IMG/VR virus record: IMGVR_UViG_3300044796_000056 | Coordinates: 1-64,000 of that record | Length of the DNA stretch: 64,000 nucleotides | Source of the DNA: a virus | Strand: one strand, 5' to 3' | Part shown: piece by piece, positions 1 through 64,000 of the stretch | Layout: each line of letters begins with the position of its first letter | How positions within the stretch are numbered: position 1 is the first letter of the stretch | Notes under the pieces: model-generated | What the model was told of the DNA's origin: nothing | Seen by the model: only the letters and a program-made list of their open reading frames with translations | The model's database searches: none | Position numbers and translations under genes: made by a program

Positions 1-6
1 AAAGAA

Positions 7-189
7 ATGAACGCGATAAAAGTCATAGCAGTCAGTCTGCTTGTTATGCTAGGCGGCTGCGCTACCACGCAGATCGTCCCAGTTATGGTTATGCCAGATG
101 CGCCAGCCCAACTCTTAGTTCCTACTCAAGACTTGACGACCATCCCGGTTAAGAAGCCGGTAACTGAGACAAAGAATGCCACTGGATAA
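7..189 (+). CDS. Small lipoprotein, o-spanin (Rz1)-like
   Basis: A 60-residue protein begins with a lysine, a hydrophobic stretch and the lipobox LGGC (Cys at about residue 18), so it should be lipidated and sorted to the outer membrane. The mature part is short and proline-rich, as in Rz1-type outer spanins that fuse inner and outer membranes at lysis. It overlaps the next gene, a coiled-coil protein with a C-terminal membrane helix. No i-spanin partner is visible in the window, so spanin is an inference and any small lipoprotein is possible. Confidence 0.5.
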   Translation: MNAIKVIAVSLLVMLGGCATTQIVPVMVMPDAPAQLLVPTQDLTTIPVKKPVTETKNATG

Positions 190-652
190 CGACGCACTCA
201 ACGAAAAGATTCATGGTATTGATCTGGATGTCAGTGTTCTAAAAAGGGACAATGAAATTCAGACCAAGATCTTGGATAAGCTTGATAGGACCGTTGACGG
301 TATCCACGAGCTTGCGCAATCTATGCACCGCATGGTTTCAATCCATGAGGAGAAGTTTGCCACACAAGCCGAGACCAACGACCGCGTCGAGCTATTGATC
401 GAAGAACGTCGCAACGAAACCAAAGAAGCTATGAGACAGGCCGTCGAGAAAATCGACGACGTAGTCAAGGCAGTGGAAGACTTGAAGACCAATCTGATGA
501 ACCCAACTGAATCCAAACCACACAAGGTGGGCTTTGGGGCTATTGTTGATTGGCTTGTGAACTATTGGAAGATCATCGCATTCGCTTTCGCCTTTGCCGC
601 AGGCATCATTACCCACAAATGGGGTATATTCGCTACTCTGTTTAACTCTTAA
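176..652 (+). CDS. Coiled-coil protein with C-terminal membrane anchor
   Basis: 158 residues. Residues ~8-110 are charged with long heptad-like stretches, and residues ~128-150 form one hydrophobic helix (IIAFAFAFAAGII). This architecture resembles XhlA-type holin-associated or spanin-like proteins, but I do not recognise a family with confidence. It overlaps the preceding lipoprotein gene by 14 nt, so the two are probably co-translated and may act together at the envelope. Confidence 0.55.
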   Translation: MPLDNDALNEKIHGIDLDVSVLKRDNEIQTKILDKLDRTVDGIHELAQSMHRMVSIHEEKFATQAETNDRVELLIEERRNETKEAMRQAVEKIDDVVKAVEDLKTNLMNPTESKPHKVGFGAIVDWLVNYWKIIAFAFAFAAGIITHKWGIFATLFNS

Positions 653-805
653 GGTCAAAAGACTATATACATGTGTATGGTGGGACTTTGGTGGCACGTG
701 ATACCAGGGTCTGAACACTCCATTTAGCCTCTTCAGTTTGTATAAAATGCGTCTGTAAGTTCCGTTCCGTTCATGACCGGCGCACTCATACTCACCCACT
801 CATAC

Positions 806-834
806 CTTACTCTTATACAAAACCCGCGTATAAT
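806..834 (+). promoter_or_regulatory. Early-type promoter for GIY-YIG gene, leaderless
   Basis: CTTACT, 17 nt, TATAAT. The spacer starts CTTATAC, like other promoters here. The ATG at 842 lies 7 nt after the -10 box, so the transcript should start at or next to the start codon. Confidence 0.65.
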
Positions 835-841
835 AGAGGTA

Positions 842-1321
842 ATGTTCTACGTCTATATCTATTCCCATAACAATTCCCCGTTCTACGTGGGCAAAGGTTC
901 TGCGGATCGAGTGGCGTATCACAGACGTCGCAAAGACAAACATCCTTTCGTGCAGAAACTACAGAAACTCATAAGGGAAGGAACAGAGCCACAAGTTGGC
1001 CTGATAGCCTTTGATATTGAACTTGAAGCGTATGAGTTTGAGAATCTACTCATAATAGAAATAGGTCGCAAAGATTTGAACACCGGTCCGTTATTGAATT
1101 TGAACGACGGTGGTAAGGGTGGAATGAGAGGATACAAGAGAAGCGCAGAAACGAATCTCAAACATTCAAAGACTATAACAGGTGTTAAGAAGAGCGACAG
1201 TCACCGAGAAAATATAGCAAAGACGAAGAAGGGTTCATTAAACCCTATGAAGCGAATTGAATTGAGGAAAGCCCAAAGTGAAAGAATGATGGGTAATCAA
1301 CGAAGATTAGGTATACTATGA
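842..1321 (+). CDS. GIY-YIG homing endonuclease
   Basis: 159 residues. The N-terminus reads FYVYIYSHNNSPFYVGKG, the GIY-YIG signature, followed by a conserved R (residue ~31) and E (ENLLI). The C-terminus carries NUMOD3-like repeats (KRSAETNLKHSKT, KKSDSHRENIAKTKKG) used for DNA binding. I start at 842 because a promoter -10 box sits 7 nt upstream. It is inserted just upstream of the primase gene, overlapping its start by 4 nt, typical of free-standing phage homing genes. Confidence 0.85.
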   Translation: MFYVYIYSHNNSPFYVGKGSADRVAYHRRRKDKHPFVQKLQKLIREGTEPQVGLIAFDIELEAYEFENLLIIEIGRKDLNTGPLLNLNDGGKGGMRGYKRSAETNLKHSKTITGVKKSDSHRENIAKTKKGSLNPMKRIELRKAQSERMMGNQRRLGIL

Positions 1322-2355
1322 GTTTGTATTTGGATAGAAAGTATTTATTGCTGACATCAGCGCGTCTTCGTAATTTTAAGCAAAAAAATGAGGATCTCTT
1401 CAACTTCAGTTGCCCTTTTTGTGGTGACTCGGAGAAGAACCGGCTAAAGGCTCGTGGCTACATATCCAAGAGCAAGAAGTTCAATGGCTATATCTTCACG
1501 TGCCATAACTGTAACGTCAGTACGAACTTCGATTCGTTTCTGAAGCACTTGGATACTGATAAACACAAAGAATATTTCATGGAAAAGTTCAAAGACATGA
1601 AGAAGCATGTCGAACCAACAGTGAAAGTCCCTGAGCCTGAATCCAAGCGTACCGGTATTCATGTTAGCGAGTTGGACCTACCCAAAATCAGCAGCCTGCC
1701 TGATAGTCATTACGCGCGTCAATACGTCACCAAGCGATTAATCCCGACTGAATACTGGGATGAGATATTCTTTGCGGCCGACTACAAGAAATTCCTGGAT
1801 GACCAATTCCCTGATCATGGCAAGGATACTCTTTTGGAAGACGATCCTCGGTTGGTCTTATGCTTCACTAATCTTAAGGGAGAGGTCACCAACGTCAGTG
1901 GTCGAAGTCTTACACTCGCCGATCAGAAGTTGCGTTATATAGTGGTCAAGGTGGGAGAGGGACGTAAGCTGTATGGCCTACATCGCCTCAACCTCAAGGA
2001 CCGCGTCTACGTCACCGAAGGGCAGTTCGACAGCATGTTTGTGTCCAACGCAGTCGCAGCAGGTGACTCTGCTCTTAACAAGGCCGCTGGTTGGTTGTTC
2101 GATACCCTCGGGATCAATCCTGTTCTGATCTTTGATAACGAACCGCGCAACCGTCAGATCGTTCAAACCATAAGAAATTCGATTGTGGAAGACAATTGGG
2201 ACGTCTGTATTCTTCCAAATAGTTTCCCAGGCAAGGACATCAATGAAGCAGTCCTGGCTGGCACGACACAGAAAGAATTGATGAAGGTGATTGAATCTAA
2301 CACGTTCAGCGGCCTAACCGCTCAACTGAAGCTTTCGTCTTGGAGTAAAGTCTAA
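1318..2355 (+). CDS. 61: DNA primase, T4 gp61-like
   Basis: 345 residues, close to T4 gp61 (342). An N-terminal zinc ribbon is visible as CPFCGDS with CHNC about 30 residues later. The Toprim core appears as VTEGQFDSMF (catalytic Glu) and LIFDNEPRN (metal-binding Asp). The protein should make RNA primers on the lagging strand with a gp41-type helicase. A gp59-like loader and a gp32-like protein are encoded further right. The start overlaps the GIY-YIG stop, and the stop overlaps the next start (TAATG). Confidence 0.88.
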   Translation: MSLYLDRKYLLLTSARLRNFKQKNEDLFNFSCPFCGDSEKNRLKARGYISKSKKFNGYIFTCHNCNVSTNFDSFLKHLDTDKHKEYFMEKFKDMKKHVEPTVKVPEPESKRTGIHVSELDLPKISSLPDSHYARQYVTKRLIPTEYWDEIFFAADYKKFLDDQFPDHGKDTLLEDDPRLVLCFTNLKGEVTNVSGRSLTLADQKLRYIVVKVGEGRKLYGLHRLNLKDRVYVTEGQFDSMFVSNAVAAGDSALNKAAGWLFDTLGINPVLIFDNEPRNRQIVQTIRNSIVEDNWDVCILPNSFPGKDINEAVLAGTTQKELMKVIESNTFSGLTAQLKLSSWSKV

Positions 2356-3170
2356 TGGGGATGTATGCTATCGGTTGCCCAACACCTGGTTGCGGTAATA
2401 CTCACATGTGGTTCTCTGGAAACCTGGATCAACGTTGTCCAGCTTGCAAGGAACCCAAAAAACAAGAAGAGAAAATAATGACAGATAAAATTGAAGTGTT
2501 GAATGGTGGTTATATTCGTTTGGTCGACCATATGGGCGGAGATCTTTCAGTTGTACGTTCAGCCCGCGTCTCCTATGATGCCGGTTGGCGCGAACCGGAA
2601 CTGGATGAAGTCATCGGCAAGGACGCCAAGCTGATTGCCTACTTGCTGAAGAACAAACACACATCACCATTCGAGTCCGTGACCTTCACATTTGAAGTCA
2701 AGGCTCCAATCTTTGTCTACCGCCAGTGGCATCGCCATCGTACCTGGGCATACAACGAAGTCAGTGCTCGTTACACTGAACTGGATATGGGCTTCTATAT
2801 TCCGGCTCTGGCTGACATCAATCAGCAGCACGCCAGCAACAAGCAGATGCGCACTGACGAGCAACATCCAGAGGCTCAGTGGATACAGACCCAGATGTAC
2901 TCCAGCATCATGCGCTCATATAAGACCTATCTGCGTCTATTGAACAAGGGAACGGCTCGTGAGCTCGCCCGCATTGTTCTACCAGTGGCCATGTACTCTA
3001 AGATGTTCGCCACGGTGAATCTGCACAACCTACTACACTTCCTGACGCTACGTGCGCACACTCATTCCCAGAAAGAGATCAGGGTGTATGCCGAAGCAAT
3101 CCTTCAATTGATCGAGCCAATCGTGCCGGTCACCATCAAGAACTTTAACGAACTACGCGGAGAAAAATAA
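2355..3170 (+). CDS. thyX: Flavin-dependent thymidylate synthase ThyX
   Basis: ThyX methylates dUMP to dTMP with FAD and methylene-tetrahydrofolate. The signature RHRTWAYNEVSARY is present, along with downstream H/R-rich helices (HNLLHFLTLRAH). The full frame is 271 residues. A second ATG at 2478 with AGAAGAGA upstream would give a normal 230-residue ThyX. The first 41 residues hold two CxxxC/CxxC-like pairs (CPTPGC, CPAC) and look like a small zinc ribbon read into ThyX. Which start is used cannot be decided from sequence. Confidence 0.93.
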   Translation: MGMYAIGCPTPGCGNTHMWFSGNLDQRCPACKEPKKQEEKIMTDKIEVLNGGYIRLVDHMGGDLSVVRSARVSYDAGWREPELDEVIGKDAKLIAYLLKNKHTSPFESVTFTFEVKAPIFVYRQWHRHRTWAYNEVSARYTELDMGFYIPALADINQQHASNKQMRTDEQHPEAQWIQTQMYSSIMRSYKTYLRLLNKGTARELARIVLPVAMYSKMFATVNLHNLLHFLTLRAHTHSQKEIRVYAEAILQLIEPIVPVTIKNFNELRGEK

Positions 3171-3367
3171 TGTCAGCATATCAACAACAATTTGGTCGTG
3201 TCCTACCTGAAGCTTATGAGGAAGTTCAGGCATGCGCAGTTTGCGGTAAGGATCAACCTTGTGAGTGTGAAGGTATCACTGCTAGCACCATCATTACGCG
3301 TCGTGTAGACCGTAAACCTTTCGTGATGGATGACTTGAAAGTTCTGTTCCCAGAACGATACAAATAA
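3170..3367 (+). CDS. Small Cys-containing hypothetical protein
   Basis: 65 residues, start overlapping the ThyX stop (TAATG). CAVCGKDQPCEC suggests one metal-binding knuckle near residues 22-33. I do not recognise a family. Its position in the thyX-RNR run suggests co-expression with nucleotide metabolism. Confidence 0.6.
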   Translation: MSAYQQQFGRVLPEAYEEVQACAVCGKDQPCECEGITASTIITRRVDRKPFVMDDLKVLFPERYK

Positions 3368-3385
3368 CAACGTCTTCTGACTTAA

Positions 3386-3410
3386 GAGTCGTCGAAACTA
3401 TATACGACTC
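3386..3410. repeat. 7-bp inverted repeat upstream of RNR
   Basis: GAGTCGT and ACGACTC flank an 11-nt loop. There is no T-run, so a terminator is unlikely. It could be an operator or mRNA stem. Confidence 0.4.
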
Positions 3411-3436
3411 AATACAAATAAATCAAGAAGAGTATT

Positions 3437-3490
3437 ATGCGGTCAACGCATTTCCATCATATTGTTCCTAAACACATGGGTATGAAATAA
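3437..3490 (+). pseudogene. Remnant of HNH homing endonuclease
   Basis: A 17-codon frame starting at ATG 3437 encodes FHHIVPKHMG, the start of the HNH motif of phage homing endonucleases (compare HHIVPKCMDG at 31.9 kb). The rest of the gene is missing and the stop overlaps the RNR start. It looks like the scar of a deleted homing gene. Confidence 0.55.
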
Positions 3491-5406
3491 TGTCCAACAT
3501 GTTACCTACTATTTATCAACAGTTCATTCACGTAAGCAGATATGCGCGCTTCTGTGATGACTTGGGTCGTAGGGAAACGTTTGAGGAAACCGTTGACCGC
3601 TACATTACCTTCTTCAAGGGACGTTCAGGAAAGAACAAAAGCAAGATTCCATTCGATGAATTGAAGGCCGCCATTCTTGGCTTAGAGATCATGCCTTCTA
3701 TGCGCGCACTAATGACTGCCGGTGAGGCGCTCGACAAAGACAACGTGGCTGGTTACAACTGCTCATATCTTCCAATTGACTCAGTCAAGTCCTTCGATGA
3801 GTTGATGTACATTAGCATGTGTGGTACAGGCGTCGGCTTCTCTGTTGAAAGTAAATACGTCAACAAGTTGCCCGAAGTTCCTGATGAACTTCACCCAACA
3901 GACACCAAGATCGTTTTCAAAGACTCCAAGCTGGGTTGGGCCAGTGGTTATCGTGAATTCATCTCGCTCCTTTACTCTGGCAAGATTCCTCAGTGGGACG
4001 TCTCTAAGTTGCGCCCATCCGGTGCTCGCCTGATGACCTTCGGCGGTCGTGCTAGCGGTCCAGAGCCTTTGATTGACTTGTTACAGTTCACCATCAATGT
4101 ATTCCAGAAGGCGCACGGTCGCAAGCTGAGCACCCTAGAGTGTCACGATATCGTTTGTAAGATTGCTGACATTGTAGTATCAGGAGGCGTCCGTCGCTCT
4201 GCCTTGATCTCCTTGACTGACTTAAACGATGACAAGCTACGTCACGCCAAGTCTGGTAACTGGTGGCTCGAAAACAACCAACGCGCATTAGCCAACATAT
4301 CTGCCGTGTATGAGAACAAGCCTGACATGGAAACCTTCATGCGTGAATGGTTCGCCCTACATGCTTCCCGCTCCGGCGAACGAGGTATCTTCTCACGAGA
4401 GGCTAGCCAGAAGGCTGCCGCCAAGTACGAGCGTCGTTCCGCGGACATCGACTACGGCACCAATCCTTGCTCAGAGATCATTCTACGCCCATATCAGTTC
4501 TGTAATCTAACGGAAGTGGTGGTCCGCGCCGATGATAGCCTTAAGGAATTGAAGCGCAAGGTTCGCTTGGCCACCATTCTGGGCACCCTACAATCTACTC
4601 TATCTGACTTCCGTTATCTGAACAAGAAGTGGAAGACCAATACAGAGGAAGAACGATTACTGGGCGTTAGTCTTACGGGCATCATGGATTGTAAAGTCAC
4701 CAACGGTCGTACCGGCAAGGTTGGATTCGGTTCAGGTGAAGAAGCACTTAAGGTTGCTTTGAGTATGCTTCGTGAAGAGGCCGTCGCCGTCAACAAAGAA
4801 TACGCTAAATTGATAGGAGTTGAGCCAAGTGCAGCAATCACCTGTGTTAAGCCAAGCGGAACTGTTAGCCAACTCGTGGATAGTGCGTCTGGCATACACC
4901 CTCGTTATGCCCAGTATTACATTCGTAGAGTACGTCTCGCCAAAACCGACCCACTAGGTCAGTTTATGATGACGAACGGCTACCTTGCCGAAGAAGACGT
5001 CCACAACAAGAACAATTGGGTGTTCGCCTTCCCTATGAAGGCACCAGCCGGTAGCGTACTAGTCAAGGACGTTTCAGCTATCACCCAATTGGAGTTATGG
5101 AAGGTATACCAAGAGCATTACTGCGAGCACAAGCCTTCTATTACCGTCTACGTCGGCGACGACGAGTGGATGGAAGTAGGATCCTGGGTTTACAAGAACA
5201 TGGACGGCATCTCTGGCGTCAGCTTCCTCCCTCGGGACACAGGCTCTTATCGTCAGGCACCATATGAAGAAATTGATGAGACTAAGTATAATGAGATACT
5301 GAAGACTCAGAATGTTTCAATTGACTGGACAAAGTTCAAAGAAGAAACAGATACCACGACGGCTGCCAAAGAATTGGCATGCAGCGCCGGTGTCTGTGAA
5401 TTGTAA
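3490..5406 (+). CDS. nrdJ: Class II (B12-dependent) ribonucleotide reductase
   Basis: 638 residues. The protein resembles monomeric adenosylcobalamin-dependent ribonucleoside-triphosphate reductase. NCSYLPID near residue 95 supplies one half of the active-site cysteine pair, NPCSEIIL carries the radical Cys and catalytic Glu, and the C-terminal ACSAGVC is the CX4C thiol shuttle. No NrdB-like radical subunit and no glycyl-radical subunit is nearby. It produces deoxynucleotides for phage replication and needs host cobalamin. The start overlaps the HNH remnant stop. Confidence 0.9.
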   Translation: MSNMLPTIYQQFIHVSRYARFCDDLGRRETFEETVDRYITFFKGRSGKNKSKIPFDELKAAILGLEIMPSMRALMTAGEALDKDNVAGYNCSYLPIDSVKSFDELMYISMCGTGVGFSVESKYVNKLPEVPDELHPTDTKIVFKDSKLGWASGYREFISLLYSGKIPQWDVSKLRPSGARLMTFGGRASGPEPLIDLLQFTINVFQKAHGRKLSTLECHDIVCKIADIVVSGGVRRSALISLTDLNDDKLRHAKSGNWWLENNQRALANISAVYENKPDMETFMREWFALHASRSGERGIFSREASQKAAAKYERRSADIDYGTNPCSEIILRPYQFCNLTEVVVRADDSLKELKRKVRLATILGTLQSTLSDFRYLNKKWKTNTEEERLLGVSLTGIMDCKVTNGRTGKVGFGSGEEALKVALSMLREEAVAVNKEYAKLIGVEPSAAITCVKPSGTVSQLVDSASGIHPRYAQYYIRRVRLAKTDPLGQFMMTNGYLAEEDVHNKNNWVFAFPMKAPAGSVLVKDVSAITQLELWKVYQEHYCEHKPSITVYVGDDEWMEVGSWVYKNMDGISGVSFLPRDTGSYRQAPYEEIDETKYNEILKTQNVSIDWTKFKEETDTTTAAKELACSAGVCEL

Positions 5407-5415
5407 GGGGAGACG

Positions 5416-5610
5416 ATGAGCAAGGAAACTATCCAAATCGTATGTGAAGGCTGTGACTCTGAATATAAAGTCACATTCGACACCGCTATGACCGACGGCA
5501 TGCCGGATATGTGCTGCTTCTGTGGTAATCCAATTGACCTGGATACCGAAGAGCATGACGTAGACGATGACTCTGATACCGACGAGGACGAAGACACCAA
5601 CTGGGGTTAA
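5416..5610 (+). CDS. Small zinc-ribbon protein with acidic tail
   Basis: 64 residues: CEGC near the N-terminus, CCFCG at ~35, then a tail of almost only Asp/Glu. It sits 9 nt after RNR with a good GGGGAGA ribosome-binding site. It could be a partner of RNR or the resolvase, but no function is recognisable. Confidence 0.65.
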   Translation: MSKETIQIVCEGCDSEYKVTFDTAMTDGMPDMCCFCGNPIDLDTEEHDVDDDSDTDEDEDTNWG

Positions 5611-5613
5611 TTT

Positions 5614-6165
5614 GTGATTGTATCATTTGACTATAGTATGTCTTGCCCTTGTATGTGTATCCAGTTCAAACCGGACTGGAACAACAGCGAGTTCTATTTT
5701 CTTACGGACGTGAAGAAATATGAAGGACCCCACTTCCTAGGGCAAGTCAATGGTCAGTTACATTCTGAATACAAGACCCAGGAAGAGCGATTCCATCAGA
5801 TATCTGATTACTTCATCAAACAACTAGAGCGTTTAAGGGTGTCTCCAAACACTCCAGTCTACATTGAAGATTACTCCATGGGTAGTAAAGGACGCGTCTT
5901 TCATATCGCCGAGAATACCGGTTTGCTAAAGCACAAACTGTGGGCGCTCAACTACGGTATTACGACCATCCCTCCTACCGTCATCAAGAAGGTGGCAACC
6001 GGTAAGGGTAATGCCAAGAAGGAACAGATGTACGAAGCCTTCGTCAAGCAGACCGGCATCAAACTCCAGACCATGGGTTCCGGTAAGAACATCGGCTCTC
6101 CTGTCTCAGACATCGTTGACGCCTACTTCATCGCCCAGTACGGCTATACTCTTACACATCCATAG
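5614..6165 (+). CDS. RuvC-like Holliday-junction resolvase
   Basis: 183 residues with GTG start. An RNase H-like fold is suggested by FDYSMS (first Asp), VYIEDYSMG (acidic pair) and C-terminal SDIVDAYFIAQY (final acidic residues). The order and spacing fit phage RuvC-type resolvases that cut branched DNA during packaging or recombination. Ends in TAG, a rare stop here. Confidence 0.7.
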   Translation: MIVSFDYSMSCPCMCIQFKPDWNNSEFYFLTDVKKYEGPHFLGQVNGQLHSEYKTQEERFHQISDYFIKQLERLRVSPNTPVYIEDYSMGSKGRVFHIAENTGLLKHKLWALNYGITTIPPTVIKKVATGKGNAKKEQMYEAFVKQTGIKLQTMGSGKNIGSPVSDIVDAYFIAQYGYTLTHP

Positions 6166-6173
6166 AGTATAAT
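6145..6173 (+). promoter_or_regulatory. Early-type promoter
   Basis: TATACT, 17 nt beginning CTTACA, TATAAT. It overlaps the end of the resolvase gene and gives a ~35-nt leader with GAGG before the ATG at 6213. Confidence 0.7.
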
Positions 6174-6212
6174 AGAATCCTACAGTCGGATAAACCCTCT
6201 GAGGATTGAGCG

Positions 6213-6587
6213 ATGTCAAAATGTCCATTTACCGGTTGCGCACTGGAAAAAACCGGTGGTTGTGAACCTTCGTACAGAGAAATTTGCAAACATCATGCCG
6301 AGGAAATGAAGATGGATATTTCACAGTTACATGCCGCTCTTCGTCGAGGCGTCGTACATGTCGTGTTCACCAAGGCAAATGGCCAGGAACGCGCCATGAA
6401 GGCCACACTCAACGATGCTTTCCTTCCCGAGGAAAATCGTGGACGAAGCACCCTGACCGAGACAGATTCCACTGCAATCTCAGTATGGGATGTCGAAGCC
6501 AAGGGTTGGAGAGCCTTCCGCCTCGATTCTCTTAAGGAAATCAACGGTATCTCTGTTTCTTCTTCGGTTTCAATGCTTTCTGAGTGA
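6213..6587 (+). CDS. DUF2693-like SH3-fold phage protein
   Basis: 124 residues. Residues ~1-32 hold four cysteines and a His (CPFTGC, CEPSYREIC) that could bind zinc. Residues ~35-112 (LRRGVVHVVFTKANGQERAMKATL ... WDVEAKGWRAFRLDSLKEI) match the pattern I know from DUF2693, common in T4-like phages and of unknown role. It has its own promoter upstream. Confidence 0.65.
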   Translation: MSKCPFTGCALEKTGGCEPSYREICKHHAEEMKMDISQLHAALRRGVVHVVFTKANGQERAMKATLNDAFLPEENRGRSTLTETDSTAISVWDVEAKGWRAFRLDSLKEINGISVSSSVSMLSE

Positions 6588-6591
6588 TCCT

Positions 6592-6598
6592 CTAAATA
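6592..6598 (+). promoter_or_regulatory. Late-type promoter element CTAAATA
   Basis: CTAAATA 30 nt upstream of the next ATG, in the loop of a CCTCT/AGAGG stem. A second hairpin (GAGGGT/ACCCTC, 6599-6615) follows. Confidence 0.45.
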
Positions 6599-6628
6599 GA
6601 GGGTAGCCAACCCTCTTGGAGCCACCCG

Positions 6629-7189
6629 ATGCTGATAGTCAAGGGATTAGATAACCCTCGCGATGTCAAGCTTGTAAAACAGTTTGCACGCTATTGTCTC
6701 GGTCGATTCCTTACACCGTATCGCATCAAAAAGCTAACCATTCAAATTGACTTCGTTGACCGCAATGAAGTTGACCCTGACGAACGAGACGATCTCAACA
6801 AGTATGAAGCCTGGATGAATCCTTCATCTGACACCAAGGATCATTACTTCGTCACTCTAGCTAAGTTCGCCATCAGCAAAAAGGCAACCAAGCCGCTCAC
6901 GAAATACAAGAAGACCCTTCAGTATCTTGCCCATGAGCTAGTACACGTCAAGCAGTACGTCCTGGGTGAGATGAAGGATCTATATAAAGGTGAAAACATC
7001 ATTGGAACGATGTTCCATGGTGTTGAATATTTTGAACCCAAGCCAAAGAAAGCAGCCGGTCCATTCGCGGCCGAGTGGGCTTACTATGATTCCCCTTGGG
7101 AACTTGAAGCCTACGGTCGAACCGAAGGTCTCTACAACATGTTTTATGATGAGCACGGCAAGCCATGGCGAGTAGCGCAGAAAATCTAG
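6629..7189 (+). CDS. HExxH zinc metalloprotease-like protein
   Basis: 186 residues. HELVHVKQ near residue 103 is a gluzincin/SprT-type HExxH motif, and downstream PWELEAYGRTEGLY may provide the third zinc ligand Glu. There is no signal peptide, so it is probably cytoplasmic. Phage homologues are usually annotated as SprT-like or putative metallopeptidase; the substrate is unknown. Ends in TAG. Confidence 0.7.
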   Translation: MLIVKGLDNPRDVKLVKQFARYCLGRFLTPYRIKKLTIQIDFVDRNEVDPDERDDLNKYEAWMNPSSDTKDHYFVTLAKFAISKKATKPLTKYKKTLQYLAHELVHVKQYVLGEMKDLYKGENIIGTMFHGVEYFEPKPKKAAGPFAAEWAYYDSPWELEAYGRTEGLYNMFYDEHGKPWRVAQKI

Positions 7190-7374
7190 ACGTCTATACT
7201 CCGGTCCCAATGCCGTGGTTCTGTTTGAAGTGTAACGCCACCGTTGGTTGCGAACAAGTCCAACCATACCCTCCTATCTTTATGCCTGCTTCCAGATACT
7301 GGAAGTCACTCGGTCATCCAAACAAGACCATCGGTGCATTCTGCTCAGCCAACTGCGCAGCCGCGTATGGTTAA
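7165..7374 (+). CDS. Small zinc-finger-like protein
   Basis: 69 residues from ATG 7165, which overlaps the protease gene by 25 nt. An alternative ATG at 7210 gives 54 residues. WFCLKCN and FCSANCAAAYG provide a CxxC and CxxxC pair. Unknown function. Confidence 0.55.
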   Translation: MASSAENLDVYTPVPMPWFCLKCNATVGCEQVQPYPPIFMPASRYWKSLGHPNKTIGAFCSANCAAAYG

Positions 7375-7687
7375 GAAGCAGATTTGGATTGTGTATTGGA
7401 TACTTGCTGCCCTGAGTGTGGTTGACTTCCTAATAACCAAGACCATCCTTACCTTTGAGTCAGGTATGGAAGCCAACCCATCCATGGCCTATATTATAGC
7501 CCAGTTCGGCATTAATGGGATTCTGTTCGTAAAACTCTTCTGGTTGATCCTTCTCGCCGGTGGCATCCTAGCCATTGCGGATCGCCGCTACAAGATTTTG
7601 TTCTGGGCCATAGCCATCATCGATGTACTGATGTTGGTTAACTTAATATGGTCGGACAAAATACTCTTCCAAGTCTTTTACTCTTAA
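7367..7687 (+). CDS. Three-helix membrane protein, DUF5658-like
   Basis: 106 residues with three hydrophobic helices (residues ~6-25, ~45-65, ~75-95) and a conserved-looking loop GMEANPSMAYII. I choose ATG 7367, which overlaps the previous stop by 8 nt. The pattern resembles DUF5658 small membrane proteins, function unknown. Confidence 0.6.
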   Translation: MVKKQIWIVYWILAALSVVDFLITKTILTFESGMEANPSMAYIIAQFGINGILFVKLFWLILLAGGILAIADRRYKILFWAIAIIDVLMLVNLIWSDKILFQVFYS

Positions 7688-7705
7688 AGTTTGTTAGAGT
7701 ATAAT
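7677..7705 (+). promoter_or_regulatory. Early-type promoter
   Basis: TTTACT, 17 nt beginning CTTAAA, TATAAT. The -35 lies in the end of the preceding gene and the leader to ATG 7753 is about 40 nt. Confidence 0.75.
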
Positions 7706-7752
7706 TGAACGTGACGTTTGATTTGAATTGACTTTACATCAATGGAGATATC

Positions 7753-8679
7753 ATGAAATCTTTTCTAGGAGCCTTCCTGGCTCTAGCGCTCTTGGGCGCA
7801 ACGGCAGCGCAGGCTTGTAATGGCCCGCAACCGCCGAACTGTAACTGCAACCAGAGCACTGGCCAATGGGAAGTGAATGTATCGGCATCAGCCGGTGCGA
7901 GCTCTTCTTCTAAGGCAACTGGTGGGAATGCTTCTGCTACTGGCGGCAATGCCAATCAGCAGCAACAGCAATCCCTAAATAATTCGGGCAACAGTTCAAA
8001 CACCAACAATGTGAGCGCTACCGGTGGCACGAACACGAACAAAGTCAGCAATGCCAACACCAACAATGTTTCCAACGTTGCAAATGGTGGGACTGGTGGT
8101 GCCGGCGGTTCTGCTTCTAGCTCTATTGCCTCTGGTGCTGTTAAGAATACTAATACTCAAACCACTAGCATTGGTGCTGTTGGATCTACTTCATCTGTAG
8201 GCAACGTATCCGGTGGCACATCCAGTGCCTCTGCTGATGGCAATGGTAACGGTTCCAATAACACCAATGTGACCTATGAAGCTGCGAAGACCTATCGTCA
8301 GCCGGTAGCCACTGCTTATAGTGCGTCACTGACGAGTGGTATGGACACCTGCTTGGGTTCGGCTTCTGCCGGTGCTCAGACTCAAATCCTTGGCTTGACG
8401 TTTGGTAAGACTTACGTTGACAAGAATTGCGTCCTGATCAAGCAGACCAAACTACTGCGTGAGGCCGGTCTTGAGCGTTCAGCCTGTAAGCGTATGCAGA
8501 TGCATGCCGAAGGTGCGGACATCAAGGAAGCCATGGCAGAAGCTGGTGAGGATTGCCCTCCGCTGGCCGCTCCTACTCCGGTAGAGGCTCCTGTAGCCGC
8601 TGCTCCGGTCGATGCTGTGACTCATCAAGAGCTCCGCGTTGTAGAAGACCGCATCACCACGAAGGTGCTGAGCAAGTAA
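7753..8679 (+). CDS. Exported Asn/Ser/Gly-rich protein
   Basis: 308 residues. A clear signal peptide (cleavage near AQA|C, residues ~20-23) is followed by a low-complexity domain to residue ~175 made of Asn, Ser, Thr, Gly, with repeats such as SATGG and NTNNV. The C-terminal third is ordered, with Cys-containing segments and an Ala/Pro-rich tail. The GGSASATGGSS-type repeat recurs in the gene at 27.8 kb. The family is not recognised; it is likely periplasmic or surface-exposed in the infected cell. Confidence 0.75.
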   Translation: MKSFLGAFLALALLGATAAQACNGPQPPNCNCNQSTGQWEVNVSASAGASSSSKATGGNASATGGNANQQQQQSLNNSGNSSNTNNVSATGGTNTNKVSNANTNNVSNVANGGTGGAGGSASSSIASGAVKNTNTQTTSIGAVGSTSSVGNVSGGTSSASADGNGNGSNNTNVTYEAAKTYRQPVATAYSASLTSGMDTCLGSASAGAQTQILGLTFGKTYVDKNCVLIKQTKLLREAGLERSACKRMQMHAEGADIKEAMAEAGEDCPPLAAPTPVEAPVAAAPVDAVTHQELRVVEDRITTKVLSK

Positions 8680-8680
8680 T

Positions 8681-9184
8681 ATGAAGAGCCTATTCGTAAT
8701 GATGGGCGTCATGGTGGCAGGGCTGGCATTAGCCGGTCCTGCCATTCACGATGACTCTACCGAAGCTAGTCGCCAATTGAGCGAGCAGTGCACTAAGGTA
8801 GGCAAGTTCGCTCAGGCGATTGCCACAATCAAGGCTACCGGAGTTGCCGAGTCTGATTTTGAACATTACATTTCACAACCGATTATCCAATCGTTCCCTA
8901 TTACACTTATCCGGCATCAGGTATACGCATCTAACATGCGACCCACGGACGCATTCCAGATCTACTATGAGCGTTGCCTTGTAGTGGGCTACGATAACAT
9001 TCTCCAATCCATGAAGGACGCTGACGAACTAGTCAATCTCCGGGAAGAGAACCGAACATTAAAGAGCCAGTTGGCACAAAAGCAAGACCAACTGAACCAG
9101 TTACAGCGTGCCCTGGATAACCAGCCGGTACGAACCAAAGAAGTGCTTGTGCCCACTTACGGCACACCAATCGAGAATCACTAA
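8681..9184 (+). CDS. Exported coiled-coil protein
   Basis: 167 residues, one base after the previous stop. Signal peptide (MMGVMVAGLALAGPA), two Cys (~36 and ~93), and a C-terminal coiled coil (residues ~110-145, LREENRTLKSQLAQKQDQLNQ). Probably exported with the upstream Asn/Ser-rich protein as a pair. Unknown function. Confidence 0.7.
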   Translation: MKSLFVMMGVMVAGLALAGPAIHDDSTEASRQLSEQCTKVGKFAQAIATIKATGVAESDFEHYISQPIIQSFPITLIRHQVYASNMRPTDAFQIYYERCLVVGYDNILQSMKDADELVNLREENRTLKSQLAQKQDQLNQLQRALDNQPVRTKEVLVPTYGTPIENH

Positions 9185-9447
9185 TGCCAGCTAACCGTCG
9201 CGAAGAACTCCTACAGATCCTCCAAGAAGAAGCGGCCGAGGTCATCCAGGCAGCCTCCAAGCAGGTAAGGTTCGGTGTCAATACACGCAACCAAGATCAT
9301 CTTGAATTGGAGATGGGCGACCTAGCAGGTGTCATCAAGCTTCTCCTTATGGAAGGTTACGTCAGCGATGACAAGGTCTGTGAGAATGCCGAGGCCAAGA
9401 TAGTGAAGCTGGACGGCATTATGACGTTCAAGCGGGAGCCGGTATGA
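9184..9447 (+). CDS. MazG-like NTP pyrophosphohydrolase (short)
   Basis: 87 residues, all-alpha. LQEEAAEVIQAASK and LELEMGDLAGVIK form the EExxE ... ExxD metal-binding motif of the MazG/PRA-PH superfamily, which hydrolyses NTPs to NMP and pyrophosphate. It is followed, with a 4-nt overlap, by a second MazG-like gene. Confidence 0.75.
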   Translation: MPANRREELLQILQEEAAEVIQAASKQVRFGVNTRNQDHLELEMGDLAGVIKLLLMEGYVSDDKVCENAEAKIVKLDGIMTFKREPV

Positions 9448-9824
9448 ACATCACCGAATACCAAGCCTGGGTTGCCAAGATGTGGTCCAGCAGCCGTCCT
9501 CTTAAGGCCGGCAAGCGCGAGTATACTCTCAAGGACAACTACGTCATGACGACCGGCTTGGCTGGCGAGACCGCCGAGGTTGTCGAGGCTGTCCTGAAGT
9601 TCGTGGTGGCGATAGGTAAGGTTACTGAACGATCCAAGAAGGACGTCCGGGACGAGCGGAAGCTAGAGAAGAAAGAACTTACGAAAGAGTTGGGCGACGC
9701 TCTCTACTATCTACTGGCCGTTGCTCATAAGAGTGATATCAAGGCTCAAGACATCATCAATGTCAACGTAGATAAACTCACAAAGCGTTACGCCAAGAAG
9801 AAATACGCACGAAAGGCTAAATAA
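9444..9824 (+). CDS. MazG-like NTP pyrophosphohydrolase
   Basis: 126 residues. LAGETAEVVEAVLK and ELTKELGDALYYLL give the ExxE ... ExxD signature. The segment between is longer and Lys/Arg-rich than in the upstream paralogue. Phage MazG proteins alter NTP or alarmone pools; the true substrate is unknown. Confidence 0.8.
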   Translation: MNITEYQAWVAKMWSSSRPLKAGKREYTLKDNYVMTTGLAGETAEVVEAVLKFVVAIGKVTERSKKDVRDERKLEKKELTKELGDALYYLLAVAHKSDIKAQDIINVNVDKLTKRYAKKKYARKAK

Positions 9825-9842
9825 CTCCAGGGCAACCTGGAG
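9817..9842 (+). promoter_or_regulatory. CTAAATA element and GCAA-capped hairpin
   Basis: CTAAATA (9817-9823) overlaps the MazG stop, followed directly by the stem CTCCAGG/CCTGGAG with loop GCAA (9825-9842). There is no T-run. Could be a late promoter plus mRNA-end or ribosome-site hairpin. Confidence 0.4.
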
Positions 9843-9848
9843 TTGACG

Positions 9849-10001
9849 TTGCGACTAGGATCGATCATTCTACTCATCTTTATACTAGGCATATTTGCCA
9901 TAGGTGAGACGTGGTTGCTCCAACACAAAGACGATCCCCGCATTCATGTCCATCACACCTGCCCAGACTTTACTTCTAAGACTGACCACGGTATAATATA
10001 A
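9849..10001 (+). CDS. Small single-pass membrane protein (TTG start)
   Basis: A 50-residue frame from TTG 9849, with GGAG 6 nt upstream, encodes one strong hydrophobic helix (residues ~4-20, SIILLIFILGIFAIG) and a short His-rich C-terminus. It fills the space between MazG and the next promoter, which overlaps its end. The unusual start codon keeps confidence moderate. Confidence 0.45.
   Translation: MRLGSIILLIFILGIFAIGETWLLQHKDDPRIHVHHTCPDFTSKTDHGII
9969..9997 (+). promoter_or_regulatory. Early-type promoter, leaderless
   Basis: TTTACT, 17 nt, TATAAT; ATG at 10005 lies 7 nt after the -10 box. Confidence 0.75.
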
Positions 10002-10004
10002 GCC

Positions 10005-10229
10005 ATGGACGTAAATACTGCCATAGAAATAGCTAACTCAGCGGGTGGCATCTACCGCTGGGAAGGCAAATTGAATTTACACGCGGTGTATTTCGATTAT
10101 GGTGGCATGTACTTCACGGTCAAAGAGCTAGCCGGTATGCCAGAAATGCAATACGAGGCTATCATCCATTCTGTAGCTGAACGAGAGGCCTATCTGGCCG
10201 AGACATATGGCGGACCCACGAAACACTGA
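10005..10229 (+). CDS. Hypothetical protein
   Basis: 74 residues, no recognised domain; mixed alpha/beta composition. Expressed from a promoter whose -10 box is 7 nt before the ATG, so probably as a leaderless message. Overlaps the next gene by 23 nt. Confidence 0.65.
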   Translation: MDVNTAIEIANSAGGIYRWEGKLNLHAVYFDYGGMYFTVKELAGMPEMQYEAIIHSVAEREAYLAETYGGPTKH

Positions 10230-10389
10230 GAAAGAGATCGACTACCGGAAGCCCACAAGGATTAACCGGAATGTCAGGAAGACGGAAAAGAAGCAGGCTG
10301 CTGCACCGCATCGGCGCTCGGAAGCCTATCACCGTGAACGGTTCGACACTCGCCGCGCGATTGACTTGATGGATGATGACGAATTTTAA
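10207..10389 (+). CDS. Small basic hypothetical protein
   Basis: 60 residues, very rich in Arg, Lys and Glu, with an acidic end (DLMDDDEF). It overlaps the preceding gene by 23 nt. No family recognised. Confidence 0.5.
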   Translation: MADPRNTEKEIDYRKPTRINRNVRKTEKKQAAAPHRRSEAYHRERFDTRRAIDLMDDDEF

Positions 10390-10477
10390 GAGTTAGATCA
10401 ATTACTTAAGACTGAATTGACCTGATTCTACTATATAGGATACTTGAAGTACTTAACTTAAGACCTCAGAACATTAC

Positions 10478-10497
10478 GAATTGATTAAGATCAATTC
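10478..10497. repeat. Perfect palindrome upstream of tRNA-array promoter
   Basis: GAATTGAT-TAAG-ATCAATTC, an 8-bp perfect inverted repeat that ends 5 nt before the -35 region. It may be an operator for the array promoter. The surrounding 10390-10500 is AT-rich and non-coding, with further CTTAAG-type repeats. Confidence 0.45.
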
Positions 10498-10502
10498 TTA
10501 GA

Positions 10503-10531
10503 CTTTACTTCTGAGAAAACTAGAGTATAAT
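10503..10531 (+). promoter_or_regulatory. Promoter of the tRNA array
   Basis: CTTTAC (or TTTACT with 16 nt), 17 nt, TATAAT at 10526-10531. An ATG lies 7 nt downstream (10539) and opens a 38-codon frame to 10655. The sequence there is hairpin-rich, so RNA rather than protein is favoured. Confidence 0.65.
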
Positions 10532-11281
10532 AGTCTTCATGGTTGAGGTAGCGGCACAAACCGCACCTGAACCTTCGATGGGGTCGTCAGAGAACCGCAC
10601 TAGAAGGTCGAACAGGATGTTCGATAGTCGAAACCGGGAGTCACCAACAAGGTGACGTTGACGACGCAACTCATGGGCCCTCTCCCATGCCAGGCACGCG
10701 GTCACTCTACCACAGAACCGCTGGAACAAGATTTCTTTTGATACGGTCAGCGTCCTCTCAACATGGACTAGCGTTTGGTTGTAAAGCCATCGATGACTCC
10801 GGATTACGTAACCGGAACATATTCTTCAATACATATGGGTGGGCAACGACCACCGCCGAAAATGCCAGGCTAATGTTGTTGAACTGTCTTTAAGTGTCCG
10901 TCTAGATAACGGTAACACCAAGACTCCGGATCAGTAACCGGAAATTATCTTCTGGGTTGCCTCCGCCGCCAACTTCTCTGGTCCATCCGCCAAAGGGTGG
11001 CACTGCTTGACAAAATTATATCCGCAGTGAAAGTGAGGAAATATTCCGATGGCTAACGCTGTCGTGACCAACAGGCCGGAAACGGTAAGCGTTGGTCTAG
11101 CCGTAAAGGTAGAAGTAAGAGCCAAGTGGATTGCCACCTTGAGGCTCATGAGCACTGCTGAGTGAGGCAACGTTGAGTTGCACCAGCACTCTTTAAGTAG
11201 GGTAGAGTGACATACTTGCCTGGTCGGATGATACGTGAGTAGGGTTGCAAACCGGAAACGTATCAGCGTGTGAAAATCATC

Positions 11282-11363
11282 GCCGTGCGGGACACCGAAA
11301 TGTCCCAGTCATTCAAGGTTTACTGGACCGGCTGCAACTGGTCCAGTAGAAGTCAGGCACGGC
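11282..11363 (+). ncRNA. Three-way-junction RNA element
   Basis: GCCGTGC/GCACGGC closes two perfect hairpins, GGGACA/TGTCCC (loop CCGAAA) and TACTGGACC/GGTCCAGTA (9 bp). The element is 82 nt, tRNA-sized, with no CCA end. Confidence 0.6.
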
Positions 11364-11396
11364 AAAGACTAAGCTTGCAGGTTGATGTCGAAACCG

Positions 11397-11466
11397 AGTA
11401 TGGTCGTCTAGTGGATAGGACGCTCCCGTTAAGGGGGAAACGAGTGTTCGAATCACTCTCATGCGT
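11397..11466 (+). tRNA. tRNA-like, isotype unclear
   Basis: D-arm and T-arm (GAGTG-TTCGAAT-CACTC) are canonical and the acceptor pairs at 6 of 7 positions. No CCA follows. The anticodon loop reads CGTTAAG or GTTAAGG depending on register, with no T33 in the best register. Probably a decayed tRNA. Confidence 0.4.
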
Positions 11467-11571
11467 TGTCCTGACTTAAATTATCGAAGTGGGTTCAACT
11501 CCTACGGGTGCCCGGTGGCTAGCGTACATCGGCGAAACGATGTGACAGCCGGAGAGACGGCAAAGATTTAT

Positions 11572-11646
11572 TCCGACTGACGCGCAAGGTGTGCGGTGCC
11601 GCTGTTAACGGCCTGTGGATAGGTTCGATTCCTATAGTCGGAGCCA
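11572..11646 (+). tRNA. tRNA-Asn(GTT)
   Basis: Acceptor TCCGACT/AGTCGGA, anticodon loop CTGTTAA, T-loop TTCGATT, discriminator G and encoded CCA. Confidence 0.85.
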
Positions 11647-11650
11647 ATTT

Positions 11651-11726
11651 GGGTTTATAGCACAACGGCCAATGCATCCGGCTCTTAACCGGTAAGATCA
11701 GGGTTCGAATCCCTGTAAACCCACCA
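11651..11726 (+). tRNA. tRNA-Lys(CTT)
   Basis: Acceptor GGGTTTA/TAAACCC, anticodon stem CCGG/CCGG, loop CTCTTAA, T-loop TTCGAAT, CCA encoded. Confidence 0.88.
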
Positions 11727-11733
11727 GAAGATT

Positions 11734-11786
11734 GATGTGTTGACCTTACGTCGCCGGTTGCGGAATGACGGGTCTAGACATCACCA
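11734..11786 (+). ncRNA. CCA-ended extended hairpin
   Basis: GATGT/ACATC closes a rod with inner helices GACC/GGTC, CGTC/GACG and CCG/CGG, then ends ACCA like a tRNA 3' end. There are no tRNA arms. Confidence 0.45.
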
Positions 11787-11835
11787 CGTCGAGTCGTGGC
11801 GTTTCGCGCAACAACGAAAGAGCGCGCTTGAATTC

Positions 11836-11909
11836 GGGCGGTTAGTATAGCGGGATTATGCCTGGCTTGCATCCAGGTGACAGGGGTTCGACTCCCCTAC
11901 TGTCCACCA
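11836..11909 (+). tRNA. tRNA-Ala(TGC)
   Basis: Acceptor GGGCGGT/ACTGTCC, anticodon arm CCTGG-CTTGCAT-CCAGG, T-loop TTCGACT, CCA encoded. Confidence 0.9.
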
Positions 11910-11954
11910 ATCCATGGGCGAAGCGGCGAAAGCCTTAGTAGTCCACCAGTTTAT

Positions 11955-12035
11955 GTCCTGTCACACTCGGCGAGTGGTTGGCGTGCAGACGTGTACGTCA
12001 GACGAAGAAGGCTTCATTAACCTCGCAGGACTCCA
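11955..12035 (+). ncRNA. CCA-tailed tRNA-like RNA, non-canonical
   Basis: A 7-bp acceptor (GTCCTGT/GCAGGAC), discriminator T and CCA enclose three hairpins: CACTC-GGC-GAGTG, GACG-TGTA-CGTC and GAAG-AAGG-CTTC. There is no T-loop consensus and no 7-nt anticodon loop. See findings. Confidence 0.5.
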
Positions 12036-12042
12036 AGTTTAC

Positions 12043-12117
12043 GCGGATGTGGCAGAATGGTAATGCCCAACTTTGCCAAAGTTGTGCTCGAGGGTTCGAT
12101 TCCCTTCGTCCGCTCCA
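12043..12117 (+). tRNA. tRNA-Gly(GCC)
   Basis: Acceptor GCGGATG/CGTCCGC, anticodon arm CAACT-TTGCCAA-AGTTG, T-loop TTCGATT, CCA encoded. Confidence 0.9.
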
Positions 12118-12121
12118 TTTC

Positions 12122-12197
12122 GGGTTATTAGCTCAGAGGCAGAGCATCCGGCTTTTAACCGGTAAGGTCGAGATATCGTAATTCTCATAACCCACCA
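12122..12197 (+). tRNA. tRNA-Lys(TTT)
   Basis: Acceptor GGGTTAT/ATAACCC and loop CTTTTAA are standard. The T-arm is odd: GAGA/TCTC around an enlarged loop without TTC, so function may be altered. Confidence 0.75.
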
Positions 12198-12204
12198 AGT
12201 TTAT

Positions 12205-12279
12205 GGCGTGTCTATGGTTGAGGTTGGATCGCACCCAGCAGGACTTGAAGCAAGGAGTTAGTAGCTCTCCACGCCACCA
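12205..12279 (+). ncRNA. CCA-tailed tRNA-like RNA, non-canonical
   Basis: 75 nt. Acceptor GGCGTG/CACGCC plus ACCA; inside lie GTTGG/CCAGC with a 7-nt loop, CTTG-AAG-CAAG and GAG-TTAGTAG-CTC. There is no conventional anticodon stem. Confidence 0.45.
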
Positions 12280-12286
12280 GTATTAT

Positions 12287-12360
12287 TCACTGATCGTCCA
12301 GCGGCAGGACATCTGGCTCTGACCCAGAGAACCTAGGTTCGAATCCTAGTCGGTGATCCA
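12287..12360 (+). tRNA. tRNA-Gln(CTG)
   Basis: Acceptor TCACTGA/TCGGTGA, anticodon arm TCTGG-CTCTGAC-CCAGA, CCA encoded. The 5' flank TATTAT and acceptor are shared with tRNA-Gln(TTG) at 13983, so the two are duplicates. Confidence 0.9.
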
Positions 12361-12374
12361 GACTATATAATCTC

Positions 12375-12677
12375 ATGCGCAAAGTAAGATTTCCTACTGA
12401 TATTGAACGTGCAGCCTACAGACGCAAAGTCGTCGCCCGTTTCAAACGGTTGAAAGGCTGTACTGACTGTGGCTACAAAGCCAATTCAGCAGCGTTAGAA
12501 TTTGATCATGTCGACGAAACTACCAAGACCAAAACGGTAGGATCGTTGATGTACAACGGATGGAAAGACATCAAGAATGAAATAGCAAAATGCGTCGTAC
12601 GATGTGCGAATTGCCACGCTATCAGAACACTTGAAAGAAACTACCGTAAGAAAGATTATGCCCGAGTGGTGGAATAG
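12375..12677 (+). CDS. HNH endonuclease in the tRNA array
   Basis: 100 residues. CTDCGYK, LEFDHVDE and CVVRCANCHAIRT form the HNH core with two zinc knuckles. It starts 14 nt after tRNA-Gln(CTG), and its last 18 nt overlap the 5' end of tRNA-Leu(TAG). It is probably a homing-type mobile gene that uses the tRNA array as a safe site. A TATAAT lies just before the ATG, without a clear -35. Confidence 0.8.
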   Translation: MRKVRFPTDIERAAYRRKVVARFKRLKGCTDCGYKANSAALEFDHVDETTKTKTVGSLMYNGWKDIKNEIAKCVVRCANCHAIRTLERNYRKKDYARVVE

Positions 12678-12742
12678 GCAGACACACCGCGCTTAGAACG
12701 CGACGCGAAAGCATGCAGGTTCGATTCCTGTCTCGGGTACCA
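12660..12742 (+). tRNA. tRNA-Leu(TAG)
   Basis: Acceptor GCCCGAG/CTCGGGT, anticodon arm CGCG-CTTAGAA-CGCG, extended variable arm, T-loop TTCGATT, CCA encoded. Confidence 0.88.
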
Positions 12743-12752
12743 AGTTTTGCTA

Positions 12753-12804
12753 GCAGAACGTCCTCTCACACCAGGCAATTAGAGCCGAAATGTCAAGACG
12801 CTGC
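12753..12804 (+). ncRNA. Repeated structured RNA element, copy 1
   Basis: Helices GCAG/CTGC and CGTC/GACG enclose a 34-nt apical segment that includes CTCT/AGAG. The apical segment is 31/34 identical to copy 2 at 13668, while the enclosing stems differ in sequence but still pair. Confidence 0.6.
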
Positions 12805-12814
12805 GGCTACCGTT

Positions 12815-12891
12815 TGCGGGTTGGAGAAGTGGCTATCTCGCTTGCCTCATAAGCAAGAGATCCTGGGTTCGAGTCCCAGACTCCGCTACCA
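12815..12891 (+). tRNA. tRNA-Met(CAT), initiator-like
   Basis: 77 nt, loop CTCATAA. Position 1-72 is a T-T mismatch and the 5' half TGCGGGTTGGAG resembles initiator tRNA, but the three G-C pairs of the initiator anticodon stem are absent. Elongator Met or Ile2 (lysidine-modified) cannot be excluded. Confidence 0.75.
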
Positions 12892-12998
12892 AATTTGTGG
12901 ACTATTCATCGGGCGAGAGCATCCGCTGTAACAGGCGCGTGATGCCAGTGCAGGTGCTCAATCCATCGTTCTGCCTGACGATACAGGCTTCTTATTCT

Positions 12999-13073
12999 GC
13001 CTTCAAAGCGTAAAAGGTGACGCGGTGGTTTTGTAATCCACAGAACACGGTTCGATTCCGTGTGAAGGCTCCA
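12999..13073 (+). tRNA. tRNA-Thr(TGT)
   Basis: Acceptor GCCTTCA/TGAAGGC, loop TTTGTAA, T-loop TTCGATT, CCA encoded. Upstream 12892-12998 is non-coding and hairpin-rich. Confidence 0.85.
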
Positions 13074-13083
13074 AGTTTAGTTG

Positions 13084-13150
13084 CCAGTTCTACCGGTCTC
13101 CGAGCCGGTCACCCGACACTAGTGTGGCAGGGTGCACAAATACTGGACCA
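13084..13150 (+). ncRNA. CCA-tailed RNA, non-canonical
   Basis: CCAGT/ACTGG closes ACCGG-N8-CCGGT and CACCC/GGGTG (with inner ACACTAGTGT), ending ACCA. Only two arms; 67 nt. Confidence 0.45.
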
Positions 13151-13163
13151 ATTCAAAGTTTAT

Positions 13164-13249
13164 GCGTCGTTGTGTGAGTGGTTAAAACAATCTGTCTGTA
13201 AAACAGATCTCTTCGGGGTACGGTGGTTCGAATCCATCACGGCGCACCA
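13164..13249 (+). tRNA. tRNA-Tyr(GTA)
   Basis: Acceptor GCGTCGT/ACGGCGC, anticodon arm ATCTGT-CTGTAAA-ACAGAT, long variable arm typical of Tyr, CCA encoded. Confidence 0.9.
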
Positions 13250-13259
13250 ATTTCAATAT

Positions 13260-13338
13260 GGCACCTTAGCATAGCCTGGCTTAATGCGCTACCCTGTCAC
13301 GGTAGAGATCACGGGTTCGAATCCCGTAGGTGTCGCCA
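13260..13338 (+). tRNA. tRNA-Asp(GTC)
   Basis: Acceptor GGCACCT/AGGTGTC, anticodon arm CTACC-CTGTCAC-GGTAG, CCA encoded. Confidence 0.9.
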
Positions 13339-13343
13339 ATTAT

Positions 13344-13418
13344 GCCTCGTTAGCTCAGCGATAGAGCGCCTCGTTTACACCGAGGATGTCGGCGGTTTGA
13401 TCCCGTCACGAGGTACCA
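13344..13418 (+). tRNA. tRNA-Val(TAC)
   Basis: Acceptor GCCTCGT/ACGAGGT, anticodon arm CCTCG-TTTACAC-CGAGG, T-loop TTTGATC, CCA encoded. Confidence 0.9.
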
Positions 13419-13424
13419 GTTTAT

Positions 13425-13499
13425 GCCTCACTCGTCCAAAGGCAAGGACGGCTGCCTGATTAGCGGCAAATCGCGGTTCGAGTCCGTGGTGAGGTACCA
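13425..13499 (+). tRNA. tRNA-Ile(GAT)
   Basis: Acceptor GCCTCAC/GTGAGGT, loop CTGATTA, T-loop TTCGAGT, CCA encoded. Confidence 0.88.
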
Positions 13500-13505
13500 A
13501 TCAAT

Positions 13506-13579
13506 GTCCGTCAAGTGTTACGGTAGCACAGCTGTCTCCAAAACAGCGGGCCGGGGTTCGACTCCCTGGATGGACGCCA
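13506..13579 (+). tRNA. tRNA-Trp(CCA)
   Basis: Acceptor GTCCGTC/GATGGAC, anticodon arm GCTGT-CTCCAAA-ACAGC, CCA encoded. Confidence 0.9.
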
Positions 13580-13583
13580 AATT

Positions 13584-13659
13584 GCCCTTATAGCATAACG
13601 GATAGTGTACAGTCCTGCGAAGACTGTGATCCAGGTTCGATTCCTGGTATGGGCGCCAA
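13584..13659 (+). tRNA. tRNA-Arg(GCG)
   Basis: Acceptor GCCCTTA/TATGGGC, anticodon arm CAGTC-CTGCGAA-GACTG, CCA encoded. G34 instead of the usual A34/inosine for CGN codons. Confidence 0.85.
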
Positions 13660-13667
13660 TTTGTAAA

Positions 13668-13723
13668 GCCGGAACAGGCCTCTCGCACCAGGCAATTAGA
13701 GCCAAAATGCCAAGCCTCCCGGC
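13668..13723 (+). ncRNA. Repeated structured RNA element, copy 2
   Basis: Helices GCCGG/CCGGC and AGGC/GCCT enclose a 34-nt apical segment nearly identical to copy 1 (12753-12804). Confidence 0.6.
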
Positions 13724-13733
13724 TAATTTATTT

Positions 13734-13807
13734 CAGGGTAAGGTGTTACGGTAGCATCCGAGTTTTGGAAACTTGTGGCCGGAGTTCAACTCTCCGTACC
13801 CTGACCA
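13734..13807 (+). tRNA. tRNA-Pro(TGG), first copy
   Basis: Acceptor CAGGGTA/TACCCTG, anticodon arm CGAGT-TTTGGAA-ACTTG, T-loop TTCAACT, CCA encoded. Shares the D-arm string GTGTTACGGTAGCA with tRNA-Trp, suggesting origin by copying. Confidence 0.75.
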
Positions 13808-13813
13808 ATTTAT

Positions 13814-13887
13814 GCGGGATAAGTGTTTGGGTTACACGATAGTCTTCCAAACTATCATAGCGGGTTCGAGTCCCGCACTCCGCTCCA
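13814..13887 (+). tRNA. tRNA-Gly(TCC)
   Basis: Anticodon arm GATAGT-CTTCCAA-ACTATC, T-loop TTCGAGT, CCA encoded; acceptor has one mismatch. Confidence 0.88.
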
Positions 13888-13942
13888 AGTTTATGCTTCT
13901 TTCACACAACTGAATCAGTGTGTAAACCATGTGAGCGCGCAA

Positions 13943-13974
13943 GCGGGTCGTTGGTAGAGGAGCTCCCAACCTCC
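13943..13974 (+). pseudogene. Truncated tRNA 5' half (Gly-CCC-like)
   Basis: GCGGGTCGTTGGTAGAGGAG followed by CTCCCAA resembles the D-arm and anticodon loop of tRNA-Gly. The 3' half is replaced by the leader shared with the two tRNA-Gln genes. Confidence 0.5.
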
Positions 13975-13982
13975 TTTATTAT

Positions 13983-14057
13983 TCACTGATCGTCTAATTG
14001 GCAGGACGCGAGGCTTTGACCCTCTGAATCTAGGTTCGAGTCCTAGTCGGTGATCCA
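13983..14057 (+). tRNA. tRNA-Gln(TTG)
   Basis: Acceptor TCACTGA/TCGGTGA, loop CTTTGAC, T-loop TTCGAGT, CCA encoded. Confidence 0.9.
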
Positions 14058-14063
14058 GTTTTT

Positions 14064-14139
14064 GCTCCTATAGAATAGAGGCCCAGTTCGCGACCCTCTC
14101 AAGGTTGACACACCGGTTCGAATCCGGTTAGGAGCGCCA
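14064..14139 (+). tRNA. tRNA-Glu(CTC)
   Basis: Acceptor GCTCCTA/TAGGAGC, anticodon arm CGACC-CTCTCAA-GGTTG, CCA encoded. Confidence 0.88.
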
Positions 14140-14146
14140 AATTATT

Positions 14147-14223
14147 CGGAGTGTAGCTCAGCCTGGTAGAGCGCGTGCCTTGGGCGCATGAGGTCGCAGG
14201 TTCGATTCCTGTCTCTCCGACCA
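14147..14223 (+). tRNA. tRNA-Pro(TGG), second copy
   Basis: Resembles the usual bacterial tRNA-Pro (CGGAGTG acceptor, loop CTTGGGC, T-loop TTCGATT, CCA). Confidence 0.9.
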
Positions 14224-14226
14224 TCT

Positions 14227-14332
14227 TTAAGTTGACGAGAGTTGGCCGTGTCATGAGCGGCATCGCCTCAAGCTGGTACTGTCATGGGTATCACGGCGGA
14301 CTACCGAATATTCCCGGAACCGTTCAACTTAA
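14227..14332 (+). ncRNA. Structured RNA with 9-bp closing stem
   Basis: TTAAGTTGA/TCAACTTAA encloses an inner helix GCCGTG/CACGGC. 106 nt, no frame and no tRNA features; lies between tRNA-Pro and tRNA-Glu. Confidence 0.5.
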
Positions 14333-14346
14333 TCTTTTCAGTTTAT

Positions 14347-14423
14347 GCACTTATCGTCTAGTGGCTCAGGATACTCGCCTTTCAAGCGGGATGACTGGGG
14401 TTCGAATCCCCATAGGTGCGCCA
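14347..14423 (+). tRNA. tRNA-Glu(TTC)
   Basis: Acceptor GCACTTA/TAGGTGC, anticodon arm CTCGC-CTTTCAA-GCGGG, CCA encoded. Confidence 0.9.
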
Positions 14424-14428
14424 ATTAT

Positions 14429-14503
14429 GCCTCTGAAGCTCAATGGAAGAGCAGCACGCTTCGAACGTGTTGGGTGCAGGTTCGAGTCCTGTCAGGGGTG
14501 CCA
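14429..14503 (+). tRNA. tRNA-Arg(TCG)
   Basis: Acceptor GCCTCTG/CAGGGGT, anticodon arm GCACG-CTTCGAA-CGTGT, CCA encoded. A GCCTGA/TCAGGC hairpin lies in the following spacer. Confidence 0.9.
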
Positions 14504-14580
14504 AATATGGACAAGGGTCCCGGTGAGTGTTCCACTTCACTGTACAACTAGAAGCCTGATGTATTTCAGGCAAGAATTAT

Positions 14581-14657
14581 GTCCTCTTAGCTCAACTGGA
14601 TAGAGCGCCGAGCTTCTACCTCGGATGTTACGGGTTCGAGTCCTGTAGAGGATGCCA
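14581..14657 (+). tRNA. tRNA-Arg(TCT)
   Basis: Acceptor GTCCTCT/AGAGGAT, anticodon arm CCGAG-CTTCTAC-CTCGG, CCA encoded. Confidence 0.9.
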
Positions 14658-14662
14658 TTTAT

Positions 14663-14769
14663 GACCGGTCTTGAGATGTAGGACACTACGATTTGATAGA
14701 CGGATAAGTTCAATCTTGCCGCATACATATCAGCAAGTGGATTCGCGACTCGCGCGAACACGGTCACCA
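14663..14769 (+). ncRNA. CCA-tailed RNA with three hairpins
   Basis: GACCG/CGGTC plus ACCA closes GTAG-GACA-CTAC, CTTGC/GCAAG and TTCGCG/CGCGAA. 107 nt, no tRNA consensus loops. Confidence 0.45.
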
Positions 14770-14776
14770 AGTTTAT

Positions 14777-14852
14777 TCTCCTGTACGCCAATGCCAGAGC
14801 GGCTGCCCAATACGGCAGTGGAAGTGAAGGTACAGTCCTTCCGGGAGAGCCA
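14777..14852 (+). ncRNA. tRNA-sized cloverleaf lacking consensus loops
   Basis: 76 nt. Acceptor TCTCCTG/CGGGAGA, discriminator G, CCA; D-stem CGC/GCG; anticodon-position stem CTGCC/GGCAG with a 6-nt loop CAATAC; T-position stem AAGG/CCTT with a 6-nt loop TACAGT. T33 and the TTC of the T-loop are absent. All four stems pair, so structure is kept while decoding features are lost. Confidence 0.55.
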
Positions 14853-14857
14853 ATTAC

Positions 14858-14933
14858 GTCCTTGTAGCTCAGCGGATAGAGCGGCGATCTCCTACATCGC
14901 AGGTCGTGGGCTCGACTCCCACCAAGGACTCCA
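14858..14933 (+). tRNA. tRNA-Arg(CCT)
   Basis: Acceptor GTCCTTG/CAAGGAC, anticodon arm GCGAT-CTCCTAC-ATCGC, T-loop CTCGACT, CCA encoded. Confidence 0.88.
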
Positions 14934-14936
14934 AGT

Positions 14937-15001
14937 TGCTCCACATTCCGGCCGGAGTGTACCCAATCCGCTAACGCAGAACGGGGCAATGCCAGGGAGC
15001 A
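14937..15001 (+). ncRNA. Structured RNA, TGCTCC/GGAGCA closed
   Basis: Closing stem TGCTCC/GGAGCA with inner hairpin ACATTCC-GGCC-GGAGTGT (7 bp). No frame, no tRNA features. Confidence 0.45.
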
Positions 15002-15010
15002 TTCAGTTTA

Positions 15011-15082
15011 GTCAGTACCGGTCACACGTCACCTGAAGACATAGGGCAGACCGGCTAAGAGATAGCATGCCAGACTACTGAC
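15011..15082 (+). ncRNA. Structured RNA, GTCAGTA/TACTGAC closed
   Basis: 7-bp closing stem with inner CCGGTC/GACCGG, 72 nt, between tRNA-Arg and tRNA-His. Confidence 0.45.
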
Positions 15083-15092
15083 ATTTGATTAT

Positions 15093-15168
15093 GGAGTTTG
15101 TCAGCCAGCGGTTAGGCTCCCTCTCTGTGAAAGAGGTAACTCGGGTTCGAATCCCGACATTCTCCCCA
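15093..15168 (+). tRNA. tRNA-His(GTG)
   Basis: Loop CTGTGAA, extra 5' G opposite C73 (hallmark of tRNA-His), T-arm TCGGG-TTCGAAT-CCCGA, CCA encoded. Two T-T mismatches in the acceptor. Confidence 0.88.
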
Positions 15169-15221
15169 ATAATTTTACCTTTCAATATATAAAAGTATCA
15201 TCACTCTTTGAGGGTACTTTG

Positions 15222-15929
15222 ATGCGCAACCCGCTACTAGCTGCTTTGATGGCTCTGTTGTTTGGTTGTACGCAAAGTAATTACGAACAGTCACTGACAG
15301 CAATTCGACTAGACATGGATGACGGTAGCATTTGCTCCGGCACCATAGTGGGTCCTCACGTCCTATTGACAGCGGCGCACTGCCTTGAGCGAGAACCTAT
15401 CATCAATCTGGATAAGATCCAAGATGATCAACAGGGTCCTCCTGCTCCACCAAAGAAACCCGAACCAAAGAAGCCTAAGAAACCATTCAACTTCTTGGAC
15501 TTGATCACGATTCCTCCTCCATTCACGTCAGTGGCCATCAATGGCCGTGAAACAAAGATTCTGTCTATTGTGCCTGATCACAACGACCATGTCTTAGTCG
15601 AGGTAGACTACACGTTCAATCACTATGCCTCCTTGGCGGTCAACCGACCAGCTGTGGGTGGCAAAGTTCATTACTGGGGCAACCCTGCCGGTAAGCTCAT
15701 GGTCTACCGGGAAGGCTACGTCAGCTTCTACGATAAGACGATGATGGAAATGGATGTCAACGGTTTCTTCGGTGACAGTGGTTCCGGTATCTTCAATGAA
15801 GCCGGTCAGATTGTAGGAGTCATGAACGTCATAGACTTCGATCATCACCACGGTTTACAATTTTCATTGATGGGTTCTGAGCAGCTAGAATTTACTCCAC
15901 AACAGTTGGATATGCTCGGGATTCAATAA
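15222..15929 (+). CDS. Exported trypsin-like serine protease (lipoprotein)
   Basis: 235 residues from ATG 15222 (GAGGG upstream). The N-terminus has a lipoprotein signal with lipobox LFGC. The chymotrypsin-fold triad is visible: LLTAAHC (His), a candidate Asp in the VLVEVD stretch, and GDSGSG (Ser). A Pro/Lys-rich insert lies at ~75-100. It should act in the periplasm or at the outer membrane of the infected cell. It stands alone between tRNA-His and tRNA-Ser, so it is a cargo gene in the array. Confidence 0.85.
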   Translation: MRNPLLAALMALLFGCTQSNYEQSLTAIRLDMDDGSICSGTIVGPHVLLTAAHCLEREPIINLDKIQDDQQGPPAPPKKPEPKKPKKPFNFLDLITIPPPFTSVAINGRETKILSIVPDHNDHVLVEVDYTFNHYASLAVNRPAVGGKVHYWGNPAGKLMVYREGYVSFYDKTMMEMDVNGFFGDSGSGIFNEAGQIVGVMNVIDFDHHHGLQFSLMGSEQLEFTPQQLDMLGIQ

Positions 15930-15936
15930 AGTATAT

Positions 15937-16028
15937 GGATGGTTGGCAGAGTCCGGCTTATTGCACTAGTCTTGAAAACTAGCAGACCAGAAATGGTCAC
16001 GTGGGTTCAAATCCTACACCATCCGCCA
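15937..16028 (+). tRNA. tRNA-Ser(TGA)
   Basis: Acceptor GGATGGT/ACCATCC, anticodon arm CTAGT-CTTGAAA-ACTAG, long variable arm, CCA encoded. Confidence 0.9.
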
Positions 16029-16042
16029 GAGCAAGGGAGACA

Positions 16043-16060
16043 TGTTGGTTCGACTCCAAC
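16043..16060 (+). pseudogene. tRNA T-arm remnant
   Basis: TTGG-TTCGACT-CCAA without the other arms. The rest of 16029-16178 shows no gene. Confidence 0.4.
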
Positions 16061-16178
16061 CGTGAACAGTACGGCTGCACGCAGGATATCTGGAACATCC
16101 GCTCCCGCTTGATCTAGACGCTCTCACTGCTTAGCGATACAGAGCAGTTGACCGGGAAGAAAGGTTCCCACGAATTAT

Positions 16179-16268
16179 GGGTGATTGGCCGAGCGGTTTA
16201 AGGCACCTGCCTAGAAAGCAGAAGAGGGCTAACGTCCTCCGTGGGTTCGAATCCTACATCACCCGCCA
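16179..16268 (+). tRNA. tRNA-Ser(AGA)
   Basis: Acceptor GGGTGAT/ATCACCC, loop CTAGAAA (anticodon AGA), long variable arm, CCA encoded. A34 is unusual in a bacterial tRNA-Ser. Confidence 0.85.
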
Positions 16269-16282
16269 GATTAAATGATTTT

Positions 16283-16359
16283 GCCCCACTGACGGAATTG
16301 GCATACGTACCACACTCAAAACGTGGGTTTTCAGGGTTCGACTCCCTGGTAGGGCACCA
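16283..16359 (+). tRNA. tRNA-Leu(CAA)
   Basis: Loop CTCAAAA, acceptor GCCCCAC/GTAGGGC with one mismatch, CCA encoded. The variable region is only ~5 nt, short for a Leu tRNA. Confidence 0.75.
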
Positions 16360-16460
16360 GATGTCTTGATGTTGATGTTTACAAGGTGACTTATGCGATA
16401 GCAATACGACCCTTAATGAAATTTTACTTATAGAAAGTTTATAGATTGATTTTACATGTA

Positions 16461-16508
16461 ATGGCGCAGAAAGTTGCCGGTCTCATAAACTGGCGATCAA
16501 TGGGCCAT
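16461..16508 (+). pseudogene. Mini tRNA-like RNA with CAT loop
   Basis: ATGGC/GCCAT encloses only an anticodon-like arm GCCGGT-CTCATAA-ACTGGC. D- and T-arms are absent. The flanking 16360-16518 is AT-rich and shows no gene. Confidence 0.4.
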
Positions 16509-16518
16509 GAAGTGTAAC

Positions 16519-16591
16519 GACTTGCCAATTGTTAAGGCAGCATGCCCGGCTTTAAACCGGGAAGAGTTGGTTCGATTCCAACGACAAGTCA
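16519..16591 (+). tRNA. Candidate ochre suppressor tRNA, anticodon TTA
   Basis: Anticodon arm CCCGG-CTTTAAA-CCGGG places TTA at 34-36, which would read UAA. T-arm GTTGG-TTCGATT-CCAAC is perfect; acceptor GACTTG/CAAGTC has six pairs. CCA is not encoded, so CCA addition would be needed. Confidence 0.65.
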
Positions 16592-16595
16592 TAGA

Positions 16596-16644
16596 AGATT
16601 GTATGCATTCCTAATGTCCGAGTCTGGTTACAGGTATACAATCT
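16596..16644 (+). ncRNA. Structured RNA, 9-bp closing stem
   Basis: AGATTGTAT/ATACAATCT perfect stem. Further hairpins AGCAGG/CCTGCT and AGGAAC/GTTCCT follow up to ~16735. Confidence 0.45.
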
Positions 16645-16744
16645 ACAGGTCTTAAGGATACGAGCAGGCAACGTTGTTCTCCTGCTACGTTTAGGAACAC
16701 GTCCTTACGGTGTGCTGGCCACATAAAAGGTTCCTACTTATTAC

Positions 16745-16819
16745 GGGTTCTTAGCTGAGACGGATTAGCGCTGGTCTGAAAAGCCGGAGAGGAAGGATCG
16801 TTACCTTCAGTGCCCACCA
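16745..16819 (+). tRNA. tRNA-Phe(GAA)
   Basis: Acceptor GGGTTCT/AGTGCCC, loop CTGAAAA, CCA encoded. T-loop ATCGTTA deviates from consensus. Confidence 0.75.
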
Positions 16820-16828
16820 ATTTCGATT

Positions 16829-16845
16829 TTGGGTTCGACACCCAA
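16829..16845 (+). pseudogene. tRNA T-arm remnant
   Basis: TTGGG-TTCGACA-CCCAA without other arms; a CACCC-GCAA-GGGTG hairpin follows. Confidence 0.4.
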
Positions 16846-16903
16846 CGTTCAAGGACACCCGCAAGGGTGACTTACACTTGCGGCAGGAGCAATCATTTAT
16901 TAC

Positions 16904-16981
16904 GGTGATGTGGCGGAGATGGCTCATCGCGCTTTCCTCATAAGAAAGAGAACACTGGTTCGAGTCCAGTTATCACCACCA
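16904..16981 (+). tRNA. tRNA-Met or Ile2 (CAT)
   Basis: Acceptor GGTGATG/TATCACC, anticodon arm CTTTC-CTCATAA-GAAAG, T-loop TTCGAGT, CCA encoded. Elongator Met or lysidine-modified Ile2 cannot be told apart here. Confidence 0.85.
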
Positions 16982-16990
16982 AGTTTAGGT

Positions 16991-17122
16991 CTGCGTTAGA
17001 CCGTAAGGTCTCTATCTGGTTGACATGGGACGCAGTAATCGCTAACACCAAAGGAACCGCTAAGAACCGCAATCGGTTCTTGATGAGCAATCATCAGTCG
17101 GTAACGAACCCCATTAGCGTCC
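16991..17122 (+). ncRNA. Structured RNA with two alternative closing stems
   Basis: CTGCGT (16991) can pair with ACGCAG (17030), or GGACGC (17028) with GCGTCC (17117); the two share ACGC. Inside lie AGACC-GTAA-GGTCT, AAGAACCG/CGGTTCTT and GATGA-GCAA-TCATC. Confidence 0.55.
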
Positions 17123-17133
17123 AATCTTTATAT

Positions 17134-17228
17134 GCTCCATAGCTCAGGTGAGCGGGTGCGTTTTATAAGCGCGCGAGAGTGGCCGGACTGGCTGCAACGG
17201 GCAGGTTCGAGTCCTGTATGGAGTACCA
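17134..17228 (+). tRNA. tRNA-Ile(TAT), long variable region
   Basis: Acceptor GCTCCAT/ATGGAGT, T-loop TTCGAGT, CCA encoded. The loop TTTATAA gives TAT in the best register. At 95 nt it is too long for Ile; ~25 extra nt with a GCC/GGC hairpin sit before the T-arm, so isotype is uncertain. Confidence 0.55.
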
Positions 17229-17232
17229 TCAT

Positions 17233-17310
17233 GCCTCTGTGGCGAAACTGGCAAACGCGGCGAACTTAAAATCCGCTCCATTGTGGGTTCGACTCCCTCC
17301 TGAGGCACCA
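17233..17310 (+). tRNA. tRNA-Leu(TAA)
   Basis: Acceptor GCCTCTG/CTGAGGC, loop CTTAAAA, CCA encoded. Anticodon stem has one mismatch and the variable arm is short. Confidence 0.78.
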
Positions 17311-17433
17311 TTTGATTGATCTCCCGGGATGTGCCGGGTGAAGATTCGGGTCGGCGAAAGCCGAGAGCGAGAGTGAGTGTAAGCCTGTAAGATCGGGTCA
17401 GCTGAGTACAGCACATGCTTCTAAAGAGTCGAT

Positions 17434-17494
17434 GACAACTACCAGCGAAGACAGGGTCTTTGATACGCTGGGATACAAATCCTGAACTGTTGTC
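17434..17494 (+). ncRNA. Structured RNA, GACAAC/GTTGTC closed
   Basis: Closing stem GACAAC/GTTGTC with CCAGCG/CGCTGG, AAGAC-AGG-GTCTT and GGAT-ACAA-ATCC inside. The preceding 17311-17433 also carries TCGGC-GAAA-GCCGA and GCTG-AGTA-CAGC; no gene. Confidence 0.55.
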
Positions 17495-17540
17495 TAAAGC
17501 ACCACGAGCGGTAGTCCAATCCGCATCAATCATCTTCTTC

Positions 17541-17614
17541 GACTGTATAGCTCAATGGTAGAGCAACGCCACGACACGGCGAAGACCAAGGCTCGATTCC
17601 TTGTACGGTCACCA
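17541..17614 (+). tRNA. tRNA-Val(GAC)
   Basis: Acceptor GACTGTA/TACGGTC, loop ACGACAC (C33 instead of T33), T-loop CTCGATT, CCA encoded. Confidence 0.7.
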
Positions 17615-17616
17615 TA

Positions 17617-18144
17617 TCAATTCAAAGGCAATCCTCTTGACTTACGACCGTTGCCCCTATTCCTACCATGAGCAGTAGGAGTCATCGCGTGGCAATTAGG
17701 ACACAACAATCTAAGGTTTGATGGGAGATTATTCCCAGCATTCCCATCGATATGATCCAGTTCAAGTGGAATGGGTGATACTTTCCAATCTGTTAGAAGA
17801 CAGTCTTCACATTTATGTCCTCTCAAATCTATGAGATATCTTTTCAGATAATATCTATCGGTGTAGCTGCCAGAAAGTATTTTTTGCTCTCGATTATCAC
17901 GTATCTTTTCAAGGGTGAGTTTGTCTGATTTAGGCTTGCCTGTTCCTAATCTGTTATTGGTCAATTTGATAGCACAAGAATGAGAACAGAAAGTGTATTT
18001 CCTACGGTCATAATCTATCACCTTCCCACACCACTTACATAGTGTGGGATTTTCTAGATAGTGTTTTATATTCGCTGCTCGTTTTGCGTTGGATGTTGCT
18101 ATGGAGGCAGCGCCTCCCAATTTTCCCGCTTCTGATTTGTTCAT
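17617..18144 (-). CDS. HNH homing endonuclease, minus strand
   Basis: 175 residues. CKWCGK and FCSHSC form an N-terminal zinc ribbon, then CEDCLLTDW, LELDHIDGNAGNN and LRLLCPNCHAMT give the HNH core. It is the only minus-strand gene in the left 45 kb and sits between tRNA-Val and tRNA-Thr with 2 nt spacing on each side, a clean insertion. Confidence 0.85.
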   Translation of the reverse strand: MNKSEAGKLGGAASIATSNAKRAANIKHYLENPTLCKWCGKVIDYDRRKYTFCSHSCAIKLTNNRLGTGKPKSDKLTLEKIRDNREQKILSGSYTDRYYLKRYLIDLRGHKCEDCLLTDWKVSPIPLELDHIDGNAGNNLPSNLRLLCPNCHAMTPTAHGRNRGNGRKSRGLPLN

Positions 18145-18146
18145 AT

Positions 18147-18220
18147 GCCCTTGTAGTCTAATGGTAAGACAGTTTCTTGGTAAGAAACAGTATTTAGTTC
18201 GATTCTAAACTAGGGCACCA
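18147..18220 (+). tRNA. tRNA-Thr(GGT)
   Basis: Acceptor GCCCTTG/CTAGGGC, anticodon arm GTTTC-TTGGTAA-GAAAC, CCA encoded. Confidence 0.88.
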
Positions 18221-18225
18221 TTATT

Positions 18226-18260
18226 CGTTCCTCACAGTTCGATTCTGTGTTGGGGCTCCA
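18226..18260 (+). pseudogene. tRNA 3' half remnant with CCA
   Basis: CACAG-TTCGATT-CTGTG T-arm, acceptor 3' strand and CCA, but no 5' half. Confidence 0.5.
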
Positions 18261-18347
18261 GTTTCGATGATTTGTCAAGTCCCATATTTCGTAGGAGTGT
18301 CTTCTAACGAGGATTCTCGAGACCAAACAAGCCATCGATCTCAATTG

Positions 18348-18376
18348 TTTACTCTTACAGTTAGATAGAGTATGAT
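18348..18376 (+). promoter_or_regulatory. Early-type promoter, leaderless
   Basis: TTTACT, 17 nt beginning CTTACA, TATGAT; ATG 7 nt after the -10. Confidence 0.7.
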
Positions 18377-18383
18377 AGTATAC

Positions 18384-18539
18384 ATGAAGACGGTCGCTAT
18401 GGTGATTGTGTTCGCAGCCTTAACGGGCTGCGCCAATGCCCGTATCTATGCGTTTTGTGATAAACGTATCGACAAGGACCAGAAGACACATTATCATTGC
18501 GACAAACAACATATGATTGGTTTTGGCTATAAATTCTGA
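18384..18539 (+). CDS. Small lipoprotein
   Basis: 51 residues. Hydrophobic N-terminus with lipobox LTGC (Cys at ~16), then a Cys/His-containing mature part (residues ~25-40). Expressed from its own promoter as a leaderless message. Function unknown. Confidence 0.65.
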   Translation: MKTVAMVIVFAALTGCANARIYAFCDKRIDKDQKTHYHCDKQHMIGFGYKF

Positions 18540-18547
18540 GGTGTGAC

Positions 18548-18877
18548 TTGAGCAACATTGTACTATTGAAATTGATCAGCGACGTTGATTTGGTCGCACA
18601 ACGAGTTTCCGAGCCGAACGTAGCACCGCTGAAGGTTCAGCATTGCGTTCAGCTATTGATGCAGCAGGATCCTCAATCCGGTAAGATTGGTTTCGTACCA
18701 ATGCCGTGGGGAGTGCTGGCAGGTTCTGATTTTATCTTCACGTTCGATGATACGAAGCTGGTCTATGGACTAGAGGCTCCGGCCGAACTTGAAGCACTGT
18801 ATCGTAAAATTCATGGTATGGTGGAATTGCCTTCCAAGGGACTGTTGATCCCAGGACAAGGTCCAAGCAAGAGATAA
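18548..18877 (+). CDS. Hypothetical protein (TTG start)
   Basis: 109 residues, TTG start with GAGGTG upstream. Pattern of beta strands and helices, no family recognised. Translationally close (8 nt) to the lipoprotein gene. Confidence 0.6.
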   Translation: MSNIVLLKLISDVDLVAQRVSEPNVAPLKVQHCVQLLMQQDPQSGKIGFVPMPWGVLAGSDFIFTFDDTKLVYGLEAPAELEALYRKIHGMVELPSKGLLIPGQGPSKR

Positions 18878-18883
18878 GTTTAT

Positions 18884-18961
18884 GTTGTGGTGGCTGAGCG
18901 GCCCAAAGCATCTGTCTGCAAAACAGTAACACCATCGGTTCAAATCCGATCCACAACTCCA
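18884..18961 (+). tRNA. tRNA-Cys(GCA)
   Basis: Acceptor GTTGTGG/CCACAAC, loop CTGCAAA, T-loop TTCAAAT, CCA encoded. Confidence 0.9.
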
Positions 18962-18976
18962 AATTCGCGCTGCGTG

Positions 18977-18983
18977 CTAAATA
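18977..18983 (+). promoter_or_regulatory. Late-type promoter element CTAAATA
   Basis: CTAAATA 30 nt upstream of the HNH gene at 19014; not part of a stop codon of another gene. Confidence 0.5.
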
Positions 18984-19013
18984 ATATCATGATGTTACAT
19001 TGATAGGTGATTT

Positions 19014-19619
19014 ATGTCAGCGATGGATGTGTTGGTTGTCGATAAGGGTGGAAACCCTCGGGACTGGTTGAACTACCAGGACACCGTTAAGGCTTACGCA
19101 GAGGATAGGGTTATTTGTAACCTAGGATCTCACGTGCGCACTTATGTCGGTGGCCGCAATTCAACTGGCAAGCTCTCTAAGATTGAGATCTCATCTATTG
19201 TTATGGTCACCGGCCCAGTGCTTGGTGAGAAGTTCAAGTTCCGTGTAACCAAGTTCGCTGAGCGTCCTATTCTGTACGCTCGTGACTGCTACATGTGCGC
19301 TTACTGTGGTATCGTCCATAAGGACACGAAGTCAATTGATCTTCATTTGACCATTGATCATGTGATGCCTCGCTCACGCGGTGGTGATCACACTTGGACG
19401 AATACGGTAACGTCGTGCGCTGCTTGTAACCACGGTAAGGCAGACAGGACTCCGGAGGAAGCAGGAATGCAGCTTCTGTATGTTCCTTACGCACCTAACC
19501 TTCAGGAGAAGCTACTTCTGAAGAACCGCAAGGTGAAGGCCGATCAGATGGATTACTTGTTGTCTGTCATTCCGAAGACTTCAAGGATTCACCAGAACGT
19601 TCAACATTTGCGTAATTGA
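19014..19619 (+). CDS. HNH endonuclease, bacterial stand-alone type
   Basis: 201 residues. CYMCAYCG, LTIDHVMPRSRGGDHTWTN and SCAACNHGKADRTPEEAG form a complete HNH with flanking zinc cysteines. This version resembles bacterial stand-alone HNH proteins rather than the homing genes elsewhere here. A CTAAATA late element precedes it. It may process DNA (for example at packaging), but the target is unknown. Confidence 0.82.
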   Translation: MSAMDVLVVDKGGNPRDWLNYQDTVKAYAEDRVICNLGSHVRTYVGGRNSTGKLSKIEISSIVMVTGPVLGEKFKFRVTKFAERPILYARDCYMCAYCGIVHKDTKSIDLHLTIDHVMPRSRGGDHTWTNTVTSCAACNHGKADRTPEEAGMQLLYVPYAPNLQEKLLLKNRKVKADQMDYLLSVIPKTSRIHQNVQHLRN

Positions 19620-19622
19620 TAT

Positions 19623-19712
19623 AGAAGGTTGCCAGAGTGGTCTAATGGCGCAGTTTGCTAAACTGATGGTTCCGAAAGGGGCACAAGGGTTCAAATCCCT
19701 TACCTTCTGCCA
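19623..19712 (+). tRNA. tRNA-Ser(GCT)
   Basis: Acceptor AGAAGGT/ACCTTCT, loop TTGCTAA, long variable arm, CCA encoded. The following 19713-19870 is non-coding with hairpins CCTC-GTAA-GAGG, TTGAG/CTCAA and AGGT/ACCT. Confidence 0.88.
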
Positions 19713-19870
19713 GAGTTTCCGGTTAACCTCGTAAGAGGCCCAATCGGTTCGTTGAGTATAGAGGCTCAATGTTCAGGTATTGCAACCTGTGATAAGCCTT
19801 GGGACAAATAATGTCACTCCCGCCGTTGCTAAGTGGATAGGGCATAACAAACTCCGAGGATACATTTGAT

Positions 19871-20041
19871 ATGACGAGTAAAGAAGAGGTATGGGCCGAT
19901 CGTTGCTTCGTCATGATGGAGATAAGGAATCTTGTTCCACTACTCCAGGGAGAGCTCCTTGCCCGGTACAACGAGTTCCTTCTCAAGCCGATTGAGTACC
20001 GCAACTATATTCGTGAACTGGTGATACATTATGACACGTGA
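19871..20041 (+). CDS. Small hypothetical protein
   Basis: 56 residues, mostly helical (EEVWADRCFVMMEIRNLV). GAGGA lies upstream, and it overlaps the next start by 11 nt, which supports a real coupled gene. No family recognised. Confidence 0.55.
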   Translation: MTSKEEVWADRCFVMMEIRNLVPLLQGELLARYNEFLLKPIEYRNYIRELVIHYDT

Positions 20042-20498
20042 CGCACAAACAATCGCAAAAGAACTTCAAGAGATCGAACGCAAGAAGCGCGACCTTCAAG
20101 ATGAACAAACTAAGCTCTACTGGGCTTCCGAGCGCTTGAAGCGCCAAGCCAAGAAGAGCACATTGACGGCTGGTAGCTGGGTGAATGGCATAGGCCAGAT
20201 CATCACGACTGGAGATCTTTGTGTTGGTGTCACGGCTAACCGAGGAGCCAAAGTCACGGTTGGTACCTTTGCAGGATTCAGAGAACGTGGTGGCAAGGTC
20301 ACTTCAGTCAGTCTGAACATCATGAAGGAAGTCTATTACTACCAGACAACCGATGGTAAGCTTCACAAGCGATATCCTCTGGTTGATGGACGTAGGAACT
20401 ACAGCATCTCTTACTCCAGAATCAAGAAGCAAGAGATCCGCCGACAGTCATTCACACAGATGCGGGTTTACAAGATCCAACCGACGCAGACAGATTAA
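20031..20498 (+). CDS. Hypothetical protein with N-terminal coiled coil
   Basis: 155 residues. Residues 5-40 form a charged helix; residues ~45-110 are beta-rich (GDLCVGVTANRGAKVTVGTFAGF). A similar pattern (GDKVLIVTTGYSHSVSVRMGTYLG) occurs in the gene at 20846, so the two may share an SH3-like domain. Function unknown. Confidence 0.65.
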   Translation: MTRDAQTIAKELQEIERKKRDLQDEQTKLYWASERLKRQAKKSTLTAGSWVNGIGQIITTGDLCVGVTANRGAKVTVGTFAGFRERGGKVTSVSLNIMKEVYYYQTTDGKLHKRYPLVDGRRNYSISYSRIKKQEIRRQSFTQMRVYKIQPTQTD

Positions 20499-20570
20499 CG
20501 CGGCTGGATTAGCAGCCAAACGGACGCCACACCGTCTGAGAGCCCAAGACCGGTTAAGGGTGCAGGAAAT

Positions 20571-20789
20571 GTGGCACTGATTCAACAAGTCGACCTAACG
20601 CGGCAGATAAGGATGTTTGTCGAGGAAGTTCGCGACTGGCGCAGAGGACGAGTAGGAGCGAAAGCGACAAACTACCGTGATACAGCCAGCAATCTAAACA
20701 GAACCAGGGAATCCTTTGCTTATTGGTTCGGGTTAGAGCACCCACTCAACGGAGTGGGATTGATCGAAAGGTCTTTAGGCAAATGTTAG
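20571..20789 (+). CDS. Small basic hypothetical protein (GTG start)
   Basis: 72 residues, GTG start with GCAGGA upstream, Arg-rich helices. Moderate support only: the region 20499-20845 also has a GGCTG/CAGCC hairpin. Confidence 0.4.
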   Translation: MALIQQVDLTRQIRMFVEEVRDWRRGRVGAKATNYRDTASNLNRTRESFAYWFGLEHPLNGVGLIERSLGKC

Positions 20790-20845
20790 GATAGAACAGA
20801 ATCGCGGCTACGGACTTGTTGATAATTTATTAAGATGGAGTTAAT

Positions 20846-21370
20846 ATGGCATTGCGCAAACCAGTTGAACTTCCCTATGAGAATGATCTAGGTCACATCA
20901 TCAATGTTGGTGATAAGGTCTTGATCGTAACTACCGGCTACAGTCACAGCGTCTCGGTACGCATGGGCACCTACCTGGGCAAGATCCGCGACGACAAGGA
21001 CAGCGATTACGAATCTGGTTGTGTCGTGATGGTAGATGAAGAGCGCAGGGTTCTCCGTCACAAGGAAACCAATGAGGAGCTCGACTGGGAGAAACACATC
21101 GAACCGGCTACCGGTCCACGTCCTGAGTATCCCACACTACACCATGTGCAATGGCTGAGCAGAGTTCGTCTGACTGATGAACAGAACAAAGAGAATGCTG
21201 AACGCCAGGCAGCGCACAAGGTTGCCACCGATCTGTATAATGCTAAGCAGGTGGAAGTGATGAAGAACTTCCACCACGTCTATGAACCATACACTCGGCG
21301 CACAACTTTGCAGCGGAACCGGATCTATCCAGTGAACATGGGTCTCAAAGAGTTCATCCGACAGATCTAA
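20846..21370 (+). CDS. Hypothetical protein, SH3-like N-terminal half
   Basis: 174 residues. The N-terminal beta-rich half resembles that of the gene at 20031; the C-terminal half is helical and charged. GGAG lies upstream of the ATG. Not recognised. Confidence 0.65.
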   Translation: MALRKPVELPYENDLGHIINVGDKVLIVTTGYSHSVSVRMGTYLGKIRDDKDSDYESGCVVMVDEERRVLRHKETNEELDWEKHIEPATGPRPEYPTLHHVQWLSRVRLTDEQNKENAERQAAHKVATDLYNAKQVEVMKNFHHVYEPYTRRTTLQRNRIYPVNMGLKEFIRQI

Positions 21371-21385
21371 TAAATATCTGATAAC

Positions 21386-21460
21386 GCTCTGTAAGTGTTA
21401 CCGGTAGCACAGTTGTTTCGTAAGCAACAGGCTAGGGTTCGACTCCCTAACAGAGCACCA
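21386..21460 (+). tRNA. tRNA-Thr(CGT)
   Basis: Acceptor GCTCTGT/ACAGAGC, anticodon arm GTTGT-TTCGTAA-GCAAC, CCA encoded. TAATAAATA just upstream may act as a late-type promoter. Confidence 0.9.
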
Positions 21461-21474
21461 CTTCAAGGATCCGC

Positions 21475-21789
21475 ATGCTTCCGATGATCAAGTGGACGGA
21501 GAAGCGCTCCCGGCAGCGCAACATGACCCTACACAATCACGTAGCCGTCATGGTCATCAAAGATGGCAAACGTCTTTGGGGGAAAGTTCTCAACCTTTCA
21601 ATTGGTGGCGCATTGATTCACTTTGATGAAAGTTTGGAAGCCACTAAAAACAGTCGCTTGGAACTTGTTTTCACCAACGCGCTAAATAACGGCAAGCTAG
21701 TCAAGGTCTTCTTCAAGATGGGAACTGTGATCCACATCACAGGTGGCAATATTGGTCTAGCGATAGGAAATCGAACGATCAAACTCTAA
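21475..21789 (+). CDS. PilZ-domain-like protein
   Basis: 104 residues. RSRQR near residue 11 fits the RxxxR motif, and NLSIGGALI near residue 41 fits [DN]xSxxG, the two parts of the cyclic-di-GMP site of PilZ domains, with beta strands between and after. Length matches a single PilZ domain. If functional it would bind c-di-GMP and could interfere with host motility or surface signalling. AAGGA precedes the ATG. The call is by motif only. Confidence 0.6.
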   Translation: MLPMIKWTEKRSRQRNMTLHNHVAVMVIKDGKRLWGKVLNLSIGGALIHFDESLEATKNSRLELVFTNALNNGKLVKVFFKMGTVIHITGGNIGLAIGNRTIKL

Positions 21790-21848
21790 ACCTTCCAGGA
21801 GCTCCATGCTCACCTTAATCACCATTTCTGCTGGTATTTTGGTCACAC

Positions 21849-21877
21849 TTTACTTCTGTGCTGTGTTCGAGTATAAT
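21849..21877 (+). promoter_or_regulatory. Early-type promoter
   Basis: TTTACT, 17 nt, TATAAT; ATG of the kinase 9 nt downstream. It lies inside an in-frame upstream extension of that gene (from 21806). Confidence 0.7.
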
Positions 21878-21886
21878 AGTCGTCAT

Positions 21887-22339
21887 ATGAACAAGACTCT
21901 CTACATCGTCCGAGGCCTGCCAGGTTCTGGTAAGTCTACTCTTGCGGCCCAAATGGCCGAGGAGAAGGGTATCACCTACCATGAGACCGACCAATTCCTC
22001 TACAACGATGCTGGTGTCTATGAATGGTCAGAGGAACGGCTGGGCCGAGCTATTGACCTTTGCTATGATCAGGTTTTGTCCAAGATCAACGACGGCAAGT
22101 CTGTGATAGCCGTTGGTTGCTACACCCGCTGGCGCGCCTTCCGTGACTATGTGGAATTGGGTCACAAGCACGGCTACCAGGTAGAGATCATCACTTGCCT
22201 GGGCGAGTTTGGATCCATCCACGGGATTCCAAAGGACAAGTACGAGAAGATGAAGACCCGTTTCATCGCCAGCAAGGCTCTCCCTCAGCAAGCCGGTATC
22301 AAGTACACCGAGCATCTGCCAGAACCGTGCTTGTTTTGA
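21887..22339 (+). CDS. P-loop kinase, polynucleotide/adenylate-kinase type
   Basis: 150 residues from ATG 21887. Walker A GLPGSGKST is followed by an alpha/beta kinase pattern (ETDQFL, SVIAVGCYTRWRAF). It resembles AAA_33/Pnk-type small kinases; substrate could be RNA or DNA 5' ends or a small molecule. An upstream in-frame ATG at 21806 with CCAGGAG would add a 27-residue membrane helix. The stop TGA is followed by C, and the +1 frame stays open for 69 codons. Confidence 0.75.
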   Translation: MNKTLYIVRGLPGSGKSTLAAQMAEEKGITYHETDQFLYNDAGVYEWSEERLGRAIDLCYDQVLSKINDGKSVIAVGCYTRWRAFRDYVELGHKHGYQVEIITCLGEFGSIHGIPKDKYEKMKTRFIASKALPQQAGIKYTEHLPEPCLF

Positions 22340-22412
22340 CCAGATTCTGTTCTTACAGAACCGGATAGACGAACTGTCGGAGGAGATCTCCTCCCTTCGG
22401 GCATTAAGTAAA

Positions 22413-22547
22413 ATGACTCAGTCACAAGGCCACCTCTCTGCCATCCGGCTCCTAGAGACGAGGAGAGATTCCTTTCTACAGGCCATCGAGCTATGGCGCG
22501 CCGTTCTGAAGGTCTACCCGAACATTGAAGAAGTTCAGAACCGTTAA
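22413..22547 (+). CDS. Small helical protein or frameshifted kinase tail
   Basis: 44 residues from ATG 22413. The same frame is open upstream right to the kinase stop at 22337, giving a 69-codon amphipathic helical segment (QNRIDELSEEISSLRAL). It is either a small gene or a +1 frameshift extension of the kinase. Confidence 0.4.
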   Translation: MTQSQGHLSAIRLLETRRDSFLQAIELWRAVLKVYPNIEEVQNR

Positions 22548-22621
22548 CTAGCGCTCGAAAATATCTTAAGAATAAGTTAAATCAGCAACTATTCATAAGA
22601 ATTAGGCGTATAATAGTCCAC
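22540..22621 (+). promoter_or_regulatory. Promoter module A (inverted box)
   Basis: CCGTTAACTAG box in inverted orientation, AAGTTAAAT, TATAAT at 22609-22614, ATG 7 nt after. One of seven related modules. Confidence 0.75.
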
Positions 22622-22846
22622 ATGAATAAAGAAATACCTGCTCGTTTCGTCGGCCGCGTCGGTGATCGTCTCCTAGTGAATGCTAGTGAGTTCCTCGGTA
22701 CTCCGGCTGCTATGTCCACCGTCGTTGAAGTCACTGACTTCGGCTATCTGGTTCACGTTGACGGTGATGAGCCTGAGTGGTTTGGTCCTGTGGATTTCGA
22801 CGGTAACGTCCTGATTGAATCTCCCTCCGGCTTGGTGCGCGCCTAA
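22622..22846 (+). CDS. Small acidic hypothetical protein
   Basis: 74 residues, beta-rich (RVGDRLLVNASEF, VVEVTDFGYLVHVDG), SH3-like pattern. Predicted leaderless from module A. Stop overlaps next start. Confidence 0.65.
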   Translation: MNKEIPARFVGRVGDRLLVNASEFLGTPAAMSTVVEVTDFGYLVHVDGDEPEWFGPVDFDGNVLIESPSGLVRA

Positions 22847-23088
22847 TGTACAAAGTCTTCGACAAGCGTATTTCTGGAATGAAGTACGAGCTCCGTGAGA
22901 TCCAGCCTACCCTCGGCAAGAACTACTGGATCGTCCGCGATGAGACCGGCAAGATGGTCGCTCTTTGCTTCGACAACATCTACCTTTTCCCTCTCGCTTC
23001 CCACTACGCTCTGATCTTGGATGAGAAAGCTCAGCAGGCGTATGATCTTGCCCGCGATCAACAGGACGCGGCTGAAGCGTACCGCTGA
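22846..23088 (+). CDS. Small hypothetical protein
   Basis: 80 residues, beta N-terminal part and helical C-terminus. TAATG coupling with the upstream gene. No family recognised. Confidence 0.65.
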   Translation: MYKVFDKRISGMKYELREIQPTLGKNYWIVRDETGKMVALCFDNIYLFPLASHYALILDEKAQQAYDLARDQQDAAEAYR

Positions 23089-23144
23089 CGAAGATGAAGA
23101 GCGTGCACGACGTGCACTGTACGACACCGTCATCGTGTGCTAAA
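23021..23144 (+). CDS. Possible small overlapping gene
   Basis: 40 codons from ATG 23021 (or 33 from 23042), Arg/Glu-rich. It ends exactly where promoter module B begins, as the genes before the other modules do, which is the main support. Confidence 0.3.
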
Positions 23145-23145
23145 C

Positions 23146-23231
23146 CGGTACTAGTTAACGTTCTGGAAATATTGTTCGCTATTAAGTTAAATTAGCACCC
23201 TAAGTGACAGATTAAGCGTATAATACTTCCC
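23146..23231 (+). promoter_or_regulatory. Promoter module B
   Basis: CGGTACTAGTTAACGTT, then TTGTTCG, AAGTTAAAT, GCACCCTAAGTG and TATAAT (23219-23224); ATG 7 nt after. Confidence 0.8.
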
Positions 23232-23474
23232 ATGACTACAGAAACTGAAAAGCGCAAGGAAGCCACCCAGGCCAAGGCCGCTGCGTTCATCGCCGCTGTC
23301 CAGGCTGTGATGAAGGCTCATGAAGTCACCGAGTTTGCGGTGCACATGGAGTCTGGTCGCGGCTGGGAAGGTTACACTGGCGCGCACATTGAGATCGAGT
23401 TTGCGTCGCATTCGACGGAAGCCGGTTACGAGTACTTCGACACGACTGAGATTTCTGGGATTGAGGTAAAGTAA
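23232..23474 (+). CDS. Small hypothetical protein
   Basis: 80 residues: a Lys/Ala-rich helix then a beta part (HEVTEFAVHMESGRGWEGY). Predicted leaderless from module B. Stop overlaps next start. Confidence 0.65.
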   Translation: MTTETEKRKEATQAKAAAFIAAVQAVMKAHEVTEFAVHMESGRGWEGYTGAHIEIEFASHSTEAGYEYFDTTEISGIEVK

Positions 23475-23752
23475 TGACTCTCAAGATCAAGTGGAAGGTT
23501 GCCGATGCGCCGACTGGCCGGTATCGTTCTTTTCAGAGCCGCTCCTGGCCGTCTGCGTCTGTGAACGACAAGCAGGTCGCCTATGTGGTCTGCAAGTTCA
23601 CCGGTGATCAGGGTGCCCTCTTCGCTGACTACAAAGCGCGTCTGGCCAAGGACTGCTCTTCTGGTTGGGGTCCCGCTGAGTTGATCGTGAAGATCGCTGA
23701 CTACCATGGTGATCCTCTCAACCCAACGCCTCCTTCGTCTGGAAGCAGTTGA
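23474..23752 (+). CDS. Hypothetical protein, probable frameshifted end
   Basis: 92 residues in the zero frame, ending with a low-quality PTPPSSGSS tail. A -1 shift at CTC AAC CCA continues as NPNASFVWKQLKARF... to a stop at 23847 that overlaps the next GTG start by 4 nt, the usual coupling here. So the true end is probably 23847, by programmed frameshift, mutation or sequence error. Confidence 0.6.
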   Translation: MTLKIKWKVADAPTGRYRSFQSRSWPSASVNDKQVAYVVCKFTGDQGALFADYKARLAKDCSSGWGPAELIVKIADYHGDPLNPTPPSSGSS

Positions 23753-23843
23753 AGGCTCGTTTTCAGAACATGGATGATGTGAAGGCTGCCGTGCTGGCGT
23801 TCTACACCAAGAATCCTGACTGGTTGCCCAAGGAACAAGTCAA

Positions 23844-24044
23844 GTGATACTCGAAGGCATTACACAGAAAGGCCGGAACCGCGTCAACGAGCTAGGCTCG
23901 GAATGGCAGTTGGTGCGGGTGGCCGATTCTGTTCAATTCAATCCGGAGCGCGGCCCATGGCTGCTGGTTCAACCTCCCGGTCGGCCGGACAAGAGCCGCT
24001 GGGTGCATCACCGCCATGATCCTGACTTCAAAGTGATCCAGTAA
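23844..24044 (+). CDS. Small hypothetical protein (GTG start)
   Basis: 66 residues, GTGA overlap with the frameshifted end of the previous gene. Beta-rich, two His-rich segments at the C-terminus. Unknown. Confidence 0.6.
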   Translation: MILEGITQKGRNRVNELGSEWQLVRVADSVQFNPERGPWLLVQPPGRPDKSRWVHHRHDPDFKVIQ

Positions 24045-24045
24045 A

Positions 24046-24131
24046 CGGTACTAGTTAACGTTTCGTAAATGTTGTTCGAAAATAAGTTAAATCAGCACCC
24101 TAAGTGACCGATTAAGCGTATAATACTCTGT
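24046..24131 (+). promoter_or_regulatory. Promoter module C
   Basis: CGGTACTAGTTAACGTT, AAGTTAAAT, CACCCTAAGTG, TATAAT (24119-24124); ATG 7 nt after. Confidence 0.8.
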
Positions 24132-24350
24132 ATGCTAACTACTAAACAACAGATTGAAATGTGCGGTGAAACCTTCGCCGATCTTAAGGCCGGATACGAG
24201 CAGGCGCTCGGTCACAAATTGGTCTACGTTTCCGGTTTCCTCAGCGACGCCCAGGAAATGATGGTCCACGGTCAGACGGAGGGTGCCCGCAAGATTCTGA
24301 ACGCGGCCAAATACCTCCTGTCCCTTCAAGTCGAAAAGGATCTGTCGTAA
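24132..24350 (+). CDS. Small helical hypothetical protein
   Basis: 72 residues, almost all helix. Predicted leaderless from module C; TAATG overlap with the next gene. Confidence 0.65.
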   Translation: MLTTKQQIEMCGETFADLKAGYEQALGHKLVYVSGFLSDAQEMMVHGQTEGARKILNAAKYLLSLQVEKDLS

Positions 24351-24715
24351 TGATCAGCAAACAGCATGCGCAACTCGTCCACAGGGACCTCCTGGCCGCT
24401 ATCGACGCGGTTTGTAAGGACCACGGACTGACGCGCGTCAAGAGCTCCCTCTCCTACGGTGCCATGTTTGACATGCGCCTGCAATTGCAGACAGCCGGTG
24501 GACCTACCAAGGAAGAGGTCACCTACAACCGGTATGCGCCGTTCCTGCGTCTGCCGCCGCTCCACACCAAGTTCAACCACGACAGCTTCGAAGTTGTGGG
24601 TCTGCGCGTTGGTGGTCCGTACAAGTCGCTGATCTACAAGAATCTGGCGAACAACAAGCTGTACAAGATGTCCGTCCAAGACGCCATCACAACCTACCCG
24701 GATCTGCGCAAGTGA
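24350..24715 (+). CDS. Hypothetical protein
   Basis: 121 residues, helix then beta strands. Module C operon; its stop overlaps the next GTG start (GTGA). Not recognised. Confidence 0.65.
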   Translation: MISKQHAQLVHRDLLAAIDAVCKDHGLTRVKSSLSYGAMFDMRLQLQTAGGPTKEEVTYNRYAPFLRLPPLHTKFNHDSFEVVGLRVGGPYKSLIYKNLANNKLYKMSVQDAITTYPDLRK

Positions 24716-24939
24716 GTGGTTTCGTGTTCAAAGCCGGTCCGCCCAAGGCATGTGAGGCAGCTTCGATCAAACAGATCGAGGCGCTCGCCAACCAGAAGGC
24801 AGCGGCTATCACTGGCGCGAAGTCGGTTGGCGGTGGCACCATCAAGGTGTTCACGGCTCCACACGTTCCCTTCAATTACTACATCAAGGACAGCGCGGCT
24901 CTCCGTAAGATCCTCGCGCGGTTCGGAGTGGAAATCTAA
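24712..24939 (+). CDS. Small hypothetical protein (GTG start)
   Basis: 75 residues, GTG start. SVGGGTIKVFTAPHVPFNYYI looks like a beta hairpin; third gene of the module C operon. Unknown. Confidence 0.6.
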   Translation: MSGFVFKAGPPKACEAASIKQIEALANQKAAAITGAKSVGGGTIKVFTAPHVPFNYYIKDSAALRKILARFGVEI

Positions 24940-25163
24940 TGTACGGCATCACTGTCACCAACTGGACCGAGGCAACTCGCACGCGACTTCAATTCGGTTG
25001 CTTCGATGTGGCACAGGTCGTCAAGACCAAGCTGGAAGCATTGGACCTACGCTCCATGAATTGGGACATCGGCCCGATCGAACAGATCAGCACAGCCGGT
25101 TACGATCGCGGCAGCAATGAGAAGGCTCGTGCCGACCTGATCATGTACATCCTTCTGTCATAA
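24939..25163 (+). CDS. Small hypothetical protein
   Basis: 74 residues, last gene of the module C operon (TAATG coupling). Its stop abuts module D. Unknown. Confidence 0.6.
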   Translation: MYGITVTNWTEATRTRLQFGCFDVAQVVKTKLEALDLRSMNWDIGPIEQISTAGYDRGSNEKARADLIMYILLS

Positions 25164-25165
25164 AC

Positions 25166-25250
25166 CGGTACTAGTTAACGTTCCGGTAATTCTGTTCGCA
25201 ATTAAGTTAAATCGTGCCCCTTTCTGTACGATTCAGCGTATAATGGCTAC
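25166..25250 (+). promoter_or_regulatory. Promoter module D
   Basis: Same box order as B and C with TATAAT at 25239-25244. The nearest ATG (25251) opens only 11 codons; the real gene starts at 25268 with AAGAGAAC upstream. Confidence 0.75.
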
Positions 25251-25267
25251 ATGATTAAGAGAACACC

Positions 25268-25561
25268 ATGCGCTTCAAACCTCTGAAAAACACGACACGA
25301 CTTTGTTTCCGTTTCGATGATTGTCATGAGTACAACGTCAGCATCACGACGCTGGACCGGACCATCGGCTCGGCACACCATCTGCGAGCAGCCCATGCGG
25401 CGTTGCGTGCGCTCGAAGCAGTCCGGCGCGTTTCCTATGAAATCGGCGATCGTCTGGATGATAAAGTCAAGGATGATACGGAAGTCTGGTCTCCCAAGGT
25501 CGAAGGTTGCTGGGATGGTGAGAACGTCTCTGTGGAGATCCTTCCCAAGCGAAAACGTTAA
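25268..25561 (+). CDS. Hypothetical protein
   Basis: 97 residues, two-Cys N-terminal part (LCFRFDDC) and Ala-rich helix. Ends inside the inverted box of module E. Unknown. Confidence 0.65.
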   Translation: MRFKPLKNTTRLCFRFDDCHEYNVSITTLDRTIGSAHHLRAAHAALRALEAVRRVSYEIGDRLDDKVKDDTEVWSPKVEGCWDGENVSVEILPKRKR

Positions 25562-25641
25562 CTCGTCACGCTTTCAAAAGATTGTTCGGGAATAAGTTAA
25601 ATCAGGAACCTTTCCGCCAAAACAGGCGTATAATACCTCCC
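25554..25641 (+). promoter_or_regulatory. Promoter module E (inverted box)
   Basis: AACGTTAACTCGTCACG, the inverted box with changes, then TTGTTCG, AAGTTAAAT and TATAAT (25629-25634); ATG 7 nt after. Confidence 0.75.
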
Positions 25642-25827
25642 ATGATCAAGCTAACGAAAGAACAGAAGAAAGCGCTCACCGCGTACAACTACGCGCTGCA
25701 GCAGGAAGACCGTTACATGGGCTCTGTGTTTGTCACGGCCCACGGCCAGCGGCTCCAGGAAGCCAAGACCAAGGTAGCCTATGACGCCTGCAAGGCTCTC
25801 GGCATGACCCACGAACACGGTCTGTAA
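25642..25827 (+). CDS. Small helical hypothetical protein
   Basis: 61 residues from ATG 25642, chosen because it is 7 nt after the -10 box. KxLTKEQKKALTAYNYALQ-type charged helices. Unknown. Confidence 0.65.
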   Translation: MIKLTKEQKKALTAYNYALQQEDRYMGSVFVTAHGQRLQEAKTKVAYDACKALGMTHEHGL

Positions 25828-25854
25828 AACTCTTACAACAGAACAAGGTATAAT
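25826..25854 (+). promoter_or_regulatory. Early-type promoter of DNA ligase
   Basis: AAAACT, 17 nt beginning CTTACA, TATAAT; ATG 10 nt downstream with AGGAA between. Confidence 0.7.
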
Positions 25855-25864
25855 AGGAACCATC

Positions 25865-26737
25865 ATGTCATTCTCACCCATGCTCGCGGACAACGCACCG
25901 AAAGTGCTCAAGTATCCGCTCCTGGCTTCCTCCAAGCTTGACGGCATCCGATGTACCGTGATCAACGGTGTGGCCATGAGCCGCTCCTTCAAACCGCTGC
26001 CCAACCAACACATCCAAAAGATGCTGTCGGAAGGCTTCGACGGTTTGGACGGTGAATTGATCGTCGGTCCGGTCGGCGCGAAGGACGTCTTCAACAAGAC
26101 CACCAGCGCCGTCATGCGCCGTGAAGGCACTCCGGACTTCGTGTTCTACGTGTTCGACAACATCTACGCGGGCGACGGTGTACCTTTCTGCGAGCGCTAT
26201 GAATCGCTCCTGAAGATGGATATCCCGGCTCCTGGTCAAGTGCTCCGGCACAACCTGATCACCAACGAAGACGAGCTCAATGCCTATGAGTCCAGCGTGC
26301 TGGCCAATGGCTTGGAGGGTCTCATCGTTCGTGATCCGCAGGGTCCGTACAAGAATGGCCGCAGCACTGCCAAGCAGGGCTGGATGCTGAAGATCAAACG
26401 TTTCACCGACTCGGAAGCTGAAATCATCGACTTCCAAGAGGAAATGGAGAATGGCAACGTGGCGACGAAGGATGCCTTCGGTCGCACGGAACGCTCCAGC
26501 CACCAGGACAACCTGATCCCGAAAGGCACCCTTGGTGCGCTCGTGGTCAAGGACATCAAGACTGGCGTCAAGTTCAACATTGGAACCGGCTTCACAGCTG
26601 CTATGCGCAAGGACTACTGGGACAGCCGCAAGAAATTGATGGGCAAGCTAGTCAAGTACAAGTTCTTTGAGGTCGGCACCAAGGACGCTCCGAGGCATCC
26701 AGTTTTTATAGGATTTCGGGACAGGATGGACCTGTGA
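25865..26737 (+). CDS. ATP-dependent DNA ligase
   Basis: 290 residues, a minimal ligase. Motif I SKLDGIR contains the adenylated Lys, with DGELI (motif III), GLEGLIVRD (motif IV) and WMLKIKRF (motif V) in order; an OB-fold domain follows (residues ~190-290, LGALVVKD ... GTGF). It seals nicks during replication and repair. Size resembles small viral ligases rather than T4 gp30. Confidence 0.92.
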   Translation: MSFSPMLADNAPKVLKYPLLASSKLDGIRCTVINGVAMSRSFKPLPNQHIQKMLSEGFDGLDGELIVGPVGAKDVFNKTTSAVMRREGTPDFVFYVFDNIYAGDGVPFCERYESLLKMDIPAPGQVLRHNLITNEDELNAYESSVLANGLEGLIVRDPQGPYKNGRSTAKQGWMLKIKRFTDSEAEIIDFQEEMENGNVATKDAFGRTERSSHQDNLIPKGTLGALVVKDIKTGVKFNIGTGFTAAMRKDYWDSRKKLMGKLVKYKFFEVGTKDAPRHPVFIGFRDRMDL

Positions 26738-26949
26738 TGGACAAGCAACCTGCTCAAACACTCGAGATTCTGAGAGAATGGATGAAACCCATCGTTCAGA
26801 AGCGTGCCGAAGCAAAGGCTGAAGAAAGTGCTCGGTTCCGGGAGAACCTACTCACCGAAATCTGCTACCGAGGATTTGCTTACAACGTGCGTTCCCAGTC
26901 CGGTATTGATAGTTTGCGTCGAGCGATTGAACGTAATGGTGAAGCATGA
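26737..26949 (+). CDS. Small helical hypothetical protein
   Basis: 70 residues from ATG 26737 (TGATG overlap with the ligase stop). Charged helical, one Cys. Unknown; likely co-translated with ligase. Confidence 0.6.
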   Translation: MDKQPAQTLEILREWMKPIVQKRAEAKAEESARFRENLLTEICYRGFAYNVRSQSGIDSLRRAIERNGEA

Positions 26950-27335
26950 AGAACATTATGAAAACTATGATCGCTTTGTTGATGTTTTCCGCTGTTGCAT
27001 CGGCCGCTGATTGGCAATACGTGGACACTAACGGCCAGCCGTTCACGAATCGGGGAAATAATATTTTCTATGACAAGGCATCCGTTGTCATTAACGGCGA
27101 CAGTAGAAAGGTATGGTTGAAGTTCCATCCTGTGGGACCAAAAGCTTCTGGTCCCGATAGCGACCAACTGTGGTCCATACGTTGCCACGACCGGCAGTAC
27201 AAGATACTGGTTTTAATGGATGGGAGAGGAAATGATCTCGCGGCTCCCGACAATCCATATCTTCGCCACGACTACATAGACATTGAACCAGACACGTGGA
27301 TGGAAGACTTATTGACCCAAGTTTGCGCTCACTGA
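26946..27335 (+). CDS. Exported protein, Adhesin_E-like
   Basis: 129 residues, ATGA overlap upstream. Signal peptide cleaved near ASA|ADW. The mature part, ADWQYVDTNGQPF ... IFYDKASVV ... KVWLKFH, and two cysteines resemble surface-adhesin E-type periplasmic proteins (tentative). It would be a moron-type gene acting outside the cytoplasm. Confidence 0.55.
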   Translation: MKNIMKTMIALLMFSAVASAADWQYVDTNGQPFTNRGNNIFYDKASVVINGDSRKVWLKFHPVGPKASGPDSDQLWSIRCHDRQYKILVLMDGRGNDLAAPDNPYLRHDYIDIEPDTWMEDLLTQVCAH

Positions 27336-27410
27336 TCACTTCATCAAACACCTCATCGAAAAGATTAGATCATGAACCACAGGAACCGGCTTGAACAACA
27401 AGGTGATTGT

Positions 27411-27761
27411 ATGACTTTCGAGGAATGGTGGGACTTTACATACGTCCGCAAGGGTTTCATGGGAGACCAACCAGGTGTCATGGGCGCGGCCTTCAAAGAG
27501 GTCGCCGAGAAAGCCTGGGACGCGGCACTTAGTATGGACGCTCAGCAACCGTTGCCACCACGGCAAGGTGCGATCGTCAAGTGGGTGGCACATCATGACT
27601 ATGTGCCGCCACCAGGTGACGCGCGCAACGAGCGATCCCTGGTTTTTATTGGAGAAATACCCAACATGCCAGGCCATGGTGTCTTTGCCGGTGGATCAGG
27701 AAAGATGCACATAGGCTACCACATCAACGAGTTCGTTGAGTTAACAGAGGATGAAGTATGA
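27411..27761 (+). CDS. Hypothetical protein
   Basis: 116 residues from ATG 27411, preferred for AAGGTGA just upstream; an in-frame ATG at 27372 has no such site. N-terminus TFEEWWDFTYV, a common phage start (EEWW), then a beta-rich C-terminus. Function unknown. Confidence 0.6.
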   Translation: MTFEEWWDFTYVRKGFMGDQPGVMGAAFKEVAEKAWDAALSMDAQQPLPPRQGAIVKWVAHHDYVPPPGDARNERSLVFIGEIPNMPGHGVFAGGSGKMHIGYHINEFVELTEDEV

Positions 27762-27973
27762 GTCAAAATCAATCCAGCACTGGCGGTTCCGCTAGCGCTA
27801 CTGGTGGAAGCAGTGAATCGAGCTCTAGCTCGTATTCATCCACCACTACCTATTACGGCCATGGTGTCTCCCCGACCCAATGCCCTGAGATCAGTGCCAG
27901 CGGTGCAGCTGCCGGGCTGACGATCCTTTTGATGGGTCTTGCCATCGCCATGGGTCGCCGTAGGAAGGTCTAA
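27758..27973 (+). CDS. Ser-rich protein with PEP-CTERM-like tail
   Basis: 71 residues. Residues 1-40 are Ser/Gly/Thr repeats (GGSASATGGSS as in the gene at 7753). The end is a hydrophobic helix GLTILLMGLAIAMG followed by RRRK, preceded by CPEIS, which resembles PEP-CTERM-type sorting tails without a strict PEP box. Predicted membrane-anchored. Confidence 0.6.
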   Translation: MSQNQSSTGGSASATGGSSESSSSSYSSTTTYYGHGVSPTQCPEISASGAAAGLTILLMGLAIAMGRRRKV

Positions 27974-28212
27974 TGAAAGTCCCTTCACCAGCAGCGGTTA
28001 TACTCGCCCGTAAGGGTAATGACGCCAATGTTCCTGTCCTAGATCGGATGGTGGCACTCGCCACACTTGGGGCCATGGCCGAGGCCGGTGAAGTCTTCAT
28101 TGAAGTCCCAGACGACTTGATCCTGGCCGTGCGCCTATCATCTCCAAAGGAAGACAAACCCAAGGAAGAATACGTTTGGCGAAATGGTGCGTGGGTCAAG
28201 AAACGGTACTAG
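27973..28212 (+). CDS. Small hypothetical protein
   Basis: 79 residues, TAATG coupling upstream. Ends at the TAG contained in the TACTAG of module F. Helical, then Lys/Glu/Tyr-rich end. Unknown. Confidence 0.6.
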   Translation: MKVPSPAAVILARKGNDANVPVLDRMVALATLGAMAEAGEVFIEVPDDLILAVRLSSPKEDKPKEEYVWRNGAWVKKRY

Positions 28213-28289
28213 TTAACGTTTTCAAAAGATTGTTCGTAATTAAGTTAAATCAGCACCCTAAGTGCTAGATTTGGCGTATAATAGTCTTC
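28204..28289 (+). promoter_or_regulatory. Promoter module F
   Basis: CGGTACTAGTTAACGTT, TTGTTCG, AAGTTAAAT, CACCCTAAGTG, TATAAT (28277-28282); ATG 7 nt after. Confidence 0.8.
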
Positions 28290-28460
28290 ATGAAATACAG
28301 AATCTATTGGACGAATTTCGGCTACTACAGCCAGGACGAATTCACCACTCTGGCCGAAGCCATCGCCTACGGCAAAAGCAAGTGTTTCGAGTTCCAAATC
28401 TCCCACGACTGTAACGTCGTCGCTTCCTGGTCGCCGATCGGCGGTCTGAGGACTATCTAA
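28290..28460 (+). CDS. Small hypothetical protein
   Basis: 56 residues, start 7 nt after the module F -10 box. RIYWTNFGYYS, two Cys, ends GGLRTI. One base from the next gene. Unknown. Confidence 0.65.
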   Translation: MKYRIYWTNFGYYSQDEFTTLAEAIAYGKSKCFEFQISHDCNVVASWSPIGGLRTI

Positions 28461-28461
28461 G

Positions 28462-29124
28462 ATGAACACTCCTGTGTACACTGACCAGCAGCTGGTCCTC
28501 CAGTCTCTCCTCGAATCTGGTCTTGTGCCGGCTTGGCGTCAAGACTTCGCTCGCAGCATCTCGCTGGAGCCGCGCCTCTCGCCCAAGCAGGCCATGTGGT
28601 TGGACAAGATCGTCACCGAGGTCTGTAATGCTCCTCCGGCTGCGGCTCCGATCAACGGTAACTTTGACGCCATCTTCAACATGTTCGCGACCGCCAGCAA
28701 ACATCTGAAATTCCCCAAGGTCCAGTTGGATTCTGATGTCGGTCACGTGAAACTGTCTGTGGCTTCCAAGAATGCCAAGTATCCCGGTTCGATCAGCATC
28801 GTCCTGGACGGTTCGCGCGGTTTCGTTGGTCGCATTCGGTTGGATGGTACGGTTGACATCAATCGCCAGGGCACGGACATCAGCCAAGAGATCATCGCTT
28901 TCCTGGTCGAGTTCAACAAGGATCCGGTCAAGATGTCGGTCGAGCAGGGCAAGCTTCACAGCCGCTGCTGCTTCTGCGCCTTGCCGTTGAAGACCCAGGA
29001 GAGCCTCGCGGTCGGCTACGGTGACGTCTGTGCCAAGCACTGGGGTTTGCCGTGGGGTAAGAAGAAGATCACGGATCCTGAGATCCTTGAGGCTGCTCAT
29101 CTTACCTTTCAACGGGTGAAATAA
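28462..29124 (+). CDS. DUF6011-like zinc-finger protein
   Basis: 220 residues. The C-terminal SRCCFCALPLKTQESLAVGY followed by GDVCAKHWGLPWG matches the CxxC ... GYGxxCAxHxGLPWG pattern of DUF6011, widespread in phages. The N-terminal ~170 residues are beta/alpha without a known domain. Role unknown. Confidence 0.7.
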   Translation: MNTPVYTDQQLVLQSLLESGLVPAWRQDFARSISLEPRLSPKQAMWLDKIVTEVCNAPPAAAPINGNFDAIFNMFATASKHLKFPKVQLDSDVGHVKLSVASKNAKYPGSISIVLDGSRGFVGRIRLDGTVDINRQGTDISQEIIAFLVEFNKDPVKMSVEQGKLHSRCCFCALPLKTQESLAVGYGDVCAKHWGLPWGKKKITDPEILEAAHLTFQRVK

Positions 29125-29279
29125 TGACGCAGGTTCAACTCCGCAACCGGCGCTCGATCATCGTGAACGAGCTCACCAAGATGTCATACGACGGTTGGCA
29201 CAAATACAAGGGTGTGGACTATCTGCCTTTGGAAGCAGAGCTCCGTCAGATTGAACCCAAGATTCATAGGAACAGATGA
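29124..29279 (+). CDS. Small hypothetical protein
   Basis: 51 residues, overlaps the previous stop (TAATG) and the next start (ATGA). Basic, helical. Unknown, but tight coupling supports it. Confidence 0.6.
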   Translation: MTQVQLRNRRSIIVNELTKMSYDGWHKYKGVDYLPLEAELRQIEPKIHRNR

Positions 29280-29785
29280 GTCTGAAATTCACTCCGCTCT
29301 TTCTTTTGGGTTCCTATGCGTTCGCAGGGACGCCGGATACCTATGTCCGTTCTGATTCTCCTGCTTTCGATACCCTGAATCAAGCAGCCCAGGCCGCGCT
29401 CCAAAATGCCGTCTATGACTCTAGGATGCAGGGTTTCGAGTATGGTGGAGCTATCATACAGGTAGACAATAAATTCTACTACACATACCCGGTGACGATT
29501 GGAGATCCGCTCAAGGTGGAGTTTACAATCAAATTCCATCACACGGATAAACTGGTGGGTTTGTATCATACGCACCCTGAAAATAGGTCGAGCCTAGATG
29601 TCTGCGATACAACACGGTTCTCTAATGAGGACATAGTGATGGCCAGACAGTTGAAGGTTCCTTCCTATATCTGGGTAGAGAAGACCAACAGTTATCGGGT
29701 TTTCTTACCAGGTCAAAGCATCACGTCCCTAATAAGGAATGAACATGATGTCTTGGAATACACGTCAATAGGACAAGCTATATGA
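29276..29785 (+). CDS. Exported JAB/MPN-type (DUF4329-like) protein
   Basis: 169 residues. N-terminal signal peptide (LFLLGSYAFAG). GLYHTHPEN and FSNEDIVMA give the HxHP ... SxxD core of JAMM metallo-isopeptidase folds, with a possible upstream catalytic Glu. A secreted JAB-fold enzyme could cut peptide or isopeptide bonds in the envelope. Assignment by motif only. Confidence 0.6.
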   Translation: MSLKFTPLFLLGSYAFAGTPDTYVRSDSPAFDTLNQAAQAALQNAVYDSRMQGFEYGGAIIQVDNKFYYTYPVTIGDPLKVEFTIKFHHTDKLVGLYHTHPENRSSLDVCDTTRFSNEDIVMARQLKVPSYIWVEKTNSYRVFLPGQSITSLIRNEHDVLEYTSIGQAI

Positions 29786-29880
29786 GCATCCGCATTATCT
29801 GGCCTGAGAATAAAAGAGTCTCAGATATGCAGATCACTATTTGGTTCGAAGACATTCGGGCTCTGGCGGATGCCGCTTAA
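29782..29880 (+). CDS. Very small protein
   Basis: 32 residues, ATGA overlap with the JAB-like gene. SIRIIWPENKRVSDMQITIW. Its stop overlaps the next promoter -35. Too short to classify. Confidence 0.45.
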   Translation: MSIRIIWPENKRVSDMQITIWFEDIRALADAA

Positions 29881-29905
29881 CTCTTAAGATAGAACAGAGT
29901 ATAAT
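29877..29905 (+). promoter_or_regulatory. Early-type promoter of RNA ligase, leaderless
   Basis: TTAACT, 17 nt beginning CTTAAG, TATAAT; ATG 6 nt after. Confidence 0.75.
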
Positions 29906-29911
29906 TGATAC

Positions 29912-30799
29912 ATGGATGAATTGCGTGAGTTCGTTGAGAACAACCCTAAGCTGGTGACTCGTCGTGAGTCTGTCCGGTATCCGGGTCTATACGTCATCAA
30001 ATACACCCGAAAGGTGTTCTACGATGCTCTCTGGAATGACGTTCTAGAAGAGTGTCGAGGTCTTGTTGTCGATGCGGAATGGAACCGCGTCGTCAATCCC
30101 TTCCGAAAGATCTACAATCGCGGCGAGCGGGGAACGGATTTCCCGCTTGACGAGCCGGTGGTAGCCGTCCAGAAAGTCAATGGCTTCATGGCGGGAGCAA
30201 CTTACATTGAAGGATATGGAGTCGTGGTGTCAACTACCGGCTCCCTGGACTCACCATTTGTGGAGATCGCGGAACGTCATCTGCGGTCCAAGATTTGTAA
30301 TTGGATAGACAAGGTTGGTCACAAGATCACTTGGCTATTCGAGATTTGTGATCCCTCTGACCCGCACATCATCCAGGAGACTCCTGGCGCCTATCTAATA
30401 GGCGCGCGTTACGTGACCGGTGATATGATGTCAGAGGGAGCGCTAGATTCTATGGCTCCTGGTATGGGTGCAATGCGGCCTAACCATCTGCGTATACCGT
30501 TCGAGTCCGTCCTGTTGGCTATGACCAACTGCCGACTCGAAGGCTTTGTGGTTCACTCCCATCGCCTGCAGAAGTCACTGAAGATCAAGTCACCATACTA
30601 TTTGGTGACCAAGTTCCTTGCTCGTATGCGGGCGGAACGTTTCCTGGAGCGGATCAATGATCCAAAGCTGCGGGAGACCGTCGATGAGGAGTTCTACCCT
30701 CTGTTGGACCATTTATGGGCCAACCAGATATCATTCAACCTACTAAACGATGAGCAGGCCAAGATTGCCGTCATCCGTAAATTCTTGGAGACTATGTAA
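29912..30799 (+). CDS. RNA ligase
   Basis: 295 residues. Nucleotidyltransferase motifs: KVNGFMA (motif I, adenylated Lys), a beta-rich segment with STTGSLDSPF, WLFEICDPSD (motif IIIa), LEGFVVHSH (motif IV) and KSLKIKSPYYLV (motif V). It resembles phage Rnl1-type ligases that repair cleaved tRNAs. In this tRNA-rich phage, repair of anticodon-nuclease damage is a plausible role. Confidence 0.85.
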   Translation: MDELREFVENNPKLVTRRESVRYPGLYVIKYTRKVFYDALWNDVLEECRGLVVDAEWNRVVNPFRKIYNRGERGTDFPLDEPVVAVQKVNGFMAGATYIEGYGVVVSTTGSLDSPFVEIAERHLRSKICNWIDKVGHKITWLFEICDPSDPHIIQETPGAYLIGARYVTGDMMSEGALDSMAPGMGAMRPNHLRIPFESVLLAMTNCRLEGFVVHSHRLQKSLKIKSPYYLVTKFLARMRAERFLERINDPKLRETVDEEFYPLLDHLWANQISFNLLNDEQAKIAVIRKFLETM

Positions 30800-30954
30800 T
30801 GACTAAAGCCGAATTGAAGAAGAAAATGGAAGATTTCATCCAATCACAAGATAACCGTGATAGAGATGAAGCATATGGGACTGATCGAACATTCGCAATA
30901 TCAGTGCTGAAAGAATTTGCCGAAACTATCAACATAGAATTGGGAGTGGAATAA
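30799..30954 (+). CDS. Small hypothetical protein
   Basis: 51 residues, charged helical, TAATG coupling on both sides (RNA ligase before, ClpP after). Unknown; possible ClpP partner by position only. Confidence 0.6.
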   Translation: MTKAELKKKMEDFIQSQDNRDRDEAYGTDRTFAISVLKEFAETINIELGVE

Positions 30955-31574
30955 TGGATAAGTCTTTGATGCCTGTTGGTTTGGGTATGATTCCTGCCGT
31001 CATCGAATCCGGTGCGCGCGGTGAACGAACTTATGACATCTATTCACGCTTGATGCGTGAACGGGTCGTCTTTCTGGTTGGACCTATCGACGACTGGTGC
31101 GCCAACGTGCTGGTCGCCCAGCTGCTGTATTTGGAGCATGAGAGTCCTGAGCAGACCATCAGTCTCTACATCAATTCTCCAGGCGGCTCAGTAACATCAG
31201 GTCTGGCAATCTATGACACGATGAAGTTCATCCGCGCACCCATCAGCACGATCTGTATCGGTGAGGCGGCAAGCATGGGAGCATTCATCCTGGCGTCAGG
31301 TACTAAGGGCAAGCGCTTCATTCTACCCAACGCCGAGGTTATGATTCACCAGCTGTCCGCCGGTTTCGCCGGTCAGGGAACCGACATCGCTATCCACGCG
31401 GCTATGATTGCTCGCACCAAAGCGAAGCTGAACCGCATCATGGCGACCGAAACTGGTCACACTGCAGAAGAGGTAGAGAAGGCTTCTGAGCGTGATAATT
31501 TCTTGACCGCTGAAGAGGCTTTGGGTTTTGGTATCGTTGACCGAATCGTGACGAGAGCTCCTTCTGAAGACTAA
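30954..31574 (+). CDS. clpP: ClpP-like serine protease
   Basis: 206 residues, full length for ClpP. Triad intact: Ser in GEAASMGAF (usual GQAASMGA), His in VMIHQ, Asp in ERDNFL. SLYINSPGGSVTSGLAIYDTM is the family signature. No phage Clp ATPase is visible, so it would rely on host ClpX/ClpA or form mixed or independent barrels. Together with the phage tmRNA at 39.1 kb it could degrade tagged or host proteins. Confidence 0.92.
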   Translation: MDKSLMPVGLGMIPAVIESGARGERTYDIYSRLMRERVVFLVGPIDDWCANVLVAQLLYLEHESPEQTISLYINSPGGSVTSGLAIYDTMKFIRAPISTICIGEAASMGAFILASGTKGKRFILPNAEVMIHQLSAGFAGQGTDIAIHAAMIARTKAKLNRIMATETGHTAEEVEKASERDNFLTAEEALGFGIVDRIVTRAPSED

Positions 31575-31577
31575 ATA
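31571..31577 (+). promoter_or_regulatory. CTAAATA element
   Basis: Overlaps the ClpP stop codon, just before module G; possible late promoter. Confidence 0.35.
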
Positions 31578-31582
31578 TAGAA

Positions 31583-31653
31583 AACGTTAACGAGTACCGT
31601 TAATAAGTTAAATTCGACTTGACTTCTCGTACAGATTAGGTATAATAGTTCAT
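31583..31653 (+). promoter_or_regulatory. Promoter module G (inverted box)
   Basis: AACGTTAACGAGTACCG is the reverse complement of the forward box with one mismatch; then AAGTTAAAT, TTGACT and TATAAT (31641-31646); ATG 7 nt after. Confidence 0.75.
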
Positions 31654-31830
31654 ATGTTTAAAGTGATTGTTTTGATCCATATCATAGCCAGCGGGCACGT
31701 CGATATAGTAGAGACTATTATGCCCGTTCAGACATATGAGAGAGCACAGCAAGTTTGCGCTTATCAACTGCACCAAATTCAGCCCGCAGTAGGAACGTAT
31801 CTTACATGTGATATAGAAGGAATAAGTTGA
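31654..31830 (+). CDS. Small hypothetical protein
   Basis: 58 residues with a hydrophobic start (FKVIVLIHIIASG), possibly a signal or membrane segment, and two Cys. Predicted leaderless. Stop overlaps a TTG start (TTGA). Confidence 0.6.
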   Translation: MFKVIVLIHIIASGHVDIVETIMPVQTYERAQQVCAYQLHQIQPAVGTYLTCDIEGIS

Positions 31831-32347
31831 ACTATTCCCTTCATTATAAACGGTTGGTAACGAGGTCTCCTCAGAGGAAACCCAAGGAGGGTTACTTTGA
31901 ACGGCACCATATCGTCCCGAAGTGTATGGATGGATCAGATTTGGTTTCCAATCTGGTCTATCTAACACCAGAAGAACACTATGTCGCTCATCAGTTGCTG
32001 GTAAAGATGTATCCGGAAATCTGGGATTGATACGAGCCGCTAACGTGATGAATAAGGGTAGCGGTAACAGTAAAACATATGGTTGGCTTCGACGGCAACT
32101 TAGCTCGGCGCAAACAGGTAGCAAGAATCATATGTTTGGGGTTAGAGTATTTGGAAAAGTCAATCCTAATTTCGGTCGTAAATGGTCTGAAGAAAAGAAA
32201 CAGGCTATGAGCGCCCTAAAGAAAGGTTGTCGTGATAGTAGTGAAACGAAAGCAAAGAAGAGTAAGTCTAAGAGCGCCACCCATAGGGCGAACATAGCCA
32301 AGAGCAAGTTAGGTAATATAAATGGCTTCAAGCGGAAAGTAGCATGA
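31827..32347 (+). pseudogene. HNH homing endonuclease broken by a frameshift
   Basis: The first frame (TTG 31827 to 32030) encodes HHIVPKCMDGSDLVSNLVYL and the rest of the HNH core, then stops after KMYPEIWD. Another frame continues as GNLGLIRAANVMNKGSG with NUMOD-type repeats (KNHMFGVRVFGKVNPNFGRKWSEEKK) to 32347. One frameshift near 32018 separates catalytic and DNA-binding parts. It abuts the phosphoesterase gene. Confidence 0.75.
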
Positions 32348-32913
32348 GTATCTGGTTCACGAGCGATTTGCATTTTTCTCATAAGAATATAGCCAAGTTC
32401 TGTCCGAAGACTCGACCGCATTCTGATCCTATGGAAATGGACAACCATATGATTAATCGCTGGAATACTCAAGTTAAACCAGAAGATACGGTTTGGGCAC
32501 TCGGAGATATTTTCTTCTGCCAGGCCGACCGGGCCAAGACCATCATGGAGCGCCTGAATGGGCACAAGCATCTGGTCTACGGCAACCACGACCAAGTGAT
32601 ACGCGGAGACAAGGTCCTTCAGGGCATGTTCGACTCAATCCATGAGTACAAGGAAATACACGTTGACGGCAACATGTTGTGCTTGTTCCATTATCCTATC
32701 TATGAGTGGAACAAGATCCACCACAACGCCATCCACTTACATGGTCACATCCATGAGCGGTTGAGCGGCGTGCCGGGCAAGATCTTGAACGTCTGTGTTG
32801 ACTCACCTACGTTCGGTGACGGCTCTTATTCTTTGTACCACAGTGACATCGTTTTGGCGGCGGCTAGGAAGTTGCCTGAGCGTCCTCATGGTTCAGCCGG
32901 GAAGACACAATAA
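32344..32913 (+). CDS. Metallophosphoesterase
   Basis: 189 residues. Calcineurin-like motifs in order: DLHFSH, GDIFF, YGNHDQ, CLFHYPIY, HLHGHIHE. A typical phage phosphohydrolase; substrate not predictable (nucleotide, nucleic-acid end or cyclic nucleotide). Confidence 0.88.
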   Translation: MSIWFTSDLHFSHKNIAKFCPKTRPHSDPMEMDNHMINRWNTQVKPEDTVWALGDIFFCQADRAKTIMERLNGHKHLVYGNHDQVIRGDKVLQGMFDSIHEYKEIHVDGNMLCLFHYPIYEWNKIHHNAIHLHGHIHERLSGVPGKILNVCVDSPTFGDGSYSLYHSDIVLAAARKLPERPHGSAGKTQ

Positions 32914-33512
32914 TGGCACGACGTAATTACATGGTGGACGTTGAGACCCTGGACGTGGAAAGTACGTCCGTGGTCCTCTCCTGCGCCATCATCGAGTTCA
33001 GCCTGGATGAAGTTCCAGACTATCAGAAGATCTTCGGCCGCGCTCTCTTTGTCAAGTTTGACGTGGAAGAGCAGGTCGCCAAGTTTAAGCGCACGATCAA
33101 GAAGAGCACTCTTGAGTGGTGGGCGACTCAGCCTCTGAGCACCCGCACAAAGAGTTTGGTGCCGTCAACCTTTGATGTGGATGCGGCTACCGGCTTACAG
33201 ATGATTCGCGACTATGCGGACCTGGACTCCAATTCTGACAAGAACCGGAACGTCAAGTTCTGGGCACGTGGTATCCTTGACCAGAGCACTCTGGATAGCC
33301 TGAGCAACGCAACGAGCGGTGATATCCTGGTCCCGTACAACAATTGGTTTGATGTACGCACGTTCTTGTTCGCTCTGTACGAGAGTGAGAGCGGCTACAT
33401 TACAGTGCCTGGTTTCGACCACAGGAACGTGGTCACCAAGCACGACCCGGTGCATGACTGTGCCAACGATTTGATGATGATTTTGAGTGGCAATTTGCCC
33501 AAGGCAGAATAA
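32913..33512 (+). CDS. DEDD 3'-5' exonuclease, DexA/RNase AS-like
   Basis: 199 residues. MVDVETLDVESTSVVLSCA (first Asp/Glu pair), VKFWARGILDQSTL (second acidic), and HDPVHDCANDL (His/Asp end) fit the DEDDh exonuclease fold of Rv2179c-like and T4 DexA proteins. It could trim RNA or DNA 3' ends; RNA is attractive given the tRNA array. Confidence 0.75.
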   Translation: MARRNYMVDVETLDVESTSVVLSCAIIEFSLDEVPDYQKIFGRALFVKFDVEEQVAKFKRTIKKSTLEWWATQPLSTRTKSLVPSTFDVDAATGLQMIRDYADLDSNSDKNRNVKFWARGILDQSTLDSLSNATSGDILVPYNNWFDVRTFLFALYESESGYITVPGFDHRNVVTKHDPVHDCANDLMMILSGNLPKAE

Positions 33513-33513
33513 G

Positions 33514-34014
33514 TTGAAGTATTTGTTTCTGGACATCGACGGTGTCCTCAATAATTATCCATGGTATGAAAAGATGTACAAGGAGAATCCTCCTTCCATC
33601 CGTAATAACATGACACCTGAAGAGCGCGCCCTGATTGACTTTGATCCGGCCAACGTTGCTCAGCTGGAACGCATCGTCGTTTCTCAACCAGACCTTTGGA
33701 TCATCATATCTTCTTCCTGGCGTCGTCTCCATTCTTTGGCCGAAATACGCGGCTACATAATCAATAAGGGTGGAATAGAAGCCGGCAAGCGTGTCAAGGA
33801 TAAGACGACCCACCAGCCGGCATTGTTCAAGATTCGCGGTCAAGAGATCAATCACTGGTTGGAGAATTATTCCGACGAGCCGCACCCTTATGTAATCTTG
33901 GATGACGACAGTGACATGCTTCCTGAACAGAAAGCCGGTCATTTTGTACAGACACATTATTTGGGTGGACTAACACCGGAATTGGCAGACGAAGCCATCA
34001 AGATCTTAGGGTAG
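33514..34014 (+). CDS. HAD-family phosphatase
   Basis: 166 residues from TTG 33514. KYLFLDIDGVLN is the HAD DxDx(T/V) nucleophile motif; WIIISSSWR gives motif II Ser; VILDDDSDM gives the C-terminal Asp pair. It resembles the HAD domain found in phage nucleic-acid repair genes. Ends in TAG. Confidence 0.75.
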   Translation: MKYLFLDIDGVLNNYPWYEKMYKENPPSIRNNMTPEERALIDFDPANVAQLERIVVSQPDLWIIISSSWRRLHSLAEIRGYIINKGGIEAGKRVKDKTTHQPALFKIRGQEINHWLENYSDEPHPYVILDDDSDMLPEQKAGHFVQTHYLGGLTPELADEAIKILG

Positions 34015-34015
34015 A

Positions 34016-34044
34016 TATACTCTTAAGGTTGAACGGAGTATAAT
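34016..34044 (+). promoter_or_regulatory. Early-type promoter, leaderless
   Basis: TATACT, 17 nt beginning CTTAAG, TATAAT; ATG 5 nt after the -10. Confidence 0.7.
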
Positions 34045-34049
34045 AAGTT

Positions 34050-34235
34050 ATGTGGAAGAATTTCAAAGAATTCCTTGATCGTGAACAGAAAGTCGTCGGC
34101 GTAGTCGGCAACTTCTTGGTACCATTCACCATAGGTTACTTACTCAACTCCGTCATGACGATTCACAATTGGCGGTTTTGGGTTATCATTGTTTTAGTAT
34201 TGGCGTATCGAGGCACTAGAGGCAAAAATGGCTAA
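34050..34235 (+). CDS. Small membrane protein
   Basis: 61 residues with two hydrophobic segments (~17-36 and ~43-54). Predicted leaderless; overlaps the next gene. Unknown. Confidence 0.6.
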   Translation: MWKNFKEFLDREQKVVGVVGNFLVPFTIGYLLNSVMTIHNWRFWVIIVLVLAYRGTRGKNG

Positions 34236-34635
34236 GCAGACTCAATCTTTTCGTTTATTCCAGCTGCTAAAGAGCGGCGAACCGGTCAAGACTCAGGTTT
34301 TGTCCGAGACTCTGAAGATCCATATCTTCTCAGTGCCGGTCTACATCCATGAACTGAAGAACCAGTTCAAGGCTGAGATCAAGTCCATCCGCGAAGGCCG
34401 CAAGGTTGTTGCGTATCAGCTGATCAACGCCGACAAGGTAAAGGTGCCAGAGTTCCGCAAGAACAGCTATGGTGAAGTGCCAAAGGCTAAGACCAGCGTC
34501 GTGCAGTCCATTGCCGAGGAACTGGAGTCAGCCAACACTGGTGTGGTCGGCGAGCGCGAGTTCGCGGACATTAAGTCCAGTCTTGGTCTTGGCGGCGGCT
34601 TTGGTGGCTTTGGTAATACCGGCAGCGACTACTAA
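34228..34635 (+). CDS. Possible winged-helix protein
   Basis: 135 residues. Residues ~5-70 (FRLFQLLKSGEPVKTQVLSE ... YIHELKNQFKAEIKSIREGR) look like a helix-turn-helix with wing, followed by a disordered Gly/Phe-rich tail. Could be a DNA-binding regulator; low certainty. Confidence 0.55.
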   Translation: MAKQTQSFRLFQLLKSGEPVKTQVLSETLKIHIFSVPVYIHELKNQFKAEIKSIREGRKVVAYQLINADKVKVPEFRKNSYGEVPKAKTSVVQSIAEELESANTGVVGEREFADIKSSLGLGGGFGGFGNTGSDY

Positions 34636-34823
34636 TGCTGTTGGCGCAGACCGCCAGAGGCATCCTAAGCGGGGATATCGGTGCCACGTTTCAAGACAAG
34701 ATTGAAGCGTACAAATTCTACAACGACAACTTCATGTTGGGAGAGCTAACACCATCCCAAACAGAAGAGTTCAGAACACTGGTTGAGGGTGGAATAATCG
34801 AAGTTCCTGCTTTCCAGTCATAA
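34635..34823 (+). CDS. Small hypothetical protein
   Basis: 62 residues, TAATG coupled on both sides, helical. Unknown. Confidence 0.6.
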   Translation: MLLAQTARGILSGDIGATFQDKIEAYKFYNDNFMLGELTPSQTEEFRTLVEGGIIEVPAFQS

Positions 34824-35005
34824 TGGCACGCAAGGTAGAATACATCGTCATAGACGATTACGGGGACGATTGGGAAGAAGGTTCAATTGCTTTCGGACCA
34901 TTCGATACACGAGAAGAAGCAGATGAACAAGCCGAGGCAGAGAATTATCACTCTGCTTCCATCGTCAAGGTGGTAAACGGTAAGCGTGTGGAGCAATTAC
35001 GATGA
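34823..35005 (+). CDS. Small acidic hypothetical protein
   Basis: 60 residues: two beta strands, an acidic helix (REEADEQAEAENY) and a strand. Common phage small-protein pattern; unknown. Confidence 0.6.
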   Translation: MARKVEYIVIDDYGDDWEEGSIAFGPFDTREEADEQAEAENYHSASIVKVVNGKRVEQLR

Positions 35006-35406
35006 TTTACCAATTTAAATTACTTCAACCACAAGAGTACGCGGGCCAAACCCTACCTATCGGCACGATCATCGAGATAGAGATGAAGTATGCCGAATAC
35101 GATGAGTTCTTCAAGGACAATGAAAAGACCCTTGAACGTTACATCGGCACGGCTCCTTCTGTGGTTTGGGATGGTGTCCATTACGGCACCACAACATCTG
35201 ATCGAGCCAGCGATGGCTTCAAGGAAGTCCTGGCCAAGATCGGTGAGAATCATCCATCCAGTCCTCTGGCCGACCGGTTCCGCAAGAACAAGACCATCAA
35301 AGAGATCAGGACCAAAGAGACGGTCAAGAAGCATCGCGACAAGGCAGCTAAGGCCGCCAAAGATGCGGTATCCAAGCGCAAGGGTAAGATGTGGGATAGA
35401 CCTTGA
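35002..35406 (+). CDS. Hypothetical protein with basic tail
   Basis: 134 residues. Mixed N-terminal domain and a strongly basic C-terminus (residues ~95-134), suggesting nucleic-acid contact. Its TGA overlaps the TTG start of the exonuclease gene. Confidence 0.6.
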   Translation: MIYQFKLLQPQEYAGQTLPIGTIIEIEMKYAEYDEFFKDNEKTLERYIGTAPSVVWDGVHYGTTTSDRASDGFKEVLAKIGENHPSSPLADRFRKNKTIKEIRTKETVKKHRDKAAKAAKDAVSKRKGKMWDRP

Positions 35407-36116
35407 TCTTCACCCATAGCTTCGTAGAGGCTCCTCCCCTGCCGGTAGAGACGGCTGCTGATGGTGTACGACATTACGTCACACCTGCCGGCAACCAATA
35501 CGAGAGCGTGACTACGTTCATCTCCCGTCATTGGGACAAGGCTTTCTTAGAGGCATGGAAGAAGCGTATCGGTGAGGCTAAGGCCAACAGTGAGAGCGCC
35601 AGAGCAAGGAACCGAGGCAGTATCTTACACAAGAGCATTGAGCACTATCTGCGCAATGAAGAATTGGATCTAAGAAAGACGCTATCAGCACATGTGCTGA
35701 CGAAGACTCTCTTCATCCAGGTCAAGCCTCTACTAAACCGGATCAATAACATTCGGCTGATTGAAAAACCACTTTGGAGCGACGAGTTAAAGCTAGCCGG
35801 TACTCCTGACACGATTGCAGATTTTGATGGCTTGCTTTCCACGATTGACTTTAAGGGGAGCACGCGAGACAAGAAAGAAGAGTACATTACAACGTATTGG
35901 TTGCAGTGCGCAATCTACAACACGATGTACAATGAGCGCTATGGTGAGATGCCTAGCCAGTCTGTGATTATTATGGCGGTTGAGGATAACCCTCAACCGC
36001 ATTTGTTTGTTGAACCTTCTTACAAGGGTCTCCAGCGGCTCCAAGAGTTCGTAGAAGACCCGGTGAAGTTTCAAGCCGATTTGGTGAAAGCAAAGAAAGC
36101 AGTGGCCAAGAAATGA
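35403..36116 (+). CDS. PD-(D/E)XK exonuclease, Cas4/MGME1-like
   Basis: 237 residues, TTG start. GSILHKSIEHYL gives the conserved His, AGTPDTIADFDG the PD, and LSTIDFKGS the (D/E)xK; QCAIYN follows as in the QxxxY motif of RecB-type nucleases. It probably degrades single- or double-stranded DNA ends in recombination. Confidence 0.8.
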   Translation: MIFTHSFVEAPPLPVETAADGVRHYVTPAGNQYESVTTFISRHWDKAFLEAWKKRIGEAKANSESARARNRGSILHKSIEHYLRNEELDLRKTLSAHVLTKTLFIQVKPLLNRINNIRLIEKPLWSDELKLAGTPDTIADFDGLLSTIDFKGSTRDKKEEYITTYWLQCAIYNTMYNERYGEMPSQSVIIMAVEDNPQPHLFVEPSYKGLQRLQEFVEDPVKFQADLVKAKKAVAKK

Positions 36117-36319
36117 ACCATTATCATGATCAGTTTCCTTTCAGGATTCAACTGAACCGGGATTACTATCCAAAGATATCGGAGATCTACCAGCAACTTC
36201 GTACGTTCGGTGAAATAGGCGGCGAGTGGACGGCATATGATATGTTCGGGTATCAGCATATCTACTTCAAGAAGGAAGAAGATTTGAAGAACTTCCAGGA
36301 ATGGGTCAAGACGCTGTGA
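36113..36319 (+). CDS. Small hypothetical protein
   Basis: 68 residues, ATGA-type overlap upstream and a 19-nt overlap with the SET gene. Aromatic-rich. Unknown. Confidence 0.55.
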   Translation: MNHYHDQFPFRIQLNRDYYPKISEIYQQLRTFGEIGGEWTAYDMFGYQHIYFKKEEDLKNFQEWVKTL

Positions 36320-36741
36320 AAGAGAAGAATTGGCAGGCTTGGAAGTATCTCATGGTCAAAGACAATGAGCACGGCCAATCTGGTTTGTATGCGATGATTG
36401 ATATTCCATACAAGACAGTCATAGGCGCATTTGGTGGCAAGATAGAATGCGTCAGTCCTATACCTGAAAGGATCACCAACTCTATCATTCAGATTGCGAT
36501 CAACCGAGAGCAGGACATACTTTTGATCCTGACCGGAGAGAAAGATTTTCGGTGGGAGGGTATCAGCTATATGAACCACTCCTGTGAACCTAACGCCAAC
36601 ATGGTTGCTCAAACTATAATCGTTGCCAATCGAGACATCAAACGTGGCGAAGAGATTACGGTAGACTACAACAGTTGGAACTTCATTGGTGAGGGTGTGC
36701 CTTGCTGGTGCCCAAAGTGTGATGGTAAGGTGACCATATGA
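36301..36741 (+). CDS. SET-domain protein
   Basis: 146 residues. SYMNHSCEPNANMVAQ and RDIKRGEEITVDYN are the core SET-domain motifs that bind S-adenosylmethionine and form the knotted active site, and CWCPKC is a post-SET zinc cluster piece. It should methylate lysines on a host or phage protein. Phage SET proteins are uncommon. Confidence 0.82.
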   Translation: MGQDAVKEKNWQAWKYLMVKDNEHGQSGLYAMIDIPYKTVIGAFGGKIECVSPIPERITNSIIQIAINREQDILLILTGEKDFRWEGISYMNHSCEPNANMVAQTIIVANRDIKRGEEITVDYNSWNFIGEGVPCWCPKCDGKVTI

Positions 36742-37112
36742 ACAATCCCATGGGACCTATGGAGTTCGAGGAGTGCCCAAAGTGCACTGGCCGTTCCCAT
36801 GAAACATTGTGCGACAGCTGCAAACACAATAAGGAAACGATCAATTCTCTGTGGAAAATGATTCAGCAGCCCGAGGAAGCCTACCTTACTCCGCCACCCA
36901 TAAAAGGCGACGTGGCGCTTCCGAACGGCTGCCATCTTTTCTGGCATATGACCGAACAGGGACGTGAGTATTTCTCAGACGAGATAGGCGGTGGTGTCTA
37001 TGTCTGGCACACAGCGCTGGTAGATAGTGAAACACTGATAGCTGCAGTGAATCAAGAGAACATATTTCGCCGCCGAGAGTACGAGATAGAACAACGAAAA
37101 GCGAAAGGCTAA
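36738..37112 (+). CDS. Zinc-ribbon hypothetical protein
   Basis: 124 residues. ECPKC and LCDSCKHN provide four Cys near the N-terminus; the rest is mixed with no known domain. ATGA overlap with the SET gene suggests a common function. Confidence 0.6.
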   Translation: MNNPMGPMEFEECPKCTGRSHETLCDSCKHNKETINSLWKMIQQPEEAYLTPPPIKGDVALPNGCHLFWHMTEQGREYFSDEIGGGVYVWHTALVDSETLIAAVNQENIFRRREYEIEQRKAKG

Positions 37113-37115
37113 ATA
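37109..37115 (+). promoter_or_regulatory. Late promoter for amber-suppressor tRNA
   Basis: CTAAATA ends 6 nt before the first base of the tRNA at 37122, so the transcript would begin at or near the mature 5' end. Confidence 0.6.
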
Positions 37116-37121
37116 GAACAT

Positions 37122-37197
37122 CGATGTGTAGCTCAAACTGGCTAGAGCAGGATCTCTAAAATCCAAGATCAGGGTTCGATGCCCTGCACAACGGCCA
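37122..37197 (+). tRNA. Amber suppressor tRNA, anticodon CTA
   Basis: Acceptor CGATGTG/CACAACG (one mismatch), D-arm AGCTC/GAGC, anticodon arm GGAT-CTCTAAA-ATCC with CTA at 34-36, T-arm CAGGG-TTCGATG-CCCTG, discriminator G, CCA encoded. It stands alone, 16 kb from the array, behind a late promoter element. Confidence 0.82.
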
Positions 37198-37213
37198 AAT
37201 TCAGGGGAAAAGA

Positions 37214-37675
37214 ATGCTAGTATCACTTGTCAAAGATCTTCATGACACACGCACATCAGTCACCACGATTGATGAAGTTCATTTGCCAAATACGGCTGTG
37301 AACACTGGTCATACCACTCCACAGGGCTGGGCTATTTGGAGCATCGTTCCCGAGCACATCGAGCAATGGGGTAAGAAGGTTGCCGCTGAAGTCAAGGCAA
37401 AGGTAGAGGTCAAGGCCAACACCGTCGTCACTGAAGTCAAGACTGAAGTGAAGAAAGTCGAAGCAGAGGTTAAGGTTGCTCCAGTAAAGACTGAAGTTGC
37501 CAATGTTGCTGCTAAGGTCGAAACGGTAGCCAACACGGTTGCCACAGAAGTCAAGACTGAAGTGAAGAAGGTTGTTGCTGAAGTCAAGGCCGAAGCCAAC
37601 ACCGTCGTAACAGAAGTCAAAGCCGAGGCAGCTAAGGTTGTCACCGCAGTTGAGAACTTGGTCAAGAAGATCTAA
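37214..37675 (+). CDS. Repetitive Lys/Glu/Val coiled-coil protein
   Basis: 153 residues. After a ~55-residue head, residues ~60-150 repeat TEVKTEVKKVxAEVK-type units every ~11 residues, as in LEA or apolipoprotein-like amphipathic helices. Follows the suppressor tRNA by 16 nt, with GGGGAAAAG upstream, so probably late. Unknown role. Confidence 0.65.
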   Translation: MLVSLVKDLHDTRTSVTTIDEVHLPNTAVNTGHTTPQGWAIWSIVPEHIEQWGKKVAAEVKAKVEVKANTVVTEVKTEVKKVEAEVKVAPVKTEVANVAAKVETVANTVATEVKTEVKKVVAEVKAEANTVVTEVKAEAAKVVTAVENLVKKI

Positions 37676-37794
37676 ATGAACGGCACAGAAACAATCATCA
37701 GAGTAGAAGTATAATCATGGCGACCAAGATATAGAAAGTTCCTGACACGTAGAACTTTTGTTATGCACGAGGTCTAAGTTACCTATATAGGAGT

Positions 37795-38346
37795 ATGCCA
37801 GCATATTCTTATCTCTTGCACCATAAACCTACAAACACATTTTACTACGGTGTTCGCTGGGCTAAAGATTGTCACCCAGATGAATTTTGGAGAACATATT
37901 TTACATCAAGTAAAAAGAACGTTCCATTACTTCGCACACTATTTGGTGATGATAGTTTCGAGTTTGAGATCCGGAGGGTATTCAAGTCTGGTAAGAAAGC
38001 GGCAGACTGGGAACACAAAGTATTGCGTAGAATGCGCGTATTGGATAAACCCGATCTTTGGTTGAATAGGACAACAAACACATCTTGGTTATATGATATA
38101 AATCCATTCAAAGGGAAACACCACTCAAACGAAACCAGGCAGCGTATAGCCACCACTCTTGTTCAGAAAAGCATAAGACCGCCCAATACAAGGGGTATGA
38201 CTCCTTGGAATAAGGGCATCCCACATTCAGAAGAACAAAAGAAGAAAATGAGTGGAAAGAAGTGGATCAACAACGGTACTCTTGAGCGTAAAATACATAA
38301 TGAAGAAAAGATACCGACCGGTTGGAAAAAAGGCAGAATGTTGTAG
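37795..38346 (+). CDS. GIY-YIG-like/NUMOD homing endonuclease
   Basis: 183 residues. YSYLLHHKPTNTFYYGVRWA is a GIY-YIG-like start, EHKVLRRM a possible catalytic Glu region, and NPFKGKHHSNETRQRIA, NKGIPHSEEQKKKMSGKKW and WINNG are NUMOD-type modules. A free-standing homing gene between the coiled-coil and Pth2-like genes. Confidence 0.75.
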   Translation: MPAYSYLLHHKPTNTFYYGVRWAKDCHPDEFWRTYFTSSKKNVPLLRTLFGDDSFEFEIRRVFKSGKKAADWEHKVLRRMRVLDKPDLWLNRTTNTSWLYDINPFKGKHHSNETRQRIATTLVQKSIRPPNTRGMTPWNKGIPHSEEQKKKMSGKKWINNGTLERKIHNEEKIPTGWKKGRML

Positions 38347-38376
38347 AATTACATCAGAGGACCTCCCTCGTTGTAA

Positions 38377-38405
38377 TTGACTCTTACGAAAGATTCAGTT
38401 ATAAT
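38377..38405 (+). promoter_or_regulatory. Strong early-type promoter
   Basis: TTGACT, 17 nt beginning CTTACG, TATAAT. It overlaps the 3' arm of an AATTACA/TGTAATT hairpin (38347-38378). Confidence 0.8.
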
Positions 38406-38421
38406 AGATGGAGACTCAAAA

Positions 38422-39126
38422 ATGATGAATTTCAAAGCAGCATTCAAAGCGTGTGCCGACGCCAAGGATATTTCCAGCGTTGACATCGTACAATACGCTA
38501 TCCTTCGCGCCATGAAAGCGAAGACGGCTCAGACTATTGAGGACCGTATCAAGATAGCATCAACCTTTATCCGCCGGCACTTTCGTTCTGTGAAGAATAG
38601 AAAGATGCTCGATAATGGGGTTGATCCAGAAAGAGCGGTTAGGAGAGCGACCGAAATTACTAAGAGTGCTAAGGTCATCTGTGGCATTCTAGAAAAGAGT
38701 ATGTTTACTGATGAACGTGAGCGCATCCTCTACAAAAACATCGCGGTGGCTTTATATGAGCAGTACAAGATCCCTGCGGATCTTTACACCAGACATTACG
38801 TCTACATCTTCGTGCGTCAAGATATGACGCCGGAGTATCAGCTAGTCCAGGCTAGCCATGCGGCGGCTCGCATGGGACAACGTCTAGGATCCAATGGCAT
38901 TGACCAGGGCAAGTTTGATGAGTTGTATTTCAGTGTGATTGGTGTCCCTGATCTTCATGGTCTTGCCAAAGCATTGGAAGACTTCAAGCAGCGCGGTATC
39001 AAGACCTATCCGTTCATTGAGCCAGACATCGGAAACGTGATGACAGCATTCGCTTCCGACCCGGTTTGGTCACATGATCGTAAGGGATTGCTATCTTACA
39101 AGAGATTGGTCTTCAAGAAGGACTAA
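38422..39126 (+). CDS. Probable Pth2-like peptidyl-tRNA hydrolase
   Basis: 234 residues from ATG 38422, with GGAGA upstream. The N-terminal ~120 residues are helical without a known domain. The C-terminal half, VYIFVRQDMTPEYQLVQASHAAARMG ... GVPDLHGLAKALEDFKQRGI ... IEPDIGN, follows the Pth2 pattern (R-D ... Q-SHAA ... D-G-T/N). Pth2 frees tRNA from peptidyl-tRNA. It lies directly upstream of the tmRNA gene, which supports a ribosome-rescue role. Family assignment is by pattern only. Confidence 0.55.
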   Translation: MMNFKAAFKACADAKDISSVDIVQYAILRAMKAKTAQTIEDRIKIASTFIRRHFRSVKNRKMLDNGVDPERAVRRATEITKSAKVICGILEKSMFTDERERILYKNIAVALYEQYKIPADLYTRHYVYIFVRQDMTPEYQLVQASHAAARMGQRLGSNGIDQGKFDELYFSVIGVPDLHGLAKALEDFKQRGIKTYPFIEPDIGNVMTAFASDPVWSHDRKGLLSYKRLVFKKD

Positions 39127-39129
39127 ATA
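39123..39129 (+). promoter_or_regulatory. Late-type element before the tmRNA
   Basis: CTAAATA overlapping the stop of the Pth2-like gene; predicted start near 39136. Confidence 0.5.
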
Positions 39130-39135
39130 GGTTTG

Positions 39136-39413
39136 AATGATTGTAAACGCCTGACTAAAGGCATGTTGGACTGGGGTTCGATTCCCCACGGTTCCACCAA
39201 ATTTCAGGACCATGCTAGAGGGTCCATTATGGGGCCGATCGGTTTCGACAGCGTGAGTAATACACCAAGTGCAATCCGGTATGCTACGACCGTAACAGTG
39301 CAAAACCATAAATGCATCTAACGATGACATCTATGACACCGTAGAGTTGGCTCTAGCAGCCTAACCCTCGGGTCTGAGTTTCGGCCGCTTCCTTGTAAAC
39401 AGAATAAGCGGCC
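39136..39413 (+). ncRNA. ssrA: Circularly permuted (two-piece) tmRNA
   Basis: The acceptor piece comes first: TGGGG-TTCGATT-CCCCA T-arm, then CGGTTCC, A and CCA at 39199. A 31-nt intervening segment with a GGACC/GGTCC hairpin follows. The coding piece starts GGGGCCG at 39231, pairs with CGGTTCC over all 7 positions, and continues ATCGGTTTCGACAGCG, the tmRNA 5' consensus. CAGCGTG pairs with CATGTTG of the acceptor piece (P2). The tag frame starts at GCA 39314 and reads ASNDDIYDTVELALAA, stop TAA 39362. A GGCCGCTT/AAGCGGCC hairpin ends the gene. The 5' end is approximate. Confidence 0.93.
39383..39413 (+). terminator. Hairpin at tmRNA 3' end
   Basis: 8-bp stem GGCCGCTT/AAGCGGCC followed by ACTCTTTAACTT; terminator or mature 3' boundary. 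Confidence 0.6.
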
Positions 39414-39437
39414 ACTCTTTAACTTAATCAGGCCAGT

Positions 39438-39466
39438 TTTACTCTTACAGTTTCCAGGCGTATAAT
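39438..39466 (+). promoter_or_regulatory. Early-type promoter of cell-wall hydrolase
   Basis: TTTACT, 17 nt beginning CTTACA, TATAAT; ~30-nt leader with AAGGA before ATG 39503. Confidence 0.75.
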
Positions 39467-39502
39467 AGATAATGTGAACTCCCTTAAACAAGGAAATACA
39501 TT

Positions 39503-40168
39503 ATGAAAACCGCGCAGTGGTTATACCGGCTGTCGATGGTTATTATGGTTGGAGTGTTGATCTACGCATTGTATCAGACTTATTTGACTGTGAAGTGGTG
39601 GCACAATTTCCACCAGCAACATCAACAGATGGAACAAACCATCACTGATCAATCGGGTAAGATCACAGAACTGGAACGGAAAGAAAAGTTCTACGAAGAT
39701 ATAGTCGTGACTCAACAGAATGAGATCGCGGCGAAAGCAGCCGCCAAGAAAGCCAAGGCCGACTTTGTGGCTTCTGAATTGAGATGTCTTGCGGATAATA
39801 CGTATGCAGAGGCCGGGTTTGAACCGGCTGATGGCCAGTTGGCTGTAGCAACGGTGGTGATGAACCGGGTGGTTGATCCTCAGTATCCAAAGACAGTTTG
39901 TGGTGTTGTTTACGAGCGGCACTTGAATAAAATGAACAACAAGATCGTTTGTCAGTTCAGTTGGACGTGTAAGCCTCGCCATCGTATGGCCACGGCAGTT
40001 TACAAGTCCATTATGGAGATGGTGAAGGGTGTTTATTTCAAACATGTACGCAGTGACGAAGTTGCCGACGCAACCCTCTACCACGCCGACTATATCCAGA
40101 CTCCTAACTGGGCAACCGATGAAACCAAGCTGGCTCAGATCGGTCATCACATTTTCTATTCCCACTGA
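39503..40168 (+). CDS. SleB-type cell-wall hydrolase (endolysin)
   Basis: 221 residues. An N-terminal signal-anchor helix (residues ~8-28) and coiled coil (~35-85) lead to a Hydrolase_2/SleB domain: LRCLADNTYAEAGFEPADGQ (catalytic Glu), VATVVMNRV, CQFSWTCK. The TM-anchored layout resembles SAR-type endolysins that cut peptidoglycan from the periplasm. Confidence 0.85.
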   Translation: MKTAQWLYRLSMVIMVGVLIYALYQTYLTVKWWHNFHQQHQQMEQTITDQSGKITELERKEKFYEDIVVTQQNEIAAKAAAKKAKADFVASELRCLADNTYAEAGFEPADGQLAVATVVMNRVVDPQYPKTVCGVVYERHLNKMNNKIVCQFSWTCKPRHRMATAVYKSIMEMVKGVYFKHVRSDEVADATLYHADYIQTPNWATDETKLAQIGHHIFYSH

Positions 40169-40176
40169 GGTCTATT

Positions 40177-40491
40177 ATGTTTGATATGAGTCCTCCTTTG
40201 AATGACGTGGAGCGCATGACTCCCGTAAGCACCGAACCTCTTAAGTTTCCACGTTGGGAAGTTCCCTCCTGGAACGAGTCACCCGACTCTGATCGCACCG
40301 ACGAAGAATACTTCGATGCTGATGGCCGTATGGTGGGCGGAGTCCGCCCTTTCGGCAACAAGTGGTCTGCCTGGCGATTCAATAACACTAGTGTGACCGA
40401 TAACACATCACACGTTGTGGGTGTTGATCTAGGTATCTATTATACCAAAGAACAGGCCAAGGCATCTGTGGTAGCTTTCTCTCTGAAATGA
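40177..40491 (+). CDS. Hypothetical protein
   Basis: 104 residues with a Pro-rich N-terminus and a beta-rich rest; GAGG upstream, ATGA overlap with the next gene. Unknown. Confidence 0.55.
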   Translation: MFDMSPPLNDVERMTPVSTEPLKFPRWEVPSWNESPDSDRTDEEYFDADGRMVGGVRPFGNKWSAWRFNNTSVTDNTSHVVGVDLGIYYTKEQAKASVVAFSLK

Positions 40492-40754
40492 AATCGATCA
40501 TCCACGTCAATGCCCAGCTGATCAAGCGCAATATTAAGAACAAGACCACTCATCCGGTGGTCCGCGTTCAGCAGGGTTCCAAACAACGTTACTGCTCGGA
40601 AGCCATCATAGATGGTCCTAGCAGGATCGTATACAGTCCAGAGCGACCGCTAAGTTGTGGCGCCAGGCTTTGGATTGAGACAGAGGCAGACGTCACTCTC
40701 GTTGACGAGACAACCTACGCAAAGATGCGGGAGATCATGAATGATAAGAATTGA
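40488..40754 (+). CDS. Conserved small phage protein
   Basis: 88 residues, beta-rich. INVNAQLIKRN... HPVVRVQQGSKQRYCSEA followed by a strand-rich end resembles a small protein common in T4-like phages, no known role. Overlaps the GMP reductase start by 14 nt. Confidence 0.6.
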   Translation: MKSIIHVNAQLIKRNIKNKTTHPVVRVQQGSKQRYCSEAIIDGPSRIVYSPERPLSCGARLWIETEADVTLVDETTYAKMREIMNDKN

Positions 40755-41877
40755 TCCGGCTCCTAAGCTCGATTATTCCCAGGTGATGTTGGTTCCCCGT
40801 TATAGCCAAGATGGGCCCTCATCCCGCAATAGTGTATACCTAAAAAACAAGGATTACATCATCCCTGTAATCGCCGCCAACATGGATGGTGTCGGTACAT
40901 TTGAGATGGCCCGCGAACTTTGTCGCTGGGACTTGATGACGGCACTCCAGAAGCACTACACGTTAGAAGAACTGTTAGAGTTCTATCTTCATACTCTTGA
41001 AGAAGGCTATACCAAGAACGTGGTCTATTCCATGGGGATCAATCAACCTGATTTGATCAAATGGAAAAACTTCTATGAAGAGTTAACGGCTCGCGGTCAC
41101 GTTATTCCTACGGTCTGTGTTGATGTGGCTAATGGCTATACAGAAGCAACGGCGGATGCCATACGCTGGATCAAGTCTTCATTCAACACAACCATCATGG
41201 CTGGTAATGTGGTCACCAGAGAGGGAGTCTTCCGTCTCGCCGAGGCCGGTGCCAACATAATCAAGATTGGTGTGGGTCCGGGCTCTGTTTGTACGACCCG
41301 TAAGCTGACAGGTACAGGTTATCCTCAATTTAGCGCAGTACTGGAATGCGTCCAGGCAGCCAAGGCATGGGTAGAGAAGTTCCCATTCCCTATTACACAT
41401 GGACCTCGTGTGATGCAACCTCCCAAGATTGTAGCAGACGGTGGTATTACATGTCCTGGTGATGTGGCCAAAGCCTTTGCGGCCGGTGCCGATTACGTCA
41501 TGATCGGCGGTATGTTCGCTGGTCATGATGAGGGTGGTGGCACGCCATGTGATGCCCTAGGCAATGAGAAATACATTCAAGGTGCTACCGGTACGATTTT
41601 CAACTATGCGCCAATGTCTCATCGTAAGTTTTATGGTATGGCCAGCAAGTGTGCTCAAGATAAACACAATGGCGGTGTGGCTGAGTATCGAGCCAGTGAA
41701 GGTAAAGAGGTCGTGGTGCCCTATAGGGGCAAGGTCTCCAACACTGTAAAGGAATTGCTGGGCGGTCTACGGAGCGCCTGTGCCTATCAGGGATGCCAGC
41801 ATCTAGAGGACATAAGTAGTGATGTCCAATTCATCCAGGTAGCCAACCAGACAAATAATATCTTTGGGGCATCATAA
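40741..41877 (+). CDS. guaC: GMP reductase (GuaC-type)
   Basis: 378 residues, TIM barrel without the CBS insertion of IMP dehydrogenase. [14 protein letters not shown] holds the catalytic Cys, followed by TGYPQFSAV as in Gua[33 protein letters not shown] and [10 protein letters not shown] ... AEYRASEGK also fit GMP reductase. It converts GMP to IMP with NADPH. With RNR and ThyX it reshapes nucleotide pools. Confidence 0.85.
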
Positions 41878-42110
41878 TGGCCGAGCAAAAGTTTCCTTAT
41901 CGCATTATCATCTACTTGGTTGGCACGGATGAGCGCCGAGTGTACGGTCCTCCTATGGATTACTCCGAGGCCCAGTTCAAAGATCTTCAGTTGAAGATCG
42001 CCAAGACCCACAAGGATCCTAACAGCACGTTCGAGACCGTGGATCTTGACGGCAACGCGGTCTTTGTTCCATCACGAAACATTCAATACATAGTATTAGA
42101 GAAGGGCTAA
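41877..42110 (+). CDS. Small hypothetical protein
   Basis: 77 residues, TAATG coupled both sides. Beta-alpha-beta pattern. Unknown. Confidence 0.6.
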   Translation: MAEQKFPYRIIIYLVGTDERRVYGPPMDYSEAQFKDLQLKIAKTHKDPNSTFETVDLDGNAVFVPSRNIQYIVLEKG

Positions 42111-42331
42111 TGCCAACTTTAGCAGAAAAAGAAGCTTTCAGTCTCCTAATTCAGGAGAATGCTCAGAAGCAAGGAATAGAGCATATGGAGGCGATCATAG
42201 ACTATTGCGAAAAGACTGGTTTAGAAGTAGAAGTGGCCGCGACCTTGCTTTCAGCAACTCTTAGGAGTATAATTGAAATAGAGGCGCGCAAAAAGCGTTA
42301 CCTACAGAAGAGCAGCCAGTTACCGGTATGA
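42110..42331 (+). CDS. Late-transcription coactivator, gp33-like (tentative)
   Basis: 73 residues, all helical. HMEAIIDYCEKTGLEVEVAATLLS followed by LRSIIEIEARKKRYL and an LPV end fits the pattern of gp33-type coactivators in T4-like phages, which bind RNA polymerase with gp55 and the sliding clamp. CTAAATA late elements in the window are consistent. Confidence 0.5.
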   Translation: MPTLAEKEAFSLLIQENAQKQGIEHMEAIIDYCEKTGLEVEVAATLLSATLRSIIEIEARKKRYLQKSSQLPV

Positions 42332-42939
42332 GCCAGCACAACATTGACCCGTTCAAGATCTTTCAGATTTACCACGCGGTCTTGTTGCACTACACAACCG
42401 ACTACGACTATCAACTGTACCATGGCCAGACTTCCTACAAAGAAGCAACCTTTGAACGCCGCAAAGACAAGTATGCCTACCACAAGATGGTGCGCATGTT
42501 CGATGACGGGTACAGCGCCAAGGATATTGAATACTACTTTGCTTGGATGTTCTTTAGGACAGACAAGTGGGTAACGACACGAGAGATAAGTAACAACACG
42601 CTGCTCAGTTATGAGCTAGAGTGGAAGAACTACAGTGTGGGTGGCCGGTTGACTTGCTTCAACATGGACATCAAACACATTCAGGAAGCCGGAGGGTTTG
42701 ATCCACAGACAGTTTTCAATCTTTGTTATCAGGGTGATGTACATTGGGCATCAATGCTCATCCTGGATAAGCTAAGAGGCGCTTTCGCCGTCATGGATAA
42801 GAAGCTGCAAGGTCAACTCCTTTGGGATGACAAATACAAGAAGCTGAAGAAATTCAGACCGTTTTACAATAGCATAGAACCGATACACGAAATTGATTTT
42901 AGACATCACATACCGGAGAACTTGATATGTCAAGAGTGA
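42328..42939 (+). CDS. 59: Helicase loader, gp59-like
   Basis: 203 residues (T4 gp59 has 217). FERRKDKYAYHKMVRMF and WMFFRTDKWV near the N-terminus, and LLWDDKYKKLKKFRPFY near the end, align in order with gp59 features. It would load a gp41-type helicase on gp32-coated DNA. Lies two genes before the gp32-like gene. Confidence 0.65.
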   Translation: MSQHNIDPFKIFQIYHAVLLHYTTDYDYQLYHGQTSYKEATFERRKDKYAYHKMVRMFDDGYSAKDIEYYFAWMFFRTDKWVTTREISNNTLLSYELEWKNYSVGGRLTCFNMDIKHIQEAGGFDPQTVFNLCYQGDVHWASMLILDKLRGAFAVMDKKLQGQLLWDDKYKKLKKFRPFYNSIEPIHEIDFRHHIPENLICQE

Positions 42940-43862
42940 ATAATAAGGTTGACGACGATGAGCCAAGCGATCGCGTTGGTGAAGTCAATGAGTTCTATAA
43001 AGGGACTCAAATGTGGGCAGTCAGCAACGGTGACTCCTACTTCCCTTGCGCGACCACGGAGCCAAAGCTTCCACCTGGTCAATACGTCATCAACTTCAGC
43101 GACCAGAAGGGTATCTTCTTCGTAAAGAAAGACATCAATCTGGACAAGCTGTTGGTACTTCCCGACTCAAAGGCCGAGCGGGTTCTAGAGTCCATCAATC
43201 ACTTTTGGGCATGTGAGCCCAAGTTCCGCGAGCATGGCTTCCTTTGGAAGCGTGGCATTATGCTTTGGGGTCCTCCTGGCTCTGGCAAGACCGTCCTGTG
43301 TCAGCAGCTTTCCAAGCAGATCGTCGACAAGGGTGGCATCAGTGTCTACTTGAACGATCCAGGCTTCACGGCCGAGGGTCTGCGGGTTCTCCGCATGATC
43401 GAGAAGACCCGTCCCATCGTTGTTATGATAGAGGACATTGACGCTATCGTTGACAAGAAGGGTGAGAGCGCGATGCTGGCCCTGTTGGACGGCGAACTAC
43501 AGATCGACAACGTCGTATTCGTAGCCACGACCAACTATCCAGAGCGCCTGGACAAGCGTCTAGTCAATCGGCCCAGCCGGTTTGACGAGATCATCAAGAT
43601 TGGAATGCCTTCTGCGGCCGCACGTGAGCAGTACATCAAGTACAAGGTTCCTCGTTTGGCGAAGGACGAGCATGCCGAGGAACTTGCGAAGTGGATTGCT
43701 GGCTCAGACAACATGAGCATTGCGCACATCCGCGAGATCATCATCTCCATCGAGTGCTTGGGTAACAGCGTCGACCAGACTCTGGCTCGCATTCGTAAGA
43801 TGAATCAGACGAAGCCTTCTTCTACTCAGGAATCTGACAAGAGTTTCGGCTTCGGCGAGTAA
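42927..43862 (+). CDS. AAA+ ATPase
   Basis: 311 residues. Walker A GPPGSGKT, Walker B VVMIEDID, sensor ATTNYPERLD and arginine finger RPSRFDEI form a classical AAA module (residues ~110-260) of the BCS1/FtsH-like group. The N-terminal ~100 residues are a separate beta-rich domain. Such ATPases are common in T4-like cyanophages and related phages; the remodelled target is unknown. Confidence 0.85.
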   Translation: MSRVNNKVDDDEPSDRVGEVNEFYKGTQMWAVSNGDSYFPCATTEPKLPPGQYVINFSDQKGIFFVKKDINLDKLLVLPDSKAERVLESINHFWACEPKFREHGFLWKRGIMLWGPPGSGKTVLCQQLSKQIVDKGGISVYLNDPGFTAEGLRVLRMIEKTRPIVVMIEDIDAIVDKKGESAMLALLDGELQIDNVVFVATTNYPERLDKRLVNRPSRFDEIIKIGMPSAAAREQYIKYKVPRLAKDEHAEELAKWIAGSDNMSIAHIREIIISIECLGNSVDQTLARIRKMNQTKPSSTQESDKSFGFGE

Positions 43863-43878
43863 ATAAAGTTGAGAATTT

Positions 43879-43904
43879 AGGTCGGTTCGGTGGCGGACCG
43901 ACCT
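43879..43904 (+). terminator. 8-bp hairpin after AAA gene
   Basis: AGGTCGGT/ACCGACCT with a 10-nt loop, directly followed by AAATA; it overlaps the late element. Confidence 0.5.
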
Positions 43905-43909
43905 AAATA
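43903..43909 (+). promoter_or_regulatory. Late-type promoter element CTAAATA
   Basis: Begins inside the preceding hairpin, 61 nt upstream of the gp32-like ATG. Confidence 0.5.
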
Positions 43910-43970
43910 ACCCTATATTATGAAGACTGTGAAACCACAATAAAACTGATACAACATAAAGGATAATAGC

Positions 43971-44990
43971 ATGTCTAGTCTAGCAAATCTTAAGAAGAAT
44001 TCAAGCCTGTCCAAGTTGACAAAGGCTCTGAAAGATACCCAACAGGGTTCCAACCGTTCCGATGACCGATACTGGCAACCAGAAGTGGATAAGGCCGGCA
44101 ACGGTTTTGCCATCATTCGTTTCCTTGACGCTCCTGCCGTAGATGGTGAGGATGGTCTGCCTTGGGTGACTCTGTTCACACATGGCTTCCAAGGTCCAGG
44201 CGGATGGTATATCGAAAACTCCCGCACGACCCTTGGCCGTGACTTCCAGGATCCAGTAAGCGACTTCAATAGCAAGTTGTGGGATTCAGGCGTCGAAGCC
44301 AACAAGGAAATTGCCCGTAAGCAAAAGCGTCGCTTGAGCTACATCAGCAACATCCTTGTGATCAAGGATCCAGTACACCCTGAGAATGAAGGCAAAGTGT
44401 TCCTATATTCTTACGGCAAGAAGATCTTCGACAAGATCAGGATGCAGATCAACCCAACCGACGAAGAGATCGCCGGTGCGGCATTGGAAGGCAACAAGCT
44501 TGAGCCAGTGAACGTGATCAGCTTCTGGGAAGGTAAGAACTTCCGCTTGAAGATCCGCAAGGTCGAAGGCTACCGCAATTATGACACGTCTCACTTTGAG
44601 GACGCGGTCACAGCGGTTGCTGATACCGACAAGGAGATCGAAGCGATCTGGAAGAAAGAATACAGCCTGAAGGACTTGGTCGCTGCCGATAAGTTCAAGA
44701 CGTACGAAGAGCTTGAGGCTCGTCTGAACAAGGTCCTGGGATTGGACGGCGCTCCTCCTGCTCCAAAGAGCACAGTGAAGAGCAAGCCAGTCACCACGGA
44801 TGAGGACAACACTCCTCCATGGGACGACGCGAAGCCAGCCGCACAGGCTCCAACTGCCAAGGTCCAGGAGAAGGAAGTTGCCAAGACTCCAGTGAAGAAG
44901 CAAGCTGCTCCTGCGAAGGAACCAGTAGCTGCCGGTGATGACGACGATAGCATGTTGAACATGTTCCGTGGTCTAGCTGATCAGGAGTAA
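43971..44990 (+). CDS. 32: ssDNA-binding protein, gp32-like
   Basis: 339 residues. A basic N-terminus (LKKNSSLSKLTKAL, LAST-type motif), an OB-fold core (residues ~35-230, with FRLKIRKVEGYRNYD) and an acidic C-terminal tail (AGDDDDSMLNMF) match gp32. The Cys/His zinc site of T4 gp32 is missing, as in many distant relatives. It coats single strands and organises replication, with the gp59-like loader encoded nearby. A strong terminator follows. Confidence 0.85.
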   Translation: MSSLANLKKNSSLSKLTKALKDTQQGSNRSDDRYWQPEVDKAGNGFAIIRFLDAPAVDGEDGLPWVTLFTHGFQGPGGWYIENSRTTLGRDFQDPVSDFNSKLWDSGVEANKEIARKQKRRLSYISNILVIKDPVHPENEGKVFLYSYGKKIFDKIRMQINPTDEEIAGAALEGNKLEPVNVISFWEGKNFRLKIRKVEGYRNYDTSHFEDAVTAVADTDKEIEAIWKKEYSLKDLVAADKFKTYEELEARLNKVLGLDGAPPAPKSTVKSKPVTTDEDNTPPWDDAKPAAQAPTAKVQEKEVAKTPVKKQAAPAKEPVAAGDDDDSMLNMFRGLADQE

Positions 44991-45017
44991 TCCAAAGACA
45001 ATCTTCGGATGGGATCA

Positions 45018-45044
45018 GGGACTCGAAAGAGTCCCTTTTCTTTT
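45018..45044 (+). terminator. Rho-independent terminator
   Basis: GGGACTC-GAAA-GAGTCCC followed by TTTTCTTTT, between gp32-like and the convergent structural operon. Confidence 0.9.
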
Positions 45045-46866
45045 ACATTGAATAAACGCCAGCGAAGCTGACGGGATGATCGAACAATTGAGCAGTTGGA
45101 CCGGCAAATGATGATTCATCATTGCGTGTCTTGATCACGACGTCGCCGCTAGAGTCTTGATTGCCTGCTACAATCGTCTTATTGATGACTGGAGCAACAA
45201 CCGTCATCTCTGGTAGGGACTCAGTTGCTTCTGCTCTTTCTGGAACAAGACTGCTGGCCGTTGCCGCAGACTTACCATCATGGGCTGCATAATAGGCCAC
45301 ACGAGCAGCATCACGAGCAGCACCAGTCAGTGCTGTACCGGCTGCGGCAGGTTCTGCTGTAGCAACCTTAGAGATAGCAGCCTTGGTGTATTGCTCAGGG
45401 TGAGCCTTCATGCGCGCCTTGGCTTCCATTGTCTCATGATCACGACCCATCAGAGGGTTAGCAGCAATCTGAGAGAAACCGATGACGTCTTTCTGAGCTT
45501 GTGTAAGATCCTTGGCATCTACTTCCTTGCCACCGATCAGATACTTGCCGTTGGTGAAACCTTTGCCGTCGCGCTCTACCTTGATGCCATACTGCTCCAG
45601 GTACTTGTCAACAGCACTCTTAGCCTCCAGAGCATCCTTACCAGAGGCCATTCGATATGTGCCATAGGCTACTACACCCAGAGCTCCTGTCTCTACAGCG
45701 GCAGTTCCGGCAGCGATAATACCCTCGGCTCCTTCGAGACCTCCGGTCAAGAGCTTCCACAGCTGCTTGCCACCCATCTTAATAGCAGAGCCGATCTTAC
45801 CAATCACCTTGAGTAACTGCTCACCAACCCACTTGGCCGTTGAAGCGAAGGCACCAAGGAGCTTCTTACCTAGCCATGCTAGAGCATCAGAAAGCAGACC
45901 TGATAGAATCTGATTCAGATTCTTGTTCATCAGTCCTTTCATAATCTTGTCGAGCTTGTCTTCGATCTCTTTATCTCTTTCCTTCTGTTCCTTCTCTACC
46001 TTGATCTGATGCTGCACCATCTTCATGGTTGCGGCTTCTTTTACGTCATCGTTCTTAACTTCAGTATGAACCGGTTGGATCTGGGCAGAGGAAACAGGGA
46101 TAGCAGGAGCCGGCACGACAGCTTCAGGACGAGCGGCTTCTACAGCAGCAGGACGAGCAGCTTCTACAGCAGCAGGAACCTCGGCAGGAGTCAGCTTGGT
46201 AGCCTTACCATTCGCGATGTTGTCCTTTGCTTTGAGAGCCATCCTTACAATCTCTGAAACGTCATCGACGTTTGCAGGGACATGTTGAATCATCGCATGG
46301 GCTTCGGCTTTCTTGAAACCAAGACCCTGAAGAGCGGTTACAGCATCATTGACAGCTTCAGTATTACGAGACATGTGCCCATTGACGACGCGCTGCGCAG
46401 ACATTACCTGGGCTTGTGCGGTTGCCTGATGAAAGGAAGCAGGAGCCGGTTGACGCAACCTCTCCGCTTTATACTGTCTTACTTCAGTGTAGAGATAGTC
46501 AACCTTCTTTACCAGGTCGGCTATCTGCTTGGAGATTTGTGAGGAAGGATCTGCGGCGGCAAGAGTATTGTTATGCTGAGCAAGGATCTGGGCAGAGCGC
46601 TCCATTTCATTCTTGTTAGCCATAGAGGCGGAGATGGATCCACCAATACCCTTACCCAATACACGAGTCAATAGACCGTGACGGAAGGCGCCACCATTGT
46701 TAGACATAGTGGCTTGTGCATTCTTGACTTCTTTGGCACGAGCCTGAGCATCCTCAAATTTCATCTGAGGATTGGCAGCCTTTAGTTGTAGAGCAATCTC
46801 ATTGATGGATGCACCGGTGCCACCCTTCACTGATACTCTTCGTCTTGGTCTCTTTCTATCTGCCAT
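45043..46866 (-). CDS. Tape-measure / baseplate hub protein, gp29-like
   Basis: 607 residues. A basic N-terminus, long helical and coiled-coil segments, an Ala/Pro-rich linker (~220-260), a hydrophobic helical region (~320-410) and a disordered end. A UBA-like helix bundle (GLGFKKAEAHAMIQHVPANV) is visible at ~185-215. Position next to gp51-, gp26- and gp54-like genes and length (T4 gp29: 590) suggest tape measure. Sequence alone is not diagnostic. Confidence 0.6.
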   Translation of the reverse strand: MADRKRPRRRVSVKGGTGASINEIALQLKAANPQMKFEDAQARAKEVKNAQATMSNNGGAFRHGLLTRVLGKGIGGSISASMANKNEMERSAQILAQHNNTLAAADPSSQISKQIADLVKKVDYLYTEVRQYKAERLRQPAPASFHQATAQAQVMSAQRVVNGHMSRNTEAVNDAVTALQGLGFKKAEAHAMIQHVPANVDDVSEIVRMALKAKDNIANGKATKLTPAEVPAAVEAARPAAVEAARPEAVVPAPAIPVSSAQIQPVHTEVKNDDVKEAATMKMVQHQIKVEKEQKERDKEIEDKLDKIMKGLMNKNLNQILSGLLSDALAWLGKKLLGAFASTAKWVGEQLLKVIGKIGSAIKMGGKQLWKLLTGGLEGAEGIIAAGTAAVETGALGVVAYGTYRMASGKDALEAKSAVDKYLEQYGIKVERDGKGFTNGKYLIGGKEVDAKDLTQAQKDVIGFSQIAANPLMGRDHETMEAKARMKAHPEQYTKAAISKVATAEPAAAGTALTGAARDAARVAYYAAHDGKSAATASSLVPERAEATESLPEMTVVAPVINKTIVAGNQDSSGDVVIKTRNDESSFAGPTAQLFDHPVSFAGVYSM

Positions 46867-47060
46867 TAGCCTCTGCCTGTCTTCTTAGCCGCTCTTCTAG
46901 CCGCGTTCTCGAGCTTGATCTTCTCATTCTCAGCCGCTACCGTGCTCGTTATCATAGCAACGTAAGCGTCCCGTTCCCAGGGCATCATATCATCAAATCT
47001 AGTAAAGTCAATTTTTTGATGATAAAGCAAACTGAAGTTCAATTTGAATTGAGCTTCCAA
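46866..47060 (-). CDS. Small baseplate-assembly protein, gp51-like (tentative)
   Basis: 64 residues. FTRFDDMMPWERDAYVAMI is a pattern seen in small proteins encoded between the gp26-like and tape-measure genes of T4-like phages. It may be a hub-assembly chaperone. TAATG-type coupling with the tape-measure gene. Confidence 0.55.
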   Translation of the reverse strand: MEAQFKLNFSLLYHQKIDFTRFDDMMPWERDAYVAMITSTVAAENEKIKLENAARRAAKKTGRG

Positions 47061-47077
47061 AGTATCATGACAAAAGC

Positions 47078-47881
47078 CTACACGAAAAAATCTTGGATTC
47101 CCTCCAAGACGATTTTGTGATCATAGCCGCACTTGGCGCACTTGATTCCTGTTTCCAATCTCGTCTGGGGCGCGTTCTTAATAAACTCGCGAATCTTTTC
47201 GTATTTATCACCAGGTAGTGCAAGGAGGAATTCTTTCAACTCCTGCTCTGTACAATCGCTGGCTGGATAGGCACTATCCTTATCATAGATCACATCCAAA
47301 CAGTTAGATGCGACCACCAACTCTACATCGTTCTCAGGGACACCCTGGAGCTTACGGAATAGGTCGAAGGTTGGAAACTTCATCCTGACACCGATATCAT
47401 CAGTAAACTTGATCTGAAGCTGGGTGTCTTTATTGACAACAGGGATGTTCAGGAAGTCAACCGGTACGTCTAGCACCATACCACAGTCTACCATTTCAGG
47501 TGGAGCACTAGGATCTGGTGGAGGAGCATCAACCAGTGTCATTACACCATTGGACATAACCTTTACAGGCTTTGGCTTCTTGACGACTTTGTTCTTACAT
47601 TGAAAATGAGTCGTTCCTCTTTCACCGATACTTCGAGCACGGAGAGCCAAGAAGATCATCTCCAGGTCGATCATCGCCATCTGGTCTACGTTGAACTCAC
47701 CAATGACGCAGTTGGAAATAATCTGCTTCAGCGATTCGGTTGTAGTACCAATATCACCAGCACTAACGGCCATGAGCATTAGCTTCTCTTCACGGACTGT
47801 GAATGGGCGAATCTTGATGGGATCTTTCTGGGAAAGTAGTTGGACATCATATATTGGATATGCTATTTGTGGTAGCTTCAT
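47078..47881 (-). CDS. 26: Baseplate hub protein, gp26-like
   Basis: 267 residues. The N-terminus PIYDVQLLSQKDPIKIRPFTVREEKLMLMA is the T4_baseplate (gp26) family signature, followed by a long helical part. CKNK and C-terminal CAKCGYDH suggest a zinc site. It belongs to hub assembly with the gp51-like gene 17 nt downstream. Confidence 0.75.
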   Translation of the reverse strand: MKLPQIAYPIYDVQLLSQKDPIKIRPFTVREEKLMLMAVSAGDIGTTTESLKQIISNCVIGEFNVDQMAMIDLEMIFLALRARSIGERGTTHFQCKNKVVKKPKPVKVMSNGVMTLVDAPPPDPSAPPEMVDCGMVLDVPVDFLNIPVVNKDTQLQIKFTDDIGVRMKFPTFDLFRKLQGVPENDVELVVASNCLDVIYDKDSAYPASDCTEQELKEFLLALPGDKYEKIREFIKNAPQTRLETGIKCAKCGYDHKIVLEGIQDFFV

Positions 47882-47897
47882 TATAAATCACCTTGAA

Positions 47898-48764
47898 TTA
47901 AATAGATTGAATCAACTTGTTGACCTGTTGGCTGACGGCAGCACCTGCAGTACGCAGGTCAGTTTGTACAGCGGTTGTGATACCAGCCGTAGATAGGACA
48001 CCTGAAGGGAACGGCAATTGGAATGGTTGACCGAACTGTGTTGCAGAATTTGTGACGGTCGTATCAGATATCCACTTGCGGAATTGGAAGCCCAATTGTA
48101 GACGATGAATAGAATCATTGTCCCATGACTGGCTTAACGGCGCGCAAGATATAGGACATGCGTCAATAAGTTTGACAGCATAGGCAGGATTACCTTCGTT
48201 GTCGTATTGGAAGCACGTGATATCTGCTTCCCAGTTACGCTGACCATCAGATGTCTCTGCGTAATTTACCAGACCTGTCTGGGCAGGAACCATGTAGTCC
48301 ATCCACGCATCAAAGAATCTCTTTTCCCACATGTCGCCGGTTACGACAACTGTGAAAGATGCTTGCCCATATTGGTTGTGGTGAGGAATACGTTCAATGA
48401 AAGAATACTTGCGATACTCAATCATGTTGATATCGCGCCCAGGAAGCTCGGAGACTTCACACTGGAGACTAAGATCCTGCATACTCACGCCTGGATCTAT
48501 CGTACCGGATGAGCGCAGACCACTAGGCACAGAGAAACGCACATCGAACTTATCAGCACGAGCCGTTTCACGGTGCTTGTGTAGATTACCAACGAACTTG
48601 TTAATATTAAAGTTCTGATTCTGTAGAGGAGCCGTCAGGTTGGTGATCCCGATTCCATTACGATTCAATTGAATGTCGAATACACCTGGCAACCCTGGGA
48701 TAGCCAACTGCGCCTCAGCACTTGAGTCAAGTGGGTTAAAGGGGTTTAGGTTGAAGTCAGCCAT
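47898..48764 (-). CDS. 54: Tail-tube initiator, gp54-like
   Basis: 288 residues. RADKFDVRFSVP, LSLQCEVSELPGRDI and YGQASFTVVVTGDMWEKRFF are hallmarks of the gp19/gp54 tube fold. The extra N-terminal segment relative to a tube protein and its place among baseplate genes favour gp54, the baseplate protein from which the tube grows. Confidence 0.75.
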   Translation of the reverse strand: MADFNLNPFNPLDSSAEAQLAIPGLPGVFDIQLNRNGIGITNLTAPLQNQNFNINKFVGNLHKHRETARADKFDVRFSVPSGLRSSGTIDPGVSMQDLSLQCEVSELPGRDINMIEYRKYSFIERIPHHNQYGQASFTVVVTGDMWEKRFFDAWMDYMVPAQTGLVNYAETSDGQRNWEADITCFQYDNEGNPAYAVKLIDACPISCAPLSQSWDNDSIHRLQLGFQFRKWISDTTVTNSATQFGQPFQLPFPSGVLSTAGITTAVQTDLRTAGAAVSQQVNKLIQSI

Positions 48765-49291
48765 TAGTAGGGTTTGCCTTTCTTAAATTGCGTCACAGGA
48801 AGCATGATCATGTTCTCCCAATATTTAGGGTCAATGTCTAAGAACGGAGAACGAACATGATTGAACAGGTATCGCTTGATGCAGACCTTGTATGCGTCTA
48901 GTTGTGGTACGTCGCGCAGAGTTGGATATTCAACCTTCAGTTTGCTACTCAGGTTATAGGTTTTCTTGAAGCCATCAAACATCTTACGATTAGAGGCGAA
49001 GGCTTCCAACTGCTCAAAGAAAGACAGCCGCGCGCCTGGTGGTAGATAGTGAAAGTTTAACCCAAGGAAGCCATCAGCATAATAGTTGAGCGGCAATACC
49101 AGAGGGAACCGGTCATAGTAAGGCAATTCTTTCTTGAGCTTTGGATCATACCAGAAGAAGTTCAGTCGACCCAGCTTAGGGACTCCAAGGATCTTACCGA
49201 TACCCTGAGCCTGAAGCATTGATGCATTGGTAGCGAATCCAAGAATGACCTTCTTGAACCACGCGATAGAATTGTCTTGGGGATTTGCCAT
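48764..49291 (-). CDS. Conserved phage structural-region protein
   Basis: 175 residues. FWYDPKLKKELPYYDRFPLVLPL and GFLGLNFHYLPPGARLSFFEQL form a motif I recognise from uncharacterised proteins of T4-like marine phages. No role can be given. A minus-strand CTAAATA lies 4 nt before the start codon. Confidence 0.65.
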   Translation of the reverse strand: MANPQDNSIAWFKKVILGFATNASMLQAQGIGKILGVPKLGRLNFFWYDPKLKKELPYYDRFPLVLPLNYYADGFLGLNFHYLPPGARLSFFEQLEAFASNRKMFDGFKKTYNLSSKLKVEYPTLRDVPQLDAYKVCIKRYLFNHVRSPFLDIDPKYWENMIMLPVTQFKKGKPY

Positions 49292-49294
49292 GGA

Positions 49295-49741
49295 TTATTT
49301 AGTGCCTTTCTTGAAGATGTCATCTTCCGTCAGAATCTGAAAACCCCAGCCCTGAGTCTCGGCAAAAGCCTTAGCGAACTTCCATTTGGCCTGGTTCTTG
49401 GCAAACTCTGCAAGCTCTCCATAGTAACGCTTCGTCTTACGCTTTGGTGTCTTAGGAGGAGAGCAATATTTCTTTGGCTTGACTTCTAGGATCAGGCGCT
49501 TCTCTGTGCCATTAGGTAGCTTGGCTAACACAACAAAGTCAGGGAAGTACCGGTGGACCTTATTATCTATCGGTGACATGTACGGTATGGCTAGCTCTTC
49601 AGATGACCATTCGATGATCTGGTCCCATTCGTCTAGTTTCACCATCACATTGCGTTCCCAAAGAGAGCGCCACACAATCTGCTCCACTTTGCCCCTGTAC
49701 TTAGCCGGGTTCCGAGGAGTAAAGATCCCTTTGTAGGACAT
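49295..49741 (-). CDS. 4: Head-completion nuclease, gp4-like
   Basis: 148 residues (T4 gp4: 150). YRGKVEQIVWRSLWERNVM, IEWSSEELAIPY, HRYFPDFVV and LILEVKPKK fit the TnsA/PD-(D/E)XK-like fold of gp4/gp50 head-completion proteins, with Glu, Asp and ExK catalytic candidates. It acts on DNA ends when heads are finished. Confidence 0.75.
   Translation of the reverse strand: MSYKGIFTPRNPAKYRGKVEQIVWRSLWERNVMVKLDEWDQIIEWSSEELAIPYMSPIDNKVHRYFPDFVVLAKLPNGTEKRLILEVKPKKYCSPPKTPKRKTKRYYGELAEFAKNQAKWKFAKAFAETQGWGFQILTEDDIFKKGTK
49296..49302 (-). promoter_or_regulatory. Late-type element CTAAATA (minus strand)
   Basis: On the minus strand CTAAATA, 4 nt before the ATG at 49291; could give a very short or leaderless transcript. 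Confidence 0.35.
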
Positions 49742-49754
49742 GGTCTAGAATACC

Positions 49755-49762
49755 TATAAATA
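49755..49762 (+). promoter_or_regulatory. T4-consensus late promoter TATAAATA
   Basis: TATAAATA in the divergent gap between the gp4-like and gp48-like genes, 26 nt before the ATG at 49789. Confidence 0.7.
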
Positions 49763-49788
49763 GACAGTAATCATCTATGTAGGTCTCC

Positions 49789-50952
49789 ATGGCACTACCT
49801 GTTCAAGTAAACCCCTCTTTGTCTTCCACGACACCGACCGCGCAGTCTCAATCAGCAGGCTCCGGTCCTTTGTCTGCTGCGGACGGAGATCCATTTGGCC
49901 TTCAACAGCTTCAGTACCCTCTGTCCGGTATCGGTCAAGAGGTTCCTAACTATGTGGTGTTCTACATAAACTTGCCGACTGCGTCCAAATATGTGACGAG
50001 CGCCAACAAGGTAGCCGGTGCTAAGAGCGCATCCACACAGAACTATGACACTCTATTAAGCCAGGGTGGTACATATCAACCCGTAGCCAATAATCAGGCC
50101 ATAGGTTCTTCTGCGCTATTAAATGGTGCGGTGACTGCCTTAACTAAGAGTCCGGCAGCCGGTATTAGTAGTCTAGCTCCAACTGCCATCGGTTCTGCTG
50201 TAACCGAGACCCTGAACCTACGTCCACGTCTATCACGCATCAAGCAGACAGTTGCTCTGTATATGCCTGATACTCTAGCCACAACTTACGAGCACGACTA
50301 TTCTGGTATTGATGCAACGACTGCTTACGGTGATGCCGCACGATTTGCTGCTCTAGCTGGTAGCGTTCAACAGATAGGAGACACTATCAAGGACATCATT
50401 GGTACGGGCCAGCGCGTCATAACCAATGCTCCTAACAAACAGTTTAACAAAGCTGCCAGCGCTGAGTTGGTCAGCAGAGCAGCAGAAGATGCAAATGCAG
50501 GTGTGGTGGGCCCAGGTTTCACAGATCTTCAAATGAAGTCTATGGGTCGTGCCATTAACCCTCATGCTGAGATGGTCTTCAAGGCGACCAAGAATCGTGG
50601 ATACAATTTCGTATTCGACTTGGTACCTCGTTCCCAGGCAGAAGCAATAGCGATCCAGAACATCATCAAGACGTTCAAATTATATGCTGCTCCAGAAGTA
50701 ACAAGTGAGAACGCAGGTCGTTATTACATTCCACCCGCACTATTCGATATCAAGTTCTATTTCCAAAGCCAAGAGAACCCAACCATAGCTCGCGTATCTA
50801 CTTGTGCACTTACAAGTCTGAACGTCAACTATAATGGTGGCAACCAGTTTGCTACGTTCAATGACGGTTCTCCAATCTTTATCAACATCACTCTCTCATT
50901 CACAGAAGTCGATATCATCACTAGACAACTTATCGATCAGTTTGGCTATTAA
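49789..50952 (+). CDS. 48: Baseplate tail-tube cap, gp48-like
   Basis: 387 residues (T4 gp48: 364). The C-terminal half, FVFDLVPRSQAEAIAIQNII ... PPALFDIKFYF ... VNYNGG ... ITLSFTEVDIITRQLI, is the gp48/gp54 tube-like fold; the N-terminal half is Ala/Ser/Gln-rich and includes a long helical insert. First gene of the rightward baseplate operon. Confidence 0.78.
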   Translation: MALPVQVNPSLSSTTPTAQSQSAGSGPLSAADGDPFGLQQLQYPLSGIGQEVPNYVVFYINLPTASKYVTSANKVAGAKSASTQNYDTLLSQGGTYQPVANNQAIGSSALLNGAVTALTKSPAAGISSLAPTAIGSAVTETLNLRPRLSRIKQTVALYMPDTLATTYEHDYSGIDATTAYGDAARFAALAGSVQQIGDTIKDIIGTGQRVITNAPNKQFNKAASAELVSRAAEDANAGVVGPGFTDLQMKSMGRAINPHAEMVFKATKNRGYNFVFDLVPRSQAEAIAIQNIIKTFKLYAAPEVTSENAGRYYIPPALFDIKFYFQSQENPTIARVSTCALTSLNVNYNGGNQFATFNDGSPIFINITLSFTEVDIITRQLIDQFGY

Positions 50953-50953
50953 T

Positions 50954-51628
50954 ATGGAATACTTCGACCAATTCCCCAATTTGTACTATACGTTCGACCC
51001 AGAGCGTATTGAGTTCTACACGCTGAAAAACATATTCACACGCGTGAACTTGTTGAGTTCAGTGATGCAGAATTCTCTTGTATATTATCAGTACAGTTTT
51101 AAGGACTCTGATACCCTTGAGAATCTGGCCTATAAGTATTACGGTGATGCCAAGCGTCATTGGATAATCATATTTGCTAACTTGATCATTGATCCTTACT
51201 TCGATTTACCTTTGCGTCAAGATGACTTCGCTAACAACGTAATCCTAGCGTATGGGTCAGAGGCTAATGCTCAGAGTACTCTGTTTGGTTACCAACAGAA
51301 CACTACTGTCACAACGAGTTTCCAAGGCCAGTCAAACACTCAGAGCACACTCGCTTGGTTGACTCCTACACCATTTACATTCAATTTCACTACAGGGGAA
51401 GTCGTTCCTGCAAGCCTACCAGGTCTCGGTGAGAGCATTACAACGTACACAGGTACGGCTCAAGCACCAGACGGAAGCATCGTTACGACGACCACGACCT
51501 TGACAGGTGTTAGTGTTTACGACAATCTAGTAGCCGTCAATGAAGCCAAGCGCAATATAGTTTTGATTGACGCAAGCTACGCTCCACAGATAGAGGCTCA
51601 ATTCCAGTCCCTATTGTCTTCATCTTAA
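50954..51628 (+). CDS. 53: Baseplate wedge protein, gp53-like
   Basis: 224 residues. YYQYSFKDSDTLENLAYKYYGDAKRHWIIIFAN is the gp53 LysM-like signature, followed by a Thr/Gln-rich insert and an alpha-helical end. Starts two bases after the gp48-like stop. Confidence 0.8.
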   Translation: MEYFDQFPNLYYTFDPERIEFYTLKNIFTRVNLLSSVMQNSLVYYQYSFKDSDTLENLAYKYYGDAKRHWIIIFANLIIDPYFDLPLRQDDFANNVILAYGSEANAQSTLFGYQQNTTVTTSFQGQSNTQSTLAWLTPTPFTFNFTTGEVVPASLPGLGESITTYTGTAQAPDGSIVTTTTTLTGVSVYDNLVAVNEAKRNIVLIDASYAPQIEAQFQSLLSSS

Positions 51629-51642
51629 TGGCTCCCTAGATC

Positions 51643-52947
51643 ATGACTGATACATCCTCTTCAGATACACAAGGTCTACTGAATACTACAGACTACCAAC
51701 TAAACACGTTGGTGGTAGTAACCAGTGACGGTGCGTACAATGATATTACCCAGCTGATGGTTGAATTGAATATCTATGAGGATATCTGGTCACCCACTAT
51801 GTCTGGTATGATGATCATGGGTGATGCTTTGGATATGATCAGCAGCAACAAGATGCACGGTAATGAGTATCTACTAATCAGCGTAGACAAGCCTGGTTTG
51901 AATAATCCAATCGTTAAGACGTTCCGTATATACAAGATTGGCGAACGTTCACTGGGCTCCAACGGTCTACAGAACTACAAGGTCTTCTTCTGTTCAGAAG
52001 AGTTCTTCCTATCTGCTCAGACGTTGGTCAGCAAGTCATACAAAGGTTTGACTGTCGGTAAGATGGTAGAGGATCTTTTGTTGCGCAAGTTGAAGGTACT
52101 CCAGTCTAAGATCGCTATGATAGAACAGACCGGTGGCAATTTCGACTTTATCATTCCTCGTATGCAGCCACTACAAGCGATAAGTTGGCTATGTCCACGC
52201 GCCTACAATACGAATCGTAACCTCTACTTTTTCTTTGAGAATAGAGATGGCTTCAACTTCGTTTCCTATGAGACGTTGCTGGGTATAGTTCCATATGGCA
52301 CGTTTACCTACGGCATCAAGACCGACCAAGACCCTGTAAAGAACAGCGGCATGTTCAATATATTGACTGTGGTCGAGGACTTCGACGGTCTGAAGGCTCT
52401 ACGCTCAGGAGCCTTCTCTTCAACACTTGCAACATTTGATGTCATCAATCGAAAATATACGGCTAAGAACTTCAATGTGACCCAGTTAGCTAACAATGCT
52501 ACTCTGAACTCTGACCTGCCCGCGAACGACTTCAACAATCGTCTAGGCGCGAGCTTCTACAATACCACTGATAACATGTTGAAGTATGTGATAATGAATG
52601 ATGCTGATCCTACCAGGAATCCTCAGCGTTACGACAAGTGGCTGCCTCAAACCGCTAGCCGACTTGGCTTGCTAAATAGTTTTAAGATGATCGGTGTGCT
52701 ACCAGGAGACGTCAACATCAAGGTAGGTATGACCATCAATGTGAATATCCTGAAACAAGAAGTCCAAGATGGTACGACTGCTTTGAACAAAATGCGATCA
52801 GGCCGCTACCTGATTGCAAGCGTTCACCACAAGTTCATCCAAAGCATTATGTCTACGGTCGTTGAGTTGCTATCTGATACTACGAGTGTGTCCATGAACG
52901 CTCCTCTAGCAACATCACCAACCATAGCCCAAGTGATTACACAGTAA
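51643..52947 (+). CDS. 27: Baseplate hub protein, gp27-like
   Basis: 434 residues (T4 gp27: 391). ITQLMVELNIYEDIWSPTMSG at the start, a tube-like domain and IKVGMTINVNILKQE near the end agree with gp27, the trimeric hub that binds gp5. Directly upstream of the gp5-like gene with TAATG overlap. Confidence 0.78.
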   Translation: MTDTSSSDTQGLLNTTDYQLNTLVVVTSDGAYNDITQLMVELNIYEDIWSPTMSGMMIMGDALDMISSNKMHGNEYLLISVDKPGLNNPIVKTFRIYKIGERSLGSNGLQNYKVFFCSEEFFLSAQTLVSKSYKGLTVGKMVEDLLLRKLKVLQSKIAMIEQTGGNFDFIIPRMQPLQAISWLCPRAYNTNRNLYFFFENRDGFNFVSYETLLGIVPYGTFTYGIKTDQDPVKNSGMFNILTVVEDFDGLKALRSGAFSSTLATFDVINRKYTAKNFNVTQLANNATLNSDLPANDFNNRLGASFYNTTDNMLKYVIMNDADPTRNPQRYDKWLPQTASRLGLLNSFKMIGVLPGDVNIKVGMTINVNILKQEVQDGTTALNKMRSGRYLIASVHHKFIQSIMSTVVELLSDTTSVSMNAPLATSPTIAQVITQ

Positions 52948-54935
52948 TGACACAGCTTAACAAATACTTCTCCGGAGAGGATACCTTCCAGTGGTTTATT
53001 GGCGTCGTTGAATCGCGCCAAGATCCTATGGAGCTCGGTCGTCTCCAGGTTCGTATCTTCGGTGTTCATAACCCGGCTTTGACTGAGGTTCCTTCTGTTG
53101 ATCTTCCTTGGGCTGTCGTTCTTCAGGGAACGAGCGGCAAAGCCTTCTCCACACCAAAAGAGTCAGACGTAGTAGTCGGTTTCTTCCTAGACTCTAGCAA
53201 GCAAGTCCCTTGTATCTGGGGTGTGGTACCTGGTATTGAAACGAATCCTCCTAACTTGGGATCAGGTTTTCACGACTTGCGTCCAGAGTCAGTTATCGCC
53301 TTGGCTCCAAAGGTTCCTGCGGGTCGCACATACAGCACAGATGGCTCCGGCATCAAGATAGACGAAGCTAACGTAGCAGATCCTGCTGTCCTTGAGTCTC
53401 TTCGCCATCCTAATGCTGATGAACTAAATCAGCCGTCTATCAGTGGTGTTTCCCGTTACCAGAACTTAGCTAATACCGTCATCGCGGCTCGTAAGGCTAA
53501 CCTGGATAAGAACGTTCCTATTGCTGGCGGTGGTCAATGGTCTGAGCCTTATCCAGCATACAACCCTGAGTATCCTTATGATGTGGCTACCGTTACTGAA
53601 TCGGGCCATGTCTTCGAGTTAGATGATACACCTGGCAGCGAACGTATCCATGCAGCGCATCGCAGCGGATCATTCTATGAATACTATCCAACAGGCACAC
53701 TGGTAGAGAAAATCACCAAGAGCCGTTACACCATAGTCATGGCAGATGATTATGTCCACGTAATGGGGGATGTCAACCTAACAGTTGGTGCGGGTGTCTA
53801 CATAAAAGTAGCAGGCGATGCTGTGATTGAAGTGGGTAATGATGCTAGCATGAATGTGGCTGGCGACTTCAACACGTCCGTTGGAGGAGGTTTCAACGTC
53901 AAGGCTCAGAGTATCAATCTAGAAGCAGAAGAGGATATCACTCTTATATCTGATACCCAGTTCCTGACGGCAGCGGCTACTCTGGACATCACGAGCGCGG
54001 CGACCACGTTCGGCTCTGATGGTGATATGAACATCACAGGCAGCGGCCACGTCAACATGCAGGCAGCAACTCTTAACCTTCTAGCCACAGAGCAAGCTGC
54101 TCTTACAGGAGCAACTGTAGGAATTAGCGGTCTGATCCAGCTAGACCAATTGGTCTCTGTGAACCAGGGAGCTCCTTCTGCCGGAGGAGCCTCTACGCCT
54201 GCCTCTGGGCAGAGTGCAGGTCTACCTGGTGCGATCGCCAAGGGTACACCCAACACAGGAGAGGCGGATCCCGAGGTCGTGCCTGTCCCTTATGATATCC
54301 AAAGAGTTACATTGGATGCATACACAGGCACCTCTTACGTTCAACAGCAATTCTTACAGCCTGGTGCAAACAACACCATGGTTGCTCCGACGGCACCAGC
54401 CAACACGGCTGCTTGTCAGTACGATGCTTCTACGAAGACGTTCCTTTCTCCTCCAAGCTCTTGGGCTATCAGCGAGAACGGTCTGGGACTGATCCAGAGC
54501 TTCGAAGGTTTTGCCAAGGTAACGTCTCCAAACATGGCTACAGCATATCCAGATCCTGCTACGGGTGGCGAGCCTATAACTATCGGCTACGGCACCACGG
54601 CAGTCGCTATTGGTCAACCAATCACCTTGGGTGAGATGATCAGTCGCGCAACGGCTCAAAGCTACCTGGAGACGGCAATCAACACGAACTTCTTACCAAC
54701 ACTTCAGCAGGCAATCACGGTGCCTCTGACCCAGAACATGATCGATGCTTGCTTGAGTCTGATCTACAATATTGGACCGGGCAACTTCCTGAAGTCTTCA
54801 GTAAGAACGTTCGCCAATCAGCAGAACTGGTGCGCAGCCGGTAATGCCTTCTTGTTGTGGAACAAAGCAGCCGGGCAGGTTGTGGCTGGTTTGACCTCTC
54901 GTCGCACGCAGGAAAGAGCTCTCTTCTTAACCTAA
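52947..54935 (+). CDS. 5: Baseplate hub/spike protein with lysozyme, gp5-like
   Basis: 662 residues. Residues ~15-120 form a gp5/VgrG OB domain (LGRLQVRIFGVHNP ... VVVGFFLDSSKQVPCIWGVV). Residues ~220-410 are beta-helix-like repeats (HVMGDVNLTVGAGVYIKVAG ...). Residues ~505-662 are a GH24 lysozyme: catalytic Glu in IQSFEG, YPDPATGG ... TIGYGTT, and the C-terminal lobe. In T4 gp5 the lysozyme lies before the beta-helix; here it is C-terminal. Confidence 0.85.
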   Translation: MTQLNKYFSGEDTFQWFIGVVESRQDPMELGRLQVRIFGVHNPALTEVPSVDLPWAVVLQGTSGKAFSTPKESDVVVGFFLDSSKQVPCIWGVVPGIETNPPNLGSGFHDLRPESVIALAPKVPAGRTYSTDGSGIKIDEANVADPAVLESLRHPNADELNQPSISGVSRYQNLANTVIAARKANLDKNVPIAGGGQWSEPYPAYNPEYPYDVATVTESGHVFELDDTPGSERIHAAHRSGSFYEYYPTGTLVEKITKSRYTIVMADDYVHVMGDVNLTVGAGVYIKVAGDAVIEVGNDASMNVAGDFNTSVGGGFNVKAQSINLEAEEDITLISDTQFLTAAATLDITSAATTFGSDGDMNITGSGHVNMQAATLNLLATEQAALTGATVGISGLIQLDQLVSVNQGAPSAGGASTPASGQSAGLPGAIAKGTPNTGEADPEVVPVPYDIQRVTLDAYTGTSYVQQQFLQPGANNTMVAPTAPANTAACQYDASTKTFLSPPSSWAISENGLGLIQSFEGFAKVTSPNMATAYPDPATGGEPITIGYGTTAVAIGQPITLGEMISRATAQSYLETAINTNFLPTLQQAITVPLTQNMIDACLSLIYNIGPGNFLKSSVRTFANQQNWCAAGNAFLLWNKAAGQVVAGLTSRRTQERALFLT

Positions 54936-54938
54936 ATA
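54932..54938 (+). promoter_or_regulatory. Late-type promoter element CTAAATA
   Basis: Overlaps the gp5-like stop, 22 nt before the gp25-like ATG. Confidence 0.5.
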
Positions 54939-54960
54939 GTTGATTCAAGAAGGTAGCAGC

Positions 54961-55380
54961 ATGCCAGGACCGGTCAATCTTTCAACTCCTCTTCAGACAA
55001 GAATCTACTCAGACTTCAATGTAGACTTCTTACCTCATCCAATAACAGGTGATCTGTTGAAGGTAACGGGTGTCAACTCTGTCATTCAGTCTATCGCAGA
55101 CTTGGTACAGACGAACCACTATGAGAGACCATTCCATCCCGAGATTGGTGGAAACGTTCGCAAGTTGCTGTTTGATCTTCTGAACCCGATTACCGCTAAC
55201 TTGATCAGCGAAGAGATCAAGGACGTCTTGGCGAACTATGAGCCACGTGCTACAGTACAAGATGTCATCGTTGCGACAAACTCGCAATTGAATGGTTACA
55301 ACATAACGATTATATTCACAGTCGCTGGTGGAATATCTACTCCGATCGAAATCAGCGTCTTCTTACAACGGTTGAGATAA
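54961..55380 (+). CDS. 25: Baseplate wedge protein, gp25-like
   Basis: 139 residues (T4 gp25: 132). ATG 54961 chosen for AAGAAGG upstream. The body, IQSIADLVQTNHYERPFHPEIGGNVRKLLF and the C-terminal beta sheet, is the GPW/gp25 family. Confidence 0.85.
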   Translation: MPGPVNLSTPLQTRIYSDFNVDFLPHPITGDLLKVTGVNSVIQSIADLVQTNHYERPFHPEIGGNVRKLLFDLLNPITANLISEEIKDVLANYEPRATVQDVIVATNSQLNGYNITIIFTVAGGISTPIEISVFLQRLR

Positions 55381-55381
55381 T

Positions 55382-57451
55382 ATGGCAGCCACAGCAAATA
55401 CTAGCAAGCTTCAATTAACCAGTCTTGACTTCGATAGCATCAAGACGAATCTGGTCACGTTCCTTCAGGGACAAGAACAGTTTGCTGACTACGACTTCAC
55501 TGGGTCTGCCTTCAATGTCTTGATCGACTTGCTTGCTTACAACACTCATTACAATGCAATTTACTTGAACCTTGTAGCCAATGAAATGTTCTTGGATACT
55601 GCGGTCCTACGCTCCACGGTGGTTTCTCATGCTAAAGCACTGGGCTATACTCCTCGCTCTACAACTTCTCCCCAAGCAACTGTCAATGTATCCATCACAC
55701 CAGCCGTCACGGACAACACGTCCATATTGACACTGCCTCGTTTCAGTCAGTTTTCTTCTGACTCTTTGAATGGTACCAGCTATAACTATGTGACCTTGGA
55801 TGACCAGACAGTTACGATCGACGGCGGCACATTCAACTTTACTGAAGTTCAGATTGCAGAAGGACAACCAGTCGTTGTGACCTTCCAAGTCGATAGCCTA
55901 ACGAATCCAAACCAGATGTTCCCTATCACTAGCGCGAACGTCGACACGGCTACATTCCAAGTCATTGTCCAGACTAGTCAGACCAACACTACGAAGCAAA
56001 CATTCACGCTGGCTACCGATCTGACGACTATCGATGCGAACGCATCTGTATACTTCCTTGAGGAAGGTGCTAATGGTTCATATCAGATTTATTTCGGCGA
56101 CGGAGTGATTGGCCAAGCTTTATCTGATGGTAATATTTTGGTTGTGTCTTACCTAACTACAGCAGGTGATGCATCAAATGGGCTTGACGGATTTGCACTA
56201 CAATCTAATCTATTGGCGGGCTCAACGGCTAACGTTACTACTGTCAATCCGTCCGCAGGCGGATCTCCAATTGAGTCTGTTGCTTCTATCAAGTTCACAG
56301 CGCCCAAAGCATATGTGGCCCAAAACCGCGCAGTCACAGTCAACGACTACGTCGCGCTGATCAATAAGAATTATCCGTTCTTCGATGCTGTTACTGTTTG
56401 GGGCGGTGAGACTGAATCACCTCCTGTATACGGAACGGTGTTCGTATCTGGTAAGCCTAAGAACGGTTATGGTATTACAGTACAACAACAGCAATACATC
56501 ATACAGAACGTCATTAACCCTATCAGTGTGCTGACGGTTACTCCAGTCTTCGTTCTACCAGACTACAACTATTTGAACTTCAGCTTTGACGTTGACTATG
56601 ACTCAACACAAACGCAGCTGACAGAGACCCAAGTCATCGGCGAGATCACGGCAGCCGTCGAAAATTTTGCTAACTTGAATTTCAACACATTCAATTCTAC
56701 GTTCCGTCTGTCACGTTTATTGAGCTCTGTCGACTCTGCTGATAACAGCATTCTGGGCTCTGACTGCTCTATCTTAATTCAGAAGCAGATCATACCTGCT
56801 TTGGGTGTGAGCCAGACCTACCAGATGAACACAGGCGTCCAGTTGCTACCCGGCACTCCTGCTGCTCACTTGTATAGCTCTCCAAGCTTTACGATCAACG
56901 ATGCCGGTGGTGTTCCTCGAGCCGCATTCATTGAAGAGACACCAAACTCTTACTCTGGTTTGAACAATATCAACATCGTTCAGCCAGGCAGCGGTTACTC
57001 ATCGCCTCCAACTCTAACAGTTACGGGAGATGGAGTAGGTGGCAATGCCTATGCAACGATCGTCAATGGCCAGGTCCACTCTGTCATCATCGATAATGCC
57101 GGCTCTGAATATACGACCGCAACTGTTACAGCATCTGGTGGCGGTGGTCTGGGCGCAAGCTTCTCTGTCATTCTACAAGGACAGTATGGCACGCTGCGCA
57201 CATACTACTATGATGCGACGAACAACAAGGTCATTCTAAATCCTAATGCCGGAACTATCGACTACATAAACGGTATCATTACACTGAACAACTTTGCGCC
57301 GATAGCGATCAACAATCAATTTGGCCAATTGAATATCTACGTGCCACCAGCAGCACTATCATTCTCTTCAAGCAGGAACATTATCCTGACATTGAATCCA
57401 AATGACCAGAACGCTGTGCGTGTTACAATGAACGATGAGAACAATTACTAA
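55382..57451 (+). CDS. 6: Baseplate wedge protein, gp6-like
   Basis: 689 residues (T4 gp6: 660). FTGSAFNVLIDLLAYNTHYNAIYLNLVANEMFLDTAVLR is the gp6 N-terminal signature; AVTVNDYVALI and later FSFDVDYDSTQTQL belong to its gpJ-like core. Residues ~525-600 hold an inserted repeat (QPGSGYSSPPTLTVTGDG ... NAGSEYTTATVTASGGGG). Confidence 0.85.
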   Translation: MAATANTSKLQLTSLDFDSIKTNLVTFLQGQEQFADYDFTGSAFNVLIDLLAYNTHYNAIYLNLVANEMFLDTAVLRSTVVSHAKALGYTPRSTTSPQATVNVSITPAVTDNTSILTLPRFSQFSSDSLNGTSYNYVTLDDQTVTIDGGTFNFTEVQIAEGQPVVVTFQVDSLTNPNQMFPITSANVDTATFQVIVQTSQTNTTKQTFTLATDLTTIDANASVYFLEEGANGSYQIYFGDGVIGQALSDGNILVVSYLTTAGDASNGLDGFALQSNLLAGSTANVTTVNPSAGGSPIESVASIKFTAPKAYVAQNRAVTVNDYVALINKNYPFFDAVTVWGGETESPPVYGTVFVSGKPKNGYGITVQQQQYIIQNVINPISVLTVTPVFVLPDYNYLNFSFDVDYDSTQTQLTETQVIGEITAAVENFANLNFNTFNSTFRLSRLLSSVDSADNSILGSDCSILIQKQIIPALGVSQTYQMNTGVQLLPGTPAAHLYSSPSFTINDAGGVPRAAFIEETPNSYSGLNNINIVQPGSGYSSPPTLTVTGDGVGGNAYATIVNGQVHSVIIDNAGSEYTTATVTASGGGGLGASFSVILQGQYGTLRTYYYDATNNKVILNPNAGTIDYINGIITLNNFAPIAINNQFGQLNIYVPPAALSFSSSRNIILTLNPNDQNAVRVTMNDENNY

Positions 57452-60144
57452 TGACGCAGCCAGTAGGTATTGGTCCATTTGACGGAAACGTCATAACCAA
57501 TACGGTCAGCACTTTTGTCTTCTCTCAATTCCCTGAGTTTATCCGGGAAGGTTCTCCTACGTTCGTAGCCTTCCTCCAGGCTTACTTCGAGTTCCTAGAG
57601 ACGGTAGAGTTGCCTTCTCCAAATGCTAATAACGTCATCTACAATGCGAAAAACTTGCTGAACTATAAGGACGTGGATAATACCACGGACCTGTTCATCC
57701 AATACTTCATCAATGACTTCTTACCCTACTTCCCAAATGATGTAGCCCTTGATGAACGTAAGCTGATCAAGGTCGCCCGTCAGTTCTACCAGCAGAAGGG
57801 CACTCCACAGTCTATTCAGTTCTTGTTCCGCGTCCTATACAACAAGGAAGCGGACATCTATTTCCCAAAGAATAACATTCTGAAGTTGTCTGATGGTAAG
57901 TGGACTCTTCCACAGGCTCTACGTTTGTTGCTTGACGCTAACAACATCAGTTTCCCGGTTCAATCTCTGGTCAATCTGATAGGTACGGGTAGCGAGTCAG
58001 GAGCACAATGCGTCATTGAAGCAGCCAACAAGGTTGTGGATCCAAACTTGGGTTTCGAGATCGTTGAGGTCTATGTCTCTGGTATTACAAAGCCTTTCGA
58101 TGACTTAGAGTCTTTGATTGTCAATTATGGTACAGACGCCAACGGCAATCCTCTGATCTTTGAAGAGAAGATCATCGCCGCTCTATCCAGCATCCAGATA
58201 GATCCACACAACCAAGGTCTGACCTACGTCACTGGTGATCCTGTCGTATTGACCGGAGGTCTTGAACCTAACGATCCTCAAGCACAAAAGGCTGTAGCCT
58301 ACGTCGGCAACGTCACGACTGGTTCTGTGACTTCTATTAACGTGAATTTCGGTGGCTATGACTACCGTGACAACCCTAACACGCTGGTCACATTCACTGC
58401 GGCTCCTGGAGACAACGGAGTAGGTGCAGAGGCAATCGTCTCTTCTATCGACACAGCCAATGCTGTATACTTAGAAGTCAATATAGATTGTTTGGAGTTT
58501 CATCAGAACAATACGCTTGGTGGTTCTGGTTGGGGATTCGCCAATGACTCTGTTGCTAATGGCAACACTCCTATGAGTCGGGCATTGACGTTTGCTAACC
58601 TAGAGTTTGCGCCTATCCGCACAATGACTGTAACTCAACAGGGTGGTGGTTATGGGAAGGTGCCTTCTGTTGATATGGAAGTCATCTATTACACTGACCT
58701 GACAAACGCTTTGATTGAAGCAGATGATCCTACAGCCAACACTACGTTCCAGAACATCGATGACTTGGGTCTATTCGCAGCGGTCCAGGTACTGAACAGT
58801 GGCAGTGGTTACTCTAATGCATCAGACTCTATCTATCTGAACACCAATATTGGTAGCAACGCTGCCTTCGGGTTCTCTACCGGAGTCAATGGAGCTATCA
58901 CCAGCGTCACTGTAAATAATCCAGGACGTGGCTACATCGACATCCCTAACGTCGGTCTATACCTAGCCAACACCGCTAACCGTAATGCTCCTTCTTTGGG
59001 AACCGGTGCCGTGCTCGAGGCTTTCGGTTACGGCCAGGGTGCCAACCTGACGATCGGTGTCAACAAAATCGGTCAGATTATAGACTTCAACCTAGTCAAC
59101 CGTGGCTTCGATTACATCGCGGCTCCTAACGTATCTCTACGCATACAAGACGTCACCATCAATCCATTGGGTGCTGAGCAGTTCCCTGAACCAGATGCTA
59201 TTATCTATCAGGGAGCCAATGCCAATGTCGCAACCTACACAGGATATGTAGACTCAGAGCAACCAAACAACGTTATCCGCATCTACAACTACAAGGGAGC
59301 CATCAACGTCTTCCAGAACTTGGTAATGACGTTGACGAACGAGACTGTGATCAATGTGTCTATTAACACATATGCTACACAACCTGTAGTCACCTACGGC
59401 AACGGTCTGGCTAAGGCAAACGCAATCTTCTTGAACGGTTTGATTCAGTACCCAGGATTCTACCTGAACACTGACGGTATGATGTCTGCTGATCAATACT
59501 TCCAGGATGCCAACACATATCACAACTACAGCTATCAGATCATCGTAGAGGAAGCTCTAGCAACATACAAGAGTGTCCTGATGCAATTGGCTCATCCAGC
59601 CGGTATGTCTATGCTGGGTATCTATGCTGTCCCTGCTACCGAAGAAGTATCTACAGCATTCAGTTCTAACATCCAGTACACGAATGACTTGACTGGTACG
59701 ATCAACGTTTCTAACAACTTGGTCACTGGACTTGGTACTCAGTTCAGCACCTGGGGAATCAAGGCAGGCGATTTGATCACGTTCGACACGAGTGGTCCAT
59801 CTACTCGCCAAGTCACCAAGGGCATCATCTCTGTTGCTAACAACACGAGTCTAACTCTGGAGTCTAACACCCAGTATGTTTACAACGGCTCTGCCTCTGT
59901 TGCTAACAGCAGCAATGTAATCACTCTATCTGTAAATGACGTATCAGGCAACCTGGTCATCGGTGATAACGTAGCGATCTTGATCGACAACGTCGTTACG
60001 TCTCTATACATCACGGTATTGAATCCTCCTAACCAGATCAACGTCAATGCAGCTATCGTTGTTGGTGGAAACGATGTACCAATCGCATTCACGCGTGAGT
60101 ACACAGGCGCAAGCTTCGTAATCACTGCTCCTGTAGCAACCTAA
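57451..60144 (+). CDS. 7: Baseplate wedge protein, gp7-like
   Basis: 897 residues (T4 gp7: 1032). FSQFPEFIREGSPTFVAFLQAYFEFLE and RKLIKVARQFYQQKGTPQSIQFLFRVLYN match the gp7-type N-terminus of T4-like phages. The middle contains several GGY/GSGYxxxP repeats; the C-terminal ~180 residues are beta-rich (TGTINVSNNLVTGLGTQFSTWG). TAATG overlap with gp6-like. Confidence 0.78.
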   Translation: MTQPVGIGPFDGNVITNTVSTFVFSQFPEFIREGSPTFVAFLQAYFEFLETVELPSPNANNVIYNAKNLLNYKDVDNTTDLFIQYFINDFLPYFPNDVALDERKLIKVARQFYQQKGTPQSIQFLFRVLYNKEADIYFPKNNILKLSDGKWTLPQALRLLLDANNISFPVQSLVNLIGTGSESGAQCVIEAANKVVDPNLGFEIVEVYVSGITKPFDDLESLIVNYGTDANGNPLIFEEKIIAALSSIQIDPHNQGLTYVTGDPVVLTGGLEPNDPQAQKAVAYVGNVTTGSVTSINVNFGGYDYRDNPNTLVTFTAAPGDNGVGAEAIVSSIDTANAVYLEVNIDCLEFHQNNTLGGSGWGFANDSVANGNTPMSRALTFANLEFAPIRTMTVTQQGGGYGKVPSVDMEVIYYTDLTNALIEADDPTANTTFQNIDDLGLFAAVQVLNSGSGYSNASDSIYLNTNIGSNAAFGFSTGVNGAITSVTVNNPGRGYIDIPNVGLYLANTANRNAPSLGTGAVLEAFGYGQGANLTIGVNKIGQIIDFNLVNRGFDYIAAPNVSLRIQDVTINPLGAEQFPEPDAIIYQGANANVATYTGYVDSEQPNNVIRIYNYKGAINVFQNLVMTLTNETVINVSINTYATQPVVTYGNGLAKANAIFLNGLIQYPGFYLNTDGMMSADQYFQDANTYHNYSYQIIVEEALATYKSVLMQLAHPAGMSMLGIYAVPATEEVSTAFSSNIQYTNDLTGTINVSNNLVTGLGTQFSTWGIKAGDLITFDTSGPSTRQVTKGIISVANNTSLTLESNTQYVYNGSASVANSSNVITLSVNDVSGNLVIGDNVAILIDNVVTSLYITVLNPPNQINVNAAIVVGGNDVPIAFTREYTGASFVITAPVAT

Positions 60145-60147
60145 ATA
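60141..60147 (+). promoter_or_regulatory. Late-type promoter element CTAAATA
   Basis: Overlaps the gp7-like stop, 21 nt before the gp8-like ATG. Confidence 0.5.
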
Positions 60148-60168
60148 TGTGAAATCACAGGTATTCTC

Positions 60169-61833
60169 ATGGCCAATCCTCTTCTACAATCTCAACCATT
60201 CCCAACCGTCGAAGGTCGCGTAAAGCGAGCTCTTGACGCTATCCAAGAACTTGGTGGAGAGACCGGTGATAATGTCTACTTGGGCATAGGCCATGGCTAT
60301 CCCTGGGCAGCCAACGATACGATGATTCCTGTTCCTCAGAATACTACAGACTATGCCAACCAGGTCCACCGCGACTTGGTTGCTCTTAAGAAGCTTTCTA
60401 TCTCTACCGCCTCTCTGGTTGTTCAACGCCATGACTGGGTGGCCAACACTTACGTCTACGATCCATATCAAGAGTCTGTAGATATGTTTGCAACCGAACA
60501 GGACATTGCTTGTAACGGAACGGTCAGCGTGACCAACAGCAACATTCTGGTCGGCGTTAATACGACCTTCAACGTAGACTTCAGCATTGGCCAAACGGTC
60601 CAGTTGAACGGTGACGATATCTTCTCTATTGACCAACGCTTCCAAGTTATCAATATAGCTGGTCCAAACTTGATGACTATAAATTCTAATACAGTCGGCA
60701 CATTCACCAATGCTACATTGACAAAGGTCATCGATACCTCTCCAAACTACGCATTGAATTTCTATGTGCGTAACATCTATGACCAGGTCTTCATCTGCTT
60801 GGCAAATAACAACGGCAGCGTTTCTACGGCTATGCCTCAGATCAGTCTTGGTGGTCAGCTACCACAAGATCCATACATCATCGCGGATGATGGTTATCTT
60901 TGGAAGTATCTATACACGATGTCTAGTGGTTCAAAAAAGTTGTTCTTCACTGAGAACTGGATGCCTATCGGTTCAGATCCTAGCGTTCTTGGAGCAGCTG
61001 TCGATGGTCGTTTAGATATCATCAACATCCTGGATGGTGGAGAAGGATACAACAGCAATGTTGCTGCTTGCTCTGCTCCAATTCTTGTCCTTGTAGGAGA
61101 TGGTACAGGTGCTAACCTTACGGCTCAAGTGGACTCCAACGGTACGATCACCGCAGTCAATATCCTCAATGGTGGACAGAACTACACTACCGCACAACTC
61201 TATGCTAACACTGGAGCTAATGGGGTTGGTGCCCTATTTGATGTTGTTATCGGACCACGTGGAGGATACGGAAGCAATGTGGCCCTGGAGTTAGGTGCCA
61301 CAACTCTTATGGTCAGCACGAGTTTGACGGACACAGAAAATGGTACTGTTCCTGTACAAGACATCTCTGGCGCCTATTTCACATATCGTCAGTTGTCTCT
61401 GATCTTGAATCCAGAGACCTCTAGCAGCAATGTCGCAAGCAACACCAACTATGATATGACACTGGCTATTCAGGTGTCTCCATTGGGTAATGCTATCTTC
61501 AATATGGGTGACATTGCTTACCAAAACTTCGCCAATGGTGTGCTCCAGGGCGCAACCTTCACGAGCACGGTTGTGTGGTATGATGCAAGTACGCAAGAAT
61601 TACACCTAAATAACATCGGTGGTACGGGTGTGTACACTCCTAATCAACCTATCAAGGGTGTTACACGAGGATCTTCATTGAATGCAGCGCCTTACATCAC
61701 GGCTGCTGGATTCGCTGCAACAGAACCAGAGGTTGATACGTTTAGCGGTGTGGACATCTACTTCGAGAACGTTGCTCCAATTCAAAGATTCCCTCTACAG
61801 ACCGAAGAGATCAGATTGATCATAAGCTTCTAA
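60169..61833 (+). CDS. 8: Baseplate wedge protein, gp8-like
   Basis: 554 residues, longer than T4 gp8 (334). NVYLGIGHGYPWAANDTMIP, VVQRHDWVANTYVYDPY, YDQVFICLANNNGS and DDGYLWKYLYTMSS are gp8 motifs. The extra length is in two inserts: a beta segment at ~118-185 and repeats at ~285-380 (LDGGEGYNSN ..., LNGGQNYTTAQ ...) like those in the gp6- and gp7-like proteins. Confidence 0.82.
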   Translation: MANPLLQSQPFPTVEGRVKRALDAIQELGGETGDNVYLGIGHGYPWAANDTMIPVPQNTTDYANQVHRDLVALKKLSISTASLVVQRHDWVANTYVYDPYQESVDMFATEQDIACNGTVSVTNSNILVGVNTTFNVDFSIGQTVQLNGDDIFSIDQRFQVINIAGPNLMTINSNTVGTFTNATLTKVIDTSPNYALNFYVRNIYDQVFICLANNNGSVSTAMPQISLGGQLPQDPYIIADDGYLWKYLYTMSSGSKKLFFTENWMPIGSDPSVLGAAVDGRLDIINILDGGEGYNSNVAACSAPILVLVGDGTGANLTAQVDSNGTITAVNILNGGQNYTTAQLYANTGANGVGALFDVVIGPRGGYGSNVALELGATTLMVSTSLTDTENGTVPVQDISGAYFTYRQLSLILNPETSSSNVASNTNYDMTLAIQVSPLGNAIFNMGDIAYQNFANGVLQGATFTSTVVWYDASTQELHLNNIGGTGVYTPNQPIKGVTRGSSLNAAPYITAAGFAATEPEVDTFSGVDIYFENVAPIQRFPLQTEEIRLIISF

Positions 61834-61843
61834 GAGTACAAAT

Positions 61844-64000
61844 ATGACAGGTTTTCCAATATCACTGAACGTTGCTCCATACTACGATGATGCAAACACT
61901 GCCATCGAGAACAACTATGTTCAGATACTCTTTAAGCCAGGTCTAGCTCTACAGACTCGTGAAGCAACTCAGTTGCAGGACATCCTGCAAAACCAGATCA
62001 GCCAGTTGGGAGATTTCGTTCTGGCAGATGGTTCCCCGGTCCAAGGTGGGCACGTTTCTTTCGACGGAACGGCCCAAGCACTAACACTGCAGCAACAGTA
62101 TGCCAATGCCGACATAAATCTATCTGACTTCTTTGTCAATGGCGAGCCTACTTTAATCATCAATGCCTCTGGTAATACGATCATCAAGGCAGTCGTCATC
62201 GGTGTCGATACGACACAGACCAATCCTGTTATCGTTGTCAAGTATCTGACCGGCACCCAGTTCGCTGACGGTGCGGTTATCCAGGTTGCTACCGGTGTTC
62301 AGTCTCAGGCTCAACTACAAGCAAACAACTCTAGTTCAGAGGCCTCTGTTGCTTCTATCAGCGCTGGCGTGTTTTACTCTGGCGGCTACTTCGTAACCGT
62401 CCAACCAACGACTATCGTTATCTCTTCTAGCAACTCAGCACCAACCTGCTATGTTGGTCTAGAGATCGAAGCCTCTATCATCAATTCTGGTGAAGACTCA
62501 TCTCTATTGGATCCTGCTCAGGGTAGCTTCAACTACCAGGCTCCTGGCGCCGACCGTGCACAATACAATCTGAACCTGGCATACAGAACGTTCGATTCTA
62601 CAGACACGACTGCCTTCTACAACTTGGTCACCATAGAGAATGGTTTGATCACGAGCCAAGTAGAGTATCCAGTCCTTGGAACGATCAACAACACGCTAGC
62701 AAAGCGTACCTATGACACCAATGGTGACTTCGTTGTCAAACCATTCATCATCACAACCGGTGTCAACCAGGCGAACGCCGAGCAATACGGTATCACCGTC
62801 TCTCCAGGTGAAGCATTCGTCAAGGGTTTCGAGTTCGAGACCGTCGGTGCGCAGACTCTGTATGCTGACAAGGCTTTGGATACCAACACCATTTCTGATT
62901 ACACGTTCTCCCTAGAGTACGGTAACATTCTGACTGTAACCAACCTGTATGGTGGTAACACTTCAGGATCATTCAACATCGCTGGTTACCAGAACGTAGA
63001 CGTTCACTGCGTTGCCTCTGGTCAAATCGTCAATGGTCCATTCGCTGGTGATTATGCCGCTACCAAGATGGGTACGGCTCGTGTCCGTGACATCGAGACC
63101 AATGGAACGGGCGGCTCTTACTTCGCATACATCCTTGACTTGAACCTGACACCAAACACCTTGATTGCTACTGCCGGTAGCGCAAACAGCTTCACGTTCC
63201 CTGCGACCTTCGCTAACGTAGCGTCTAACGCATACGCCAATGTACAGGTGACTATCAACACTGGCGGTTTCATCGATCAAGCAACTATCCTTTCTTACAA
63301 TTCTTCAAACAGAATCGCAACTCTGGATCGCTTGCTTTCTACCGCAGCAAACTCTACCTCTAACGTCAGCTTGAACTACGGTATCAGTGACATTGACTCT
63401 TTGGTTATCCAGCCAAGCGGTCAGGGCAACACCTATTACACGCAGGAAGCGGCCAACGCTGTCGATGCTTGTATGGATGTCAGCTTCCTAGGCCGCAACA
63501 TCAATGGTAACACTCAGCTATTGGATCAACAGTTCAACAAGTTGATCTGGGCTCTACCACAGAGTCCGGTTGAGCAAAACTCTATCAATGACGCAAGCTT
63601 CGGTGCTCGTAACTGTCTGTTGAATCAGAGTTTCGCCAACACCTCTTTGACCATTAGCTCTGGCTCTGGTCTAGGCACACAGCAGTTCTTCCCTTACGGT
63701 TTCGAGAACCAGTTGCTACCTGATGCTGTAGCCACCGAGAACTTCATTGTTATCGTCCGCAACGCTCTGTCTAGCAACTTGTCTAACGGACAAGTTCTGG
63801 TAATGAACCGCAACCAGCTGGGTGGATCTGCCGGCAATGGTGTGTTCCAGGTAGATACAACCCACGTCACGATAGCAACTAGCGCAAGCTCTGCCTTCAA
63901 TGGCGACGTCTACTTCACGGTATCTCAGGCAAATGCTTCTACCTCTGTTCGTCGTACTAAGACTCTGTTCGGTAACACGAGCAACGTGGTCCTAGCAGCA
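61844..64000 (+). CDS. DUF4815-type baseplate/tail protein (cut by window)
   Basis: At least 719 residues; open to the window end. The N-terminus VQILFKPGLALQTREATQLQDILQNQISQLGDFVLADG is the DUF4815 signature found next to gp8 in T4-like phages, where it is thought to replace gp9/gp10 at the baseplate periphery. The rest is beta-rich with many Asn/Ser/Thr. ATG 61844 lies 10 nt after the gp8-like stop. Confidence 0.8.
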   Translation, partial: MTGFPISLNVAPYYDDANTAIENNYVQILFKPGLALQTREATQLQDILQNQISQLGDFVLADGSPVQGGHVSFDGTAQALTLQQQYANADINLSDFFVNGEPTLIINASGNTIIKAVVIGVDTTQTNPVIVVKYLTGTQFADGAVIQVATGVQSQAQLQANNSSSEASVASISAGVFYSGGYFVTVQPTTIVISSSNSAPTCYVGLEIEASIINSGEDSSLLDPAQGSFNYQAPGADRAQYNLNLAYRTFDSTDTTAFYNLVTIENGLITSQVEYPVLGTINNTLAKRTYDTNGDFVVKPFIITTGVNQANAEQYGITVSPGEAFVKGFEFETVGAQTLYADKALDTNTISDYTFSLEYGNILTVTNLYGGNTSGSFNIAGYQNVDVHCVASGQIVNGPFAGDYAATKMGTARVRDIETNGTGGSYFAYILDLNLTPNTLIATAGSANSFTFPATFANVASNAYANVQVTINTGGFIDQATILSYNSSNRIATLDRLLSTAANSTSNVSLNYGISDIDSLVIQPSGQGNTYYTQEAANAVDACMDVSFLGRNINGNTQLLDQQFNKLIWALPQSPVEQNSINDASFGARNCLLNQSFANTSLTISSGSGLGTQQFFPYGFENQLLPDAVATENFIVIVRNALSSNLSNGQVLVMNRNQLGGSAGNGVFQVDTTHVTIATSASSAFNGDVYFTVSQANASTSVRRTKTLFGNTSNVVLAA

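What the first reader, a model, noticed from the sequence alone, without database searches (positions are those of the whole stretch)
12753..13723. Paired RNA element: conserved 34-nt apex on covarying stems
Copies at 12753-12804 and 13668-13723 share 31 of 34 apical bases, including CACCAGGCAATTAGAGCC, with identical apex length, but the closing helices differ completely (GCAG..CGTC versus GCCGG..AGGC) and still pair. This is the signature of a selected RNA fold, not a protein or tRNA.
Basis: seen in the sequence. Interest (0 to 1): 0.75.

Follow-up and report, generated by a model that had tools for sequence, protein, structure and literature searches.

The report
Phage RNA hairpin, probable toxin antidote
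Two small RNA hairpins tucked between tRNA genes of a large phage belong to a previously undescribed RNA family found in phages, plasmids and bacterial chromosomes, which often sits right beside a gene for a predicted RNA-cutting toxin and may be the toxin's RNA antidote, carried by phages on its own as a shield.

Summary
Copies at 12753-12804 and 13668-13723 share 31 of 34 apical bases, on closing helices of different sequence, each filling a slot between two tRNA genes. It is a genuine structured RNA. I found about 58 distinct copies in IMG/VR, Aeromonas phages, three plasmids and 16 gamma/beta-proteobacterial genomes. Helix pairs covary strongly: the apical closing pair uses all four Watson-Crick combinations with no break in 50 sequences. 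Rfam 15 has no match.

Copies outside tRNA arrays have their own promoter at the base of the stem, and mostly a terminator. So this is a small RNA of 60-100 nt, not a tRNA-processing signal.

Main lead: in eight loci (phage, plasmid, chromosome) the RNA lies within 80 bp of the stop codon of a stand-alone MuF_C (PF18819) gene, a predicted BECR-type RNase, on either strand. A ninth keeps the RNA beside a decayed MuF_C remnant. Four divergent stand-alone MuF_C genes found by protein alone also have adjacent hairpins with a similar apical loop.

Best explanation: an RNA antitoxin of MuF_C RNases. Phages, including this one, would carry solitary copies as counter-defence. Inhibition is inferred, not shown.

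The parts
12753..12804 (+). Element copy 1 (whole hairpin), between tRNA-Leu(tag) 12660-12742 and tRNA-Met(cat) 12816-12887
   Evidence: sequence; model R1 61.6 bits at 12755-12804; tRNAs
12763..12796 (+). Copy 1 conserved 34-nt apex: pair T12766-A12795, C12767 x C12794 mismatch, P2 ACA 12768-12770 / TGT 12791-12793, internal loop CCA 12771-12773 / GAAA 12787-12790, P3 GGC 12774-12776 / GCC 12784-12786, heptaloop AATTAGA 12777-12783
   Evidence: covariation over 50 sequences
13668..13723 (+). Element copy 2 (whole hairpin), between tRNA-Arg(gcg) 13584-13658 and tRNA-Pro(tgg) 13734-13807
   Evidence: sequence; model R1 56.6 bits at 13672-13721; tRNAs
13680..13713 (+). Copy 2 conserved apex: T13683-A13712, C x C mismatch, P2 GCA 13685-13687 / TGC 13708-13710 (both sides changed relative to copy 1), P3 GGC 13691-13693 / GCC 13701-13703, heptaloop AATTAGA 13694-13700
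11397..21460 (+). tRNA array in which both copies are embedded, all on the same strand
   Evidence: ARAGORN and Rfam RF00005

Best explanation
The element is a member of a new family of small RNAs that act as the antitoxin (inhibitor) of stand-alone MuF_C RNases, which are predicted BECR-fold endoribonucleases. Shown: it is a conserved, covarying RNA; copies outside tRNA arrays are transcribed from their own predicted promoter starting at the stem base; it is physically linked to stand-alone MuF_C genes in many backgrounds and on either strand. Inferred: the variable long stem presents a conserved apical structure (C-C mismatch, RCA/UGY helix, CCA/RAAA internal loop, NGC-AANNAGA-GCN hairpin) that the RNase binds as a non-productive substrate mimic, which keeps it inactive. 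Large phages, including this one, carry the RNA without the protein, often inside their tRNA arrays, where it would be made and processed with the tRNAs. There it would protect the infection from host-, prophage- or plasmid-encoded MuF_C RNases, as pseudo-ToxI does for phage TE against ToxIN.
For: RNA family: with exactly one copy in most genomes and two in this one. Linkage: a stand-alone MuF_C gene (PF18819 above its curated cut-off) lies with its stop codon 0-80 bp from the RNA in L007, L046 (phage), L019 (plasmid), L064, L068, L072, L081, L096 (chromosomes). All five close MuF_C genes in the 16 RNA-bearing bacterial genomes are the adjacent ones. Among 368 other gammaproteobacteria the RNA occurs in 0 and a close MuF_C in 0; Fisher p = 6e-8. 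L075 keeps the RNA next to a 26-residue MuF_C C-terminal remnant. Protein-first check: stand-alone MuF_C genes at 22-34% identity (Glaesserella plasmids L087 and L088, Pasteurellaceae genome L104) have two tandem hairpins starting at the stop codon, with GC-AAGUAGA-GC or GC-AAUUGGA-GC apices on varying P1 stems; pPma4326A (L086) has a convergent hairpin with GC-AUUGAGA-GC. The chance rate of such an apex is about 0.008 per 300 strand-bases. MuF_C domains inside 800-3400-aa polyvalent proteins lack the RNA. Orientation relative to MuF_C flips (5 convergent, 3 same strand), so antisense control is unlikely. The RNA has its own promoter at the stem base (p about 2e-10). Literature: MuF-C is a predicted PBECR RNase with solo forms in mobile elements (PMC5512222). 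Phage TE escapes ToxIN with a pseudo-ToxI (PMC5086642). AbiF is neutralised by an RNA with two repeated motifs (PMC12373285).
Against: No experiment: neither toxicity of MuF_C nor inhibition by the RNA is shown here. Eleven of 16 RNA-bearing bacterial genomes and 25 of 27 phage/plasmid records searched (including this phage) lack any MuF_C; some are fragments. The gene order (RNA after the toxin stop, own promoter) is not that of type III modules. In Haemophilus-like genomes the variant hairpin sits between gdhA and ilvA with no MuF_C, which could mean a separate housekeeping role. The AlphaFold model of MuF_C was poor (pLDDT 68) and gave no meaningful PDB match, so the RNase fold rests on Pfam and the literature. 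The homology of the Pasteurellaceae and P. syringae hairpins to the canonical family is by architecture and loop only.
Confidence: 0.58

Rival explanations
1. The RNA is the cognate partner of MuF_C but not its antitoxin: it is a regulatory or processing target (MuF_C cleaves or binds it to control its own mRNA or a signal), or an RNA cofactor of a MuF_C ribonucleoprotein defence effector.
For: Same genomic linkage. In Pasteurellaceae the hairpins start at the toxin stop codon and would lie in its own mRNA.
Against: RNA copies vastly outnumber MuF_C genes and persist alone in phages, with their own promoters. A cofactor or autoregulatory site without its protein should decay, yet 18 of 50 columns are invariant.
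Confidence: 0.2
2. A phage/host RNA with an independent function (for example a decoy or ligand for a widespread host RNA-binding protein or RNase); the MuF_C neighbourhood is only one of several mobile-element settings.
For: Most copies have no MuF_C. Solitary bacterial copies lie near VbhA, Phd, Fic, RelE/ParE and McrC genes, i.e. in generic defence/TA islands. Haemophilus-like gdhA-ilvA copies.
Against: Adjacency to MuF_C is far above expectation (p = 6e-8) and was reproduced starting from divergent MuF_C proteins.
Confidence: 0.17
3. A tRNA-array processing or spacing element of phages.
For: Both window copies, and 14 of 38 viral loci, lie within 150 bp of a same-strand tRNA, often 2-14 nt from it.
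Against: 24 of 38 viral loci and nearly all bacterial and plasmid copies are not in tRNA arrays; those copies have their own promoter and mostly a terminator. In an array of about 38 tRNAs only two slots carry it.
Confidence: 0.03
4. A DNA element (terminator, recombination or origin hairpin) rather than an RNA.
For: Some copies are themselves intrinsic terminators between convergent genes (L007, L012, L019, L020).
Against: The orientation-specific apical sequence, the G-U cells at pair 14-39, and promoters reading into one defined strand point to RNA. Many copies are not followed immediately by a T-run.
Confidence: 0.02

Closest known systems
Type III toxin-antitoxin systems (ToxIN, CptIN, TenpIN; AbiQ/antiQ)
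   Same: Predicted endoribonuclease next to a short structured RNA, tandem RNA repeats in some members, on plasmids, phages and chromosomes; phages can carry the RNA alone (pseudo-ToxI, PMC5086642).
   Different: Toxin is a MuF_C/BECR-type protein, whereas ToxN is MazF/Kid-like (own knowledge). The RNA is an extended hairpin with no pseudoknot in the pairs tested. It lies after the toxin stop, with its own promoter or on the opposite strand, instead of upstream in one operon with an attenuating terminator.
AbiF / Abi_2 with its ncRNA (RCd22, abiF motif)
   Same: Toxin neutralised by an RNA carrying two copies of a conserved motif, in a prophage (PMC12373285).
   Different: No Rfam abiF match; the protein is MuF_C, not Abi_2.
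MuF-C / PBECR polymorphic and polyvalent phage RNase domains (PF18819)
   Same: The adjacent proteins match PF18819 above its curated cut-off. Conserved histidine and a C-terminal serine agree with the active site described for PBECR (PMC5512222).
   Different: The passages read there describe no RNA partner. Here stand-alone forms have one, while large polyvalent forms do not.
RNA-based phage counter-defence (pseudo-ToxI; solitary CRISPR-repeat mimics, Racr, from memory)
   Same: A phage carries an isolated copy of the RNA half of a defence module.
   Different: Different fold and target; here the function is inferred only.

Membership tests
Any Rfam 15 family | Covariance-model score at or near the gathering threshold | tested here: not met
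   No gathering match to the element in the window; no match to either copy up to E=5 in 12740-13740; only a weak microRNA chance match in L019
tRNA or tRNA-like | ARAGORN or RF00005 match | tested here: not met
   Flanking tRNAs found, element not
Type III toxin-antitoxin system | Endoribonuclease toxin gene next to the RNA | tested here: met
   MuF_C (PF18819) adjacent in eight loci; RNase activity itself predicted only
Type III toxin-antitoxin system | Antitoxin RNA upstream of the toxin in one operon with an attenuating terminator | tested here: not met
   RNA lies beyond the toxin stop, same strand or convergent, with its own promoter
Type III toxin-antitoxin system | Antitoxin is a pseudoknot | tested here: inconclusive
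   50-sequence covariation supports nested helices only; a tertiary pseudoknot among invariant loop bases cannot be excluded
Type III toxin-antitoxin system | Tandem antitoxin repeats processed by the toxin | tested here: inconclusive
   Two tandem hairpins in Pasteurellaceae members, single copy in most others; processing not testable
Type III toxin-antitoxin system | RNA binds the toxin protein and neutralises it | not testable with these tools
   needs expression and binding assays
Type I toxin-antitoxin system | RNA is antisense to the toxin mRNA | tested here: not met
   Three loci have the RNA on the same strand as the toxin gene; in the convergent ones it lies at or beyond the toxin stop
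MuF_C (PF18819) for the neighbouring protein | Score above the Pfam gathering cut-off 27.6 | tested here: met
   31.2-53.1 bits in ten proteins
BECR-fold RNase for the neighbouring protein | BECR three-dimensional fold | tested here: inconclusive
   AlphaFold model pLDDT 68 from six sequences, no meaningful Foldseek match
abiF ncRNA | Rfam abiF model match and Abi_2 neighbour | tested here: not met
   No abiF match; neighbour is MuF_C

The most novel reading that the evidence does not exclude
A new class of RNA antitoxin with its own fold and a BECR-type (MuF_C) toxin. Tailed phages, and some bacteria, carry the RNA alone as a heritable shield, embedded in phage tRNA arrays so that it is made together with the tRNAs. 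Phage tRNA arrays would then serve not only codon supply but also RNA-level counter-defence.
Probability: 0.5. Interest if true: 0.85.

Novelty: new variant of a known kind. Interest (0 to 1): 0.74.

Why it matters
It defines an RNA family absent from Rfam 15 with very strong covariation support, gives the uncharacterised stand-alone MuF_C RNases a testable RNA partner, and suggests that phage tRNA arrays hide RNA-based counter-defence. If confirmed it adds a new toxin fold and a new RNA fold to RNA-neutralised toxin systems, and offers a marker for finding further phage decoy RNAs.

Tried and rejected
H-type pseudoknot (CTCT/AGAG with GGCA/TGCC) seen on first reading: dropped because CTCT becomes GTCC while AGAG stays invariant, and the covarying pairs are 12-41, 14-39 and 20-32.

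Known ribozyme, riboswitch or tRNA-like element: no Rfam support.

Coding origin: open frames across the elements do not persist across members. Pattern hits inside coding sequence or without pairing (L003, L024, L052-L061, L065, L076, L077) and doubtful hits (L062, L070) were discarded.

Structure-based confirmation of the MuF_C fold failed. PADLOC and NCBIfam gave nothing useful for MuF_C. No E. coli genome holds the element at blastn sensitivity. Paper searches for PBECR, for PF18819 and for phage tRNA-array RNAs found no description of this RNA or of an RNA partner for MuF_C in the open library.

Full report
WHAT IS IN THE WINDOW. The window is 64 kb of a 76,220-base IMG/VR virus record with a tRNA array from about 11.4 to 21.5 kb. 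Two slots between tRNAs hold the reported hairpins: 12753-12804 between tRNA-Leu and tRNA-Met, and 13668-13723 between tRNA-Arg and tRNA-Pro, each 12-14 nt from its neighbours. The 34-base apices (12763-12796 and 13680-13713) differ at three positions; the closing helices differ in sequence and pair in both. A near-identical array lies on another IMG/VR contig (L004).

IS IT REAL. An exact 16-mer scan of IMG/VR returned the same core from unrelated contigs on different stems. Looser patterns gave more. blastn found Aeromonas phages 62AhydR11PP and 4_D05 and plasmids of Aeromonas veronii (3.7 kb), Pseudomonas silesiensis and Pleionea. A scan of about 85,000 bacterial and archaeal genomes gave about 17 real loci in 16 genomes, all but one attributed by name to gamma- or beta-proteobacteria. 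After discarding hits in coding sequence and unpaired hits, about 58 distinct copies remain.

STRUCTURE. An ungapped alignment of 50 copies supports: P1, of variable length and sequence; an optional 3x1 internal loop; a covarying pair (columns 12-41: U-A 32, C-G 18); a C-C mismatch; P2 RCA/UGY; internal loop CCA/RAAA; P3 NGC/GCN'; heptaloop AANNAGA. Standard pairs fill 88.4% of cells against 65.2% in shuffles and 19-42% in slid controls; the covariation score is 0.628 against 0.169. The P3 closing pair occurs as C-G 16, A-U 15, G-C 14 and U-A 5 with no failure. RNAalifold recovers this fold unaided and adds the 12-41 pair. A few members (L014, L025, L027, among others) lack the 3x1 loop, so P1 stacks directly below the C-C mismatch.

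NOT A KNOWN RNA. No Rfam match at gathering threshold, none to either copy at E up to 5 in the local stretch, and only chance-level hits elsewhere.

TRANSCRIPTION. In 23 bacterial, plasmid and prophage loci the best sigma-70-like promoter ending 3-14 nt before the stem scores 8.6 on average against 6.5 for random positions (p about 2e-10), e.g. TTGACC-17-TATATT in L096 and L078. T-runs follow at 11-65 nt past the scan start in most of them, either directly on the stem or after a second hairpin. So these copies are predicted to encode 60-100 nt RNAs. In phages, 14 of 38 viral loci lie within 150 bp of a same-strand tRNA; the rest are elsewhere. Most genomes have exactly one copy.

NEIGHBOUR. 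Clustering all neighbouring ORFs gave one family shared across unrelated loci: a 147-161 aa protein in L007, L019, L046, L064, L068, L072 and L081. It matches Pfam MuF_C above its cut-off. A profile then found an eighth, in the Pokkaliibacter genome, which the 8-kb chunking of L069 had cut off; it too is adjacent. Stop-codon-to-RNA distances are 0-80 bp, five convergent and three same-strand. L075 keeps the RNA beside a 26-residue MuF_C C-terminal remnant. In 368 other gammaproteobacteria the RNA was found in none, and MuF_C-like matches only as three weak ones, two in long ORFs and one truncated. Two further surveys (158 and 392 genomes) found no stand-alone close MuF_C without the RNA. Caution: the profile was built from RNA neighbours, so these surveys are not fully independent.

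PROTEIN-FIRST CHECK. tblastn and profile searches with MuF_C alone found divergent stand-alone relatives on Glaesserella plasmids (L087, L088), in a Pasteurellaceae genome (L104, with one in-frame TAG) and on pPma4326A (L086). R1 does not detect an RNA there. Reading the DNA does: the three Pasteurellaceae genes are each followed, from the stop codon on, by two tandem hairpins of the form P1-GA-CUU-A-GC-AANNRGA-GC-NA-NAG-GA-P1' with different P1 stems (UUUAG/CUAAA, AUUG/CAAU, GUAG/CUAC, GUUG/CAAC), then a terminator. L086 has, convergent to the gene, a long hairpin with a GC-AUUGAGA-GC apex and a C-C mismatch. The relaxed apex occurs by chance about 0.008 times per 300 strand-bases; the relaxed pattern was drawn up after seeing these cases, so this is a guide and not a clean test. 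MuF_C domains inside polyvalent proteins of 800-3400 aa have no such hairpin, nor does the truncated MuF_C in L117. A one-mismatch variant occurs in four Haemophilus-like genomes between gdhA and ilvA without MuF_C.

INTERPRETATION. Stand-alone MuF_C domains are predicted BECR RNases of phages and mobile elements (PMC5512222). A conserved structured RNA abutting such an RNase gene in phages, plasmids and chromosomes, indifferent to relative strand, with its own promoter, repeated in tandem in one branch and retained when the toxin gene decays, fits an RNA antitoxin acting on the protein. The much more numerous solitary copies, including the two here, fit a shield against MuF_C toxins; phage TE's pseudo-ToxI and the AbiF/RCd22 pair are precedents for the two halves of this idea. 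Linkage is shown; inhibition, binding and phage benefit are inferred. My estimates: real RNA family 0.98, functional link to MuF_C about 0.8, antitoxin reading about 0.58.

MEMBERSHIP. It works like a type III antitoxin but should not be filed there: the operon order differs, the pseudoknot is not supported by the tested pairs, and neutralisation is untested. The novelty grade is therefore a new variant of a known kind, with an RNA family that appears undescribed in Rfam and in the open literature searched here.

Noticed in passing
window 12198-12286, 12888-12998, 13074-13163, 13888-13982, 14224-14346, 14658-14857, 16982-17133: Several gaps of 90-200 nt between array tRNAs hold other, unannotated sequences; some fold well (14224-14346, z about -2) and one (12198-12286) ends like a tRNA acceptor stem with CCA. 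They may be degenerate tRNAs or further non-coding RNAs.
   Followed up: partly
window 39098-39455: Phage-encoded tmRNA: the region matches both permuted tmRNA (RF04321, 129 bits) and beta_tmRNA; ARAGORN gives tag ASNDDIYDTVELALAA*.
   Followed up: no
window 37122-37197: tRNA with anticodon CTA (amber suppressor type), well separated from the main array.
   Followed up: no
window 12375-12677, 17617-18144, 19014-19619: Three HNH-endonuclease-like ORFs inside the tRNA array (judged from sequence motifs only).
   Followed up: no
L144-L147 (Haemophilus-like genomes): Variant hairpin GGACTAAGCAAGCAGAGCGAAAGGAC on a CACATTAaT-type stem conserved between gdhA and ilvA in four genomes without adjacent MuF_C.
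   Followed up: partly
L063, L067/L124, L071, L074, L079, L021: Solitary bacterial and plasmid copies tend to lie beside other conflict genes: VbhA-type antitoxin, RelE/ParE, Phd/YefM antitoxin, McrBC component, Fic.
   Followed up: partly
L104:1468-2022: The Pasteurellaceae MuF_C gene with tandem hairpins has an in-frame TAG, so it may be inactive in that strain.
   Followed up: no
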